Assembly (NCBI GenBank): GCA_015272395.1
Contig: JACYLQ010000049.1
Location: 1 to 56,986, forward strand
Source: Calothrix sp. C42_A2020_038
GTDB lineage: Bacteria > Cyanobacteriota > Cyanobacteriia > Cyanobacteriales > Nostocaceae
Length of the DNA stretch: 56,986 nt
Direction of reading: 5' to 3'
Position 1 is the first letter of the stretch. Every line of letters begins with the position of its first letter. Below, in pieces: positions 1 to 56,986 of this stretch. Position numbers and translations under genes: made by a program. Below the pieces are notes generated by a model. It was not told the origin of the DNA. It did not search any database and was given only the letters and a program-made list of their open reading frames with translations.

Positions 1-122
1 TGGCGCCGTTGTTCTTGTTGACGTTGTTGAGCAATTTGTTGTTGGCGCCGTTGTTCTTGTTGACGTTGTTGAGCAATTTGTTGTTGGCGCCGTTGTTCTT
101 GTTGACGTTGTTGAGCAATTTG
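1..122. repeat. 42-bp tandem direct repeat, about 2.9 copies, coding
   Basis: Units start at 1, 43 and 85 and appear identical until the third copy diverges at about 123. On the minus strand each unit encodes 14 residues of the type QIAQQRQQEQRRQQ. Because 42 is a multiple of three, copy-number change would lengthen or shorten the periplasmic coil without a frameshift. More copies may lie beyond the window edge. Confidence 0.9.
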
Positions 123-704
123 CTTTTGGAACTTAAGTTCTTCTTGCCGCAGTTGTTCTTCAAATTGCTGTTGGCGCTTTTCTTGGTTGATAACGGGTGA
201 CTGAGGTGTTGCTTGTGTAGATTTTGGTGTCGGTTTAGGCTTGATGGGTGGTAAAGAAGGTGTTTTTTTAACTTTGGGAGACGGAGCGCTAGTTTTAATA
301 CTATTTGGGTTTGCAAACGCGATTGCATCTGGTTGTGGGGCTTGTGCAATCGGAGGTTTTACTTTATTTTCTATCGGTTTTGGTTGAGTATTAGTTATAT
401 TTTGTTTGACATCAACAGGTTTAGATTGTGGTTTTGGCTGTAGTTTGGGCTTTGGGACAACTGGAGTCGGTTTAATCCTACGATTTTGCTGAGAGGGTAA
501 AACTTCAACAATATCAATTGGTATTGGACGAGATGAATAATCGCGACGGACAAAGTTTAATCCCGACGACATCAGAAACCACACTAAGGGCAAGTGCAAA
601 ATAACCGAACTAATGACTATAAAAACCCACAACCCAGGTGGGTCAATGTGTCTTCTCCATGCTGTAACTGGTATTGGAGTTTTATCGGTAACCGATTGAG
701 TCAT
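1..704 (-). CDS. TonB-like energy-transducing protein, partial (3' end beyond window)
   Basis: The reading frame starts at ATG 704-702 and stays open to the window edge, so about 234 N-terminal residues are visible and the C-terminal domain is missing. A short cytoplasmic stretch precedes one membrane segment (about residues 26-46, PGLWVFIVISSVILHLPLVW). Next comes a long periplasmic region rich in Pro, Lys and Gln, then a Gln/Arg-rich coiled segment built from 14-residue repeats. An N-terminal anchor followed by a Pro/Lys-rich spacer is typical of TonB family proteins, which couple inner-membrane energy to outer-membrane receptors. The TonB C-terminal domain itself lies outside the window, so the family call is inferred from architecture. 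No strong ribosome binding site is visible. Confidence 0.65.
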   Translation of the reverse strand, partial: MTQSVTDKTPIPVTAWRRHIDPPGLWVFIVISSVILHLPLVWFLMSSGLNFVRRDYSSRPIPIDIVEVLPSQQNRRIKPTPVVPKPKLQPKPQSKPVDVKQNITNTQPKPIENKVKPPIAQAPQPDAIAFANPNSIKTSAPSPKVKKTPSLPPIKPKPTPKSTQATPQSPVINQEKRQQQFEEQLRQEELKFQKQIAQQRQQEQRRQQQIAQQRQQEQRRQQQIAQQRQQEQRR

Positions 705-834
705 TTATCTATAAGAATATAAAATCGCTATGTAGTTGGTCACTGGCCCTTTGTCATGTGTCTTGTGCCCTTCGTCATTTGTTCCTATATAAAACCAATA
801 ACCAATGGCCAGTGACTGATAACCACTTGCCATT

Positions 835-3800
835 TTAACGACTTGCTACAACTTCTGGTGTAACAACAAAAGTTAAAACTGTTTCATCTACTCCTTTTAA
901 TTCTAATGAACTACCTTTAATAATTTCCTCATCCTGCAAGTAATCTGCAACTGCTGCCGAAACAAGTATCGTGCCAGGTTTTGCTGCTTGCTGTAAACGT
1001 GCGGCAATATTAACGCTTGGACCGATTGCTGTGTAATCTGCCCGTTCGGAGCTACCAAACATGCCTACTACTGCAGTTCCTTGATGAATACCACAACGGA
1101 ACAATACACCGTTTCGTCCATCGGTATCGAAAATTCCTTGCTCTCGCCAACGTTGATTCAATTTGTCAAGACAGCGTAACATTGCTCTGGCTGTGTTAAT
1201 CGCACGACGCACTTGTTCGTTAGGAGTGAGTTCTTCAGGCGCCCCAAACAGTGCCAAAATAGCATCTCCCATGAATTTATCGACAGTGCCCCCATTATCA
1301 AACACAGCTCGGGTCATCGCTTCGAGATATTCATTAAGCAACTCTGCGACTTTCCGTGACCTGAGTGTGTTAGACAACTGAGTAAATCCAACTATGTCAC
1401 TAAACAACACTGTAATTAATCGCGGTTCAGGACGTAAATCGAGGACTAAATCGCCTGCCGCAGCTTTTTGTACGAGTGCTGGAGGTAAAAAGCGTTGTAA
1501 TACAGATTCTGTTAGATATGTATTTAACTTTAAAACACGACGTTCATTTTCTTTTAATGCGAGGAGATTTCGTACCTCAGCAAGTAACTCACGGTCGTTA
1601 AAAGGTTTTGCTAAATAAGCATCAGCACCCAATTCGGTACCAGAAATACGAGTTTCTTCATCAATTTTTGCAGTTAAAAGAATAATGGGTATTCCTTTCA
1701 ACCGTGATTCATTACGAATCATGCGAATCATTTCTAACCCTGTTACCAATGGCATCATCAAATCGGTGACAATCAGGCTAGGTTCAAGTTTTTGAGCATT
1801 TTTGAATCCTTCGGCGCCATTACGAGCAGTATGAACTGTGTATCCATTAGCACGTAGAATTGCGGAAACATAACCGCGTAAATCAGGGTTGTCGTCAACT
1901 ACAAGAATAGTATGTCCAGTAGGAACTACATCTTGATGGGCATCGGAAAAATCGTAGGCGCCAGTTGGAGTATCATCAACATCAACAAGTTCTAAGTCAG
2001 CAAGTTCGACATTGGCACGGTTAGTATTTAACTCAGCAGGTGCATCAACAACACGGTCAGCATCTAAATGTGTACTTCCAGGTAACAACCAAATAGTAAA
2101 AGTAGTTCCTTCACCATAAACGGAATCAACTGTGACTTTACCACCATGAAGTTCCACCAATTCTTTAACTAAAGCCAAACCTAGACCGCTACCTTCATAC
2201 GAGCGGTTTTCTGAACCTTCGGCTTGACGGAAGCGCTCAAACAGGTGAGGAAGTTGTTCAGGAATAATACCGATACCAGTATCTTGAACTTTAAGAATAC
2301 AATTTTCGTTAGTTGAAACTACTGAGACAGAAATTGTTCCACCATGTGGTGTAAATTTCATCGCATTCGACAACAGGTTATAGAGTACCTTGTCGAATTT
2401 TTCCATATCCAAGTATACTGCTGGACATTGGGCGAGATTACTGACTAATTGCAATCCCTTTTTCTCGCAGTAGGCACGGAATGACTCAACAATTTGGCTA
2501 ACAAATTCCACCAAATCGCATTTGCGAAAAGTCGGTTGCATCCTGCCTGCATCAAGACGCTGCAAATCAAGTAACTGGTTAACTAGTCTTAATAAACGAC
2601 GTGAGTTACGTAAAGCAATAGTACTCTGAGAATATGATAATCCTTCTTTATTAGCAACAGCCGATTCGAGAGGTCCTTGAATCAAGGTTATCGGCGTGCG
2701 AAACTCGTGCGATATATTTTGGAAAAACTCAGTTTTTTGTCTATCTAATTCCAATAATCGCTCGGCCTGCTCACGTGTTTTTTGGTACAAACGTGACTGT
2801 TGCACTGCAATTGCAGCTTGAGCAGCTACTGCTTTTGCAAGTTCAATTTCCGAAGCTTGCCATTTACGTGCTTTGTTGTCTTCCCGCAGTGTGATGCTGC
2901 CAATGCTCTTACCATCTGCAAGCAATGGTACAACTATTAGCGAACGCGAACGACCGCGCAAAGGTAAGTTAAACCCGTTTAGTTCTAGCGGACATTCATT
3001 CATGTCCGTTACTACAACTGGTTCAAGTGTTCGCAACATATGTTGCAATATCGGGTTTTCTTTTATAGGTGCCAAAGACTGAGGTAAATCATTGAATAAT
3101 ATGTTATTTTGTATACTTTTATCTGAATGAACATCGTTGCTTTCGTATAAACCCACACATTGTAGGTACTCATCTTCCTCAGTCCATAAGGACAATATAC
3201 AACCGTTTACTTGCAGAGCTTGTCCAAGTTGTTGAGTAATAGCAGCAAAAATATCTTGTTGGTTGAGGCTAGAACGGATTGCACTAGTAATTGTATTAAT
3301 TAGCGCTTCTCGTTTTGCCAGTGACCTGACTTGTTCATAGGCATAAGCTTGTGATAGGGCCAGAGCAGCTTGATCCGCGACCATCATTACTAGTTTTACT
3401 TCATCATCGCTCCAGATACGACTTTCATGACATTGGTGTAATGCTAGTACAGCCATTAATTCCTGCCGAAGAATCAACGGTATAACCAAACTTGAACTAA
3501 TATTGGCTGCTGCAAATACTGAAGCACGAATTTTCAATTCTGGCGCATCACCTTGGATACGCTCATCACTGTTGACATCATTAATAACTTGTACCTCGCG
3601 CGTCTCCCAGACAGTTTCTTCTAAAAGTAAATTAACAGAGTCGAGGGAGGTTGAGGAGGACAGAGAAGATAGATCGATTGCTTGCTCAACTTGATCTGAA
3701 GGCGCCTTTTGGTAGATAAAACCTTCATCAGCTAATTGTCCATTTAAGAAAGGACGTAGTAAACAAACATCGACCTCAAGCATATGACCAACGGTATCGA

Positions 3801-4305
3801 CAATAGTTTGTAAAATTTGCCGATAATCAAGGGCGCTACGAATTGTATTTGTAACTGTATTTAGTAATGACTCTTGACGCAGGGTTCGCGTCAGTTCACG
3901 GGTGCGGGCTTTGAGGACATTGTGAGTATCTAGAGCTTGACGTACTACAGCCTTAAGCTCTTCTGCTTCCCACGGTTTTGTAACATATTTAAATACTTTA
4001 CCAGCATTAATGGCTTCTACCAAGTCTTCAACATCGGTATAGCCAGTTAGAATAATCCGAATAATATCGGGATATTGTGTAGCTGTTAGGCTCAAAAATT
4101 CTGTACCACTCATCATTGGCATTCGTTGGTCAGAGATGATCACCGATACATCTCCTTCTTGTGCCAATAATTCAAGTGCATCAGGCCCAGAATTTGCTCT
4201 TAGTACTTTATATTCACGATAAAAGGTGCGGTAAAGCAAGTCGAGGTTGTCGGGTTCGTCGTCAACGACCAAAATTTTAGGCTTAGTGTTTGCTTGGGAT
4301 TTCAT
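835..4305 (-). CDS. cyaC: CyaC-type hybrid sensor kinase / class III adenylate cyclase
   Basis: The 1156-residue multidomain signalling protein makes cAMP under two-component control. Domain order is: receiver 1 (about 10-125, phospho-acceptor D59 in SDQRMP), two GAF-like domains (about 150-320 and 345-510), histidine kinase (H533 in ISHEFRTP, N box DKVLYNLLSNAMKFTP, G1 DTGIGI, G2 GSGLGLAL), receiver 2 (D848 in TDLMMP), then a class III cyclase domain. The cyclase metal aspartates are D970 (FSDIVGFT) and D1014 (KFMGDA), followed by ERADYTAIGPSVNIAARL. The Lys/Asp substrate-selecting pattern favours ATP over GTP. Order and length match the CyaC proteins of Anabaena and Spirulina (established knowledge), which are cytoplasmic cAMP producers. 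It appears monocistronic. Confidence 0.9.
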   Translation of the reverse strand: MKSQANTKPKILVVDDEPDNLDLLYRTFYREYKVLRANSGPDALELLAQEGDVSVIISDQRMPMMSGTEFLSLTATQYPDIIRIILTGYTDVEDLVEAINAGKVFKYVTKPWEAEELKAVVRQALDTHNVLKARTRELTRTLRQESLLNTVTNTIRSALDYRQILQTIVDTVGHMLEVDVCLLRPFLNGQLADEGFIYQKAPSDQVEQAIDLSSLSSSTSLDSVNLLLEETVWETREVQVINDVNSDERIQGDAPELKIRASVFAAANISSSLVIPLILRQELMAVLALHQCHESRIWSDDEVKLVMMVADQAALALSQAYAYEQVRSLAKREALINTITSAIRSSLNQQDIFAAITQQLGQALQVNGCILSLWTEEDEYLQCVGLYESNDVHSDKSIQNNILFNDLPQSLAPIKENPILQHMLRTLEPVVVTDMNECPLELNGFNLPLRGRSRSLIVVPLLADGKSIGSITLREDNKARKWQASEIELAKAVAAQAAIAVQQSRLYQKTREQAERLLELDRQKTEFFQNISHEFRTPITLIQGPLESAVANKEGLSYSQSTIALRNSRRLLRLVNQLLDLQRLDAGRMQPTFRKCDLVEFVSQIVESFRAYCEKKGLQLVSNLAQCPAVYLDMEKFDKVLYNLLSNAMKFTPHGGTISVSVVSTNENCILKVQDTGIGIIPEQLPHLFERFRQAEGSENRSYEGSGLGLALVKELVELHGGKVTVDSVYGEGTTFTIWLLPGSTHLDADRVVDAPAELNTNRANVELADLELVDVDDTPTGAYDFSDAHQDVVPTGHTILVVDDNPDLRGYVSAILRANGYTVHTARNGAEGFKNAQKLEPSLIVTDLMMPLVTGLEMIRMIRNESRLKGIPIILLTAKIDEETRISGTELGADAYLAKPFNDRELLAEVRNLLALKENERRVLKLNTYLTESVLQRFLPPALVQKAAAGDLVLDLRPEPRLITVLFSDIVGFTQLSNTLRSRKVAELLNEYLEAMTRAVFDNGGTVDKFMGDAILALFGAPEELTPNEQVRRAINTARAMLRCLDKLNQRWREQGIFDTDGRNGVLFRCGIHQGTAVVGMFGSSERADYTAIGPSVNIAARLQQAAKPGTILVSAAVADYLQDEEIIKGSSLELKGVDETVLTFVVTPEVVASR

Positions 4306-4416
4306 GCACCGCTTTCCTGAAGCAACGGTATTTGGATAAAGGACAAACTGCTCAAGTAATCAGACTTAAAAAAGCTGAGGTCAGAGCAGAAAATTTCGAC
4401 TCTATAGGCTACGTAC

Positions 4417-4698
4417 CTATTGGACTGCTGAAGAAAGCGCGTATTCACTTTTTTTACCCCAATAGCCTTCTATAACCATTTGTTCTGTACAACGACACAA
4501 CTGATGACTGGTGTTATCCGGATGATTAAATAGATTAAATATATTGTGTAGCAATTGCTTTGCCTCCGCCGAGAACTGTTTAAACGGATATCGAACTTTA
4601 AAGACGAACTGTCTTGTCCATCTGTACCCGCATATTAATTTTTCCCGCTGTAGCTCCCACACTAACACTTGCCAGTTAATTTTCTTGATCTTGGTCAT
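4417..4698 (-). CDS. hypothetical protein (93 aa)
   Basis: I do not recognise this protein. The chosen start is ATG 4698-4696 (MTKIKKINWQVLVWELQ); an upstream in-frame start at 4803 gives 128 residues but adds a low-quality leader. The sequence is mixed and basic, with Cys near the C-terminus (HQLCRCTEQ), and has no membrane segment. It sits upstream of cyaC on the same strand, separated by 111 bases. Composition looks more protein-like than a random frame, but no ribosome binding site is evident. It could be a spurious ORF. Confidence 0.35.
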   Translation of the reverse strand: MTKIKKINWQVLVWELQREKLICGYRWTRQFVFKVRYPFKQFSAEAKQLLHNIFNLFNHPDNTSHQLCRCTEQMVIEGYWGKKSEYALSSAVQ

Positions 4699-4998
4699 TG
4701 TCAAGTTAAAAACATTACAGTAATCATACTTCACCTTAAGTATATTATTAGACAAGTCTTTTTCGGAAATTTCGCAACTCCCGAAACAGACGCTAGTAGA
4801 CACTTACAAAGCCTTTTTTCTTCGCTTCCCTCTCTACCTCACATAGCCTGATTTTCCCCTGCTTTAATGTAATTTTGACGTATTATTGTTAAATGGGGAG
4901 TAGAAAAACAATGCACGCTTATGTAATTCTTTCCCCCTTAACAAGAGCGAATAGTTAATACACAACCTCTTTTTTGTAAATTCATTACTAAACTAACC

Positions 4999-5628
4999 TT
5001 GACTCCCTGGTTCTCCGATTCATCTTACCAACAACCCGACGCTTATGCTGCTGGTAAAGCAGAGTGCCCGTTTCTGGTACGTGCTGCAACTACAGTAGAT
5101 TTGCATGATGTTGCCCAGATTATTACAGATAGTTTCCATTCACCAAACGGCTTCTGGGGATGGACTTTACCCATATTACGTTTAGGTATTTATGAAGATT
5201 TGAGACACCGCTTGGCGTCTGCTGCACCACACCAATTCTGCTTAGTTGCAGTTGATACAACTATGGGCAATCATAGCTTAGTTGGAACTGTTGAATTAGG
5301 TGTACGTTATAGTGACGGTTGGACACACAGAAGTAAAAGTTTTGTTTACCTGTCTAATTTAGCAGTACATCCAATGTATCGTCGGCAAGGTGTTGCATCA
5401 AGTTTGCTTGTTGGCTGCGAAAAATTAACCAAAGAATGGGGTTTTAAGGATATATATCTCCATGTCCTGGAAAATAACCATAACGCCCGCCAACTTTATT
5501 TCAAGCTTGGATACTGTGTCAACAAGGTAGAAGCTGGTTTCAATACCTTCTTTTTCAAACGGGCGCCGCAAATACTTTTGCACAAACACTTAAGTGTAAA
5601 CCCTGAATCCACCAGCCTAAACATATAA
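4999..5628 (+). CDS. GNAT family N-acetyltransferase
   Basis: The 209-residue protein has the GNAT fold. The acetyl-CoA pyrophosphate-binding motif A is at about residues 118-140 (YLSNLAVHPMYRRQGVASSL; R/Q-x-x-G-x-A type), followed by motif B (YLHVLENNHNARQLYFKLGY). The N-terminal part (VRAATTVDLHDVAQIITDSF) is the usual first strand and helix. The best start is TTG at 4999, because no ATG precedes the conserved part in frame. The substrate cannot be told; N-terminal or small-molecule amines are typical for the family. It resembles a GNAT protein widely conserved in cyanobacteria. It stands alone, followed by about 1 kb of AT-rich DNA. Confidence 0.85.
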   Translation: MTPWFSDSSYQQPDAYAAGKAECPFLVRAATTVDLHDVAQIITDSFHSPNGFWGWTLPILRLGIYEDLRHRLASAAPHQFCLVAVDTTMGNHSLVGTVELGVRYSDGWTHRSKSFVYLSNLAVHPMYRRQGVASSLLVGCEKLTKEWGFKDIYLHVLENNHNARQLYFKLGYCVNKVEAGFNTFFFKRAPQILLHKHLSVNPESTSLNI

Positions 5629-6625
5629 TAAAATATATAAATATATAAAATATACAAAAATCAGACTGTAGAAGCGTGCTTGAAAAATGCAATTAGCACT
5701 ACACTTACCACTGAGTGCAAAAAAAATTACGTGTAACCGTAGAAGTTCGTTAACTCAAAATATGAAGAAATAGCTAAATTCAACTTGTGGATTGTTGAAT
5801 ATTACTAGTTATTGTTTATACTTGTAATTTCAATTGCAGATACTTGCTAATTTAATTTAATTCCTGAGATAGAGAACAAATTTATAATAGGTAGGATAAA
5901 AGTGATGAGATGATGCTGAGATAGCTGATAAATTTGGTACATCGCTCGCTGTGACTACTGATTGAGTCAATTTGGGCAGTACTTAAACCTTTTAAACTAG
6001 TTAGGTCTTGATCAAAACGATTCAAACTTTTATAACTTACATTAGTTATGAATGATTTGCATCAAATGTATAAGCTGGAAAAATACTATTTTAGTCTTTT
6101 CGCGCTTAGATAAGCACTCCCTGATTTCACTTTTACCATATAATATTATGAATTATAAATACAAGTTTTCTTAATTCCTTATTTAGTTATAAAATTTGTA
6201 ACTCAGTGAATATATTTATCTGTTTTGGAAATGTTTCATTACTCTATAAGTAGATTTAGTTTTATAAATAAATACTAAACGTGGTATATTGATGAAAGAT
6301 GTATGCTGTCATCAGTAATAATACGTGAAATAACGCTGGAATTTATTACAATAACTTTGTAATCTAGATAAGCAACTTTATAAAAACTTTAAGAAAAAAC
6401 TTCTGTGTATCAAGACAAAACTTGTTAAATCTCATAAAATAAGATTACCTAATTATTCAAAATACTTGATTAATTCTTATCCTACTTGAATAATTTGGTC
6501 AAATCTTGATAATAAAAACATCAGTGATTTAGTTATTGCTGTAATTGCAACAAAAGTTCACATTAGCATTGACGACATAAATCTTAGAAAAACATCGATA
6601 GCCAAAAATAAAGCTATCAGGCGCT
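5629..6625. other. AT-rich intergenic region of about 1 kb without a gene
   Basis: No ORF with coding character was seen on either strand. The stretch is very AT-rich, with runs such as ATATATAAATATATAAAATA near 5635-5655. It probably holds the promoter and leader of the plus-strand gene at 6626. I could not assign specific regulatory boxes or a structured RNA. Confidence 0.6.
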
Positions 6626-7144
6626 ATGGTATCAATTTATTACCCTGACACCAGTTTTCTTGAACACCTTGTAATGTCAGATGGAGGAGAGCAATTTTAT
6701 GGCTCGGACATTCTGACTATGTTGCATAGCGGGAAGGTTTTTATGGTCAACAGTCGCAGACGAAACGGTCTAATATTATTCAAGCGTTATCATGCTGAGT
6801 TTGCCGGACCAGGAGCTGCTGTTGGTGGTGATTATGACCGCGACTGTTTAGGCGCCTTAGCAATTGGCAATCTTTCTTTGTTGAGTCCAGAAACTCACGA
6901 AGAACGCCAAAAAGCATATTTGATTAGGCGCCAATGGATTCGGTTAATCAAACAAATTACAGAGTCTTCAGTTGCTTCCAAACGAGTACACAAGATTCTC
7001 GATCAATTTGACCAATATTTTCCATCAGAGATGGTATCACGATTGCCAGATGAAGCATTCGCGTTACTAGTTGGGGTTTTGCCACAAACTGTGGGAATAG
7101 TACGCCGTTCAGTAAATTCTCTGGAAGATAAGTATGATTATTAA
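6626..7144 (+). CDS. conserved cyanobacterial protein of unknown function (172 aa)
   Basis: The ATG start at 6626 begins MVSIYYPDTSFLEHLVMSDG. A Gly-rich central patch (AGPGAAVGGDYDRDC) is followed by a helical basic region (RRQWIRLIKQITESSVASKR). The C-terminal segment (DEAFALLVGVLPQTVGIVRRS) has the length and polarity pattern of a helix-turn-helix, which hints at a DNA-binding or regulatory role; that is inference only. There is no signal peptide or membrane segment. I recall similar sequences only from filamentous cyanobacteria and no function for them. It faces hisC convergently with 41 bases between stops. Confidence 0.75.
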   Translation: MVSIYYPDTSFLEHLVMSDGGEQFYGSDILTMLHSGKVFMVNSRRRNGLILFKRYHAEFAGPGAAVGGDYDRDCLGALAIGNLSLLSPETHEERQKAYLIRRQWIRLIKQITESSVASKRVHKILDQFDQYFPSEMVSRLPDEAFALLVGVLPQTVGIVRRSVNSLEDKYDY

Positions 7145-7185
7145 TTTGTAATCAAATATCTAATTTCCAAAATATTAAAAAAATA

Positions 7186-8322
7186 TTAATTTTTTTCTAA
7201 AATAGTATGCATCCTCATTAAGGTGTGGGCATTTTGTTGAGGAGTTCCAACAGTAACTCGCAAGCCACCCCCTGTTTGGCGAACTAAAGTACCCATAATT
7301 CTTAATTCTTGGGTTAAGCGAGTTAAAGATTTTTCCATTTGGGCTAAATAACTGACTTTTGGTTGAAGATAAATAAAGTTAGCGTCACTAGGCCATACTT
7401 TGAGTTGAGAAAACTCAGCAAGATTGGCGCGCAATTTATCTCGTTCGCTTTTGATTTCGGGTATTATTTCGAGTAATAAGTTGCGGTTTTGAATTGCAAG
7501 TAATGCAGCAGCAATGGAAAAGCTAGGGAGGTTATAAGGTAAACGGACTTTTTCGAGAACAGAAATTAATTCCGGATGGGCAATACAATATCCCACACGC
7601 ATTGCAGCAAGTCGAAAAGCCTTGGAGAATGTTCGCATTACCACCCAATTAGGATGTTGGAATAATTCTGTCACAAGAGTTTCTTGGCTAAACTCAAAAT
7701 AGGCTTCATCAATAACTACTAATACATTTTCCGATACTGTTTTAAGCCATTCGATTTCTGCATCAGTTAGGGTATTCGCAGTGGGTGAATTGGGGTGAAC
7801 AACGAAAATTGCTTTAATTGGAGGATTTTGCTGTTGTAAAAGTGCAGATTTAGCAGCATTTAAATCGATTTCAAAAGTTTCTTGATTTCTGCCTACTGTC
7901 ACCACATTAACTCCGAGCGTTTGCGCGAGGATAGCGTACATTGAGAACGTCGGGGTTGCCACCAAAATTGAACCGTTGCCAGCAACGCAGCTAGAAATCA
8001 ATAGCGAACGAATCAATTCATCTGAACCATTACCTACAGATATATTTGACAGTGTGATTGATTTTACATTTGCAGACTCGTTAACATATTCAGCTATCGC
8101 GCGTTTTAACTCTTCGTGTCCTCCATCAGGATAACGATTTGTTTCTATAAATTGTTCATAACTCCAAGCTAGTTTTTGCTTTAACTCGATTGGCAAATCA
8201 TAAGGACTTTCATTAGTATCAAGTCTATCAAGCGCGTTTGCCACTGGCTCTGATGTATCGCTACCAGGGTGTGGTTTGTAAGCACTGAACTGCACAAGGT
8301 CTTGACGGATACAAGGAAGCAT
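7186..8322 (-). CDS. hisC: histidinol-phosphate aminotransferase
   Basis: This PLP-dependent class I/II aminotransferase (378 aa) converts imidazole-acetol phosphate and glutamate to histidinol phosphate in histidine synthesis. Visible signatures are the N-terminal substrate region ([18 protein letters not shown]), the cofactor phosphate-binding segment ([10 protein letters not shown]), HPNSPTAN, the PLP-ring Asp in [11 protein letters not shown], and the Schiff-base Lys at residue 234 in [16 protein letters not shown]. Length is normal for HisC. Closely related family members can act on aromatic amino acids, so substrate choice is inferred. The next gene downstream on the map, a hydrolase at 8364-8996, lies upstream in transcription, 41 bases away, and may be co-transcribed. 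Confidence 0.9.
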
Positions 8323-8363
8323 AGGGAATTCTAGATTTTAGATTTTGGATTATACAACTGAAG

Positions 8364-8996
8364 TTACAAGTTACAAAACCGTGAAATAGCGAGATTGATT
8401 TCATCGGTTACATTCAAGAGTGCGTGGTCACTGTGGAGTTCAACTAGTTCAACCCAAGCGCGCGTTTGTGCAAAATCTCGACTAGCTTGAACAGGTATTA
8501 CTTCATCATCAATACCATGCAATATAAGAGTTGGGATAGGGCGCCGTAATTTTTCTTCGTGATACTGGGCGGCATCTGTAACAAAATCGTAATGCAAGGG
8601 TAACTCGCGCGCTTCGCCGTAATGGTAAACCATCTTATACTTATTTTGTTGCCAGCGCTGAATCTCATCTTCACCTAATTTCGACAACCAGTGGGATAAA
8701 AAACCAAAAGCAGGTGCAAGCAAGACTAAACGCTGCACCTGCGTGTAATTTTCTCCCAAGTAGGTAGATACTAAGCCACCAAGACTTGAACCAATAAGCG
8801 TTACAGGTGTTCCATCTTGAGGAAATTGAGCAGCTACTTGTTTGAGTTGACGAGTAACACTTAAGTGAGAAAAATCACCTGCATTCAAATCGGGAATTGT
8901 GATTTTAATCTGCAAATTAGCAAAAAACGACTCAATCTTCCTAGCTTTTGTTGAATTAGGACTGGATGCAAACCCGTGAAGGTAAATATAGAACAT
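8364..8996 (-). CDS. YqiA/YcfP-type alpha/beta hydrolase (UPF0227-like esterase)
   Basis: The 210-residue protein begins MFYIYLHGFASSPNSTKA, the oxyanion-hole HGF motif of the YqiA family. The nucleophile elbow is GSSLGGL. The acid is in LHGIDDEVIPV and the histidine in SDHALL near the C-terminus, so the Ser-Asp-His triad is complete. The size fits small acyl-CoA or palmitoyl esterases of this family. The natural substrate is unknown. It lies just upstream of hisC on the same strand and may share its transcript. Confidence 0.8.
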   Translation of the reverse strand: MFYIYLHGFASSPNSTKARKIESFFANLQIKITIPDLNAGDFSHLSVTRQLKQVAAQFPQDGTPVTLIGSSLGGLVSTYLGENYTQVQRLVLLAPAFGFLSHWLSKLGEDEIQRWQQNKYKMVYHYGEARELPLHYDFVTDAAQYHEEKLRRPIPTLILHGIDDEVIPVQASRDFAQTRAWVELVELHSDHALLNVTDEINLAISRFCNL

Positions 8997-9025
8997 GGTT
9001 AAGAGTTAATAGTTAAAAAGTAGAA

Positions 9026-9078
9026 GTACGGAGTTAAGATATTAACTCCGTACAGACGTTTCGGGTCCTCGCGTCTAC
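9026..9078. repeat. perfect 11-bp hairpin followed by a dispersed AGACG-type palindrome
   Basis: GTACGGAGTTA (9026-9036) pairs perfectly with TAACTCCGTAC (9043-9053) across a 6-base loop. It runs directly into a second imperfect palindrome (TACAGACG...CGTCTAC, 9051-9078), a member of the dispersed family also seen at 10526, 13119, 39421, 39521 and 47065. It sits between the gor gene and the hydrolase gene and could end or shape the gor transcript. There is no T-run, so it is not a classical intrinsic terminator. Confidence 0.6.
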
Positions 9079-9080
9079 TC

Positions 9081-10457
9081 CTATCTCATTGTTACAAATT
9101 CTTCTGCTGCGGAGGGGTGAATACCAACGGTTGCGTCGAAGTCTTTTTTGGTTGCGCGCATTTTTACAGCTATTGCAACACCTTGAATAATTTCGGCAGC
9201 GTTGTCACCTACCATATGGGCGCCCAATACTCTATCAGTAGCGCCATCGACAATTAACTTCATCATTGTACGTTCGTCGGTACCTGCAAGAGTGTGGTAC
9301 ATAGGACGGAAACGAGTTTTGTAGATTTTCACGTCTTGGTATTGCTGCTTGGCTTGTTCTTCAGTTAACCCAACAGTTGCGGCTTCTGGTGTCGAAAATA
9401 CAGCGGTAGCTATATCATTATGGCTAAATACACGACGGCTATCACCGAATTCACTATCTGCAAAAGCACGTCCTTCACCAATTGCAACCGGAGTCAGGTT
9501 AACTCTATCCGTAACATCACCTACAGCATAGATATTTTCTTGAGAAGTTTGGCTATACTCATTAACTGCAATCGCATTCATTGTACTGTAGCCCGGGCCT
9601 TCAATTGCACCTTCCACTAAATTGACTCCGGCGTTTTCTAATCCTAACCCATCTACATTAGGCACCCGTCCAGTAGCAATCAAAAAGACATCGGCAATTA
9701 CAGGTGGCAAGTTTTCATCGCTTAAAGTTAACTTCAAACCTTCGCTTCCTTTCTCTACCTGTTTAACAATATTGTTCCGAATCAAGCTGATACCGTGATT
9801 CTTCATTCCTTCTTCAATATTGTCGCGGATATCTTCATCAAATCCTTTTAAAATTTTCTGTCCGCGTGTGATTTGAGTAACCTCACACCCTAGTCCACGC
9901 ATAATGCAAGCAAACTCTGTGCCAATGTAACCAGCACCAATAATGGCAATATGCTTGGGTTTCTCCTTTAGATGGAATATTTCGTTCGATGTAATGCCAT
10001 ATTCTTCAAACCCTGGCATATCAGGTTTAACTGGGCGCCCACCTACAGCGATTAAAATTTTATTGGCGGTGTATTTCTTTTCGCCGACTTCGATGGTGTG
10101 AGGGTCTAGTAATTTCGCTTTACCAGTAATTAGCTCGACTCCAGCTTTTTCTAAAAGGCTGATATGTAACTGCGACAAGCGCCGAACTTCTTTGTCAATA
10201 GATGTAATAAAGTGTTCCCAGTCTAAGAGGGCATCACCAACTTTCCAACCATAACCAGCAGCTTCACGGAATATTGCAGGGAAATGTGAAGCGTAGACCA
10301 TCAACTTTTTCGGAACACAACCGCGAATTACACATGTACCACCAACAAGGTCATTTTCTGCAATTGCTACTTTTGCCCCGTAGCTTGCCGCACGCTTGGA
10401 AGCGGCTAAACCACCTGAACCAGCACCAATAACGAACAAATCATAATCGTATGTCAT
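9081..10457 (-). CDS. gor: glutathione-disulfide reductase
   Basis: This FAD-dependent dithiol oxidoreductase (458 aa) reduces GSSG to GSH with NAD(P)H in the cytoplasm. The FAD-binding GAGSGG motif is at residues 11-16 and the redox-active disulfide C42/C47 in GGTCVIRGCVPKK. The second nucleotide-binding motif is GAGYIGTEFA. The segment after it, ITRGQKILKGFD, keeps an Arg and a Lys where E. coli enzyme residues R198 and R204 bind the NADPH 2'-phosphate. GDVTDRVNLTPVA contacts FAD, and the C-terminal base is in GIHPSAAEEFVTMR. Length is standard. It lies downstream of a paralogue on the same strand, 184 bases away. Confidence 0.92.
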   Translation of the reverse strand: MTYDYDLFVIGAGSGGLAASKRAASYGAKVAIAENDLVGGTCVIRGCVPKKLMVYASHFPAIFREAAGYGWKVGDALLDWEHFITSIDKEVRRLSQLHISLLEKAGVELITGKAKLLDPHTIEVGEKKYTANKILIAVGGRPVKPDMPGFEEYGITSNEIFHLKEKPKHIAIIGAGYIGTEFACIMRGLGCEVTQITRGQKILKGFDEDIRDNIEEGMKNHGISLIRNNIVKQVEKGSEGLKLTLSDENLPPVIADVFLIATGRVPNVDGLGLENAGVNLVEGAIEGPGYSTMNAIAVNEYSQTSQENIYAVGDVTDRVNLTPVAIGEGRAFADSEFGDSRRVFSHNDIATAVFSTPEAATVGLTEEQAKQQYQDVKIYKTRFRPMYHTLAGTDERTMMKLIVDGATDRVLGAHMVGDNAAEIIQGVAIAVKMRATKKDFDATVGIHPSAAEEFVTMR

Positions 10458-10525
10458 ATTACAAGTTCCGTGGCTAAAAAGTAAATCAAAGCGAAATTAA
10501 AAGTCTATATATATGGTATATGTGC

Positions 10526-10561
10526 CCTGGTAGAGACGTTACATGTAACGTCTTTACCAGG
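10526..10561. repeat. 36-bp near-perfect palindrome of the GAGACGTTACA family
   Basis: The two 18-base arms (CCTGGTAGAGACGTTACA and its complement) differ at a single position. The core GACGTTACATGTAACGTC recurs at 13119-13146 and, more diverged, at four other places in the window. Located between the two glutathione reductase genes. It is probably a small dispersed repeat of the type common in Nostocales and could form an RNA hairpin on either strand. Confidence 0.8.
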
Positions 10562-10588
10562 ATAGGCAATCAACTAGACATAATATTA

Positions 10589-10628
10589 TAAATAAATAAA
10601 TAAATAAATCGCAGGCATCCTGCCTGCG
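10589..10628. repeat. AAAT tetranucleotide run and adjacent 7-bp hairpin
   Basis: A microsatellite of (AAAT) about five copies at 10589-10609 is followed by CGCAGGC-ATCCT-GCCTGCG at 10610-10628, a 7-bp perfect hairpin with a 5-base loop. It lies 13 bases past the stop of the second reductase gene, so it may contribute to transcription ending there. Confidence 0.6.
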
Positions 10629-10641
10629 CTACAAGATAGTG

Positions 10642-11985
10642 TTAAAGTGTCATGAATTCTTCAGATGTTGTGGGATGAATACCAATTGTTTCATCCAAGT
10701 CTTTCTTGGTAATACCCTTTCTGATCGCGACACCCAAGCACTGAATAATGTCTGCTGCGTGTTCCCCGACCATGTGGGCGCCTAAAACTTGCTGATTTTC
10801 GCCTTGGGTTACAATTTTGAGCATTGCTTTGTCGTCGCTACCACCAAATTGGGAAAATAAAGGTTTAAATTCGGTACTAAAACATTGAACCGCATCGCCA
10901 AATTTTTCGCGCGCTTGCTGTTCTGTCATTCCCACACTTGCACCCTCTGGACGAGAGAAAATAGCAGTCGGTACTTCATCATAGTTAACTATTTTGGGTG
11001 TTTGACCAAAAACAGTATGAGCAAAAGCTTCACCTTCGGCTTTTGCTACAGGCGTTAATTGCAAACGACTAGAACAGTCACCAACTGCAAAAATATTCTC
11101 TATGTTGGTGCAACCGTACTCATTGACGTTAATAATACCTTTTTTATCGAGTTCTACACCCACTTTTTCCAAGCCTAGCTTTTCAGTATTGGGCGCCCGT
11201 CCGGTTGCAACTAAAATACTATCAGCGGCAACAGTAGCTTGTTTGTCACCTTTGATGTTTACCAGCAAACCATCTTCACAAAGTTTGATTTCTTTTGCCG
11301 TGCTTTTATGGAAAAAGCGAATTCCTCGCTGACTCAACCCCTGCTGAATACGAGCGCGAACATCGTCATCAAACCCTGATAAAATCTGCTCATCGTGATT
11401 GATAACAGTTACTTTGCAACCAAAAGCGTTCATCATACTCGAAAACTCAATTCCGATATAACCACCACCAATAACAACAAAACGCTTTGGTAAATAGGGT
11501 AGATGAAACATCTCACGCGATGTGATTGCAAATTCAATACCGGGAATATCTGGTAAGCTCGGGCGGGCACCAACAGCGATTAAAATTTTGTCAGCAGTGA
11601 TTTTACGTCCATTTACAGCTAAGGTATGGTTATCAACAAAGGTTGCATACCCTTTGATTAAATCCACCCCTGATTTCTGTAGTTGTTCTGAAAACGATTC
11701 ATTAATGCTGTCGAGATGCTTATCTACCGACTTGGTAAACCGTGTCCAGTCAAAATAATTATCGCATTCAGTCCACCCATAACGATGCGCCATTTGGTTT
11801 TGCAGGGCAAAATCCGCTGCATAAACAATTAGCTTTTTGGGAATGCAGCCACGATTTGCACAAGTACCACCTAAAGCTTCGTGTTCTGCAATACCAACGC
11901 GAACACCGTAGCTGGCGGCTGTTTTGGCTGCTGCAAGTCCCCCCGAACCAGCACCAATTACAAACAGGTCGTAGTCAAAAGTCAT
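10642..11985 (-). CDS. glutathione reductase paralogue with altered cofactor site
   Basis: A second 447-residue member of the glutathione reductase family, colinear with its neighbour. It has GAGSGG (11-16), the redox disulfide C42/C47 in GGTCANRGCIPKK, GGGYIGIEFS, the FAD segment GDCSSRLQLTPVA and the catalytic GIHPTTSEEFMTL terminus. All catalytic residues are present. Unlike its neighbour, the loop after the second Rossmann motif reads VINHDEQILSGFD, so both basic positions that bind the 2'-phosphate of NADPH are His and Ser. It may prefer NADH or another substrate such as a different low-molecular-weight disulfide; this is inference. Tandem placement suggests an old duplication. Confidence 0.85.
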   Translation of the reverse strand: MTFDYDLFVIGAGSGGLAAAKTAASYGVRVGIAEHEALGGTCANRGCIPKKLIVYAADFALQNQMAHRYGWTECDNYFDWTRFTKSVDKHLDSINESFSEQLQKSGVDLIKGYATFVDNHTLAVNGRKITADKILIAVGARPSLPDIPGIEFAITSREMFHLPYLPKRFVVIGGGYIGIEFSSMMNAFGCKVTVINHDEQILSGFDDDVRARIQQGLSQRGIRFFHKSTAKEIKLCEDGLLVNIKGDKQATVAADSILVATGRAPNTEKLGLEKVGVELDKKGIINVNEYGCTNIENIFAVGDCSSRLQLTPVAKAEGEAFAHTVFGQTPKIVNYDEVPTAIFSRPEGASVGMTEQQAREKFGDAVQCFSTEFKPLFSQFGGSDDKAMLKIVTQGENQQVLGAHMVGEHAADIIQCLGVAIRKGITKKDLDETIGIHPTTSEEFMTL

Positions 11986-12162
11986 GGCTGTAGAGATGAT
12001 GGCATTTTCTTTACTATTATTTACAATTCTTTATGCTTTTGGCATCTCCTCAAAAGCAGGTTTTTACGTGGATGAAGATAAATCTAACTAAAGATAGATA
12101 TTTTGGTAGTTTGGCGGTTCGATTCCTGATTAACTGAAAAAATCGAGAATCGGAGTAAATAG

Positions 12163-12618
12163 CTATATTATACTTACTCTTTCCGTATTAACCTCAAGGC
12201 TCACGCGATCACCATACTTGATATTGGATATAGGGTGGGTAATTATTTCTACAACTGAGGCATCTTGAAAATGATTGATTTTAGTTTCCGGATGCGGGTA
12301 GTATATCAAGGCTTCATATTTATGATCATCAAATCTAATTTGACAACGGGCGAAAGAAAAGTCTTCAGTATCATGTTCCGGCGACCACTTAACATTTCTA
12401 AATGTATATTCTGGATTAACGATTTCAAATTTTTTAGGACTAATTGATATATTCAAAGTACCTAAGTAAAACTTACTGATATCAAGTCCAAATTCTTTAA
12501 AAAAAGGTTGCTGCATTTCTAAAGTACCTCTAGGGTAAGGACTATTTTTTGATTTTCCTGAAGCAACTTGATACCCAGGTATTATAACTCCCTCAACAGT
12601 AGCCCATTTTGGATTCAT
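12163..12618 (-). CDS. hypothetical protein resembling the CTP-dependent riboflavin kinase barrel
   Basis: 151 residues, ATG start at 12618. Features reminiscent of the archaeal riboflavin kinase family (cradle-loop barrel) are: VEGVIIPGYQVASGKS near the N-terminus, FYLGTLNISI (compare PGTLN), and the C-terminal VVEIITHPISNIKYGDRVSLEV (compare VEIIAP...LxDGDxV). The similarity is read by eye and remote, so the function is not established; it may be a family member without kinase activity. Two single-base-spaced hydrophobic strands but no membrane segment are visible. It stands alone, 177 bases from the start of the second reductase gene. Confidence 0.55.
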   Translation of the reverse strand: MNPKWATVEGVIIPGYQVASGKSKNSPYPRGTLEMQQPFFKEFGLDISKFYLGTLNISISPKKFEIVNPEYTFRNVKWSPEHDTEDFSFARCQIRFDDHKYEALIYYPHPETKINHFQDASVVEIITHPISNIKYGDRVSLEVNTERVSII

Positions 12619-12908
12619 AATTTAGTAAAAAGTCAAAAATTGTGATCTGAAGATTTTTTGTATTCTAAAATACCACAGTTTATTGGATTTTTACAAATAT
12701 ATGAACATTACTTTATTTCTCAAACAAATCAATTCATAACTTTTATAATCAAAGTGCTGATATTTACTATTTATCGTTTTATTTGTAATTAATTATTAAA
12801 TCATGAAAACAGCACGTAATTCACCACGAAGAGAAATATTTTACTATTTTTTCAGAATGTATCTACTCAGTAAATTCCGAAAATATAGTGATTAATAGTA
12901 GTATTTAC

Positions 12909-13088
12909 TTAATAATCAGCTATGACAAAACCAGCGCTGATTAAAAAATAATAAACTAATAGTCCAAATATGTGAAACACATTAACACCACTGATAATTG
13001 CAAAGACTTTCATCAAGTGTTGACAGTGCCAATTGTACGTTAATCTCATTCCAGTTCCAAGAACAGCAAATAAACTAGCAACAAGCAT
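12909..13088 (-). CDS. small membrane protein ORF (59 aa)
   Basis: An ATG at 13088 opens 59 codons ending at TAA 12911-12909. The product has two probable membrane segments (MLVASLFAVLGTGMRLTY and IFGLLVYYFLISAGFVIADY) around a short polar loop with NWHCQH. The frame stays open about 12 codons further upstream (NWNEQQ), so an alternative start or a truncated 5' end is possible. I do not recognise the family. Residue choice looks coding, but no ribosome binding site was seen. Confidence 0.4.
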   Translation of the reverse strand: MLVASLFAVLGTGMRLTYNWHCQHLMKVFAIISGVNVFHIFGLLVYYFLISAGFVIADY

Positions 13089-13118
13089 TATTTGTTGTTC
13101 ATTCCAATTGGATAAAAT

Positions 13119-13146
13119 GTAGAAACGTTACACGTAACGCCTCTAA
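13119..13146. repeat. dispersed palindrome, GAAACGTTACACGTAACG type
   Basis: GTAGAAACGTTAC pairs with GTAACGCCTCTAAC with few mismatches. It is the second copy of the family described at 10526-10561. It lies between the small membrane ORF and the hydrolase remnant. Confidence 0.65.
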
Positions 13147-13186
13147 CCTTGATATTGAGATAATATATGTAACAGGCGCCATGTAT

Positions 13187-13873
13187 CTAAGATTTTAACG
13201 GTGCCACCTGTGGTAGATTTAGGTCTTGTTCAACAGTGTCCATGTTACTAGGATCAAAATCACCTGTTGTCAAAAACCTAAAAGTCTCTTGATACAAACT
13301 TTGCCAAAAACGATTTGTCATTCCCTGGCTTTTAACATTAGGTTCAGCCAGTGGGTGTGGTACTAAATCACTTGCTGAGTACTTGTATAAACGATGTCCT
13401 ACATCAGTTCCACCAATTTTATTGAAAAAGTCTTCATTGGTGGGAATGCTTGCAGCATCTTCATTTTCAGTGAGTACCATCCAAGTTGGAACGTTTTTTA
13501 GTGCTTTGATATTTCCAGGTTCGCGTACAAAAGTACCATATCGAGCGGCTGCGGTTAAGGCGCCCACAGGAAAAGCTTCTCCAGGGTGCCAGCTTTTCTC
13601 GTACATATCCAATGGACCAGCTAACTCAATATAACGCTCCACCATTGGGTCATAAAGTTTTAACAAAGGTGTGTATGCAACTACTTTGGAGATACGTTTG
13701 GGTTGGTCTGCCGCTAATCCTAACGCAATTGCGGCGCCTACCGATAGTCCAATTACATAAATTGGCCCTGGCATTGCTTCAAGGTCTGCCAAACGTTCGC
13801 GCGAGTGAATACGTGCCCTGACATCATTTGCCACCCCAAAATCAACGGGTTTTATATTGGCTAAATCATGAAT
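13187..13873 (-). pseudogene. 5'-truncated alpha/beta hydrolase
   Basis: The frame is open from 13873 (directly after an in-frame TAA at 13876-13874) to the stop at 13187. An internal GTG at 13834 would give 215 residues, but clear homologous-looking sequence continues upstream of it (HDLANIKPVDFGV), so no proper start remains. The nucleophile elbow (IGLSVGAA), a candidate acid region (ENEDAASIP) and a histidine (VPHPL) are present. The N-terminal strand with the oxyanion-hole HG motif is absent. The break falls within about 15 bases of the brxL stop at 13888, so insertion of the defence operon, or a deletion at its edge, probably removed the 5' part. A functional shortened protein cannot be fully excluded. 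Confidence 0.7.
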
Positions 13874-13887
13874 TTACAATTAATTAT

Positions 13888-15336
13888 TTACTTAGCATCA
13901 GCATAAATTTCTTTACCTAGCCGTCTAAATTCATCATCAAGGTAGTATTGCGAGTTACGAATTGATTGACGTAGTTTTACGGCTGGTTCTAAACAATCTC
14001 GATAAAAATCTGTTAGTGTTAGTTGTAAGTGAGGGTAGAGGATTTTTAAAAATCCTGATGCTGATTTAAGGATTGTATTTTGGTCACGGACTGTGACGTT
14101 ATTTTCAAACAGGGTATGTTCTTTTGCGTAAGTGATAAAACTATTGTTTTGACGCAATGAAAGTAAAGCTTCACCAAAAAAGTCCATTTTTAAACCAATT
14201 TGGCAAGCTGCCATTTCTTGTTTAAATTTTGGAATCTCCCATCCTGGGATAATACCTGCAAAGCGGTCTAAAAAGGCTGTTTCACTAAAAAAGTTTGGTA
14301 GCTCGCTAATTAAATTATCTTCGTTGCGTGGTCGTAACTGTTCATCTAATTCTATATTTGCCAACATTACTAGTGAACAGTCACTGGAAACTTCTGCAAA
14401 ACCGGAACGGTTATAACGACCACTTGCTAGATAGTTTTTCAACGGACCAATTATTTCATCGGGTGAGTCAAAAGTTAAACTTTGCACTTCATCGAGAACG
14501 ACTACATCATGGCGCCCTAATAATCCTATTTCTTTAGTGCTACCATTGATAAATAATCGTGCTGGAGTGATTTTACCTCCACTGATCAAAGATACTTTAC
14601 TGCTAATGTTTTCAAAAACAAAGCTTTTGCCTGTACCTTTAGGCGCCAATTCCATGACATGGTAGTTAGATTCTACTAAGGGTAATAACCTCGCTAATAC
14701 CCAAGTCTTTGCTTCTAAAGTATAATCTGGGTGTTCGGGATTAAAACCTATTGAACAAAACAATAAATCTCGCCATTGCTGTGTAGTAAATTTTTCTCTA
14801 CATTCTGCGTAAAGTTTTAAATTAACTTGAGAACATTGAAATGGGTCAAAGTCCATTACTTCCACTGTTCCATCAGGGAGCATAGCTAAATTAATCTTGC
14901 CCCAAACTCCTTGACGTAAAAGCATTTGATAACGGTCTACAATTATAGGAGAAACTTTACAGTCTTCTAAATTTAGCACTTTAATTTGTGCTAAAGGTTC
15001 AGGAATTAATTTACCTCTTGGGTCTATTTTTATACGAACTTGCATCAACGCAATTATTTTCTTGGCTTCTCCTTGAGATAACTCAAACATGATAACGTTG
15101 TAGTCATCTTTACGAGGAAATGCTTTACTTATAAATGTGTTGATTTTTTCTAACTCTGCTGGTGCCAGTTTTCCGATTCCAGGTACAATTTTGTCAAGTA
15201 ACCATTCGGCGACAAAGCTAGGTACACCAGCCGAAGTTAAACCACTTGATGGCAATCGAGTTTTATCAATACAAAGATTACCAAAAACTTCAGTGATTAA
15301 ATGATTATTATAAGTAAAAGTGTCAGTATAATTCAT
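13888..15336 (-). CDS. brxL: BrxL-like AAA+ ATPase lacking the Lon protease domain
   Basis: 482 residues, ATG at 15336. The N-terminal half matches the BrxL_N-type region (NNHLITEVFGNLCIDKTR, PSFVAEWLLDKIVPG, FELSQGEAKKIIALMQVRI). It is followed by an AAA+ core with Walker A PKGTGKS (232-238), Walker B VVVLDE (278-283), a sensor-like VMLANIEL and FLDRFAGIIPGWEIPK. Full BREX BrxL proteins are about 680 residues and end in a Lon-like protease domain; here the chain stops near the end of the ATPase part. It is the last gene of the operon, 53 bases after pglW-pglZ, with a hairpin in the gap. In BREX, BrxL supports defence as a DNA-binding AAA+ ring; the precise role here is inferred. Confidence 0.8.
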   Translation of the reverse strand: MNYTDTFTYNNHLITEVFGNLCIDKTRLPSSGLTSAGVPSFVAEWLLDKIVPGIGKLAPAELEKINTFISKAFPRKDDYNVIMFELSQGEAKKIIALMQVRIKIDPRGKLIPEPLAQIKVLNLEDCKVSPIIVDRYQMLLRQGVWGKINLAMLPDGTVEVMDFDPFQCSQVNLKLYAECREKFTTQQWRDLLFCSIGFNPEHPDYTLEAKTWVLARLLPLVESNYHVMELAPKGTGKSFVFENISSKVSLISGGKITPARLFINGSTKEIGLLGRHDVVVLDEVQSLTFDSPDEIIGPLKNYLASGRYNRSGFAEVSSDCSLVMLANIELDEQLRPRNEDNLISELPNFFSETAFLDRFAGIIPGWEIPKFKQEMAACQIGLKMDFFGEALLSLRQNNSFITYAKEHTLFENNVTVRDQNTILKSASGFLKILYPHLQLTLTDFYRDCLEPAVKLRQSIRNSQYYLDDEFRRLGKEIYADAK

Positions 15337-15360
15337 AAAAATCTTGCGGGAGTTTGGAAA

Positions 15361-15381
15361 CCCCTAGTTTAAAACCAGGGG
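15361..15381 (-). promoter_or_regulatory. intercistronic hairpin between pglW-pglZ and brxL
   Basis: On the transcribed strand CCCCTGGT...ACTAGGGG forms an 8-bp stem with one G-U pair and a 5-base loop, 8 bases past the pglW-pglZ stop and 24 before the brxL start. There is no following T-run, so it is more likely a processing or stability element, or a partial terminator lowering brxL expression, than a full terminator. Confidence 0.45.
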
Positions 15382-15389
15382 AGGGTCAA

Positions 15390-18300
15390 TTATAATAAAT
15401 CCTCTACACTAAAACCACTATCAAATAATTGTTCAATAACTATGCTAGAGTCATTAGATATAGTTACACTTTTTGTTTCAGCGTTGGCAAATTGAAACGT
15501 TAATTCACCAGTTAATGGCAAAATATCTCCTTGATGATTCAAAGGTAACGATGGTACAAAAATATCAATATTGAACGTTAATTTAGAGTTTGCTAAAACT
15601 TTGATTGCTAGAGGTTGTTCTAATTTACTTATTTCGTTAATACCTAGCGAAAGGTTTGTAAGAGGTACAGAGTTTGGGTTATCAATGGTAATAGTTAATT
15701 CTCCCTGTTTATTAGCTTCTCCTTTTCCACTACATGTTACTAGTACGGGTAGACGCGGGACTGATGTTCGCAGTACGGATACTCCAACTACAACTTCTTC
15801 TGGAAATAACCCACCATGAGAACCAATAATTTTTTTATCAGTTGTGTAGTTAAATGCACCAAGACTAGCGGCGCCTTTAACAACGCTGATATCATGAGGC
15901 AAACCATAACGCTCACGGTCTAAAACTACAAGACGCTCATCATTACTTTTACCTATAGCCATTCTGCCTTTTGTATCTAATTTATTACCACTGGGAAGTA
16001 TTTGGTCTGAAATACCTAACATTTGACCGTGGTCACTAGCAATTACTATTTGAAGATTTTCAGGTTGCTGATATTTTTTTACAAAAAATAATATTTCTTT
16101 TGCAATACCTTCTAAAATATAAGGGCGCTTATTATTGTAAAGATGTTCCCAGTCGCGTTCATGGTGATAAAGTTCATCAAACTGTTGTGTGTCCCAGCAA
16201 TATAGTTGGTGTTTACGAGATTTTAAATCTTTTAGTAGCTCTGCTTTACGATTATCTGTATAGCGTTTTCCTAACCCCATTTTTGCAAAACCTTTCCCAG
16301 CATCATTAACCCATGAAGCATGGGAAGGCAATAGTTGAGTATACAAACTCCATTTAGCATACTCTGTTTTGGTTGGTAAGATGCTAAAGCGAGGTTCAAT
16401 GTAAGACTCTATAGCAAGTTGATTATTTTTTGTGAGGTAAAACAATAGTTCTATATGGTCTAACCAACCTAACCCATCAACCACAACCCACAGTACAGGG
16501 TTTGACGAACAAAGATTTTGGACATTATATGCAACGCTATAGTTAAGCAGTGAATTTTCCACCGTGTCAAATTTTAGTTGTGGGTAGTGTTCTAATATCC
16601 ACTGAACAAAACTATCCGCTAAACGGTCGCTATTTCTTTGTCCATATGGTTTTTGCTCAACAACAATTTCCCAACGACGGAAAGGAAGATAATTTTCTGT
16701 TACCCAACTTAGTGCTTGCTTTGGACTTGCATCTATTGGCAGTGGTTCGGGTTTTGGTGGAGACTGTTTATCACGTAATGTTACTTGCTGTTGAAAATCA
16801 AGGTAAGGAGCAATTTTATTTTCTCTAACCTTATTAAGGAAACCAGGTCTATTTTCAAAAACCTTGTAAGCAAGGTTTGCGATTCGCTTGAAACCTAGTT
16901 GCTGACTTGTTATATTTATATCGTCTAAACTTTTAGCTTCTGTGCGGTATAACTTTTCTGTCCAATAATCATCAAATTCTTTTTCTAAAATATTGGTAAT
17001 TTCTAATGGATACTGAGGTAACTCGGTAATATTTGGCTCTGCAATACCTAACCAACGACGTAAGAATCCTAATTTGTCGTCAGTTTGATAGTAAACAGCT
17101 AATTCGTGTTGTAATTTTTGCTGCCACACTTTTTCTAATATTCTGTATTCTTGTGGGACTTGTATTGTAAGCCAAGCTGCGAGATTTTCAACCGAAGGCG
17201 CCTCCAGCCATATTTTTCTATCGGTTTGTGTTACATCTGCTAATAAGTGGGCAATTGGATTTTCTTGTGGATAAGAATCAAGTTTTGTTACAAGAGTAAG
17301 AAGTTGTGCTTCTGTCCACTCGTCTGGTACAGCTACAGGTTCAAATAGTCGCGCGATACGAAGACGAGGACTCTGCTTTTCTTGAGCTATCAAGTTTAAT
17401 TTATCCCAAACTAGTAACCATTCTTTTGCCCAGTCACACAGGCGCTGACCTTTAATCCAACATGGTGAGTTAGTTGTACCAAAAGACCTCATCCATTCAA
17501 CTTCTGTCGTAATGGGTACATAACCAGGAGGAATTTCGTATACCCCTGTAGGGTCAAGAACTATCGGTTTATCTGGGAAAGACCTCTCCCCCGACCCATC
17601 TCCTATGAGGAGAGTGGAGTAGTTTTCCTCCCCCTTCCCTTGCTGGGAAGAGAGTTGGGGGGTTAGGTTTTTTGCATCTTGTTCTTTTTCTGGTGCCAAT
17701 ATAGATATAACTTCTAATTCCGAAATATTATTAATAGCTGTTATGATATCTTCTACAGAATTAAACCTATCTTTTCTGTGTGGTGCAATCATCTGCATAA
17801 GTAACTGCACTAATTCATTACTTAAATTTTCACAACCAGAAATTGCATGAGGATGAATAGGTAACTTACCTCGTGGTGGTTGCGCTTCTTCAAAAGGATA
17901 ACGACCTGTGACACACTCGTAAAAGACTATACCTAAAGCATACAAGTCACGGTCAATCTTATCCTGTAATTTTAAATTTTCTGAAAATTTCCAATCCGGT
18001 GGTACATAGCGTAATGTACCAGCATTTACGTCGGTTTCATCACTATCAGATACCGCAATATTAAAATCAATTATTCGTACACCGTTTTGAGTTAAAAGAA
18101 GATTAGAGGGTTTTATATCTTGGTGAAGAACTTTGTGCTTATGCAAATGCAACAAACCCTCAGCAGTTTGCTTGGCTACTTCAACAGCTTGTATTAAAGA
18201 GATATTTTTACTTTCAATCAGACTTTGAATATCTTGTCCTTCCAGATATTCAAAAAGAATAAAAGGAGTACCATCTTTTAGAGAATCACTCCAAATTACC

Positions 18301-19946
18301 TTAACAATATGAGGATGTTCAGGAACTTTTTGTAGTGTTTTATATTCTTGTCGTACCCGCTCGTACAAAGAATATCTATCGCGAGTAACTAACTTTATTA
18401 CTCTTTCTATATCACCGATAGTATCCAATACATGATATGCAATAGCAAAGCTACCAGGGCGCCCTAATTGTTTAATAACTCGATAACGGTCATCAATAAT
18501 ATTATCGGCTTTCAATTTTGATATATCTATATTTATAGGTGCTGGTGCGGCTATTTTACTTAACTCTTTGAGTGCGGCGCCTGCATTTGAGTAACGGTCT
18601 AGTGCATCAAAAGCACACATTTTTTGCAACCAGTTATCCCATTGGGTTGAAAGTTGAGGGTTTAGTTGAGATGGTTTAACAGGAAATTCAGCGCTACATT
18701 CATAAATATGCTCGGCGCTATTAAAAGCAGGAGTATTCGTCAGTAGTTCATAAAATACAAGTCCCGCCGAAAAAAGGTCTGAAGCAACACTTGCTTGTCC
18801 AGGGTCACTTTGACATTCGATAGCTTGATACGCAGCATACTTTTCAAGCTCCTCTATGATATCTTCTGCAATAGTACTAGTGCGGTTAGAAACACGCGCG
18901 TAATCAAAACCAATCAATCGCGCTTGTCCTTCGGATGTAACCAAAATAGTATCTGGGGTTATATTGCGATGAACAATCTTATGCTTGTGAATATGTCTTA
19001 ACCCGCGCAGAACATCTTTGATAATAGATAGTTTTCTTTCCCAATTAAGACTTTGCTTTTTGATGTGTTGACTTAAAACCTGTCCCTTCACATCCTCTGT
19101 CACCATCACCAAGCTATTATGTTCCGGACTTTCAAAACAGTCTTGTATACCTAATATATTTTGGTGTGATGGCAGTTGCCCAAGTGCAAGCATTGCTGTA
19201 GTAATTAACCTGTATTGTTCCTCACGTTCTGCAGGTTCTAATAATGGGTCAACTTTATAAACTCGCAAACGCGCGGTTAAACCACTCATACCCATAGTGG
19301 TTTTCTTCACACGATATTCTGTATATTGTCGCAGTTCATCTGAACTAAGTTTTTCTTCTACTTGCCAGTTATGGTAGCGGAGCTGCGCTGATTTTGGCTT
19401 TGATTTACCCCTTATTGCTTGTTCAACGAAAGATATATAACTTTTAATATCTATATAACGATATTTAGGAATATAAGACTTATCTTTAAAATATTGAATA
19501 CAGCGTTTATCTAAGAATGTTACATGGGCGCCGTCTTTGCCAGCATAGTCAGTTATCTTAAGATTTACATCTGTCATTAAAACAGATGCTTGAATATGAA
19601 CTTTTTGCAACTCTTGTGTTCTGGCACGGTTAGTATCACAAATTGCTGTACTAATAACTTTTGCGTGCTTTCTTAACTTCTTTAATGGTGAAGTAAAAGG
19701 TTGATAATTATCAGGGTGCCAGTTAGGGTCATATATATCAATATTACCATGCCAGTTTTTTATATCTACAACATACACACAATGTGGTGTCAGGATGATT
19801 AAGTCTATTTCATAGATTTCCACACCTTGGCTAATCTCTAAATTAGTAAATAGTTTATATGAGTCAGGTAAGTGCGCGCGTAAATAATCAAAAGCTTTAC
19901 GTTCGGCTTCGTTCTCAGGTTGACCGATAGAAAACAGTTCAGCCAT
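15390..19946 (-). CDS. PglW-PglZ fusion: NERD nuclease domain, two protein kinase domains, PglZ domain
   Basis: 1518 residues. Residues about 8-135 form a NERD domain with a PD-(D/E)xK core (EID at 46-48, VVDIKNW with D61 and K63). Kinase-like domain 1 (about 215-465) has HRN in place of HRD (326-328) and GFD in place of DFG, so it is probably a pseudokinase. Kinase domain 2 (about 488-745) has VIK K518, HQDIKPSN with D610, and DFN with D627, and looks active. Residues about 757-795 are a repeat-derived linker. The PglZ domain (about 1090-1400) has alkaline-phosphatase-like metal motifs VVVDGLG (D1157) and IASDHGQM (D1305, H1306). PglW (NERD plus kinase) and PglZ are separate proteins in type 2 BREX/Pgl systems; here they are one chain. 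Its ATG overlaps the pglY stop by one base (TAATG), implying coupled translation. Confidence 0.85.
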   Translation of the reverse strand: MAELFSIGQPENEAERKAFDYLRAHLPDSYKLFTNLEISQGVEIYEIDLIILTPHCVYVVDIKNWHGNIDIYDPNWHPDNYQPFTSPLKKLRKHAKVISTAICDTNRARTQELQKVHIQASVLMTDVNLKITDYAGKDGAHVTFLDKRCIQYFKDKSYIPKYRYIDIKSYISFVEQAIRGKSKPKSAQLRYHNWQVEEKLSSDELRQYTEYRVKKTTMGMSGLTARLRVYKVDPLLEPAEREEQYRLITTAMLALGQLPSHQNILGIQDCFESPEHNSLVMVTEDVKGQVLSQHIKKQSLNWERKLSIIKDVLRGLRHIHKHKIVHRNITPDTILVTSEGQARLIGFDYARVSNRTSTIAEDIIEELEKYAAYQAIECQSDPGQASVASDLFSAGLVFYELLTNTPAFNSAEHIYECSAEFPVKPSQLNPQLSTQWDNWLQKMCAFDALDRYSNAGAALKELSKIAAPAPINIDISKLKADNIIDDRYRVIKQLGRPGSFAIAYHVLDTIGDIERVIKLVTRDRYSLYERVRQEYKTLQKVPEHPHIVKVIWSDSLKDGTPFILFEYLEGQDIQSLIESKNISLIQAVEVAKQTAEGLLHLHKHKVLHQDIKPSNLLLTQNGVRIIDFNIAVSDSDETDVNAGTLRYVPPDWKFSENLKLQDKIDRDLYALGIVFYECVTGRYPFEEAQPPRGKLPIHPHAISGCENLSNELVQLLMQMIAPHRKDRFNSVEDIITAINNISELEVISILAPEKEQDAKNLTPQLSSQQGKGEENYSTLLIGDGSGERSFPDKPIVLDPTGVYEIPPGYVPITTEVEWMRSFGTTNSPCWIKGQRLCDWAKEWLLVWDKLNLIAQEKQSPRLRIARLFEPVAVPDEWTEAQLLTLVTKLDSYPQENPIAHLLADVTQTDRKIWLEAPSVENLAAWLTIQVPQEYRILEKVWQQKLQHELAVYYQTDDKLGFLRRWLGIAEPNITELPQYPLEITNILEKEFDDYWTEKLYRTEAKSLDDINITSQQLGFKRIANLAYKVFENRPGFLNKVRENKIAPYLDFQQQVTLRDKQSPPKPEPLPIDASPKQALSWVTENYLPFRRWEIVVEQKPYGQRNSDRLADSFVQWILEHYPQLKFDTVENSLLNYSVAYNVQNLCSSNPVLWVVVDGLGWLDHIELLFYLTKNNQLAIESYIEPRFSILPTKTEYAKWSLYTQLLPSHASWVNDAGKGFAKMGLGKRYTDNRKAELLKDLKSRKHQLYCWDTQQFDELYHHERDWEHLYNNKRPYILEGIAKEILFFVKKYQQPENLQIVIASDHGQMLGISDQILPSGNKLDTKGRMAIGKSNDERLVVLDRERYGLPHDISVVKGAASLGAFNYTTDKKIIGSHGGLFPEEVVVGVSVLRTSVPRLPVLVTCSGKGEANKQGELTITIDNPNSVPLTNLSLGINEISKLEQPLAIKVLANSKLTFNIDIFVPSLPLNHQGDILPLTGELTFQFANAETKSVTISNDSSIVIEQLFDSGFSVEDLL
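17575..17670. repeat. pyrimidine/purine-rich cyanobacterial repeat translated in frame
   Basis: The segment contains CCTCTCCCCCGACCC...GAGGAGAGTGG...CTTCCCTTGCTGGGAAG...TTGGGGGGTTAGG, with internal inverted arms (CTTCCC/GGGAAG; CTCCT/AGGAG). It is the style of short repeat usually found between genes in Nostocales. Here it lies inside the pglW-pglZ gene and encodes residues about 757-795 (NLTPQLSSQQGKGEEN...), exactly between kinase 2 and the PglZ part. Confidence 0.7.
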
Positions 19947-22900
19947 TAGAACTCCTCCGTTGTATTCGCGTGAATCTCAGCTAACCTTCTAAGTAAAACC
20001 TCACGTGTTTCGCGCGGTAACTGCTGGAATAAAACAATAATCTCACTTTCCGTATTTTTATTCTCAATACCTTCACAGTAGATAATAATTTGCTCTAAAC
20101 TCTCTTTTTGCTCTGCTGGTAAAAAGTTTTCATGCTTACTTCTTTCTGTTTGAATTTTCTTCAAGAGGTTGCTAGCATTATTAATATTTTTGTTTTCATT
20201 AGAATCTTCTTGATTTGACATTTGATTAAGTAGCGCATTTAACCATTGTTTCGCAGCTTCTATTTGCTTGTTTTCCAGTTGGCGCCGTCTTTGCTCCAAG
20301 TCCCGAAGCATTACATCAAAGTGAGTTTGTACAGTAGTTGTGATTTCTCCATGATTTTGGTGCCAGTTTTGTAACCGTTCTATTTCTTGTACACAGTTAT
20401 CAACTGTATCAACTTTTCGATCAGCATAAATTTGTAGCAGGGTACTAAGAGTAGTTAGCTCCGAACTCAGTTCTTGATAGCTTTGTTCTTCTGGAGAGTC
20501 TATATAAAAAGATGACTTCCTAGTTAGTTCATCTTGAAGCTTTTGAACTTCTTTCGGGTTTGTTACATTACTTAATTTTTCCTTAATGTCATTAAGCTGG
20601 TCAATATAAGCTTGTATTTTATTTGCAAGATTGGCTTTTAATTGATTAACTTGATGATTGAAACGTTCAGTATTATGTAAACTAGCTTCATCTTGAGTAA
20701 TAGTTTCTAAAGCACTATTACAAGATGCAATTGAGTTTATTTGTTTACAAAGATTATCCCAACGGTTAATAAGTTGTATGTCTTCTGCTAATGAATCAAT
20801 AACATGTCCAAATTTCTGATAATTACTTTGTTCATTAGAGTTGCTAAATATATAACTTAACTTTGCATATTCTGTCTTAATCTTGGTTATCTCTTGAAAT
20901 GTTGTAACTTTGGACAATTCGTTGCGTAAGTTGTTGAGTTGTTTATTATAACTCTCTATTTTTGCTTGAAAAGCTTGAACTAATTTATCTACCTCCTTAA
21001 TAAATTTATCTGGGTGGTTCAAATTAGCTCTCAAATTATTTACACTCTCAATTGCTTCTTCACACAATTGAATTGTACTGGCATTTTGTGGTGATTTTTG
21101 GCGAATAGCTGTAATAGTTTGTTTATCTTGCTCATGCTTCTGAAATTCTTCATGCTGAGTTTGCAGAGAATCTTCAGCTTCGTGTAAGTCATCAGATAAT
21201 CTCCTAAAATCATCACAAGTGCGAACAAACTCTCTGATTTCTCGCAAGTCTCCTTGCAATTTTCGGTAGTCAGATATTTGACTTATTGGCTGTTCACATT
21301 TCTCAAAAATTTGAGATATTTTTTCTCTGACCAAATTATTAAGCTCAGATTGTAACTTTTCTAATTCTGCTGGCTTATTTTTCAGTGCGCTAGCTTTTAT
21401 CTGAACAGGCAATTTTAGCTCATTTATTTCTTTATATGCCTTAAAAATATCATATAATTCCTTTGTATTTTTCGCATCTGCTAATTTACGTCTTGCAGTA
21501 TCAAATGTATAGTTAATATCTTCCGCTTCTCTATCCTCATGATCACGCTCTAATATTATGTCATCCAATCGACAGGAAAGCTGATCCAATCTTTGTTTAC
21601 AGCTTTCGTCAGTCAGACGTGGACTTAATCGAATTATTTTCTTATTTAGGTTGTTTGCCAAAACTTTTGACATAGACGAAGAAAACTCGTTCTCACAATC
21701 AGAGATTTCTTGAATAAGAGCTTCCTTTTGTGATTCTATTTCTTCAATAATAGTTTTGTAGATGTCTTTTTCTCTTACAATAGGTACATCTAAAACTAAA
21801 TTTTCTATCTGATCTTGAATATCATCATACAGGCTTTGTGTCGCCAACGCATTTAAAGAACTATAAAGTCTTTGTATTTCATTTATACAATTGTCGATTT
21901 TGCTTTGCTCTGCAATGTCTAATAATTTACTATCACTCGCTTGTGCTGCTTTTTGTAGCTGTTCTACAAATCGAGTTGGTAAGTAAGTTGTTTGAGAAAC
22001 TTTAGACTCAAGTTTATTTATGTCAGTTTTATAGGTTTTACATTCAGATTCAGTTTTTAATAAATCTACGCGCGCGCACTCCTGATCTATAATTTGCCCT
22101 ATTTTTTCAATCACATCGTTTACAGCTTTTTGGCGCCTGTCTTCTTGCTGCTGTGTGGGTTGTATAGAAAATTTTTCTTTTGAGACTTTGTTTAAGGGAT
22201 TTTGCAAGATTTCAAAAATATTAAGCAAAACCTGAATGTCTATACCTGTAGATAAATTATCTTCTTGAAGAAGATTTTCAGCTTCTGCGACAGGTGTGAT
22301 TAAAGTATCAATTTGTGCGGCGCCTGTTTTAAGCATTTGCCAATCGCTTTTTATTTGGTCAATTTTATCGGCATCTTGCGCGGTTGCGAGATAATCATTA
22401 ATCTCCTGAATAAATTGCTGCGCTTCGTCGTAGTTAAGAGAATTTGGTATTTGAGGGTAGGGGGTTGGCTTGCGACGAATTATGGAATTTTGCCCATTTT
22501 TTACCCAAACATTGACAAAATCTTTTGGTTTCTCAAAAACATTCGTAGATGCCCAACTTTTGACTGCTTCTTTACGTATTGTCACTTGGTCTGACCTTTT
22601 CTGAGGAATACCAAACCCGCCATTGATTGATAATTCTGAACGGTGATAAGCCAGCCAACCAGCAAGCAAAATTGTAAAAGTATACTGATTATAACCAAAA
22701 GGAGGGTTAGAAAGAGTTTCCCAGATTGCACTAACTTTAACAATCTTTTCTGGGTCTTGACCTAAAGCCATTAAATTAGATATCTCGTCCCAAGCTACTT
22801 TGATGTTGCGATTGCTTGGAATATTGACAACATACTTTTGATGTACTACTTTAAATAATCCCCAAGAATTAGTAAAAACTTGGTCTACAACCGTTTTATA

Positions 22901-25354
22901 GCTTTTATCAGGAAAAACTTGAGGCAGAGAATCATTTTCTAAAAGGCATTTTGACAAATAACCAATAACTTTACCGCCTGTTGAATGACCAAAATACATT
23001 TTGTCATTATTATTTACAGTTGGAACAAACCGATATCTGTCCTCAAGCATTGCACTAACAACTTTTGAAATATCATTACGTTCAGCAATAGGTATGTTAT
23101 CTAAAACGTAACAGTGGTAAATGCAAGATTTAAATAACTCTGTGGCAATGTTGTTAATTTCCTTATCGTATATTTTTTTAATTTCACTTAAAGCAGTATT
23201 ATCGTCTTGATGCCGCATATTTTCTACGACTCCGTACTCCATTAACTTAGTAGCTAACTTATCGATAGGTTGAGAAATAATCGCTAAAATAATTTGACCT
23301 TTTATTGGGGAACTTTCTAATAGCTGCTTTACTTCATCACGAAACTCAGATAACTGTTCTTGAGTTTCTGCAATAACATAAGCTACTACCCCAGATGCAT
23401 CAATACCATCAAGAGCTTTGGGGTTTTGCAAAGCTTGTTTAAGTCTCGTTATAGTGTAGATTTTATTTTTGTATTTCCAATCTTCATTACGTAGACAATT
23501 TTTAGTTATAAATTGAGTTGGAATTGTAGTTTCGTTACCGACAAGTTTACTAATTTCAGTTTGGCAAAAATTGACAACTTTTTCTAGTGAAGGGAATTTG
23601 CCAGTTGTCTGCTCTTTGATTTTCCTTTTAATTTCATCAATTCCAAAACCATTAGAATGAAAACGATAACTATTGTCTGCTTCATTGAGATATATAATCC
23701 CTCTCTTTTCATACAATATATCTAAAGTTTCTCTGGTTTTCTTTGGTGATAATCCAGTTAAAAGGCTTAAAATCTCTTCATGCTTTTCTTTATCTCCTTT
23801 AACTATTTTTCCGTTACTAGTATAGAAAAGTAGTAAAGCCTTTAATATTAAGAATTCTTCTAATTTCGCATCGGCAGAAGCTTCCACTTTATTAACTGAA
23901 TAAGTATAATCTGAAAAAGCTGTTGAAAATCCTGAGTTATCAGCAGATTTAGAGAAATTACTTTCAAGCGCATCAACTAATTCAACTGGGTAAAGGAAAT
24001 TGATACAATCATTAACTTCAACAGGCTGGTGTTGAATAAAATTATTAACAGTTTCTTGAACAAACTGAATTGCTCCACGACCTTGAGTAAAATCTAAATT
24101 ACATAACAAGTAAGATGTTAAAGGATGTAATGGGAAACAACCTAATGTGATATCTTTTTTAAACTTATCTAGTTGCCAGTTACGATTCTGATAGTATTTA
24201 TTTGTTCGATTTTGAAAAATTTTATTGTTAATATCGTTTAATGTATCTTGCCATTTCCTTTCAAAAGCTTGCCATGCTGATGTTTGAGTCTCCTGACTAA
24301 GTAAATTATTTAATACTGACTCTAAACTTGTAGCAGGTTCATAAGTACTTTGTTGTATCTCAACTCTGGAAACTAATCGATTATAATCTTCAACGTTTTT
24401 GGACGGAATAACTAGTCCGGGTTTTCGTTGAGTTAAGCTAAGTAAACTTATCTTTCCTTTATGGTTTCCGCAAATATTAGTTATATTTTGTAATGTTGTT
24501 CCCCCTGCTGCAATAGGGTCAGTTGACCAATTTTGTAAATAGTTATAAAGTTCATCAAATATAATTAAGATTCCATTAAAACGGCTATCGTGACCTGTAC
24601 ACAACTTTGCGATTAAATCTATTAGAATATCTTCAACGTCAATATCCGCATCAAAATCTGGTCTAATTTTATCAACTCTGTAACAAATTTCTTTAACACG
24701 ATTAACAACTTGGTAGTCGTTTTCTCGTAAACAGTCAATAATATTATTAATATCGCCTTCTGGATACCCGATTTCTTCTAAATATTCTTCTGCTAATTTA
24801 CGCTTTTCTAAAGTTAAATCTTCTAAATACTGAAGAGGTTCATTGCAAATTCTGTGAGCTATTACATCAGTTATTCCTTCTCGATTTAAACTTTTTTTCA
24901 CAGCTTGTATAAACTGCCTTTTAAGGTCTTTATCGCTTCTGTCACCACTTAGACAAATTACTAAAGTTCTGCCTTGCTGTTTATAGTGCTTTAAAGCTTC
25001 CAAGATTTGATTATTGCTAGAAGTTGCAATCTCAACTTGATTTAAAACCCCTTGAGCTTCAGGACTATCATAAGGTTTCTGAAAAAAGTTTGCAATTGCT
25101 AAGGCAAAATGTGATTTTCCCTTACCATAATCCTGTACCATTAAATGGATATTCGGTTCATTCGGACTATGAAAACCACGTCTTAATGCATCTAATACAC
25201 CAACAGTAGAAGCTTTAACATTGTTTGAGTCATAATTAAAAACAAAACCTTCACATAGTCGCAAATTTTTTTCAGGGTCATCCATTAACCCAAAGTTAAC
25301 GGCATTTGCAACTATTGCTTTTTGATTAATTTTAACAAGTTGACTTAAATACAT
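19946..25354 (-). CDS. pglY: PglY/BrxC-family P-loop ATPase with long coiled-coil tail
   Basis: 1802 residues, ATG at 25354. The N-terminal region (NAVNFGLMDDPEKNLRLCEGF, VGVLDALRRGFHSPNEPNIHL) and the Walker A DYGKGKSH (75-82) with Walker B ILIIFDE (262-268) match the BrxC/PglY ATPases that are the core of every BREX system. The middle (about 300-1050) continues the family-specific region. From about 1060 to the end the sequence is dominated by heptad-like Leu/Glu/Lys/Gln, a very long coiled coil. Typical PglY/BrxC are about 1200-1300 residues, so the tail is an extra 500-700. It follows the small 25415 gene by 60 bases. The coding sequence is AT-rich and poor in GGCGCC. Confidence 0.82.
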   Translation of the reverse strand: MYLSQLVKINQKAIVANAVNFGLMDDPEKNLRLCEGFVFNYDSNNVKASTVGVLDALRRGFHSPNEPNIHLMVQDYGKGKSHFALAIANFFQKPYDSPEAQGVLNQVEIATSSNNQILEALKHYKQQGRTLVICLSGDRSDKDLKRQFIQAVKKSLNREGITDVIAHRICNEPLQYLEDLTLEKRKLAEEYLEEIGYPEGDINNIIDCLRENDYQVVNRVKEICYRVDKIRPDFDADIDVEDILIDLIAKLCTGHDSRFNGILIIFDELYNYLQNWSTDPIAAGGTTLQNITNICGNHKGKISLLSLTQRKPGLVIPSKNVEDYNRLVSRVEIQQSTYEPATSLESVLNNLLSQETQTSAWQAFERKWQDTLNDINNKIFQNRTNKYYQNRNWQLDKFKKDITLGCFPLHPLTSYLLCNLDFTQGRGAIQFVQETVNNFIQHQPVEVNDCINFLYPVELVDALESNFSKSADNSGFSTAFSDYTYSVNKVEASADAKLEEFLILKALLLFYTSNGKIVKGDKEKHEEILSLLTGLSPKKTRETLDILYEKRGIIYLNEADNSYRFHSNGFGIDEIKRKIKEQTTGKFPSLEKVVNFCQTEISKLVGNETTIPTQFITKNCLRNEDWKYKNKIYTITRLKQALQNPKALDGIDASGVVAYVIAETQEQLSEFRDEVKQLLESSPIKGQIILAIISQPIDKLATKLMEYGVVENMRHQDDNTALSEIKKIYDKEINNIATELFKSCIYHCYVLDNIPIAERNDISKVVSAMLEDRYRFVPTVNNNDKMYFGHSTGGKVIGYLSKCLLENDSLPQVFPDKSYKTVVDQVFTNSWGLFKVVHQKYVVNIPSNRNIKVAWDEISNLMALGQDPEKIVKVSAIWETLSNPPFGYNQYTFTILLAGWLAYHRSELSINGGFGIPQKRSDQVTIRKEAVKSWASTNVFEKPKDFVNVWVKNGQNSIIRRKPTPYPQIPNSLNYDEAQQFIQEINDYLATAQDADKIDQIKSDWQMLKTGAAQIDTLITPVAEAENLLQEDNLSTGIDIQVLLNIFEILQNPLNKVSKEKFSIQPTQQQEDRRQKAVNDVIEKIGQIIDQECARVDLLKTESECKTYKTDINKLESKVSQTTYLPTRFVEQLQKAAQASDSKLLDIAEQSKIDNCINEIQRLYSSLNALATQSLYDDIQDQIENLVLDVPIVREKDIYKTIIEEIESQKEALIQEISDCENEFSSSMSKVLANNLNKKIIRLSPRLTDESCKQRLDQLSCRLDDIILERDHEDREAEDINYTFDTARRKLADAKNTKELYDIFKAYKEINELKLPVQIKASALKNKPAELEKLQSELNNLVREKISQIFEKCEQPISQISDYRKLQGDLREIREFVRTCDDFRRLSDDLHEAEDSLQTQHEEFQKHEQDKQTITAIRQKSPQNASTIQLCEEAIESVNNLRANLNHPDKFIKEVDKLVQAFQAKIESYNKQLNNLRNELSKVTTFQEITKIKTEYAKLSYIFSNSNEQSNYQKFGHVIDSLAEDIQLINRWDNLCKQINSIASCNSALETITQDEASLHNTERFNHQVNQLKANLANKIQAYIDQLNDIKEKLSNVTNPKEVQKLQDELTRKSSFYIDSPEEQSYQELSSELTTLSTLLQIYADRKVDTVDNCVQEIERLQNWHQNHGEITTTVQTHFDVMLRDLEQRRRQLENKQIEAAKQWLNALLNQMSNQEDSNENKNINNASNLLKKIQTERSKHENFLPAEQKESLEQIIIYCEGIENKNTESEIIVLFQQLPRETREVLLRRLAEIHANTTEEF

Positions 25355-25414
25355 TTGATAACTTTACCTGTTTATATTTTATATAAATATTTATGATTTA
25401 TTATTTATTAGTTA

Positions 25415-25846
25415 CTAGTCAATATATTTAACGCGGTTTTCATCCCAATCAGTTGGCGCCAATTTACGGGGTAGTATTATCCAAAGGACACTTTCTAGAT
25501 GTCGAGTAGTATCAAGGTTTTTCCAAAAAAAAGTAAGTTTTGCCTCTGGTTCTGTGCGTAAATAGGTGATTAGGCAATCAAATTCACAGAGTAGCACAAC
25601 AGGTTTACTTCTGTTCATGCACATATTTTTAATTGCGTCTAGTTCACGAGCTAGATGCAAATGCAATTTTAAGAAGCGACTTGTTGCTGGTGTGCGACTG
25701 ATCAGATTGTCCCGATAACTAATGCGCTCGGCATTTTCGTACAAAGCAAGTTGTTTTAAATCCAAATCATTTGTATTATCCCACAGTAACAAATGGGGAC
25801 GGTCACTTGGTCTTGCTTCACGTAATCTTAAATCATTGATTTGCAT
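25415..25846 (-). CDS. small BREX-associated protein, BrxF-like (143 aa)
   Basis: I do not firmly recognise this protein. The hydrophobic strand followed by acid (VVLLCEFDCLITYLR) looks like a Walker B or sensor strand, and SVLWIILPRKLAPTDW resembles a sensor-1/arginine region. There is no Walker A. This pattern and the size recall BrxF, a small ATPase-like protein of other BREX types. The start at ATG 25846 overlaps the end of the DUF4007 gene by 14 bases, and pglY begins 60 bases after its stop, so it is clearly part of the operon. A role as adaptor or regulator of PglY is a guess. Confidence 0.65.
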   Translation of the reverse strand: MQINDLRLREARPSDRPHLLLWDNTNDLDLKQLALYENAERISYRDNLISRTPATSRFLKLHLHLARELDAIKNMCMNRSKPVVLLCEFDCLITYLRTEPEAKLTFFWKNLDTTRHLESVLWIILPRKLAPTDWDENRVKYID

Positions 25847-26660
25847 ATGCTTTTTCCAACAAGGTCATTGGGTCATCCCAACGACGGATTATTTGTGCAG
25901 GAGAAACCGCGCGTCTTTGCTCAATTATTGCTAATATCTCCATCTGGTTTAAACAACTTTGGAGAGTTGAAGCGTCAATGCCCAGAACAGGCGCCAGTCC
26001 CATTTTCTGATTTAAAATATCATCAGTCAGAACTGAAGTTGTGGCGCCAAAATCACGTTCCCACAGTTTGGCGAGAAAATATCCAACTAAATAACAATTC
26101 TCTAAGTTAGTGTTGTAAGCATAATATTCATCACCTTGCTTAGTCAGAAAACCACAAGATGCTAGAGCATAAGGTTCTGTATATGCGCGTAATATAAAAG
26201 AGAATCTCTGAGAAATTACATCACTCTTTTCCTCAAAAATTGCTGAACCACAATTGAGTAAATCTGTAGCTGTAAATACTTTATATTGTGGCAGAAAAGT
26301 GTAAATGAAATAAGGCCAACCACCCCAGTCATCTGGTATATTCGGTGGTTTCTGTAATCCTTTACTTCCAAAAGATAAATAAAAATGTATTATCCAACAT
26401 GTTATATTTGATTCAAGGTAAGGGTCTAATTTACAGACAAGTTTTCCCTCTGGGGTTAAATACTTCCCTTTTACCAACCCTCCCCGTTCTGCCCAGCTTT
26501 TGATTTTTCCAACTTTTGCATTTCCTAAATTGGTTCTTTCCATCAAGCTCTCAAGCGTATCATCTAAAGCTTTTTCTTCACTAGCTGCTTTGAGGATTCT
26601 ACTAACTTCCTCCCTTTTGAAAGCAAAGGTTCCATTGAAATGCATTTCTAATCGAGCCAT
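25833..26660 (-). CDS. DUF4007 family protein
   Basis: 275 residues, ATG at 26660 (a second Met is at residue 6, MHFNGTFAF). The opening HFNGTFAFKREEVSRIL, the central NITCWIIHFYLSFG...WPYFIYTFLP, and the C-terminal winged-helix-like IDASTLQSCLNQMEILAIIEQRR agree with DUF4007. That family occurs next to PAPS-reductase-like (DndC/BrxP) genes in phosphorothioation-linked and type 4 BREX loci. No such sulfur enzyme is present here. As first gene of the operon it may act as a DNA-binding or sensing component. The region 26661-27363 upstream should hold the promoter; no specific boxes were recognised. Confidence 0.75.
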   Translation of the reverse strand: MARLEMHFNGTFAFKREEVSRILKAASEEKALDDTLESLMERTNLGNAKVGKIKSWAERGGLVKGKYLTPEGKLVCKLDPYLESNITCWIIHFYLSFGSKGLQKPPNIPDDWGGWPYFIYTFLPQYKVFTATDLLNCGSAIFEEKSDVISQRFSFILRAYTEPYALASCGFLTKQGDEYYAYNTNLENCYLVGYFLAKLWERDFGATTSVLTDDILNQKMGLAPVLGIDASTLQSCLNQMEILAIIEQRRAVSPAQIIRRWDDPMTLLEKAYANQ

Positions 26661-26897
26661 AAATCATTAATCTAGCTAGTGTATTTGTTCTGTAAATCTT
26701 TAATGGTAAACTGATGTTCGACTATATACACTTAAAAAAGTATTAAATCCGGATCAAATATGATAATTTTTTGTAAAATCTGATTATTATATCTGCTAAT
26801 AGTAATATATGCATCCTCAACATCCTATATACAAGGTGTTTCTAGAAGCGTCACAGCACCTAAAATCAAGTGATTTACAATCAGTAAATTCATTATT

Positions 26898-26956
26898 TTG
26901 GAATGAGCATCCCTGCCCATCCTAGGTTTTGAGCAGGCAAGGATGCCTACTCCACA
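26898..26956. repeat. short dispersed hairpin repeat (copy A)
   Basis: GCATCCCTGCC pairs with GGCAAGGATGC, and outer arms TTGGAAT/TACTCCACAA extend it. A related element sits at 53842-53901 (TGTGGAGTGGGCATCCTTGCCC). Located upstream of the DUF4007 gene. Confidence 0.6.
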
Positions 26957-27036
26957 AATATTAAATATATACATGTGCCATCAGCCATTTATTAGTATCT
27001 GATTACTAAGCAGGTGTTGCGGACGACAATAAAATA

Positions 27037-27164
27037 GGGAACACAATACTTGCGAGAGGTTGTTACATGCGCTAGTTACATTGATGAGGCAAAAATAATC
27101 TGGCTTACCAAATATAAGCACAACTTGGATTACCTGTAATTAAGAAAAGTTATTGTGTTCCCAT
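27037..27164. mobile_element. MITE-like element, 128 bp, with 12-bp perfect terminal inverted repeats
   Basis: GGGAACACAATA at 27037-27048 is matched exactly in inverse at 27153-27164, with similarity continuing inward (CTTG versus ACTT). There is no coding capacity. No convincing target-site duplication was seen (left flank AAAATA, right flank ATTAGT). It lies in the 703-base gap between the helicase gene and the defence operon. Confidence 0.55.
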
Positions 27165-27363
27165 TAGTTTAACATGCACTATTGTAATTTTGCCACAAGT
27201 GTGGTGTAAGTAGCTATCAATTTAGCGAATGGGTTACTTTAGATAAACGTATTACCATGCAAGCTTTAAAGGTACCGCACCCAATTTCCTCTCTCTGTGT
27301 CCTCTGCGTCTGGAGTGGTCAAAAATTTTTGTGTTACCACCCCAAACACAGAGAAACTGAGAG

Positions 27364-30300
27364 TTAGTAGTCCTCTTCTTCTCCTTGAACAGGAGGGCGC
27401 CCGGAAACTATGATAAAGCCAACAGAGTCAAGACGAATGTTTGGGTGGCGAATACCCTCTATTATTGCTTGATTTAGTTTTGCTTCTTCAATCACTTCTT
27501 GTGTTAGTGTTTTGTCGATGATTTTCTCTTGTAGTTTGATACGGTTAAGACGTAAACGCAGTTGTTCGAGTCGTCTACTCAATTTTTGTTCAGCGTGTGC
27601 AGCAGCTTTTTCACACTGTTCAATAAAACTAGCCTGACTAAGGAGTAATTCTACAGAAGTGTTGCGCGCATCGCGACAAAAATTTTGCCATTCATCTGGG
27701 TCTACAAAATTATCAAGAATTGACAAACGGCTTTTTGCCAGGTTGTAATCTTGATTTACGGCGCCTTTAGTTGGTGTTTTACTAGGTTTAATAGGAGACT
27801 TACCTTTGGCTCGATAAGGACGTTGTAAAATATCCAAAAGCGGCTTGTCTTCAACAATACTCATTGGCTCGTTTCGCGCGTCGATAAATATGCTCTGTAT
27901 AATTGGAGGGAATAAACTATCCGCGCGACGTTGTAGTGCCTTGTACTTAATTGGGTCTAACTTGTAGCTAGTTAAATCGGTTTCGATTATGTAATCAAAT
28001 CGAAAACCAAACCACTCCATACCTTCCCCTGCATCCCAAGAATCATCAACTCGCCACATTGCGAATGCTTGACCTCGGTCATCCCAATGTATATAAGATG
28101 ACAGTGAATCTATCAGTCCTTCGCCAATTCGATAAAGGTTAACATGAGGTTTTTGATTTGCAACTCTGCGGTTGTAAGTACCCACATCATTTGTTAACCC
28201 AACGAAATAAGTTCTTAAATCATCGATGGGTATTAGTGTTTTTGATGTTGGCTCATAACGTTGTGCAGCTTGTATATTAGGGTCGTTAAGTTGCTTTAAC
28301 CGCAAAGCGTTACATATCCAATCTTCAGTAACTCGCTCAATTTCTTGATGTTTGGCATCAAAATCATCCAAGCTTTCAAAATACTCGCTAGCTGTTTCAT
28401 CAAAAGCATCGATTTCATCAAGAGCGTTTTGTTCTTCAATTTTTACAAGTTCGGCGCCTATTTCCTGTTTAACTTGCTCTATACTCTCCAAAAGCCCATT
28501 TGCTCCTGACTTAAATAAAGTTGCTTCCAACTGTGGTAACTTCTCATCGACGTAAAATTGGAAACTCGCGATCGACTGCTCGAACACATTAAAGCCATCT
28601 TTTAACAGTTGATACCAAGCATCATGCGGACTATCATCTATCTCGGCGCCTGCAAATACAGTAAACTCGACATTCAACTGGCGCCCAATACGGTCAATTC
28701 TACCAATTCGTTGCTCTAAGCGATTTGGCGACCAAGGTAAATCAAAGTGTATCATTGCGTCAGCAAATTGTAAGTTACGCCCTTCCTCTCCCGAATAGTC
28801 ACAAACTAGAGTAAAGCAGTTAGCATCATTTTTGAATCGATCAAGACTTTTCTCAACTTGCGCGCGCGCTTCTCCAAATTGATGACTGGCAATTGCAACT
28901 TCACCAAAGCTATCTCGTAAAAACTTGACGATTTGACCGCAAGTTTTCACATAACTCGTAAATATGACAATTTTTGGTAGTCTATCCCCAGGAACTGGTC
29001 TTTTCAGTCGTAATTGGACTTGTTCGAGTAACTTGGGTAGGTTACTGCGGAATGATTGGAGTTTAAAGTTTTCTGATAACTTGTAAAGTATTACTATTCT
29101 CAGTAACACTAAACGGTCGCCATCTTCTGATGGTTTGTCAAGGACTCGTATTATACCTTGTAAAATCTCTACTTCCTTATTGAACTTAGGTGTTTTGACA
29201 AGGATATTTAAACTATCAGCGTCAAACTCTTTTGTCAACTCCTGCGACAAAATACCCCTCAAACGTGAGGACACAACTAGATGTAAAATACCTAACCAAG
29301 TACCACTCGCCCGAAACAATAGCAAAAAGATGCGTTGGTACTCTGAACTATCAGGCGCAAGTCCACGCCATTCTTCGATTAACTCGTGCAGGTCGTAAAC
29401 ACGCTCATCTAAATCATACTCAGCTTTCGGCGCCACATTACGATCAAAAATCACATCCTCTACTGACGCACGTCGATTACGGAGCATTCGACGAAACAGT
29501 CTATAAGTATCGCTGATGTGAGTCCTAATTACTCTAACTATTTTATTTGCTTGATTTGTGTCGCTATTTTGTAAAGAAGTTTGTAGTTTTTCTGCCAAAT
29601 CTAATAAATATTTATCATCAGGAAATAAACTGCAAAGTTGTGTAACCTGATTTTTGAGAACGAAAGGATTTGCACCTTCCTTAAACGACAGTAAAACTCT
29701 ACCAATATCTTGGCGTTTTGCTACCCGTTCACGAAATCCTTCCAAATCATCTAATTTATAACTCGTTGGGTCAAGCAAATGCAACATCGCCAAAAAATCC
29801 TGCTCATTGTTCACAACAGGAGTTGCTGACAGTAACAGTAAGCGTTCAGACTGGTGAGCAAGCGTTTTGAAACTTCCAAAGCTACTACGCTGTGCTGCAT
29901 TGGAAGACCTTGCCATTGCTGCAACATGATGAGCTTCATCTATAATCAACAACCCAATATCTGCCTTGGTATTGACTTTATGGACATCCTCAATCGCTGA
30001 TACTACTACTCTATCGGGAAAATGCGAAAGGTAGAACTTATTCTTCAATTCAGTACGCCATTGTTCGATTAAATATTGTGGTGCCAATACTACCGCACGT
30101 CTTTCCGGCTCATCGAGTAAATATTGACGCAAAATGGCGCCTGCCTCAATAGTTTTCCCCAGTCCCACCTCATCTGCTAGCAAATATCTTTGAATAGGGT
30201 CTTCGAGTACCCGACGCACCACTTCAACTTGGTGACGCAACAACTCAATATTTGCAGAAATCAACCCCGTCATTCCCCGACTAACCGCACGCTGCAAAGT

Positions 30301-30711
30301 TAAATTTTTAACAAACGCAAATCGTCGTTGGTGGAAATAAGGTGTTTCCTGACCCTTCATTGCTAAAATTTCAATCGGGTCTTCGATTGGCAAACTACAA
30401 CGAACGTAAACATCTTCCTCACTCGCAAACAGAGTTTTACTATCAGGCAAATCGATTTGGTAAGCTTCGTTGCTCTCATCCCAACCAAAAATTCTTCCTA
30501 CTGCCCATCTACCCTGTTCTAACTTTACATAACATCGAGTTTGACGCTGAAGTGTAACCCGACGTAACTCGCTTAAAGGTACTGTTTCTTCAATACACTG
30601 TCCTACTGAGCAAAAATACTCAATTACTGCGTCTTGATAACTTTGTTGAACTACCTTTCCTGTACCTAGTTCGTTATCAAGCGACCGCACCAGTGAACCA
30701 ATTTGAATCAT
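27364..30711 (-). CDS. SNF2/RapA-type DEAD/DEAH helicase, DpdE-like
   Basis: The start is ATG 30711 (MIQIGSLVRSLDNELGTGKV); a TTG ten codons upstream is less likely. This gives 1115 residues. After an N-terminal SH3/tudor-like region (to about 150) comes the helicase core: motif I ADEVGLGKTIEAG (K about 187), motif II IIDEAHH (about 257), LLLSATPV, then lobe 2 with VCDYSGEEGRNLQFADAMIH and motif VI RLEQRIGRIDRIGR. The C-terminal part is long and partly coiled. The N-terminal region resembles DpdE, a SNF2 helicase of the 7-deazapurine DNA modification cluster, and the gene neighbours other defence genes; that subfamily call is from memory. It probably translocates on DNA. Confidence 0.8.
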   Translation of the reverse strand: MIQIGSLVRSLDNELGTGKVVQQSYQDAVIEYFCSVGQCIEETVPLSELRRVTLQRQTRCYVKLEQGRWAVGRIFGWDESNEAYQIDLPDSKTLFASEEDVYVRCSLPIEDPIEILAMKGQETPYFHQRRFAFVKNLTLQRAVSRGMTGLISANIELLRHQVEVVRRVLEDPIQRYLLADEVGLGKTIEAGAILRQYLLDEPERRAVVLAPQYLIEQWRTELKNKFYLSHFPDRVVVSAIEDVHKVNTKADIGLLIIDEAHHVAAMARSSNAAQRSSFGSFKTLAHQSERLLLLSATPVVNNEQDFLAMLHLLDPTSYKLDDLEGFRERVAKRQDIGRVLLSFKEGANPFVLKNQVTQLCSLFPDDKYLLDLAEKLQTSLQNSDTNQANKIVRVIRTHISDTYRLFRRMLRNRRASVEDVIFDRNVAPKAEYDLDERVYDLHELIEEWRGLAPDSSEYQRIFLLLFRASGTWLGILHLVVSSRLRGILSQELTKEFDADSLNILVKTPKFNKEVEILQGIIRVLDKPSEDGDRLVLLRIVILYKLSENFKLQSFRSNLPKLLEQVQLRLKRPVPGDRLPKIVIFTSYVKTCGQIVKFLRDSFGEVAIASHQFGEARAQVEKSLDRFKNDANCFTLVCDYSGEEGRNLQFADAMIHFDLPWSPNRLEQRIGRIDRIGRQLNVEFTVFAGAEIDDSPHDAWYQLLKDGFNVFEQSIASFQFYVDEKLPQLEATLFKSGANGLLESIEQVKQEIGAELVKIEEQNALDEIDAFDETASEYFESLDDFDAKHQEIERVTEDWICNALRLKQLNDPNIQAAQRYEPTSKTLIPIDDLRTYFVGLTNDVGTYNRRVANQKPHVNLYRIGEGLIDSLSSYIHWDDRGQAFAMWRVDDSWDAGEGMEWFGFRFDYIIETDLTSYKLDPIKYKALQRRADSLFPPIIQSIFIDARNEPMSIVEDKPLLDILQRPYRAKGKSPIKPSKTPTKGAVNQDYNLAKSRLSILDNFVDPDEWQNFCRDARNTSVELLLSQASFIEQCEKAAAHAEQKLSRRLEQLRLRLNRIKLQEKIIDKTLTQEVIEEAKLNQAIIEGIRHPNIRLDSVGFIIVSGRPPVQGEEEDY

Positions 30712-30920
30712 AGCGGTAGTCCCACATCTACTTTTGCACAAACCTTAAATAAGATATCTCTTAAGTAACTGTTAATCAACAATATATATTAACGCAACGT
30801 CGCGTTTTTTGATGATTTTTAAGTAAAATTCAAATACTCTGTAGCAATAAATTTTACAATAATATTGTCAGTATATAAAACCTTAGCAAAAAGTTCTATT
30901 ACTTATTTGGGGAATGTAAC

Positions 30921-31724
30921 GTGGAGTTAAAATTAACACGTCCGTTAGTATTTATTGATTTAGAAACAACGGGAGTAGACGTTAGTCAAGACAGAATTGT
31001 ACAAATTGCTGTTTTGAAGGTATTCCCAGATGGAAAAGAAGAGAGGAAAAAGTTTCTACTCAATCCGACTGTTCCGATTCCTCAAGCTGCGTCAAACGTG
31101 CATAAGATATATGATCAAGATGTTAAACAGGCACCTACTTTTGTTGATATAGCTGCAAATTTAGCACAATATATTAATGATAGTGATTTTGCTGGGTTTA
31201 ATTCTAATAAGTTTGATATACCTTTATTGATGGCAGAATTTTCACGCGCGGGTATTGATTTTAATCTCGAAGGTCGAAAATTTATCGATGTACTAACAAT
31301 ATTCCACAAGATGGAACCACGTACTCTGAAAGCTGCCTACAAATTATACTGTGGTAAAGAATTAATCGGCGCCCATGATGCAGAAAATGATATTTTTGCA
31401 ACATATGAAGTTCTCAAAGCTCAACTTCTTCGCTATCAGAATGTAGCGTATGAAGACAAAGAAGGAAATATTTCTTATCCTGTAAGTAATAATTTAGATA
31501 CTTTAGCTAGTTTTACACCCTTTAATTTAATTGACCCCACAAATAAAATAATTTTAGATGACCAAGGTCGAGCAATATTTAATTTTGGTCAATATAAGGG
31601 TCAAGTAATATTGGATGTATTTTCAAAGAAACCAGGGTATTATCATTGGATGATGGAAGCAGATTTTTCGATTTTTACTAAAAGAATAATCAAGCAAATT
31701 TGGGAAAGTATAAAAAAAGACTAA
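30921..31724 (+). CDS. DEDDh 3'-5' exonuclease (DnaQ/ExoX-like)
   Basis: 267 residues from GTG 30921, preceded by GGGGAA at about 8 bases. Exo I is FIDLETTG, Exo II AGFNSNKFDIPLL and Exo III GAHDAENDIFAT (HDAxxxD), giving all four acidic residues and the DEDDh histidine. The C-terminal segment FNFGQYKGQVILDVFSKKPGYYHWMM matches the small domain seen after many ExoX-like exonucleases. It is probably a DNA-repair or defence-associated single-strand DNA or RNA exonuclease. It is divergent from the helicase gene with about 210 bases between starts, so both may be controlled from that gap. Confidence 0.85.
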   Translation: MELKLTRPLVFIDLETTGVDVSQDRIVQIAVLKVFPDGKEERKKFLLNPTVPIPQAASNVHKIYDQDVKQAPTFVDIAANLAQYINDSDFAGFNSNKFDIPLLMAEFSRAGIDFNLEGRKFIDVLTIFHKMEPRTLKAAYKLYCGKELIGAHDAENDIFATYEVLKAQLLRYQNVAYEDKEGNISYPVSNNLDTLASFTPFNLIDPTNKIILDDQGRAIFNFGQYKGQVILDVFSKKPGYYHWMMEADFSIFTKRIIKQIWESIKKD

Positions 31725-31802
31725 ACTTTTGAATTTGATGTATTATTATTTACATTTAGCCAAAGTGCGAAATATAAGTTATACATAAAGATAGCTGGTT
31801 AG

Positions 31803-32090
31803 GGGACAATTGGCGCCGTAATTCAAAATCCGCAAGGTGGTTACGTTGGCGCCGGAAACGGTACAGTTATGGGGGTTAACGGTGGTAGTGCTAGCGGACA
31901 GTTTAAATTCAGAACCAACGGTCAAGGAAGTGGTAGCTATAGCGGTAGCGGAACAGCAACAACTAAGAATTGTAATACCTACACCGTAACCACCAATGGC
32001 AGTGCGAATTACAACCAAACTTCTGGCTATAGCGGTCAAAATAACACAACTGTAAACGGCAAAACCTACAGTATTCTTGGCAGGAACGCT
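31803..32090 (+). pseudogene. remnant of a Gly/Ser/Thr-rich secreted protein
   Basis: Directly after an in-frame TAG (31800-31802) the frame reads GTIGAVIQNPQGGYVGAGNG and continues with Gly/Ser/Asn/Thr-rich sequence (GSGSYSGSGTATT, TVTTNGSANYNQTSGYSGQN, TVNGKTYSILG). There is no signal peptide and the only ATG (31869) is inside the conserved-looking part, so the 5' end has been lost. After about 32090 the frame runs over the 3' end of the opposing gene. The family is unknown; such composition is typical of small exported cyanobacterial proteins. Confidence 0.5.
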
Positions 32091-32178
32091 TTTGTTATGC
32101 ATTTGCTCCTCCCGATTGGAAACCTTCTCCATACTGGCGCCAAAAGTATCGAGGCTCGACATAGCTGTTCAGCTGCAT

Positions 32179-33072
32179 TTACTGCACATCAAAACGTTCT
32201 AATAACTCTTCGCGCGATAATTGCAGCAGTAAGGGGGTAAATTGTTCCGGTGGTAGCGAGAGTAATGGTTCTATAACTTTTGCCAACTGCTCATCTAAAC
32301 AGCCAAAACGAGTTTTCAGTAAACTTTCAACAACTTTTCTCTTTCCTTCTTTTTTACCCTGTTGTTCGGCTTCTGCCAATCTTTGCGTATAAAGTGGTGA
32401 CAATCGCATAATTAACTCCCTATCCTCCTCATCTATATTTTGGCTCAGTTCTAAAGTGGTTTTTAAGCTATACAACAATTCTAACGCTCTGGTACGTAAT
32501 GGCTCATCGACAGGAAGCGCTTCTAATTCGTCAATTGCTGCATTTTGAACCCGACCTTTACCCAAAAGTCTTAACCAAAGTGTTTCTCTGGTTTTTGGTA
32601 ACTGATGAATTGCGACTATTGCTGTCCTTAAATATCTGGGTAAAAAATAAATTCCGTTTCCCCAGTTTGGTTGATCGCTAAAAGCTGCAAACCCCTCAAG
32701 TACAGATTGGGAAACTGTAGGAGACAAAATCCATAACATCGGTAAACTAGTTTCAGTTAACTTTTGTTTGTTCCTTTTTGCATCGCGTTCATATTCACTG
32801 CGAATCTCAAATAATTTGAGTAAACAACTACAGATTTCCGTTGGTGTTGCAGCATTGCGAAAAGGTTCTAAAATCGCAGGTGTTGCCGCAAATCGTCCTA
32901 ATAAACCCAAACGAGATACTTCGGTTGCATCAACTAATTCGTTGGGAGAAAACCAAACATCAACCTCTCGAACTTCTCCGGCAACTTCACGAGCAACCTG
33001 TACGGTTCCTAGTGGTTGTAATAATTCTTCTAAATAGCTTTTGGAAAATTGGTCGTAAGGAAATCGCGTCAT
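32179..33072 (-). CDS. conserved cyanobacterial protein with C-terminal DUF4351-like domain
   Basis: 297 residues, ATG at 33072. The start MTRFPYDQFSKSYLEELLQPLG followed by VAREVAGEVREVDVWFSP is the pattern of a large cyanobacterial family of PD-(D/E)xK-type (Rpn/transposase-nuclease-like) proteins. The E-VDVWF segment could be the nuclease acidic core. The C-terminal part (VVESLLKTRFGCLDEQLAKVIEPLLSLPPEQF) is DUF4351-like, preceded by a charged coil (EAEQQGKKEGKRK). These genes occur in many copies per genome; a nuclease activity is inferred, not shown. Confidence 0.75.
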   Translation of the reverse strand: MTRFPYDQFSKSYLEELLQPLGTVQVAREVAGEVREVDVWFSPNELVDATEVSRLGLLGRFAATPAILEPFRNAATPTEICSCLLKLFEIRSEYERDAKRNKQKLTETSLPMLWILSPTVSQSVLEGFAAFSDQPNWGNGIYFLPRYLRTAIVAIHQLPKTRETLWLRLLGKGRVQNAAIDELEALPVDEPLRTRALELLYSLKTTLELSQNIDEEDRELIMRLSPLYTQRLAEAEQQGKKEGKRKVVESLLKTRFGCLDEQLAKVIEPLLSLPPEQFTPLLLQLSREELLERFDVQ

Positions 33073-33241
33073 TTGCTATGGTGATTTCTTACCATAGTTG
33101 GTGAGTGGGAATTTTGTATTAATATTAAGCAAAGCAGTTTAATAAAAATTAAAAAGCAGACGTTTTTTGCCATTTCAGGTACCATAGCGCTTGCAGGTCT
33201 TTCTAAAACAGGCTGATAGCATCTAGACGCTGGTAATTTTT

Positions 33242-35353
33242 ATGACTCCTCGGATTAAGTTTTTAATGTGCGCTCCCGACCACTATGATGTGGACTATGT
33301 GATTAACCCTTGGATGGAAGGTAATATCCATAAGTCTTCGCGCGATAGAGCAGTTGAGCAGTGGCAAGGTTTACACCACATAATCAAGGAACACGCAATA
33401 GTTGATTTGGTACAACCTCAAAAAGGTGTACCTGATATGGTTTTTACCGCTAATGCGGGATTAGTGTTGGGTAAAAATGTAGTTTTAAGTCGCTTTTTAC
33501 ATAAAGAACGGCAGGGAGAAGAACCTTTTTTCAAGGCATGGTTTGAAGAAAACGGTTATACTGTTTACGAACTTCCCAAAGATTTACCGTTTGAAGGCGC
33601 TGGTGATGCGCTTCTTGATAGAGAGGGACGTTGGCTTTGGGCTGGGTACGGTTTTCGTTCGGAATTAGACTCACACCCCTATTTGGCGAAGTGGTTGGAT
33701 ATTGAGGTGTTGTCTTTACGGCTTATTGATGACCGATTTTATCACCTCGATACATGTTTTTGCCCTTTGGCTAACGGCTATTTACTTTATTATCCAGGCG
33801 CCTTTGACTCTTATTCAAATCGCCTAATTGAGATGCGGGTGGCAGCGGAAAAACGCATTCCCATTGAAGAAGCAGATGCAGTTAACTTTGCTTGCAACGC
33901 GGTCAATATTGACCATATTGTTGTGATGAATAAAGCTTCTGATAGTTTAAAAGCACGACTAGGAGAAGTTGGTTTTCAAGTTATTGAAACTCCACTTACC
34001 GAATTTCTCAAAGCCGGTGGCGCCGCAAAGTGTTTGACATTACGTACTACTGAACCTGTACGCGAAGAACTTCACGCAAACGTGTACGTTGAAAGTCGTA
34101 TACTCAAAATCGAAGGACACCTTCTCGATTCAGGTTTAATTAACCGCGCCCTCGACTTAATTGTAGATAATGGCGGTAGCTTCCAGGTATTAAACTTTAG
34201 CTTGGGCGAACAGCGTCAAAGTACTTCGGCAGCAGAAGTCAAAGTCTCTGCACCTTCGCACGAAGTCATGGAAAGTATTCTCTCGCATTTAATTGATTTA
34301 GGTGCAGTTGACTTACCTCAAGACGAACGTGATGCCAAACTGGAACCTGTGGAGAAAAACGGTGTGGCGCCAGATGATTTCTACGTCACAACTATTTACC
34401 CCACCGAAGTACGTATATCAGGTGAGTGGGTACAGGTACAAAACCAACGCATGGACGGCGCCATTGCCATTACTAGAACACCTCAAGGTATTGTTGCGAA
34501 GTGTAAGTTATTACGTGACTTGGAAGTTGGTGAAGAGGTTGTTGTTGATGTTTTAGGTATTCGTACTATCCGTAAAACCGAATCGCGCGAAAAACGCAAC
34601 GCCGAAGAATTTAGCTTTATGTCGGCAGGTGTATCCAGTGAGCGCCGCGTCGAGTTAGTTGTCGAGCAAGTTGCATGGGAATTGCGTAAAATCCGTGACG
34701 CAGGTGGTAAAGTTGTTGTCACTGCTGGACCAGTGGTAATTCATACTGGTGGTGGCGAACATTTATCACGTTTAATTCGGGAAGGGTATGTGCAAGCATT
34801 ACTTGGAGGTAATGCAATTGCCGTCCACGATATAGAGCAATCTATGCTCGGTACATCATTGGGTGTTGATATGAAGCGCGGTGTCGCAGTACGCGGAGGA
34901 CATCGCCATCACCTCAAAGCTATCAACACGATTCGCCGTTATGGTAGCATCGCCAAAGCTGTAGAAGCAGGAATTATCAACAGCGGGATAATGTATGAGT
35001 GCGTCAAAAATGACGTTCCGTTCGTACTTGCAGGCTCAATTCGTGATGATGGTCCTCTACCTGATACTCAGATGGATTTGATTAAAGCACAAGTCGAGTA
35101 TGCAAAACACATTCGAGGCGCCGAGATGATATTGATGCTTTCATCAATGCTGCACTCAATAGGTGTGGGTAACATGACACCTGCAGGAGTCAAGATGGTT
35201 TGCGTCGATATTAACCCCGCAGTCGTAACTAAATTAAGTGACAGAGGTTCAATAGAGTCAGTAGGTGTAGTAACAGATGTAGGTTTATTCCTCAGTTTGT
35301 TAGTACAACAGCTTGATAAACTAACTAGCCCTTATGTAACCAAAGCAAGATAA
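33242..35353 (+). CDS. agrE: bifunctional arginine dihydrolase / ornithine cyclodeaminase
   Basis: 703 residues. The N-terminal half is a guanidino-group-modifying domain that converts arginine to ornithine, CO2 and ammonia, with catalytic Cys264 in GGAAKCLTLR and the histidine in FYHLDTCFCP. The C-terminal half belongs to the LOR/SDH-type ornithine cyclodeaminase family (TIGR00300-like; VVVTAGPVVIHTGGGEHLS, GGNAIAVHDIE) and makes proline from ornithine. This corresponds to AgrE of Anabaena and ArgZ of Synechocystis (established), enzymes of arginine and cyanophycin nitrogen use; the Cys number is the same as in ArgZ. Start ATG 33242. A perfect hairpin at 35368-35391 follows the stop. Confidence 0.92.
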   Translation: MTPRIKFLMCAPDHYDVDYVINPWMEGNIHKSSRDRAVEQWQGLHHIIKEHAIVDLVQPQKGVPDMVFTANAGLVLGKNVVLSRFLHKERQGEEPFFKAWFEENGYTVYELPKDLPFEGAGDALLDREGRWLWAGYGFRSELDSHPYLAKWLDIEVLSLRLIDDRFYHLDTCFCPLANGYLLYYPGAFDSYSNRLIEMRVAAEKRIPIEEADAVNFACNAVNIDHIVVMNKASDSLKARLGEVGFQVIETPLTEFLKAGGAAKCLTLRTTEPVREELHANVYVESRILKIEGHLLDSGLINRALDLIVDNGGSFQVLNFSLGEQRQSTSAAEVKVSAPSHEVMESILSHLIDLGAVDLPQDERDAKLEPVEKNGVAPDDFYVTTIYPTEVRISGEWVQVQNQRMDGAIAITRTPQGIVAKCKLLRDLEVGEEVVVDVLGIRTIRKTESREKRNAEEFSFMSAGVSSERRVELVVEQVAWELRKIRDAGGKVVVTAGPVVIHTGGGEHLSRLIREGYVQALLGGNAIAVHDIEQSMLGTSLGVDMKRGVAVRGGHRHHLKAINTIRRYGSIAKAVEAGIINSGIMYECVKNDVPFVLAGSIRDDGPLPDTQMDLIKAQVEYAKHIRGAEMILMLSSMLHSIGVGNMTPAGVKMVCVDINPAVVTKLSDRGSIESVGVVTDVGLFLSLLVQQLDKLTSPYVTKAR

Positions 35354-35367
35354 TATAACCTCGTCTT

Positions 35368-35391
35368 AGGGCAGGACAAAGCGCCTGCCCT
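35368..35391 (+). terminator. hairpin after agrE, possible transcription end
   Basis: AGGGCAGG (35368-35375) pairs perfectly with CCTGCCCT (35384-35391) over an 8-base loop, 15 bases past the agrE stop. No T-run follows directly, so its strength as a terminator is uncertain. Confidence 0.45.
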
Positions 35392-35561
35392 TGTGAAGGT
35401 GTGCTAAAAAAAGCCTGAATAAATCATTTTTCTTTTTTCGTATGAAACCACCCTGCTAGTAAACCTTGAAGAGGGGGAGAGGTTTTGAAACCTGTATTTT
35501 CATTTTCTTGTTCACCTTTCCTTCTAGGAAAGGGGTTAGGGGTTGGGTTAGGGCGCCAGAA

Positions 35562-36410
35562 TTAACTCTCTGACTTTCGCACGAACGATAATAAATCTTG
35601 TAATATCGTTTCGTGGTAATGTTCTTGCGGATAGTGACCAACGTTGTTGAGTTTCACCAATTCTGCATCTGGTACACCCTTAGCAAATGTTTCTGCTATA
35701 TCTACAGATAACCAAGGGTCTATCATTCCCCATTGTATTAATACAGGTTGCTTCCATTCTCTAAACCCAGATTCAATTTCTGACATCGCTTTGTCAAGCT
35801 GCAAGTTACGAATAGTTGCGAGCAACGCGCGTCCTGATGCTGAGGTTTTTAAATAGGGTTTGCGGTAAATATCCAAATGTTCGTCATCAATACGATAACG
35901 GGCGCCACCTTCTAAGGTTCTATCAACTAACAATGGGTCTTGAGTCATCATCTCACCTGCTAAAGGGAGACCCATTTGCTGGATTTTCCAAGGTAGTTTG
36001 GCAGTGGAAGAAACTGGAGCATTTAAAATTACTATATTGGCGATTTTCTCAGGATGCCGTAAAGCATATTGTAACCCAACTGAACCCAGAAAACCTTGAA
36101 CAACTAGAGAAAAGCGTTTTATTTCTAATGCGTTGATGAAGTTTTCTAACGCAGTAATAAATATATCCGGTGTATAGGGAAAATCACGTTTTTCCGGTTT
36201 AGAAGAAAAACCAAATCCGATCCAATCTGGAGCGACTGCGCGCGTTCCTTGCTGCGCTAGTGCTGGCATAATATTCCGCCAACTGTAACTTTGTGAGACT
36301 AACCCATGTAGTAATACTATGGGTAGTAAATCGCTACGACCAATAGGTTCAGATTCACGGTAAAACCATTCTAAAGAGTCTATTTTTATCTTTTTTTCTG
36401 CTATCGACAC
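35562..36410 (-). CDS. alpha/beta hydrolase-fold protein lacking the usual nucleophile
   Basis: 282 residues. The fold is clear: oxyanion strand IVLLHGLVSQSYSWR, DWIGFGFSSKP, acid region WGMIDPWLS and histidine NNVGHYPQEHY. At the nucleophile elbow, where GHSMGG or QDWGG is expected, the sequence reads VVQGFLGS, so the Ser/Asp/Cys position is Gly. It may be a non-catalytic or differently acting member; I recall the same motif in other cyanobacterial homologues, so it is probably not a mutation. The gene ends 16 bases before the next minus-strand gene's coding end at 36427, i.e. it follows the DAO-family gene and is likely co-transcribed with it. Confidence 0.8.
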   Translation of the reverse strand: MSIAEKKIKIDSLEWFYRESEPIGRSDLLPIVLLHGLVSQSYSWRNIMPALAQQGTRAVAPDWIGFGFSSKPEKRDFPYTPDIFITALENFINALEIKRFSLVVQGFLGSVGLQYALRHPEKIANIVILNAPVSSTAKLPWKIQQMGLPLAGEMMTQDPLLVDRTLEGGARYRIDDEHLDIYRKPYLKTSASGRALLATIRNLQLDKAMSEIESGFREWKQPVLIQWGMIDPWLSVDIAETFAKGVPDAELVKLNNVGHYPQEHYHETILQDLLSFVRKSES

Positions 36411-36426
36411 GGTTTTTTATTCGTAT

Positions 36427-37566
36427 TTAATTATTTTTAATAATCATCTCACGAATTGTTACCGCCGTTGCAGGCGCCAGTAAAACACCATTGCGATAAT
36501 GTCCTGTAGCGACAAGGATGTTACTATATCCAGATAGTTTTTCGATTATCGGTGCAGGGCGCCCTTCTGGACGGGGACGTAACCCTGACCATGTACGGGT
36601 AATGGTAGCGTTTTTCAACTCAGGACAGAACGAGATAGCTTGTTGTTTTACAGACTCTAATAATTCCACATCGGCAGGTAATGCACATCCATCAACGTTG
36701 GGAAACTCTACAGTAGCACCTACCCAATAATCTGTTGTTGGTACAATACCGGCGCCACATGGGACAATATGGACATCATTGCCTGTAATTGCTGGCTGAA
36801 AATCTGGCTTGCCAAGAGCCTGCCCAACGTGGAAATGTATTGCTTGTCCCAATACCGGACGAATATCAATGTTTTGACTTAACTGTGTTGTCAAGGCAGA
36901 AGAGCCAAGCCCGGCAGCTATAATCACTTTGTCTACGGCAATTTTACCTTCGCTTGTTTCTATGTACTGGCACTTTGCCTGCATGTCTGTAGCTAGAGAA
37001 CAAAACCCATTAACCCCAACCCCAAATTTGAAGCTGACACCATTTGATAATGCCCCATCAACTAAAGCTAATGTCAGCGTTGTCGGGTCGAGTTGACGGT
37101 CTTGGGGAGAATATACCGCGCCGATACATGTTTCACTATTTAGGTGTGGACAAGCTTGCTTAAGTTTGGCAATGTCCCAAATTTCTAAATGCCAACCTTG
37201 CTTTTGGCGAATTTTAATGAGATTTTCCCATTGTGATCCCCCCTGCTCCCCTTGATAAGGGGGGTTTTCATCCGCAGTCAGTAACATCAAAATACCTTGA
37301 CGATTAAAAGGTATCTTACGACCAGAAACAACTTCCAACTTCGGAACCCATTCTTCGTAAATGGCAATACTAGTCTCCCGTATTTGCCAAGCTTTACCTT
37401 TAGTCTTATGGCTAATAATGCCCATTAATACACCTAACGCCGCCCCTGTTGAAGCTTGTGCAGGCGGCTTTTGGTCAAATACAGTAATTTTTAATCCTGG
37501 GACTTGGCTAAGTTCATATGCAATTGCGGCGCCAACTACCCCACATCCAATAATTACTATGTGCAT
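36427..37566 (-). CDS. FAD-dependent amino acid oxidase/dehydrogenase (DAO family)
   Basis: 379 residues, ATG at 37566. The N-terminal dinucleotide-binding motif is IVIIGCGVVGAAIAYELS. Other DAO-family hallmarks are the STGAALGVLMG segment, KVIIAAGLGSS, and the C-terminal substrate/FAD segment TWSGLRPRPEGRPAPIIEKL...ILVATGHYRNGVLLAPATA. The last motif resembles glycine oxidase (ThiO) and D-amino acid dehydrogenases. A glycine oxidase role in thiamine synthesis is possible but not proved. Residues about 98-112 (ADENPPYQGEQGGSQW) are encoded by an inserted short repeat. It lies upstream of the alpha/beta hydrolase gene in the same direction. Confidence 0.82.
   Translation of the reverse strand: MHIVIIGCGVVGAAIAYELSQVPGLKITVFDQKPPAQASTGAALGVLMGIISHKTKGKAWQIRETSIAIYEEWVPKLEVVSGRKIPFNRQGILMLLTADENPPYQGEQGGSQWENLIKIRQKQGWHLEIWDIAKLKQACPHLNSETCIGAVYSPQDRQLDPTTLTLALVDGALSNGVSFKFGVGVNGFCSLATDMQAKCQYIETSEGKIAVDKVIIAAGLGSSALTTQLSQNIDIRPVLGQAIHFHVGQALGKPDFQPAITGNDVHIVPCGAGIVPTTDYWVGATVEFPNVDGCALPADVELLESVKQQAISFCPELKNATITRTWSGLRPRPEGRPAPIIEKLSGYSNILVATGHYRNGVLLAPATAVTIREMIIKNN
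37235..37266. repeat. short C/G-rich repeat inserted in frame in the DAO-family gene
   Basis: GATCCCCCCTGCTCCCCTTG and the following ATAAGGGGGG contain inverted arms (CCCCTT/AAGGGG). This type of element is commonly intergenic in cyanobacteria. Here it encodes PPYQGEQGGS in a loop of the oxidase without breaking the frame. Confidence 0.6.
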
Positions 37567-37579
37567 GAATATTCAGGAG

Positions 37580-37712
37580 ATAAAGATTAGGGACTAGGTC
37601 TAGGGACTAAAGAATAAGGACTAAGGGATATTGACTCAGGATATGCTTATTCTGCACTTCCCAACTCTCAACTCCTAACTTCTAACCCCTAACCCTTAGC
37701 CCCTAGCTTAAG
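37580..37712. repeat. intergenic low-complexity repeats (GGACTA / CTAACTCC types)
   Basis: Degenerate heptamer-like units such as AGGGACTA and AACTCCTAAC alternate through the gap between psbQ and the DAO-family gene. Similar TAACTC units occur at about 48290-48350 and 56060-56110. They resemble the short tandemly repeated repetitive sequences of heterocystous cyanobacteria. No gene is present. Confidence 0.55.
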
Positions 37713-37719
37713 ACTAACT

Positions 37720-38181
37720 TTATTCTTGTGAACTGGTGGTTTTCGGTACTAAAGTTAGAAATTTATCAATGTCCTCATACGCAGCTTTATAGTTGCTAGC
37801 TGCAACTAGTTGATTACCAGAAGCAGCAGCTTGGTCAATTTTGACCAGGTGGTCGAACAAATCTCGTGCGACTTTACGCGCGGGTGCTTGTTCTTTGGGC
37901 AGTAGGTTGGAAGCAATATATGTCATGTCCAAACGCGCTTCCGCCATTGGTCCATGTATAAAATTACCAACCTTGATCCAATCCTTTCTATCGATTAAAT
38001 CTCCAAGTTCGGATTCACGGTTACGTACTGCTTCAATATCAGTCAAGTATTCCTGAATTTTCTGCAGTTGAGTTTGCGTATATGTTGGAGGTGGAGTTGC
38101 AACGCTTGGTCCACTACAACTCATCAAGAAAGTTGCTAAAAATACCAGTATTAGAGAAATAATACTCCGTTGACGCGCCAT
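37720..38181 (-). CDS. psbQ: photosystem II CyanoQ (PsbQ-like) lipoprotein
   Basis: 153 residues from ATG 38181 (MARQRSIISLILVFLATF); a TTG eight codons upstream is possible but less likely. The signal peptide ends in a lipobox FLMSCSG, so the mature protein is a lipid-anchored lumenal protein. The rest is a four-helix PsbQ-type domain (QLQKIQEYLTDIEAVRNRESEL, WIKVGNFIHGPMAEARLDM). CyanoQ stabilises the oxygen-evolving side of photosystem II (established). It is monocistronic by appearance. Confidence 0.88.
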   Translation of the reverse strand: MARQRSIISLILVFLATFLMSCSGPSVATPPPTYTQTQLQKIQEYLTDIEAVRNRESELGDLIDRKDWIKVGNFIHGPMAEARLDMTYIASNLLPKEQAPARKVARDLFDHLVKIDQAAASGNQLVAASNYKAAYEDIDKFLTLVPKTTSSQE

Positions 38182-38526
38182 AAGCAAAGCTGATTTGTTA
38201 GCCAATTAACAGTTGTAATTTTAGATCGGAGCGGTGTCGTTTACGAGTGTTTATTAGCAATTCATGTTTTGTTTAGTTTCTAAGTTTACTAATTTAAAAT
38301 CCATATACTACAAAACTGACAACTTTTATCATTTTCAATACAAACTGAGTATAATTGCTTAATAAGTTTCAGGGAATACAAATTGGAGATTGTTATAAAA
38401 TGGTGTGTATTGAAGTTGCTTTCTTCTGAAAGTCTTGATAAGCTGTAACACCAATAGAATAAGCCTTCTGGCGGTTTTTCTGTCGTCACTGATTTGGGAA
38501 TCGACGCAATATTAGGAGTTTAATTC
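38182..38526. other. intergenic region between divergent psbQ and the 38527 gene
   Basis: The two genes diverge, so promoters for both should lie in these 345 bases. I saw no convincing coding frame (short frames on the minus strand look random) and no clear conserved boxes. The stretch is AT-rich around 38270-38350. Confidence 0.5.
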
Positions 38527-38946
38527 GTGAATGCAGCTGAGATGGCAACTAGCCTTGAATTCGCCAGCAAGATAGCCACGGTAGTCAATTTGTTCAAACG
38601 CGAATTTCCAGATGCAAAGTCTGACCTCAAACCTTGGCTTTCTGACCCCGACACGCGCGAGTTGGTGGATCCTGACTCGATAGATATTGGTTTTCATTTC
38701 CCCGGTATTGGTCGGTCATGGCGTGTTCGCAGTTTACTATTTCAAATTCGCTTACATTTAGACCCAGACTCAAATTCACGCCGAGTAGTTGGCATCGAGG
38801 TTGCAGGTTTTGATCATCGTGGCGAAGCTTGGCGTTTATCGACAGTAGAAAACTGGAACTTTGTCGGTGCTACCATGCCATCCGAAGAAGTTGGAGAACG
38901 ACTCAAACAAATTTGCCGCCAAATTTTAGAAATCTTTAATAATTGA
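38527..38946 (+). CDS. conserved cyanobacterial hypothetical protein (139 aa)
   Basis: The start is GTG 38527 (MNAAEMATSLEFASKIATVV). The protein is acidic and soluble, with DPDTRELVDPDSIDIGFHFPG and a C-terminal helix LKQICRQILEIFNN. I recall homologues in other filamentous cyanobacteria but no function. It is followed by a good intrinsic terminator at 39019-39050. Confidence 0.75.
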   Translation: MNAAEMATSLEFASKIATVVNLFKREFPDAKSDLKPWLSDPDTRELVDPDSIDIGFHFPGIGRSWRVRSLLFQIRLHLDPDSNSRRVVGIEVAGFDHRGEAWRLSTVENWNFVGATMPSEEVGERLKQICRQILEIFNN

Positions 38947-39018
38947 TATTGGTAGTTGAGATATTTCAACTTTACATAAAAATCAATCTACCTGGTAAAT
39001 TAGACCTTTTTAAAGTCC

Positions 39019-39050
39019 CCCACCATGCCTGTAAGGATTGGTGGTTTTTT
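39019..39050 (+). terminator. intrinsic terminator after the 38527-38946 gene
   Basis: CCACCATGCC pairs with GGATTGGTGG (one bulge) around a TGTAA-type loop, followed directly by seven T. It is 73 bases after the stop codon. Confidence 0.75.
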
Positions 39051-39060
39051 TACAGCAGTT

Positions 39061-39405
39061 TATAACTTGCTTGATATAATATTTCAGGATAAGCAAAACA
39101 ACAAGAGTATAAGCAAAGAAGAAATGGTAACAGCTTTTACAGCGGCAAATACTAAGTTAAAGGATTATATATAAAGGGCTTACCGCGAAACGATTTCACT
39201 ACTGATTTTAGACATCGGTTCAACTGGAATTTTACCCCATGAAATTGATGCAAAAGCTCTAATTGTACACAAACTTACTGCAAAATATCCAAAATTTATA
39301 CTTTATTGAGGATGAGGAAAACAGCACATTTTTCAAGTAGATGATTGTATTATCGGAGTATATGTTAAAACCGAGTATCATATAGCATCCCTACTGGAGT
39401 TGTGA
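39061..39405 (+). pseudogene. decayed ORF of about 115 codons with three in-frame stops
   Basis: One frame reads YNLLDIIFQDKQNNKSISKE, then continues to LKDYI, TAA (39172-39174), RAYRETISLLILDIGSTG...KYPKFILY, TGA (39307), G, TGA (39313), GKQHIFQVDDCIIGVYVKTE and ends at TGA 39403. The continuous protein-like composition on both sides of each stop suggests a gene that recently lost function. The family was not recognised. Confidence 0.4.
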
Positions 39406-39420
39406 AAAATTATATCCCTC

Positions 39421-39548
39421 TAGAGACGAGATTCATCGCGTCTCTGCAATATCGGATTTTACGAATGATTTATGGACTGCTATAGTACCCATACCTTAGT
39501 TGTGAGTACTGAGTGTTGGGTGTAGAGACAGGATTCTTTGCGTCTACA
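39421..39548. repeat. two further copies of the GAGACG...CGTCTC palindrome family
   Basis: Copy 39421-39447 has TAGAGACG...CGTCTCT and copy 39521-39548 has TGTAGAGAC...GCGTCTACA. Both are imperfect hairpins of about 27 bases, related to those at 10526 and 13119 by their outer arms. They sit in gene-free DNA. Confidence 0.6.
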
Positions 39549-40151
39549 TGAGTCTTGAGTAATAAAGTCCCGGTTTCCGACTCGAAATTAGGATTTAGAG
39601 ACGAGCGGAAGTTGAAAGATTATGCTCAAAAAAGAAAAATTGATAATTTTCCGTAAATCAAATTTTGAAACTGTATTAATACAAAACGCCTATTTTACTT
39701 CTATGTTTAAACTTCTAATAAAACTTTAGTCAGAGATAATTGTATGGAAAGGATGTTTAAAAAGTGTCTTTGAATGCAATACTGAGGAAGCATCCTACTA
39801 GATTTTACCCTACCATAAGTGGAAAAACTACGGTTTACGGGAAAAACTTCACCAACTTGCGTTACATTTCGCTGCGTTCCACTGATAATGACATTTTATA
39901 CTTTGTTCGACTTTTCAAACATTCTTTCAGTAAAAATCTTTGGGTTTGACTTGATGTGCTTTGAGGTTGATGATTAAACTCGCAACAAAAAAATAGATTT
40001 AATCTAGTTTTTATACCTATACACTGTGAGTTTTAGTAAAAATATGTTCTCAAATTGATAACAATAATTACAAGTAACAAATAAAATGTATGCTTGTAAA
40101 ATCCAGGATGCAGAACCATGACAATTATAGCTTCGGGGAGCAAGAATCTTA
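39549..40151. other. gene-free region upstream of the HEAT-repeat gene
   Basis: No supported gene. A 61-codon frame at 39764-39949 (plus strand) has no convincing start signal or coding character. The last 100 bases probably hold the promoter of the HEAT-repeat gene, including GGGGAGC about 9 bases before its ATG. Confidence 0.5.
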
Positions 40152-41222
40152 ATGAAAAATCTTGTGAAGCAATCACTAATGGTTTTCAAAAATTGGCAGC
40201 TTAGGAATTCACTACGTGACAATACTGCCGATAGCAATTTATCGCAAATTGGACAAGACAAACAAGCTGTTTGGTCATTAATTGCTGCATTAAAAGATGA
40301 GCATCAACGTTATGATGCCGTTATCGCATTAGGAAATTTAGGTAAGACGGCAGAAGTTGCGGCGCCAGCTTTGATCGAATTATTACACGAAGGAGACGCA
40401 ACGCTTCGTATCAATACTATCGAATCGCTGTGCAAAATTGGTTCGGAAGCGAAAACAATTCCATCGCTCATAACAGCTTTAGAAGATTCTTCAAAACAAG
40501 TGCGTGCAACAGCTGCATTTGCGCTTGGCTGTTTTCAAGCCAAAGCGAGAATAGCTGTTGAACCTTTAATCATCAGTCTGCAAGACTCAGATGAATGGGT
40601 ACGGGCGAAAGCTGTTGAAGCTTTAAGTCATATTCGTGACCCAAAAGCTACTATTCCCCTGATAATTGCTTTAAATGATGAATATCCAGGAGTACGTGCA
40701 AAAGCAGCTTTAGCTTTACCCAATATTGCTTCTCCTAACGTTGCGGTTCCAGCATTAATTGCTGCCCTTATAGACAAAGACGCACGAGTGCGTGCTGCTG
40801 TTGCAGATGCTTTGGGTATGTTTGGTCCAGAATCAATAATCGTAAGTGTTGAGACGGCGCCAGTTTTAATTAATGCTTTGGAAGATTCGGATTTATACGT
40901 TCAAATCAACGCTGCTAAAGCTTTAATTAAGATAGGTTTACATATCGAAAAGAGCATGAATGTTTTGATGGAGATGCTTGAAAAAGAAGATGTATCAGTT
41001 CGCGTCACTACTGCTTTAAACTTAGGTATTATATCTGTATACTTCCAAGATAAAGCCAATTATTTATCTGTTCTGGAACTTGAGCAGATTATATATAACT
41101 TGGAAACAGTGAGTTATTTGTTAGAAACAGATAACAATCTTGATGCAGCGCAATTTGCGCTGTTTTCAGTCAACAATACACTCTCGCTGTTAAAAAAAGA
41201 ACGAAAAAATCGCAATGCTTAG
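40152..41222 (+). CDS. HEAT-repeat protein (PBS lyase HEAT-like)
   Basis: 356 residues, ATG 40152 with GGGGAGC upstream. From about residue 35 to 310 it consists of consecutive HEAT-like helical repeats of about 30 residues (e.g. VWSLIAALKDEHQRYDAVIALGNLG, ATIPLIIALNDEYPGVRAKAALAL, VAVPALIAALIDKDARVRAAVADALG). Such solenoids act as protein-protein scaffolds; in cyanobacteria the related PBS-lyase repeats also occur in phycobilin lyases and signalling proteins. No catalytic residues typical of bilin lyases can be identified, so a scaffold role is more likely. It stands alone. Confidence 0.85.
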   Translation: MKNLVKQSLMVFKNWQLRNSLRDNTADSNLSQIGQDKQAVWSLIAALKDEHQRYDAVIALGNLGKTAEVAAPALIELLHEGDATLRINTIESLCKIGSEAKTIPSLITALEDSSKQVRATAAFALGCFQAKARIAVEPLIISLQDSDEWVRAKAVEALSHIRDPKATIPLIIALNDEYPGVRAKAALALPNIASPNVAVPALIAALIDKDARVRAAVADALGMFGPESIIVSVETAPVLINALEDSDLYVQINAAKALIKIGLHIEKSMNVLMEMLEKEDVSVRVTTALNLGIISVYFQDKANYLSVLELEQIIYNLETVSYLLETDNNLDAAQFALFSVNNTLSLLKKERKNRNA

Positions 41223-41361
41223 AATGGATGATTTGTAACTCTATGCGTTAAATATGATCTGGGCTAATGATTGATTAGGTTAGGTAAAAATGTTAAAAAA
41301 AGGGCATTTGGTTACACAACAAATATATAGCCACATATAAACTTAGCTTTCACTCAGCATT

Positions 41362-42189
41362 TTAGGAATTAGCTGCAATCGGCTGCGATTGCATCATACG
41401 CATTAAATCTTGAATTCCTTTTTGCAGATATCGTGTTACAGTCATTGGGCTAGTACCAATTTTTTTCGCTGCATCTTTACGAGAAAGTTCCTTCAAGAAT
41501 ACTAATTCTACGGCAATGCGAGGTTTTTCTTCAAGTTGTGTAATGGCGCCTTGCAGTTGTTGACGCTCTTCTTCTTCTTGTTGAGCAGAAGTAGAACGTG
41601 GACAGGGTAATGCTTCACCCAAGGTGATTTGGCAGTCTACATAGTGAACAACAGTCGCATCTAAACTTAATGGCATTCGATTTTGAGCAGCGAGCTTTGT
41701 TTCCTGCCATTCATGTAATGGTACATTAAGCAGGTCAGCAATTTCTGCATCTTTAGGTTGGCGCCCTAAAGATTCAGCTAGTTCTTTGCGAACTTTTTGC
41801 CCTTCGTTGTATAGTTCTTGCCAACGACGAGGTATCTTCAACAAAGTGCTGCGGTCACGCAAGAAATGCAGCATTTCACCCCGAATGTAAGGTACAGCAA
41901 ATGAACTAAAAGCATAACCTTGACTAGGGTCAAACCGTTCAATTGCGCGAATTAAACCGAAGTAACCAATTTGTTCTAAATCTTCATAAGGTTCATTGCA
42001 TTGATGGCTAAATTTATGTGCCATTTTCCGAACCAAACCAGTATGTAGCTGGACTAATTCATTACGAAGTTTTATAGAGGGATTTTGGTGATAAGTGAGC
42101 AATAGCTCCATGCTATCAGAAGGCAATGTGCTGCAAGATTTCCCGCTTCCACAACTGCCGTACCGCATATACGACTGATTCGCTACCAT
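41362..42189 (-). CDS. sigF: RNA polymerase sigma factor SigF (group 3)
   Basis: 275 residues from ATG 42189, chosen because AAAGGA lies 7 bases upstream; an ATG two codons earlier is too close to it. Region 2 is NELVQLHTGLVRKMAHKF...YEDLEQIGYFGLIRAIERFD and FSSFAVPYIRGEMLHFLRD, region 3 follows, and region 4 contains the helix-turn-helix LSRKDAAKKIGTSPMTVTRYL. The arrangement and the short N-terminus match SigF of cyanobacteria, a SigB/SigF/SigG-type alternative sigma factor linked to motility, pili and salt or other stress responses (established). The 469 bases upstream have no gene. Confidence 0.87.
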   Translation of the reverse strand: MVANQSYMRYGSCGSGKSCSTLPSDSMELLLTYHQNPSIKLRNELVQLHTGLVRKMAHKFSHQCNEPYEDLEQIGYFGLIRAIERFDPSQGYAFSSFAVPYIRGEMLHFLRDRSTLLKIPRRWQELYNEGQKVRKELAESLGRQPKDAEIADLLNVPLHEWQETKLAAQNRMPLSLDATVVHYVDCQITLGEALPCPRSTSAQQEEEERQQLQGAITQLEEKPRIAVELVFLKELSRKDAAKKIGTSPMTVTRYLQKGIQDLMRMMQSQPIAANS

Positions 42190-42658
42190 AAACATATCCT
42201 TTTAATTAACCCCCGTTTTGCTTAACCGGAGTTGCGTAATTTTTCATCAAAGCTGTAATTATTTTCCTTACTGATGCTTTTAGACACCATTCGTTGTTTT
42301 ACTGAACTTACGAAGGGGGTCAAACCCAACGGTCAGTATTTATACGGTTATCTTTTCCGGAATATTCTGTTCTCGGCAAATATTGGGAATGTCTTGTAGG
42401 GTGTAAAGTCTGAAGTGAAATTAGCCTCAATACTTACCAACTGCATGTCTTGGCGTTTTTTTACACACACTGCAAGCAACATTCAATTCTGCTTATCCTT
42501 GTTGTACCCAAAATACGATAGCAATTTACAATAAACCCAAAATTTTATGTTTTGTTAACAAAATCTATTTAGCGGGTCAAAACTTTAAGTCCTATAGAAT
42601 TTTACCGCATAACAGCACGTAATTGAACGGCACAATGTTATGTCTCTGTGCTAGATTC
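42190..42658. other. intergenic region upstream of sigF
   Basis: No coding frame found. It must hold the sigF promoter (minus strand) and the end of the small ORF at 42659. No repeats, tRNA or clear hairpins were noticed. Confidence 0.5.
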
Positions 42659-42919
42659 TTAAGAAACGCCTGCGCCGCCAGATTCAATTAGTATATTTGA
42701 TAGTATATTTGATTGATATCCTACAGGTTTATCGCCAACTTTTACACCACCGTGAATCATTCCTTCAAAATCGAGTGCTTGAATATTGTCTTCTAATTGC
42801 GATAATTTCGAGGCGCAGTCCAGAACGTCCAAGGGTGTAGTAGGTGTTAAGAGGCATATGTTTAATTCCCTGTTGGTGTGTGTTTTGTCTACTTTAGGGA
42901 ATTTTGGTTTTTGAAACAT
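42659..42919 (-). CDS. small hypothetical protein (86 aa)
   Basis: ATG 42919 with GGGGG five bases upstream, starting MFQKPKFPKVDKTHTNRELN. The C-terminal half is Gly- and Ile/Leu-rich (EGMIHGGVKVGDKPVGYQSN, ILSNILIESGGAGVS). Unknown family; the short Gly-rich end recalls small peptide-like proteins. The start is 28 bases after the stop of the LD-carboxypeptidase gene, so the two are probably co-transcribed. A longer frame beginning inside the upstream gene is unlikely. Confidence 0.5.
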   Translation of the reverse strand: MFQKPKFPKVDKTHTNRELNICLLTPTTPLDVLDCASKLSQLEDNIQALDFEGMIHGGVKVGDKPVGYQSNILSNILIESGGAGVS

Positions 42920-42947
42920 ACCCCCACTACGCGATAATATCAACTCA

Positions 42948-43985
42948 CTAACTGACAGCAGCTTCCAGCATTTGAATTGTACCAGTGTTGGCATCAATTT
43001 CAACTTGTCCACCAATTGGCAAAGTCACTAACTCCTCTAAATGACCAATTTGGGCACCATACCAAGCAGGAATTCCTAAAGGTTTAATACAATCCCAAAC
43101 AACTTCCTCTAAAGTTAAAGAACCATAATCTGCATTTGGTAAACAGTTAGTACACTGCCCAAATATAAAGCCTGCTAATTTATTAAATAATCCCACTAAC
43201 TTGAGATGAGTCATCATTCGGTCAATCCGATATATATTTTCACCTATGTCTTCAATAAACAGAATCGCACCGTTTAAATTAGGTACATAAGAAGAACCTG
43301 CTATCCCAGAAATAACTGATAAATTTCCACCGATTAATTTACCTCTAGCTCTACCCGAATTAATTGTTTGAATTCGATATTTAACTTGCATCAGGCGATT
43401 TTCATCACTGCCGTCCTTTTGATTTTTAAATGTTACCTTTTCGCCAGAAAATAACACGCTACGAAAAGAATTAGTTTGATTAGGGCGCCAAGAAGTTAGT
43501 CCATTTGGACCATGAAACGTAATTAGTCCAGTTTTGGCATGAATTCCTAAAAGTAGTGCTGTTATATCACTAAAACCAATAATAATCTTGGGATTTTGAC
43601 GAATAACTTGATAATCTAGATAAGGTAAAATTCGACTACTTCCCCACCCACCCTTAATTGGTAACAAAGCTGCAATTGCTTTATTGGCAAAAAAATTATT
43701 AATGTCAGCTGCTCTGTCTTTATCTTTTCCCCCCAAATAACCATAACGTTCGCTTAAATGTGGTGCAAGATACGGAACCAACCCTAATGCACGTACAGCA
43801 TCAACAACAATATCTAATTCTTCACGTACAAATGTCGCGCTTGCTGGGCTGATCAAACCTATACCAGCACCTGCGCTTAACTTACCCGCTTTGATGATTC
43901 CCTCACCTGCACTAGCTCCAACTTGAGAAATCAAAGTTGTAATAGTTGCAGCAGTGCAATTAGTTAGAAATTGACGCCGATTCAT
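42948..43985 (-). CDS. ldcA: LD-carboxypeptidase (peptidase family S66), exported
   Basis: 345 residues. The N-terminal MNRRQFLTNCTAATITT resembles a Tat signal (RRQFL). The S66 catalytic triad is visible as Ser in IIGFSDITALLLG, Glu in AILFIEDIGE and His in GAQIGHLEE. The first strands GAGIGLISPAS and KGGWGSSRILPYLD also match. LdcA removes the terminal D-Ala from tetrapeptide muropeptides in peptidoglycan recycling; MccF-type members instead cleave microcin C. The export signal suggests a periplasmic cell-wall role. A small protein gene follows 28 bases downstream. Confidence 0.85.
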   Translation of the reverse strand: MNRRQFLTNCTAATITTLISQVGASAGEGIIKAGKLSAGAGIGLISPASATFVREELDIVVDAVRALGLVPYLAPHLSERYGYLGGKDKDRAADINNFFANKAIAALLPIKGGWGSSRILPYLDYQVIRQNPKIIIGFSDITALLLGIHAKTGLITFHGPNGLTSWRPNQTNSFRSVLFSGEKVTFKNQKDGSDENRLMQVKYRIQTINSGRARGKLIGGNLSVISGIAGSSYVPNLNGAILFIEDIGENIYRIDRMMTHLKLVGLFNKLAGFIFGQCTNCLPNADYGSLTLEEVVWDCIKPLGIPAWYGAQIGHLEELVTLPIGGQVEIDANTGTIQMLEAAVS

Positions 43986-44097
43986 TTTTTGGAATAAGTG
44001 TGTTCAAAATAGTTGATATATTATCATGGTGAAATATTACAGTATTAGAATAAATACAGAAAAAGTTAACATATACAATTTTAAGATTATTTCAAGA

Positions 44098-46950
44098 TTA
44101 AAGACAATTAGTCACATTAGTAAAGTTATCTTTACTTGGTTGGAAAGTTACAGTGCCCATATTATTCACTGTTATGTTATCTAGGTCAACTAGCTGGAAG
44201 TCACCGTTATTACGTTGAAGCAGGAAGCCTGACATAGTTTTGTTGTTCCTTAATGCTAAACACATTGGTTTATCACTGTTGTTAGCAGCACTCAGTGCAT
44301 TAATGACCTGGTTCTCTAGGTTATTTAATTCAGCTAATGCAGCCATTTTAGAGCTTTCGTTAGCTTGCAGGAAGATATCATTACTACCGCTGTTAGTGAT
44401 TGTATTACTGTTTAAATTCACTTTTGCAGTAGCGGCGCCATTCGTTTGCACAAACATTCCTTGTCCTGCACTATTAGTAATTTGTGTATTGTTGATATTT
44501 ATATTCTGCTGTGTACCATTAGCTTGCAGAAATATTCCTTGACCTCCTTCACCATTACCATCTAATTTGGTGTCATTTATTTTACTATTTGTTAGTGTTA
44601 AGTCTTGCTGCGCGTTGTCATTTGATTGGATGAATAATCCTTGACCACGACTATTGTTTATATTTGCATTAGTAATATTACTTGTTTGCTGAGTTTGAAC
44701 AGTATCTAATTTACCGTTAGCTGCTATGAATACACCTTGTCCGGCACTGTTTGATACAGTTGAATTATCTAATTTCAAACGCTGTTGGGCGCCATCATTT
44801 GCTGCGACAAATATACCTTGTCCACCATTACCATTACTATCTTTAGTAGTATTATTGACATTAGCAAGATTTAGAAATAAATCTTGAATAGAGTTATTAG
44901 CTTGTACAAAAATACCTTGACTGCTGTTACTATCAACACTAGATTGATTGACCGTAATATTTTGTCTGGCGCCATCGTTCGCAGAAATAAATAAACCTTG
45001 TGCAAGGTTATTTGTAATGGTTAGGCTATTTAACGTAAACGACTGTTGTCCACCACTATTCGCAGCGATAAAAATTCCTTGTCCACCGTCACCGTTACTA
45101 TCTTTTGCTGTGTTACTAGCAGTTATTTGATTGATAGTAAATTCTTGCTGCGAGTTACCGTTTACTTGAATAAACACACCTTGCCCAGCGTTATCGGTAG
45201 TAGTTGAATTGTTGATGGTAAAGTTTTGTTTGGCGCCGCTATTGGCTGCAATGAAAATACCTTGTGCTGCGTTATCGCTAATTGTACTATTATCTAACTT
45301 CAAAGTTTGCTGCGCGGCACCGTTGGCTGCAACGAATATACCTTGTCCTCCTTCTCCTGCATTATCTTTAACCGTTCCACTCACTTCGATACGTGTAATA
45401 TTAATAGTTTGACTAGCATTATTATTTGCTTGAGCAAAAATACCTGCACCAGTACTATCAGTGATTAGATTATCAGTAAGATTAACTTGCTGCTGTGAAT
45501 TAAGAGAAGCTTGAGCGAAAATACCTTGCGCGCGGCTACTGTCAATTATGTTATTTTCAACGGTAAATAACTGCTGAGTATTGCCAAACCCTTGCAAAAA
45601 GATACTGTGGGCACCAGTATCTTGAATTCTATTATTGCTAATGATATTACGCCCCCCTACACCGCTGAGACTAATACCTTGTTCAGATGGGTTAATAATT
45701 TTGTTATTGCGAATGTTAAGGTTGTTAACACCAGAAGCTTGTATCGCATTACCTGTGGCATTAATAATTGCAAACCCATCCAGCGTTGTATTATTCCCCA
45801 TTGTTACAGTACCATTGACAACAGGTAACTGCCCACCTCCTGAGTTCGGTAACTGCACTTTGCCAATTTCGCGCGTTTCTACGACTTGTGGAAGTGCGTT
45901 GGATAGTACTTTAACATTATCAGGAATATTAAATCCAGAAGATGCCGAATTACTAAATTCGACATACACAATATCTTCAGGTTGAGCAATATTCAAGGCA
46001 GTTTGAATATTATCCGTAGGATTTTCAATAGTTCCGTTACCTGTTGAAGCACCTGGAGTCACGTAGCGAAACTGTAAAGGTTTACCTGTTTCTGGGTTAG
46101 TTGCAAGCTCTTGAGTGTTTTCGGTTTTACCAATAACGCTGATGGTCGCAACTCGTTGCACTGACTGAGCTAATCGCATGGTATCTTTGAGATGACGCGA
46201 ACTACCAGCAAAATCAATACTAGCATTAAATACCAATCGAGTATCAAAAATAGAGTCATGCTGTAACGTCAAACCTAAACTAACATTATTGGTTGGGTTC
46301 GCTACTAACCTTCCTCTAACTCCTAACGTACTGCCAACATCCCCTGTGTAATAATACATTCCTCCATACGCGCGCACATACCCTTCACCCAAACGAGCAA
46401 TAGGTACTCCCGCTTCAACATCAAACCCTGCCAAAGCAACTTCAAATTCTCTATTAACATCTAACAAGAGATTATTTCCAGCAAACCTAAAACCACGAAA
46501 AGATTCGGAAGTAACCTGCTTACTTGTTCCCAAAGGAATATAACCATTCGTGCGTAATTCCCAATTTTTTCCTAGTCTTTCTAACCCCAAACCTATTTGG
46601 TTAAATGTATTACTACCTGTATTACGAATATCGTAAGCAATGTAACCACCCCAAACCGCATCATCAGAAACACCAAACCGATGTCCGAGTAAAAGGTTGC
46701 CACCCATCGTTGAGTCGGTTGATAATAAAAGGCGCCCTTCTAAAAAAGTTAAGTTATTATTTGTATTTTGAAATGGGATAAAACCCTCAATACTAAAATA
46801 AGGTTCTTGATATCCGGTGCCAGTACTAGTGAAGCTACCGCTAAATCGAGAAAATACTGAGTTATTTGTTGTCTGTGCAACAACTGGAGCAGTCGCGACT
46901 AAGCAGGAGACTAGCCCGATAACATAGTATTTAATGGTTTTTTTCATCAC
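44098..46950 (-). CDS. outer-membrane protein: inverse-autotransporter-like barrel plus parallel beta-helix
   Basis: 950 residues with a signal peptide (MMKKTIKYYVIGLVSCLVAT...VAQT). Residues about 45-255 have alternating-strand barrel sequence (FSIEGFIPF, NLLLGHRFGVSDDAVWGGYI, GLGLERLGKNWELRTNGYIP, VRAYGGMYYYTG) like the inverse autotransporter/invasin beta-domain. Residues about 290-350 (GNGTIENPTDNIQTALNIAQ, PEDIVYVEFSN) begin a right-handed beta-helix that continues to about 880 as Asn/Gln/Ser-rich PbH1-like repeats, many carrying G-Q-G-[IVL]-F-[IV]-x-A-N. No protease or lectin motif is evident. It is probably surface-exposed and structural or adhesive. It is monocistronic, with upstream AT-rich DNA. 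Confidence 0.75.
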   Translation of the reverse strand: MMKKTIKYYVIGLVSCLVATAPVVAQTTNNSVFSRFSGSFTSTGTGYQEPYFSIEGFIPFQNTNNNLTFLEGRLLLSTDSTMGGNLLLGHRFGVSDDAVWGGYIAYDIRNTGSNTFNQIGLGLERLGKNWELRTNGYIPLGTSKQVTSESFRGFRFAGNNLLLDVNREFEVALAGFDVEAGVPIARLGEGYVRAYGGMYYYTGDVGSTLGVRGRLVANPTNNVSLGLTLQHDSIFDTRLVFNASIDFAGSSRHLKDTMRLAQSVQRVATISVIGKTENTQELATNPETGKPLQFRYVTPGASTGNGTIENPTDNIQTALNIAQPEDIVYVEFSNSASSGFNIPDNVKVLSNALPQVVETREIGKVQLPNSGGGQLPVVNGTVTMGNNTTLDGFAIINATGNAIQASGVNNLNIRNNKIINPSEQGISLSGVGGRNIISNNRIQDTGAHSIFLQGFGNTQQLFTVENNIIDSSRAQGIFAQASLNSQQQVNLTDNLITDSTGAGIFAQANNNASQTINITRIEVSGTVKDNAGEGGQGIFVAANGAAQQTLKLDNSTISDNAAQGIFIAANSGAKQNFTINNSTTTDNAGQGVFIQVNGNSQQEFTINQITASNTAKDSNGDGGQGIFIAANSGGQQSFTLNSLTITNNLAQGLFISANDGARQNITVNQSSVDSNSSQGIFVQANNSIQDLFLNLANVNNTTKDSNGNGGQGIFVAANDGAQQRLKLDNSTVSNSAGQGVFIAANGKLDTVQTQQTSNITNANINNSRGQGLFIQSNDNAQQDLTLTNSKINDTKLDGNGEGGQGIFLQANGTQQNININNTQITNSAGQGMFVQTNGAATAKVNLNSNTITNSGSNDIFLQANESSKMAALAELNNLENQVINALSAANNSDKPMCLALRNNKTMSGFLLQRNNGDFQLVDLDNITVNNMGTVTFQPSKDNFTNVTNCL

Positions 46951-47064
46951 GCACGTTTTTAATAAACATGTATCTTATTTCTAGATAACAGTGGCATTAA
47001 CGCGATAAAATACACAAGCAATCCGTGAAGTTACCATAAATTTTTGATGAAACCGCACAATAAT

Positions 47065-47089
47065 GTAGAGACATGACATGTCACGTCTG
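47065..47089. repeat. dispersed palindrome GTAGAGACATGACATGTCACGTC
   Basis: Core ACATGACATGTCACGT with outer GTAGAG/CTCTG-like arms; another diverged member of the family at 10526-10561. Lies about 80 bases upstream of prfB. Confidence 0.55.
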
Positions 47090-47170
47090 TTGACATTTTG
47101 AAAAAAGACAACATATCACATCTGCACAGAGCGTGTAATAATCGTAAATGCAATTCATTTAATGAGTCCT

Positions 47171-48287
47171 ATGGACGTATTAGAACTCAAACGCGAAATT
47201 GAAACGTTGTCTCGCCGCCTGGGTAAAACCCAGGACTATCTTTGACATCCCTGCACTAACAGCTAAAATCCAAGATTTAGAACAAGTATCGGCACAACCA
47301 GAGTTTTGGAATGACCAAACCAAAGCCCAGAGAACCATGCAGGAACTTGATGAAGTTAAAGCACATCTCTCACAGTATCAACAATGGCAAAGAAACTTAG
47401 AAGATACTAAAGCTGTTGTTGAACTACTAGAGTTAGAATCTGACGAAGGGCTACTCAAAGAAGCAGAATCTACTGTCACCAAACTAAATCGTGAACTCGA
47501 TAACTGGGAACTGGAACAGTTACTTTCTGGTCCTTACGATAAAGAAGGGGCTGTGTTGTCAATTAATGCAGGCGCCGGTGGTACAGATGCTCAAGATTGG
47601 GCGGAGATGTTACTGAGAATGTATACGCGCTGGGCTGAAGACCACGGGTACAAAGTCAACCTAGTCGAAGAATCTGAAGGCGATGAAGCGGGAATAAAAT
47701 CTGCAACGATAGAAATTACCGGACGTTATGCTTACGGTTATTTACGTTCGGAAATGGGGACTCATCGCTTAGTACGAATATCACCATTTAACGCCAACGG
47801 TAAACGGCAAACAAGCTTTGCAGGTGTTGAGGTAATGCCACAAATTGACAACAGTGTCCAGCTAGAGATACCAGAAAAAGACCTAGAAATCACCACATCT
47901 CGGTCTGGTGGTAAAGGTGGACAAAACGTCAATAAAGTGGAAACCGCCGTGCGTATCGTTCACATTCCCACAGGTATTGCCGTGCGTTGTACTGAAGAAC
48001 GCAGCCAGCTACAAAATAAGGACAAAGCCCTCGCGCGCTTAAAAGCAAAACTATTAGTAATAGCTGAACAACAGCGTGCCAAAGAAATTGCCGAAATTCG
48101 TGGTGATATTGCAGATGCATCTTGGGGGAACCAAATTCGCAACTACGTATTTCATCCTTACCAATTGGTAAAAGATTTGCGTACCAACCTGGAAACCACA
48201 GCCATCAACGATATCATGAACGGCGACATCGACCAGTTTATTCAATCATATCTACGCCAAGAAAACCAACTGGTGGAAAGCGCGTAA
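47171..48287 (+). CDS. prfB: peptide chain release factor 2, with programmed +1 frameshift
   Basis: The first 24 codons (47171-47242, [20 protein letters not shown]) end in an in-frame TGA at 47243-47245; the remainder continues in the +1 frame from GAC 47244 ([14 protein letters not shown]). Total 371 residues, normal for RF2. The SPF tripeptide (RISPFNANG) recognises UGA/UAA and the GGQ motif ([16 protein letters not shown]) triggers peptide release. An ATG three codons earlier (47162) is in frame and possible. The frameshift is the classical autoregulation by RF2 level. Downstream are a DUF3285-type gene, ybeY and dgkA on the same strand. Confidence 0.95.
47231..47246 (+). promoter_or_regulatory. 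prfB programmed frameshift site (CTTTGAC)
   Basis: CAGGACTATCTTTGAC contains the slippery CTT codon followed by the TGA stop and C, identical to the E. coli core. An AGGA at 47232-47235 takes the place of the stronger internal Shine-Dalgarno AGGGGG, five bases before CTT, so stimulation may be weaker. Confidence 0.9.
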
Positions 48288-48420
48288 TTAAAGTTAGGAG
48301 TTAGAAGTTAGAAGTTGTAACTCCTAACTCACAACTCACAACTCAACTCTTGGCAAACTGGCATTCAATAATCTCAACAAACTGTTACAGTATTAGTAGG
48401 GATTTGTAACCAAATCAAAC

Positions 48421-48573
48421 ATGAGTAATTCTTCTACCGAACCAAAACCGACTTACGTCAAGCTAGCCATGCGAAACATGGTGCAGAAGCGTCTTACATC
48501 TCTCAAGCACTTTGCTCTAACAACTATAGGTTTGTTAGCTGTTTTGATTGGGTTAGCTTATCTAACTCGTTAA
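48421..48573 (+). CDS. DUF3285-type small membrane protein (50 aa)
   Basis: ATG 48421 to TAA 48573: MSNSSTEPKPTYVKLAMRNM, then MVQKRLTSLKHFALTT and a C-terminal membrane helix IGLLAVLIGLAYLTR. Size, the NMVxK segment and the terminal helix match the cyanobacteria-specific DUF3285 family, and I recall it next to prfB and ybeY in other genomes. Function unknown; probably inserted in the inner or thylakoid membrane. Confidence 0.8.
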   Translation: MSNSSTEPKPTYVKLAMRNMVQKRLTSLKHFALTTIGLLAVLIGLAYLTR

Positions 48574-48660
48574 TTAACCTTATTAGCCGAAAAAACCCAA
48601 GGTTTTTGTGTTAGCCAAGCTTAAAGGTAAAATGTAGTTTTTGGAATTAATCAAGTAAAC

Positions 48661-49200
48661 GTGCTTGTTGAACTTTGTATACAAAATTGTTTTGATGAGC
48701 TTGACGACTGTGAGGAAACGCGCGCTATATATAATGATGCCCAAATAGCCCCTGAAACTTGGGAACAATGGTTTAGGGTTTGGCTAGAAACTCTAGACAC
48801 AATTCCAGAGGCGCCGAGTTATGAAATAGCGCTACGTTTGACCAACGATACAGAAATTCAGTCATTAAATTCTCAGTATCGTCATCAAGACAAGTCAACA
48901 GATGTTCTTGCTTTTGCCGCACTAGAAGTTGACTGTCCTCAACCAGTACTCGAAGACTCAGATTTAGATTTACCTTTATACCTAGGCGATATCATTATTT
49001 CGATTGAGACAGCAAATCGGCAAGCGCAAGAGTTGGGTCATCCATTGTCAACTGAGCTTGCTTGGTTGAGCGCACATGGATTACTGCATTTATTAGGTTG
49101 GGACCATCCGGATGACGAAACACTAGAAAGAATGTTAAAACAGCAAGTGATCATGCTGAATCGAGTAGGTATTTCCATCGATACTATTAATACTAATTAG
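48661..49200 (+). CDS. ybeY: endoribonuclease YbeY
   Basis: 179 residues from GTG 48661. The zinc-binding motif HGLLHLLGWDH (H-x3-H-x5-H) near residue 145 and the upstream LNSQYRHQDKSTDVLAFA segment are diagnostic for YbeY, which acts in 16S rRNA 3'-end maturation and ribosome quality control. The N-terminal 40 residues are the longer acidic extension usual in cyanobacteria. It precedes dgkA, the common YbeY-DgkA neighbour pair. Confidence 0.93.
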   Translation: MLVELCIQNCFDELDDCEETRAIYNDAQIAPETWEQWFRVWLETLDTIPEAPSYEIALRLTNDTEIQSLNSQYRHQDKSTDVLAFAALEVDCPQPVLEDSDLDLPLYLGDIIISIETANRQAQELGHPLSTELAWLSAHGLLHLLGWDHPDDETLERMLKQQVIMLNRVGISIDTINTN

Positions 49201-49452
49201 TGCTAGTATTTTCCTGCACCTATTTTTTTAAGGTGCTTGTATAGACATACATTCTTGAAAATAGAGTGTGTAAAATTTACATGAATTTTGTATGAACTCA
49301 AAGTTAAATAATTGTTCAGATCAAAGTTTTTGTATCATTCGCTCTAAATGTCGATGAACAAGTCCTGCAGCAATGCCATACTTTACATAGCTACTGTTAT
49401 ACAAAGCGTATATTAGATTAAAACCGATTTGTTATCTTAATTACTTATTTAT

Positions 49453-49920
49453 ATGCTTATGTCACAAAAACTAACACCACTAGCCAAACCAAACCCGATA
49501 GAACCAGTTGTTTCTCAAGAGCGACAGTTATCTTGGAAGGTTGCTTCAAATTTATTAGTCAGCTTTAAATACGCTTGGGCTGGAATTAGTTACGCTTTTA
49601 GAACACAGCGCAATTTTCGTATTCATGTTTGTGTTGGTACACTAGCTATTGCATTAAGCCTTTTTCTGCACTTACAAGCAGTAGAAATAGCAGTAATTGG
49701 TGTAACTAGTGGTTTAGTTTTGGCTTTAGAACTCGTCAATACAGCAATAGAATCTTTGGTTGACTTAACAGTAAAACAAACGTATCATGAGCTAGCAAAA
49801 ATAGCTAAAGACTGTGCAGCTGCAGCTGTATTAGTTTCAGCATTAGTAGCAGTTTTAGTTGCAGCTACACTCTTGCTACCCCCCTTAGTTAAGGTCGCCA
49901 TAACACAAATATTGGCATAG
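49453..49920 (+). CDS. dgkA: diacylglycerol kinase
   Basis: 155 residues from ATG 49453 (a second ATG at 49459). A polar N-terminal extension of about 30 residues precedes the DgkA core: FKYAWAGISYAFRTQRNFRIH, membrane segments, the catalytic ELVNTAIESLVDL and the nucleotide-binding AKDCAAAAVLVSA. It phosphorylates diacylglycerol (or undecaprenol in some bacteria) at the inner membrane. It follows ybeY and precedes the glutamine amidotransferase gene, an arrangement common in cyanobacteria. Confidence 0.9.
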   Translation: MLMSQKLTPLAKPNPIEPVVSQERQLSWKVASNLLVSFKYAWAGISYAFRTQRNFRIHVCVGTLAIALSLFLHLQAVEIAVIGVTSGLVLALELVNTAIESLVDLTVKQTYHELAKIAKDCAAAAVLVSALVAVLVAATLLLPPLVKVAITQILA

Positions 49921-50036
49921 TCATAAGTTTTGTGCCTAAAAGTCATGCGAAAGCTGATCGTATTGAGATGACTTTAAAATCCTGTAAAAATCATAGAAAA
50001 TGCTTTGATTGATAAAATACAGGAGTTACTTACGCG

Positions 50037-50639
50037 GTGCTTGTAGTCATCGATAACTACGATAGTTTTACATATAACTTAGTTCAGTATTTGGGAGAGC
50101 TAGCAGCAGATTTCCCTGTTGCGGCAGATATCCAAGTTTTTCGCAATGATAAAATATCTATTGAGGAACTTCGTGCCCTCTCACCGGATGGAGTTGTAAT
50201 ATCTCCAGGACCTGGGCGCCCAGAAGATGCAGGTATTTCGCAGTTAATAATCGAGCAACTTGGTGAGCAACTGCCTATTTTAGGCGTATGCTTAGGTCAT
50301 CAAAGTATTGGTCAAGTATTTGGTGCCAAAATTGTTTCAGCCAAAGAACTAATGCACGGCAAAACTTCTGCTGTGTCGCATACTGGGGTTGGTGTTTTCA
50401 AAGGTATCGAAAACCCCATGACAGCTACTCGTTACCACAGCTTAATCATCGACCGTGATACATGTCCAGATGTATTAGAGATTACTGCTTGGGTCGATGA
50501 TGGCACGATTATGGGAGTACGTCATCGGAACTATCCTCATATTGAAGGTGTCCAATTTCATCCAGAGAGTGTTCTCACTACTTCTGGTAAACAGTTGCTA
50601 CGTAATTTTCTAGAACAATTACAGGCGAGAAAAAATTAA
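50037..50639 (+). CDS. trpG: anthranilate / aminodeoxychorismate synthase glutamine amidotransferase subunit
   Basis: 200 residues from GTG 50037 with AGGAG upstream. It is a class I glutamine amidotransferase with nucleophile Cys in ILGVCLGHQSIG and the His-Glu pair in VQFHPESVLTTSG. The opening MLVVIDNYDSFTYNLVQYLG is typical for TrpG/PabA. The same subunit can serve tryptophan and folate synthesis, supplying ammonia to TrpE or PabB. A class IV aminotransferase (pabC-like) lies 2.4 kb downstream, which fits p-aminobenzoate synthesis. Its stop overlaps the next start by one base (TAATG). Confidence 0.9.
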   Translation: MLVVIDNYDSFTYNLVQYLGELAADFPVAADIQVFRNDKISIEELRALSPDGVVISPGPGRPEDAGISQLIIEQLGEQLPILGVCLGHQSIGQVFGAKIVSAKELMHGKTSAVSHTGVGVFKGIENPMTATRYHSLIIDRDTCPDVLEITAWVDDGTIMGVRHRNYPHIEGVQFHPESVLTTSGKQLLRNFLEQLQARKN

Positions 50640-51403
50640 TGAAACGAAGAGAGTTGATGGGCTATGCTGGCGCCTCGGTAGCTACAGCATTGATTGCTAC
50701 CTTAGCAGAATCTCAAACCTTCGCACAAACTGGCGGATTATCAGTACAGTGGTTGGGACATACCTGCTTTCTCTTTACTGGTAATGGTTTGAGAGTTCTG
50801 AGCAATCCGTTTCGGACACTGGGATGTACTGCAAAGTATCGTCCACCCAAAGTGGCAGCTGATTTAGTTATGATTAGCAGCCAACTTTTTGATGAAGGTG
50901 CAGTTGAGGGTTTGCCTGGAAATCCGAAGTTGATTTACGAACCTGGTGTTTATGATTTTAAGGGTATTAAATTCCAGGGAACTGCAATTGACCATGACCG
51001 CAAAGGTGGAAAACAGTTTGGGATTAACACAGCTTGGAGTTGGAGCCAAGCAGGCGTTAAAATTACTCATTTAGGCGCCCCAGCAGCACCACTTTCGTTT
51101 GACCAAAAAGTTCTATTTGGTCGTCCTGATGTTTTATTAGTACCTGTAGGTGGTGGTGCAAAAGCTTACAATGCTACGGAAGCAAAGCAAGCCATTCAAG
51201 CATTAAATCCCAAACTCGTAATTCCGACGCATTACCTTACCCAAGCAGCTGATGCTGCAACATGCGACATTGAACCACTAGACGAGTTTCTTAATGTCAT
51301 GCAAGGTACACCTGTAAGGCGTAGTAATAGCGACACAATTTCAATTAACCCAGCTAGTCTACCAGAAACAACTGCAATTCAAGTAATGAGTTATAGGTTT
51401 TAG
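50639..51403 (+). CDS. exported MBL-fold (UlaG-like) protein without the metal-binding motif
   Basis: 254 residues, translationally coupled to trpG. The N-terminal MKRRELMGYAGASVATALIA...FAQ is a Tat-type signal (KRREL). The fold resembles UlaG-like metallo-beta-lactamase proteins (VQWLGHTCFLFTGNGLRVLS, PDVLLVPVGGGAKAYNATEA, LVIPTHY). However the HxHxDH motif expected after DLV is MISSQLFDEG, so most zinc ligands are missing. It is likely non-hydrolytic or uses another mechanism; I recall similar cyanobacterial homologues, so this is probably a conserved divergent branch. Confidence 0.75.
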   Translation: MKRRELMGYAGASVATALIATLAESQTFAQTGGLSVQWLGHTCFLFTGNGLRVLSNPFRTLGCTAKYRPPKVAADLVMISSQLFDEGAVEGLPGNPKLIYEPGVYDFKGIKFQGTAIDHDRKGGKQFGINTAWSWSQAGVKITHLGAPAAPLSFDQKVLFGRPDVLLVPVGGGAKAYNATEAKQAIQALNPKLVIPTHYLTQAADAATCDIEPLDEFLNVMQGTPVRRSNSDTISINPASLPETTAIQVMSYRF

Positions 51404-51448
51404 GAGACGCGGAGTTAATTTTCCAAGTCCCTAATGGTTTATGTCGTA

Positions 51449-51563
51449 GGAAGATTGGCAACGGATGATTAACGGATGTAACAAATGAGTAGTTTTAAGT
51501 AGCTAGACCTTATTTGTAACAAATAACAAGCACCGTTATATCCGTTACATCCGTTGCTCTTCC
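51449..51563. repeat. long imperfect inverted repeat between convergent genes
   Basis: GGAAGATTGGCAACGGATG... (51449-51482) is mirrored by ...CATCCGTTGCTCTTCC (51534-51563), with ACGGATGTAAC/GTTACATCCGT shared inside. About 30 bases per arm with mismatches, separated by about 50 bases. It could be a small MITE or a bidirectional transcription end. Confidence 0.55.
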
Positions 51564-51568
51564 AACCT

Positions 51569-52015
51569 TTATTCTGGACGTAATCGCGTTAACTTAAGCG
51601 TAAAAGTTCCTTCACTTGGTTCTGAACCAAAGCTATGTACCCGAACAATGTAAGTTCCACCTTTGGCAATACGCGCGAATAATAGCGAGTCTGTTGTTCC
51701 TTCTGCCGCATCATCATTTTTGTCTACAACCACACCTTTGGCGCCGATTAAAGTGACAATTGTATCGAAGTTATCAGATTTTAAGTCGATTGCAATTTGA
51801 TCCCCTGTGCGTAGTTCCACAATATAATCACGGGCAAAACCTCCATCCCCTGTTGGAAAATCGGACTTGGTTAACTTATCCTTAATCTCCTTGCTAATTG
51901 GTAAGGGTATCGGGTTATAAACTTGAACTGGTTTTACAGCTAGTGCAAAAGCACTAATGTTACTAACGAATATTACGGTTGTGGCAATTGAAATTTTTCG
52001 TATAAGAGAATTCAT
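51569..52015 (-). CDS. exported protein with PPC-like beta-sandwich domain
   Basis: 148 residues with a signal peptide (SIATTVIFVSNISAFALA). The mature part matches the bacterial pre-peptidase C-terminal domain pattern: RDYIVELRTGDQIAIDLKSD, NFDTIVTLIGAKGVVVDKND, GTYIVRVHSFG and FTLKLTRL. PPC domains usually sit at the end of secreted peptidases and bind calcium or substrate; here it is alone, so the role is unclear. Convergent with the MBL-fold gene. Confidence 0.75.
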   Translation of the reverse strand: MNSLIRKISIATTVIFVSNISAFALAVKPVQVYNPIPLPISKEIKDKLTKSDFPTGDGGFARDYIVELRTGDQIAIDLKSDNFDTIVTLIGAKGVVVDKNDDAAEGTTDSLLFARIAKGGTYIVRVHSFGSEPSEGTFTLKLTRLRPE

Positions 52016-52142
52016 GTTTAGCTAGTATATATGTTGACCATGTACTTATAAGCTTCAAACTTACGTAATGTTAACAGTGTTAAAGAGAAAGTTAGAAGTA
52101 CAAAGTTAGTTTTTACGACATTCTGGGAACAATAAATGTGTA

Positions 52143-52961
52143 GTGACGCGATATGTAATAGCTATTGCTGGCAAAATGTTTGCACTGTCTCGCCAATTTA
52201 TAGGAGCATCACTTGCAACTCTTCTGTGTTTTGTTGGAGTTACATTACTCCAATACCCACGTATGAATAAAATGCTTCAAAGGAAACAAGGGTTATCACA
52301 ACAAGCTTTAGAGCGCGATGTGAAATTAGAACAGGCACGCTTGAATATACTCAAGGTTATACCCTCATTTGGATACGACAACTTACTTGCCAACTGGACT
52401 TATTTAAGCTTTTTACAGTACTTTGGGGATGATGAAGCTCGCGCTCGAACCGGTTATGCTCTTAGTCCCGAATATTTTGAGATTATCCTCAAACACGACC
52501 CACGTTTTCGATTAGCATATCTAGCACTTTCCACAAGTACATCAATGTATGCAGCGATGCCCGAACGTTCGGTAGCGATCACAGAACAAGGTTTGAAGCA
52601 GCTTAACCCTTGGACACCAGCTGACTCATACTATATATGGCGGTATAAAGGAATCGATGAACTATTATTTTTAGGAAATTCTCAAGCTGCTAGAAAGTCA
52701 TTTCAAACAGCGGCAGACTGGGCAAATAAACATTCAGATGAAGATAGCAAGTTAAGTGCAAGTGTTTCTCAAGGAACAGCGAATTTTCTTGCGGCTAACC
52801 CCAACAGCAAACACGCGCAAATTGCTGCTTGGGGGATGGTATTACAAAATCAAGTTGACAAAGAAACACAAAAGCGCGCGATTCTTGCTATTGAAGCTTT
52901 AGGTGGTCAAGTCATCAGCACCCCTCAAGGTAATCAAATTAGATTTCCTCAAAACGATTAA
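52143..52961 (+). CDS. conserved cyanobacterial membrane-anchored protein (272 aa)
   Basis: GTG start at 52143. One N-terminal membrane segment (FIGASLATLLCFVGVTLLQY) is followed by a helical domain with TPR-like character (YFEIILKHDPRFRLAYLALS, AARKSFQTAADWANKHSDED). The conserved-looking YDNLLANWTYLSFLQYFGDD lies between. Function unknown; TPR-like scaffolds at the membrane often hold protein complexes together. The next gene begins 69 bases later and may be co-transcribed. Confidence 0.75.
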   Translation: MTRYVIAIAGKMFALSRQFIGASLATLLCFVGVTLLQYPRMNKMLQRKQGLSQQALERDVKLEQARLNILKVIPSFGYDNLLANWTYLSFLQYFGDDEARARTGYALSPEYFEIILKHDPRFRLAYLALSTSTSMYAAMPERSVAITEQGLKQLNPWTPADSYYIWRYKGIDELLFLGNSQAARKSFQTAADWANKHSDEDSKLSASVSQGTANFLAANPNSKHAQIAAWGMVLQNQVDKETQKRAILAIEALGGQVISTPQGNQIRFPQND

Positions 52962-53018
52962 CATGATATACACTATGTTAAATTTTTAATTAATCCGCTC
53001 ATCTTCTATATTTAAACT

Positions 53019-53033
53019 GAGGATTGATTTATT
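53019..53033 (+). promoter_or_regulatory. ribosome binding site and AUU start of the aminotransferase gene
   Basis: GAGGA at 53019-53023 is 7 bases before ATT 53031-53033. The next codons encode FWYNGK, the expected N-terminus of class IV aminotransferases, and an in-frame TGA lies two codons upstream of ATT. No ATG, GTG or TTG is available at the right place; the first TTG (53100) is 23 codons inside the conserved domain. Confidence 0.7.
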
Positions 53034-53825
53034 TTTTGGTATAACGGTAAAATTCAAGATTCGCAAACCATCGAGTTAGATATTAATAATCCTGGGTTAT
53101 TGTATGGCGCCACTGTTTTTACGACGATGCGAGTATATAAGTCTCTGGATAATCCCTTGACGCAATGGCAGGCACATCTTGCACGCATCAAAACTTCATT
53201 AACTTATTTGAATTGGCAACAACCGAATTGGGACTTAGTACGCAAAGGCGCCGAATTGATGCAACAGTATTTTCCTGTGTTACGAATTACAGTATTTCCT
53301 GATGGTGAAGAGTTGATAACTGGGAGAACGTTGGCGCCGGATTTGCGAGAAAAGCAAAAACATGGGATTATCGCGAGTATTGTTCCAGTAGATTATTCCC
53401 GTTCGCTACCTACTCATAAAACAGGTAACTACTTGGTGTCTTGGTTGGTAAAAAGTCATGCTGCTCAAAACCAGAACTCCCAAGAAGGCATATTTATAGA
53501 CACATCTGGAAACTGGTTAGAAACAACCACAGGTAATCTTTGGGGATGGAAAGATAACTGCTGGTGGACTCCTCCCTTATCTGCGGGTATTTTACCAGGA
53601 ATCGCACGGGAGTATATAAAAACTAATTTAGTTAAGCAAAATCAGGTAGTACACGAAGAACCTTGGGATATAGAGTTAGTAAAAAGCTTTGAAACGCTTG
53701 CTTACAGTAATTGTGTAGTAGAACTTATACCTATCCATACTGTTATTATAAATACAAGCGATTTCATATATGGTGCCGAGCATCCAAGTTTAATAAAGTT
53801 ACAAACATTGTTTCAAGAACATTAA
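53031..53825 (+). CDS. pabC: class IV aminotransferase, aminodeoxychorismate lyase-like
   Basis: 264 residues if started at ATT 53031. The N-terminus reads [M]FWYNGKIQDSQTIELDINNP then GLLYGATVFTTMR, the expected fold-type IV PLP-enzyme opening. The catalytic Lys is in LPTHKTGNYLVSW. ETTTGNLWGWKDNCWWTPPL and AGILPGIAREYI are the cofactor-binding segments. PabC converts 4-amino-4-deoxychorismate to p-aminobenzoate for folate; branched-chain or D-amino acid transaminases are alternatives. A trpG/pabA gene nearby supports the folate role (inference). The use of an AUU start would suggest low or regulated expression. Confidence 0.8.
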   Translation: MFWYNGKIQDSQTIELDINNPGLLYGATVFTTMRVYKSLDNPLTQWQAHLARIKTSLTYLNWQQPNWDLVRKGAELMQQYFPVLRITVFPDGEELITGRTLAPDLREKQKHGIIASIVPVDYSRSLPTHKTGNYLVSWLVKSHAAQNQNSQEGIFIDTSGNWLETTTGNLWGWKDNCWWTPPLSAGILPGIAREYIKTNLVKQNQVVHEEPWDIELVKSFETLAYSNCVVELIPIHTVIINTSDFIYGAEHPSLIKLQTLFQEH

Positions 53826-53841
53826 TATCATGATTTATCCA

Positions 53842-53901
53842 TGTGGAGTGGGCATCCTTGCCCGCTCTGTAAGATAAAACAAACGGGATACCTATTCCAC
53901 A
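53842..53901. repeat. short dispersed hairpin repeat (copy B)
   Basis: TGTGGAGTGGGCATCCTTGCCC begins and ATACCTATTCCACA ends the element, with inverted outer arms TGTGGA/TCCACA. Related to copy A at 26898-26956. Confidence 0.6.
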
Positions 53902-54206
53902 AGATTGTAAAACAAAACTAGAAAATTTGTAGTGTAATCCCTCTATGGGTACTCAGGCGCATGTAGAGTTGGCTCGCTAAAATATATCTTTAAGGGTTTG
54001 GTGTCGCTCACGGTACCAAAGTTATGTAACGAAGTTGACCGAAGGTTGTAGATTTTTTTTTGCTTCTACATCATGATGAGGGCATTTTGCGATACCTTAA
54101 AATAAGTTAACATAATTCTTAACTACACCTTCGTAACGGAACGCTCTGCGATTCTCGACGTGAGGCGCAACGCGACAGCACAAAATGTACAGGAGGATTG
54201 ACCTCG
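53902..54206. other. intergenic region upstream of ftsH
   Basis: No ORF. It should hold the ftsH promoter; AGGAGG at 54191-54196 is the ftsH ribosome binding site. No recognised operators. Confidence 0.6.
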
Positions 54207-56060
54207 GTGAATAGTAATAACAATAATAAGAAATGGAGAAATGCAGGGCTGTACGCGCTGCTGTTTATCGTAGTCATTGCGCTGGGTACAGCGTTTTTTG
54301 AAAAGCAGCCTCAAAGCAGGGATACATGGCGCTACAGTCAGTTTATTCAAGAAGTAGAAAAAGGTAACGTTGCTCAAGTTAAATTGAGCGCAGACCGTAC
54401 ACAAGCTATAGTCAAGTCGCAAAGCGGCAACCAAGTATTGGTTACTTTGGTAGACGACCCACAATTAATTAATACGCTTACTGAAAAAAACGTAGATATA
54501 AGCGTTTTGCCTCAAACTGATGAAGGGTTCTGGTTTAAGGCACTTAGCAGTTTATTTTTCCCAGTATTACTATTAGTAGGTCTGTTCTTCCTGCTGCGAC
54601 GCGCCCAAAATGGTCCGGGTAGTCAAGCGATGAACTTTGGGAAGTCGCGCGCACGTGTACAAATGGAACCACAAACCCAAGTTACTTTTGGTGATGTTGC
54701 GGGTATCGACCAAGCAAAGCTGGAATTAAACGAAGTTGTAGACTTCCTTAAAAATGCTGACCGCTTTACAGCTGTTGGCGCCAAAATTCCTAAAGGTGTG
54801 TTGCTTGTGGGTCCTCCAGGTACAGGTAAAACCTTATTAGCACGTGCAGTTGCCGGTGAAGCAGGTGTACCATTCTTCTCTATCTCCGGTTCAGAGTTTG
54901 TAGAGATGTTTGTGGGTGTGGGTGCTTCGCGTGTGCGCGACTTGTTCGAGCAAGCAAAAGCAAATGCACCTTGTATCGTATTTATCGATGAAATTGACGC
55001 AGTTGGTCGTCAACGTGGCGCCGGTTTAGGTGGTGGTAATGACGAACGCGAACAAACTCTGAACCAGTTGCTCACTGAGATGGATGGTTTTGAGGGTAAC
55101 ACAGGTATCATTATTATTGCTGCGACTAACCGTCCTGATGTACTAGATGCTGCATTACTGCGTCCTGGCCGTTTCGACCGTCAGGTAGTAGTAGACCGTC
55201 CTGACTACGCTGGACGTGTAGAAATTTTGAAAGTACACGCGCGTGGTAAAACCTTGGGTAAAGACGTAGATATCGAGCGTATCGCACGTCGTTCTCCTGG
55301 GTTTACAGGTGCTGACTTATCGAACTTGCTCAACGAAGCTGCTATTTTAGCTGCACGTCGCAACCTTACCGAAATTTCGATGGACGAAATTAACGATGCT
55401 ATCGACCGTGTATTAGCAGGTCCAGAGAAGAAAGACCGCGTCATGAGCGAACGTCGCAAGCAATTGGTAGCGTACCACGAAGCGGGTCATGCCCTCGTAG
55501 GTGCATTAATGCCTGACTATGACCCGGTACAAAAAATCAGCATTATCCCGCGCGGTCGTGCAGGTGGTTTAACTTGGTTTACCCCCTCTGAAGACCGGAT
55601 GGATAGTGGACTGTACAGTCGTTCCTATTTGGAAAACCAGATGGCTGTTGCTCTGGGTGGACGTATCGCTGAAGAATTAATTTTTGGTGACGAAGAAGTG
55701 ACCACCGGTGCTTCCGGTGACTTACAGCAAGTTGCGCGCGTTGCCCGACAAATGGTTACACGCTTCGGTATGAGCGATGTACTCGGCCCTGTTGCTTTAG
55801 GGCGCCAGCAAGGTAACATGTTCCTCGGTCGTGACATCATGTCCGAGCGCGACTTCTCGGAAGAAACTGCCGCTTCTATCGACGAAGAAGTACGTAAGTT
55901 AGTCGATGTTGCATACACACGTGCGAAAGAAGTGTTAATCAAGAACAAGCACATCCTTGACCAACTAGCAGCTATGTTAGTTGAAAAAGAAACCGTAGAC
56001 GCAGAAGAATTGCAAGAATTACTCGCTAACAACGACGTACAAACCGCAGCATTTGCGTAA
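54207..56060 (+). CDS. ftsH: ATP-dependent zinc metalloprotease FtsH
   Basis: 617 residues from GTG 54207, 10 bases after AGGAGG (a TTG at 54198 would be too close). Two membrane helices ([19 protein letters not shown] and [17 protein letters not shown]) flank a lumenal/periplasmic domain. The AAA+ domain has Walker A GPPGTGKT, Walker B IVFIDEID, the second region of homology [20 protein letters not shown], and the protease domain HEAGH zinc site. FtsH hexamers degrade damaged membrane proteins, including photosystem II D1, in cyanobacteria (established). It is followed by a strong terminator. Confidence 0.95.
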
Positions 56061-56115
56061 GAAGTTATGAGTTATAAGTTAATAGAATAATTTCTAACTT
56101 CTAATCCTTAGTTGT

Positions 56116-56143
56116 AAGGTGGGCAATGCCCACCTTATTTTTT
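56116..56143 (+). terminator. intrinsic terminator of ftsH
   Basis: AAGGTGGGC-AAT-GCCCACCTT is a perfect 9-bp stem with a 3-base loop, followed by ATTTTTT. It lies 55 bases past the ftsH stop. Confidence 0.9.
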
Positions 56144-56193
56144 GTTAAAATCATAGTTTTGGATATTTTTTGATTTGGAAGTCCCTAATTACA

Positions 56194-56223
56194 AAACCCG
56201 GCTTTCTGGGAAAAACCGGGTTT
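56194..56223. repeat. hairpin AAACCCGG...CCGGGTTT
   Basis: An 8-bp perfect inverted repeat with a 14-base loop, of the type widely dispersed in cyanobacterial intergenic DNA. It may also end the minus-strand gene at 56260. Confidence 0.55.
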
Positions 56224-56259
56224 ATTGAATATTCACCTCTCTACTAAACACGCGCGCAG

Positions 56260-56478
56260 TTAAATCTTAGATACAGGCTTTAAAAATATCCACGCGACAA
56301 AGAAAGTTGCTGCTGTAAAAAGCTGTGTCAAGTCTAAAGCAGATAAATACCCATCCGAAAACGAAGCAATACTTCTATCGGTTATCCCAAAAACCCAAGA
56401 CGAGACACCGAAAAGCCATATACCATTCTTAAGATTTCCTACAAATTCTTGTGAGTCAGTCGATTGCTGGTTATTCAT
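56260..56478 (-). CDS. small membrane protein of unknown function (72 aa)
   Basis: ATG 56478 with AGGA about 6 bases upstream. A polar start (MNNQQSTDSQEFVGNLKNG) is followed by two hydrophobic segments (IWLFGVSSWVFGI and LTQLFTAATFFVAWIFL) around SDGYLSALD. I do not recognise a family. Convergent with ftsH. Confidence 0.6.
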   Translation of the reverse strand: MNNQQSTDSQEFVGNLKNGIWLFGVSSWVFGITDRSIASFSDGYLSALDLTQLFTAATFFVAWIFLKPVSKI

Positions 56479-56668
56479 AATTTCCTATTTTTGGTCTAAA
56501 TTGGCAAAAATCACACTAATCTGACTTCATCAGTAAAATTAATCTTCGTAACATAACTTGATAGTTTTATTGCCAAGCATATACTTATATTAATAAAAAT
56601 TTTACTTACTTGACATAACTACCATTAGACACATGTACTGAATTTTCAACTCTACCTTTGGGATAGTT

Positions 56669-56750
56669 ATGGCTCTTGTTCAAATGCTACAAGACTGTTT
56701 ATGAACCTCTATAGGGCTTTGAGCCTATTTCACCCCAAAGCAAGAGCCAT
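56669..56750. ncRNA. candidate structured RNA, three-way-junction-like (82 nt)
   Basis: ATGGCTCTTG (56669-56678) is perfectly complementary to CAAGAGCCAT (56741-56750). Inside, GTTCA (56678-56682) pairs with TGAAC (56702-56706), and ATAGG (56711-56715) pairs with CCTAT (56724-56728). A TTGACA at 56610-56615 could be a -35 box for the plus strand, but no good -10 box is seen. There is no coding frame. It may be a small RNA, a leader element of a gene beyond the window, or a repeat. Confidence 0.4.
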
Positions 56751-56766
56751 TTGCAAATTGCACCCA

Positions 56767-56820
56767 GGTAACACTTTTGTCATGCCATTTTAATCACTGT
56801 TATTTTGGATAGGTGTTACC
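56767..56820. repeat. inverted repeat GGTAACAC...GTGTTACC
   Basis: GGTAACAC (56767-56774) and GTGTTACC (56813-56820) can close a 54-base structure just after the candidate RNA. Could be part of the same transcript or a separate element. Confidence 0.4.
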
Positions 56821-56986
56821 AATGTAACAAAATCGTATAAATTTATTAACAAATATTAATTTACTTACATAGATATTTCCTCGGCGCCTGTTGCAGAACC
56901 GGAGAAAAAATGTGTTCAGGGTGCATATATATTCACGAAAACTTCAGATACGTTTGGAAGCCACGTCGCTTCAGCGCGTGGAGGAA
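56821..56986. other. right-end intergenic DNA, possible leader of a gene beyond the window
   Basis: No gene seen. CCACGTCGC-TTCA-GCGCGTGG near 56962-56981 can form a hairpin with one bulged base, and the last bases GGAGGAA could be a ribosome binding site for a gene starting just outside. Confidence 0.35.

What the first reader, a model, noticed from the sequence alone, without database searches (positions are those of the whole stretch)
13888..26660. BREX/Pgl-like defence operon with no methyltransferase and no PAPS reductase
Seen: five contiguous minus-strand genes (DUF4007; small BrxF-like; PglY/BrxC ATPase; PglW-PglZ fusion; BrxL-like AAA+) joined by a 14-base overlap, a TAATG overlap and gaps of 53-60 bases. 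Known: BREX types are defined by PglZ plus BrxC/PglY; types 1, 2 and 3 carry a PglX methyltransferase, and type 4 carries the PAPS-reductase-like BrxP. Here PglY, PglW and PglZ point to type 2, while BrxL and DUF4007 point to types 1 and 4. None of the usual self-marking enzymes is present. Inference: a hybrid or new BREX type that either uses a modification enzyme encoded elsewhere or tells self from non-self another way, perhaps through kinase signalling.
Basis: partly seen in the sequence, partly recalled or inferred. Interest (0 to 1): 0.88.

Follow-up and report, generated by a model that had tools for sequence, protein, structure and literature searches.

The report
Restriction cassette partnered with sulfur-marked DNA
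A cyanobacterium carries a five-gene cassette, related to the BREX antiviral family, that has no DNA-marking enzyme of its own; many of its relatives sit beside or inside gene sets that mark bacterial DNA with sulfur, so it probably spares sulfur-marked DNA and attacks unmarked viral DNA.

Summary
The five-gene operon is real and as described. Profiles do not make it a PglY/PglW type 2 BREX: the ATPase is closest to SspC, the NERD-pseudokinase-kinase half of the fusion to MAD6, and PglZ and BrxL match other PADLOC models than true type 4 BREX does. BrxP was not found.

Relatives supply the missing mark. Of 49 distinct cyanobacterial cassette loci, 16 lie beside sspB/C/D phosphorothioation (PT) genes and 3 beside a cysteine desulfurase only; 12 lie beside dnd genes, 9 of them between dndE and dndD; 18, the window included, show neither in the stretch read. 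Of four complete non-cyanobacterial sets three are ssp-linked; the fourth has a methylase. The window's genome has a complete dnd operon on another contig and no SspC or SspD.

Best reading: a BREX-like restriction module for PT marks, probably first paired with Ssp, once lodged inside dnd, here perhaps relying on Dnd in trans. Linkage in relatives is shown; mechanism and use of Dnd marks here are inferred. Genome-level co-occurrence with dndC is uninformative (p = 0.42 within the order). New variant of a known kind.

The parts
25833..26660 (-). DUF4007 protein (275 aa), likely DNA-binding (BrxA/SspB-like)
   Evidence: Pfam PF13182 34.3 bits, cut-off 27; PADLOC SspB 30.8 bits
25415..25846 (-). 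small BrxF-like protein (143 aa), P-loop-like fold without Walker A
   Evidence: no profile hit; conserved in the family; model pLDDT 89, weak match to AAA+ folds
19946..25354 (-). SspC/BrxC-like AAA+ ATPase with coiled-coil tail (1802 aa)
   Evidence: PADLOC SspC 66 bits, BrxC 11 bits; hhalign to SspC 99.1%, to type 4 BrxC 92.4%
15390..19946 (-). fusion NERD - pseudokinase - kinase - PglZ (1518 aa)
19593..19913 (-). NERD nuclease-type domain (aa 12-118), D48/D61/K63 kept
   Evidence: PF08378 67 bits; 12 of 12 NERD-kinase sequences
18549..19166 (-). pseudokinase (about aa 261-466; HRN and GFD in place of HRD and DFG)
   Evidence: second stretch
17760..18485 (-). Ser/Thr-type kinase domain (aa 488-729), K518, D610, D627 kept
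   Evidence: PF00069 203 bits
15393..17576 (-). PglZ part (aa 791-1518), metal site kept
   Evidence: PDLC02549 96 bits; invariant residues in 14 aligned sequences; PorX and BREX PglZ matches
13888..15336 (-). BrxL, short form (482 aa)
   Evidence: TIGR02688 435 bits, cut-off 329; PDLC02507 430 bits
27364..30741 (-). DpdE-like SNF2 helicase, possible accessory of this lineage
   Evidence: PADLOC DpdE 802 bits; upstream of the cassette in L100 and L104 too
30921..31724 (+). DEDDh exonuclease, possible accessory or mere neighbour
   Evidence: PF00929 80 bits; similar gene beside DpdE in L100 and L104

Best explanation
The operon is a BREX-like restriction module whose self-mark is DNA phosphorothioation (PT) made by separate genes. 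[quoted passage not shown] In the window PglZ carries in front a NERD nuclease, a pseudokinase and a kinase, read as a second nuclease and a phosphorylation switch. The cassette was probably first paired with SspBCD; in one clade it sits inside the dnd operon; in the window's lineage it stands alone and the only PT maker found in the genome is a dnd operon on another contig. Shown: gene content, kept catalytic residues, purifying selection, linkage to ssp and dnd in relatives, dnd present and SspC, SspD and BrxP not found in this genome. Inferred: that it restricts phage, that PT is its mark, that Dnd supplies the mark here, and the role of each subunit.
For: SspB, C or D flank 16 of 49 distinct cyanobacterial cassette loci, a cysteine desulfurase alone 3 more; dnd genes flank 12 of 49, with dndE on one side and dndD on the other in 9. 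Three of four complete non-cyanobacterial sets (L132, L137, L154) are ssp-linked. On the ATPase tree the dnd-linked rows form one group (7 rows, SH-aLRT 94, just under the 95 that the program stars) and the outgroup and several deep branches are ssp-linked. G382 has the cassette inside dnd, and SspD and SspC were not found in it, so there Dnd is the only PT system seen. Of the 18 loci with neither neighbour, 16 genomes were tested and all 16 have DndC, one of them in pieces. Own dnd operon: DndC 698, DndD 671, DndE 127, TIGR04096 684 bits, all over cut-off. SspD, SspC and BrxP not found. dN/dS 0.09-0.24 against L104 and L100. [quoted passage not shown]
Against: In the window nothing links the cassette to dnd physically. 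Within the order dndC is nearly universal (86 of 98 non-carriers), so its co-occurrence is no evidence (p = 0.42). The dnd insertion looks like one event, not many. SspFGH toxicity was relieved by ssp genes but not by dndBCDE of Salmonella (PMC8092258, passages), so a switch of marks is not free. A fourth complete non-cyanobacterial set (L140, Clostridium) has a type IIG-like methylase and no DndC, and L104 has a 919-aa methylase (45-47 bits) beyond the DpdE gene, so methylation is possible in some relatives. Several relatives are broken or lack most of PglZ (L017, L100, L097, L098, L129). There are no phage or DNA-chemistry data.
Confidence: 0.55

Rival explanations
1. The cassette is a PT writer, not a reader: DUF4007 and the SspC-like ATPase act like SspB and SspC and place sulfur at a second motif, borrowing sulfur from SspD or DndC, with PglZ and BrxL attached as in type 4 BREX.
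For: DUF4007 and ATPase resemble SspB and SspC; the cassette lacks a PAPS reductase but often lies next to one.
Against: Most ssp-linked relatives already have their own SspB and SspC beside the cassette; PglZ, NERD and kinase sites are kept, which a pure writer would not need.
Confidence: 0.13
2. The system uses no DNA mark: the kinase or the iSTAND-like protein senses a phage product and unleashes the NERD and PglZ nucleases as a suicide response.
For: Kinase catalytic residues are kept in 12 of 12 sequences; 18 of 49 loci have no modification genes in the stretch read.
Against: Most cyanobacterial loci lack the kinase (34 of 49 without it; several of these are cut contigs); it does not explain linkage to ssp in three outgroup sets and the position inside dnd.
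Confidence: 0.13
3. It is a stripped or hybrid type 4 BREX that lost BrxP, in substance already known.
For: BrxL, PglZ, DUF4007 and an SspC/BrxC-type ATPase are type 4 components, and type 4 is PT-based (PMC12839542, section 34). PMC12839542 may have counted some ssp-linked loci as type 4; I could not see its supplements.
Against: True type 4 proteins hit other PADLOC models; the PglZ profiles match at only 24.7% over 57 columns; true BrxP was found in 2 of 198 Bacteroidota genomes and in none of 21 distinct carrier genomes.
Confidence: 0.12
4. The mark is a methyl group made by a methylase encoded elsewhere.
For: L140 has a methylase beside a similar set; L104 has one beyond DpdE; the dnd-associated putative methyltransferase TIGR04096 is present in the window's genome.
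Against: No methylase was found among the scanned neighbours in the window or L100; the common neighbours of the family are PT genes.
Confidence: 0.07

Closest known systems
BREX type 4 (BrxP, BrxC, PglZ, BrxL)
   Same: short BrxL, PglZ, DUF4007, SspC/BrxC-type ATPase, tie to PT (PMC12839542, sections 19 and 34)
   Different: BrxP not found in any of 21 distinct carrier genomes; separate DUF4007 and small BrxF-like genes; other PADLOC models for PglZ and BrxL; PT genes are ssp or dnd; in some members NERD-kinase is fused to PglZ
SspABCD with SspE or SspFGH
   Same: SspB, C, D and a cysteine desulfurase flank many relatives; restriction module separate from the modification module
   Different: restriction module built on PglZ and BrxL; SspE occurs in addition in L114, L116 and L128; SspC and SspD not found in the window's genome
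Dnd (DndBCDE with DndFGH)
   Same: one clade has the cassette between dndD and dndE; the window's genome has dndB-like, C, D, E
   Different: the cassette is not DndFGH; PMC8569181 (passages) reports dndFGH absent from Cyanobacteria
BREX type 2 / Pgl (PglW)
   Same: order NERD, pseudokinase, kinase (PMC12839542, passage)
   Different: PglW score 201 bits, cut-off 990; no PglX seen; PglZ follows the kinase
MADS
   Same: kinase half passes the MAD6 model, 691 bits, cut-off 460
   Different: no mad family hit for the other four proteins at E 0.001 in PADLOC or 0.1 in NCBIfam; no MADS paper was read, its gene content is recalled
BREX-related capture (BRC) systems
   Same: PglZ, BrxC-type ATPase, DUF4007, STAND-like protein, Dpd link (PMC12839542, section 36)
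   Different: BRC keeps a HerA/FtsK translocase throughout; none was seen beside the window's cassette, which has BrxL and a kinase

Membership tests
BREX (any type) | PglZ | tested here: met
   Pfam's own PglZ model PF08665 gave no match in the genome
BREX (any type) | BrxC/PglY ATPase | tested here: inconclusive
   hhalign to type 4 BrxC 92.4%, PADLOC BrxC only 11 bits, SspC scores higher
BREX type 4 | BrxP (PAPS reductase) | tested here: not met
   in 22 handles (21 distinct genomes) only the PAPS or ferredoxin part matches, best 55.6 bits; true BrxP gives 949-958 bits
BREX type 4 | type 4 PglZ and BrxC families | tested here: not met
BREX type 4 | short BrxL | tested here: met
   482 aa, TIGR02688 over cut-off
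BREX type 4 | PT modification of host DNA | not testable with these tools
   needs DNA chemistry; dnd genes are present
BREX type 2 / Pgl | PglX methyltransferase | tested here: not met
   none among 26 scanned window ORFs; genome PF07669 hits only in ORFs of 515-521 aa
BREX type 2 / Pgl | PglW | tested here: not met
   201 bits against cut-off 990
Ssp system | SspC and SspD in the genome | tested here: not met
   met in G207 and G352
Dnd modification | DndC, DndD, DndE in the genome | tested here: met
   contig C13, not the contig of the cassette
Dnd restriction | DndFGH | not tested
   no genome-wide search made
MADS | MAD6 kinase | tested here: met
   NF047741 691 bits
MADS | the other MAD proteins | tested here: not met
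   no mad hit for the other four operon proteins; not searched genome-wide

The most novel reading that the evidence does not exclude
A further restriction partner of DNA phosphorothioation, not described in the papers I could search: a five-gene BREX-like module that can work with Ssp or with Dnd sulfur marks and has moved between them, in the window with its PglZ nuclease fused to a NERD-pseudokinase-kinase switch. It would be a restriction arm for cyanobacterial Dnd, which has been reported to have none.
Probability: 0.4. Interest if true: 0.78.

Novelty: new variant of a known kind. Interest (0 to 1): 0.62.

Why it matters
Two printed puzzles become testable. Wang et al. 2021 (PMC8092258, passages read) found that 2,211 of 2,678 sspBCD sets have neither sspE nor sspFGH and suggested undiscovered restriction partners; this cassette is a concrete candidate, ssp-linked in cyanobacteria and in three other groups. 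Jian et al. 2021 (PMC8569181, passages read) report that Nostocales are rich in dnd but that dndFGH is absent from Cyanobacteria, and infer that dnd first served against oxidative stress; a nuclease cassette lodged between dndD and dndE offers a restriction role instead. It also shows the NERD-kinase module joined directly to the PglZ nuclease, besides its places in PglW and in a subset of DndF (PMC12839542, passage).

Tried and rejected
[quoted passage not shown] Genome-level association of cassette and dndC is uninformative: 7 of 7 carriers against 86 of 98 other genomes of the order, p = 0.42; against the whole phylum p = 4e-5, which reflects ancestry. SspD enrichment (3 of 7 carriers against 19 of 379 other genomes, counting the 22 genomes with matches over 400 bits, p = 0.005) has the same weakness. 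A PbeABCD identity was dropped: PMC10853773 (passages) describes Pbe as a helicase-HKD nuclease, a small protein, a CxC ABC ATPase and a DndE. A trade-off between the kinase fusion and extra nucleases (SspE, HNH, Uma2) was looked at and is not clean. The promoter scan upstream of the operon found 6 sites against 3.2 expected and no terminator: nothing to build on.

Limits. The tree is a quick search with long branches, of 45 rows. Dropped by hand were 3 duplicates (L114, L120, L124) and 8 broken or short rows (L109, L122, L123, L126, L127, L131, L133, L153); rows under 100 bits fell out, and L017, L019 and L020 were never put in. Its label 'ssp' includes L113 and L130, which show only a cysteine desulfurase; its label 'none' includes 3 distant non-cyanobacterial rows (L134-L136) and cut contigs. 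In one search the row 'window' was fed a wrong sequence by my script and is ignored. The count of 49 loci is tallied by hand and includes cut contigs, so 'neither' means 'not in the fetched stretch'. L092 and L095 were not tested for DndC. The PAPS-reductase protein of SspD size in the genome of L113 was not verified as SspD. The fourth plasmid hit (an Abditibacteriota record) was not opened. Whether the 457 taxa counted as type 4 in PMC12839542 include ssp-linked loci like these I could not check.

Papers: PMC12839542 (abstract, sections 12, 18, 19, 28, 34, 36, passages); PMC10853773, PMC8092258, PMC8569181, PMC12707154 (passages); PMC12205998 (abstract, passages). MADS gene content, the layout of BREX types beyond what those sections say, and the phylum of Chthonomonadales are recalled. 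The statement that the arrangement is not in print rests on search listings 30, 31, 39, 50, 90, 105 and 106 and the passages named, in an open-licence library.

Full report
Observation. The window is the whole of contig C7 (56,986 bases) of a 6.53 Mb genome in 50 contigs; the nearest relatives of the locus are in Calothrix. G+C over the cassette is 0.32-0.39, elsewhere in the window 0.35-0.47.

What the proteins are. The 275-aa protein is DUF4007 (34.3 bits, cut-off 27) and faintly SspB. The 143-aa protein hits nothing; its model (pLDDT 89) is an alpha/beta fold whose best PDB matches are AAA+ ATPases (TM 0.43-0.46 for the two with E under 0.001), and the alignment shows no Walker A motif. The 1802-aa ATPase is nearer to SspC (66 bits; hhalign 99.1%, E 7e-19) than to BrxC (11 bits; 92.4%, E 5e-7). 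The 1518-aa protein joins NERD, pseudokinase, kinase and PglZ. Its first 606 residues pass NCBIfam's MAD6 model (691 bits, cut-off 460), whereas PglW gives 201 bits against 990. In 12 of 12 aligned NERD-kinase sequences (three cut or truncated, one split) the NERD D and DxK residues and the second kinase's K, HQD and DFN are kept, while the first kinase has HRN (11) or HRH (1) and no DFG. The PglZ part keeps D367, T404, D467, H471, D515, H516 and H587, invariant in the 14 sequences aligned; L090, not in that alignment, has R at H516. Its model best matches a chain of a BREX complex with PglZ, then PorX. The 482-aa protein is BrxL.

Which BREX type. Two bona fide type 4 loci (L155, L156) were fetched through BrxP, found in 2 of 198 Bacteroidota genomes. 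In L155 BrxC, PglZ and BrxL score 2619, 1276 and 762 bits with PDLC02480, PDLC02550 and PDLC02505, while the window's set scores best with other models. The PglZ profiles of the two groups match only weakly (24.7%, 57 columns; the type 4 profile had 2 sequences). True BrxP was not found in 22 carrier handles, 21 distinct genomes. So it is BREX-like but not a member of type 4 as defined, nor of type 2.

Relatives and their neighbours. The ATPase occurs in 7 of 386 cyanobacterial genomes. A scan of genome contigs gave 52 loci, 43 of them cyanobacterial cassettes or pieces of them. Four plasmid records matched a related PglZ; three were opened. After removing duplicates I count 49 distinct cyanobacterial cassette loci, window included, some cut by contig ends. 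Sixteen have SspB, SspC or SspD in the flank (L090, L091, L093, L094, L102, L111, L114, L116, L117, L121, L124, L126, L127, L128, L133, L152). Three have only a cysteine desulfurase (L113, L130, L153). Twelve have dnd genes (L015, L017, L106, L107, L109, L110, L112, L119, L122, L123, L125, L131). Eighteen show neither. In nine of the twelve the cassette, or its remains (L131), lies between dndE and dndD, in opposite orientation; measured distances are about 97-482 bases to dndE (8 loci) and 6-282 to dndD (6 loci). In the window's genome dndD and dndE are 49 bases apart. Outside Cyanobacteria four complete sets were seen. Three are ssp-linked, in the order sspB-sspC-sspD-DUF4007-small gene-ATPase-PglZ-BrxL: L132 (Hymenobacter), L137 (a Chthonomonadales MAG) and L154 (Thermomicrobium); L132 and L154 have a cysteine desulfurase after BrxL. 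The fourth, L140 (Clostridium), has a type IIG-like methylase instead and no DndC.

History. On a 45-row ATPase tree the dnd-linked rows form one group (7 rows, SH-aLRT 94), ssp-linked rows lie deep and in several places, and context changes 9 times in all. The window groups with L100 and L104 (Calothrix), next with the ssp-linked, kinase-fused L090 and L093. The simplest history is an ssp-linked ancestor, one move into dnd, and several losses of local modification genes, among them in the window's lineage. The root is placed on the outgroup, not inferred.

The mark in this genome. On contig C13 lies a dnd operon: DGQHR/DndB-like 188 bits, DndC 698, DndD 671, DndE 127 and TIGR04096 684 bits, all over their cut-offs. 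SspD is absent at E 1e-10, SspC at E 0.001; the PAPS-reductase domain occurs twice, in a 245-aa protein (CysH-sized) and in DndC. Of the 18 loci with no PT genes nearby, 16 genomes were tested and 16 have DndC, one in pieces; the genome of L113 has none but has a PAPS-reductase protein of SspD size. This proves little: 86 of 98 non-carriers in the same order also have DndC (p = 0.42). The physical linkage in relatives is the evidence.

Is it alive. Against the intact Calothrix orthologue L104, dN/dS is 0.125, 0.18, 0.23, 0.18 and 0.10 for the five genes in operon order, and 0.09 for the DpdE-like helicase upstream. L100 has a broken fusion gene, and several other relatives are broken.

The fusion. 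NERD and/or kinase sequence lies with the cassette in 15 of the 49 cyanobacterial loci, an uninterrupted fusion of 1480 aa or more in 8 (window, L090, L091, L093, L104, L113, L121, L127). It was not seen in the four complete non-cyanobacterial sets. Its presence changes 5 times on the tree, so the module is gained or lost while the five-gene core stays.

Mechanism, with steps marked. Shown by sequence: an AAA+ motor, a metal phosphodiesterase site, a NERD site, one active-type kinase, BrxL, DUF4007. [quoted passage not shown] ssp genes relieve the toxicity of SspFGH (PMC8092258, passages). Inferred: the cassette scans DNA, is held off by PT, and otherwise nicks DNA through PglZ and hinders replication with BrxL; the kinase tunes this and NERD is a back-up. 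The chief rivals are a role in PT writing, a mark-free suicide response, a stripped type 4 system, and a methyl mark from elsewhere.

Literature. Most ssp sets lack a known restriction partner (2,211 of 2,678; PMC8092258, passages), and Nostocales dnd sets lack dndFGH (PMC8569181, passages). PMC12839542 (sections named above) describes type 4 with BrxP often fused to DUF4007 and, in what I read, neither a cassette inside dnd nor a NERD-kinase-PglZ fusion. Search listings 30, 31, 39, 50, 90, 105 and 106 showed no paper on this arrangement, in an open-licence library.

Verdict. Observation confirmed; the inference of an outside mark is upheld and made specific: sulfur on the DNA backbone. New variant of a known kind, interest 0.62.

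Noticed in passing
window 27364-30741 and 30921-31724: A DpdE-like SNF2 helicase and a divergent DEDDh exonuclease lie just upstream; the same pair stands upstream in L100 and L104, the two closest loci, and may be an accessory of this lineage.
   Followed up: partly
L097, L098, L129, L020: In relatives of one clade (three of these loci next to dxr) PglZ is only 215-219 aa; in L020 about the first 64 and last 115 residues remain and the phosphatase domain is gone, while BrxL stays full length.
   Followed up: partly
L083 3679-7868 (own genome, contig C13): Upstream of the dnd genes lie a second DndD-like ABC ATPase (145 bits, under cut-off), two small genes and a protein resembling a PT-DNA-binding restriction endonuclease (125 bits, cut-off 180): perhaps another PT-linked system.
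   Followed up: no
L140: Clostridium lacusfryxellense has a type IIG-like methylase (1091 aa) followed by an SspB/DUF4007-like protein, a 156-aa protein, a BrxC/SspC-like ATPase, PglZ and BrxL, and no DndC: a methylase version of the cassette.
   Followed up: no
L104 53-2812: A 919-aa methylase (type I and mad2 matches, 45-47 bits) lies beyond the DpdE gene of Calothrix sp. NIES-4105; the neighbours scanned in L100 and the window gave no methylase match.
   Followed up: partly
L113 8189-9459: In Pseudanabaena cinerea a XisH-family gene and a DUF4058 gene lie between the ATPase and the kinase-PglZ gene.
   Followed up: no
L152, L153, L154: Cassettes lie on plasmids of Pseudanabaena galeata, Annamia dubia (ATPase broken up) and Thermomicrobium roseum.
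   Followed up: partly
L094, L121, L152: Uma2-family nuclease genes sit between the ssp genes and the cassette in some ssp-linked loci.
   Followed up: no
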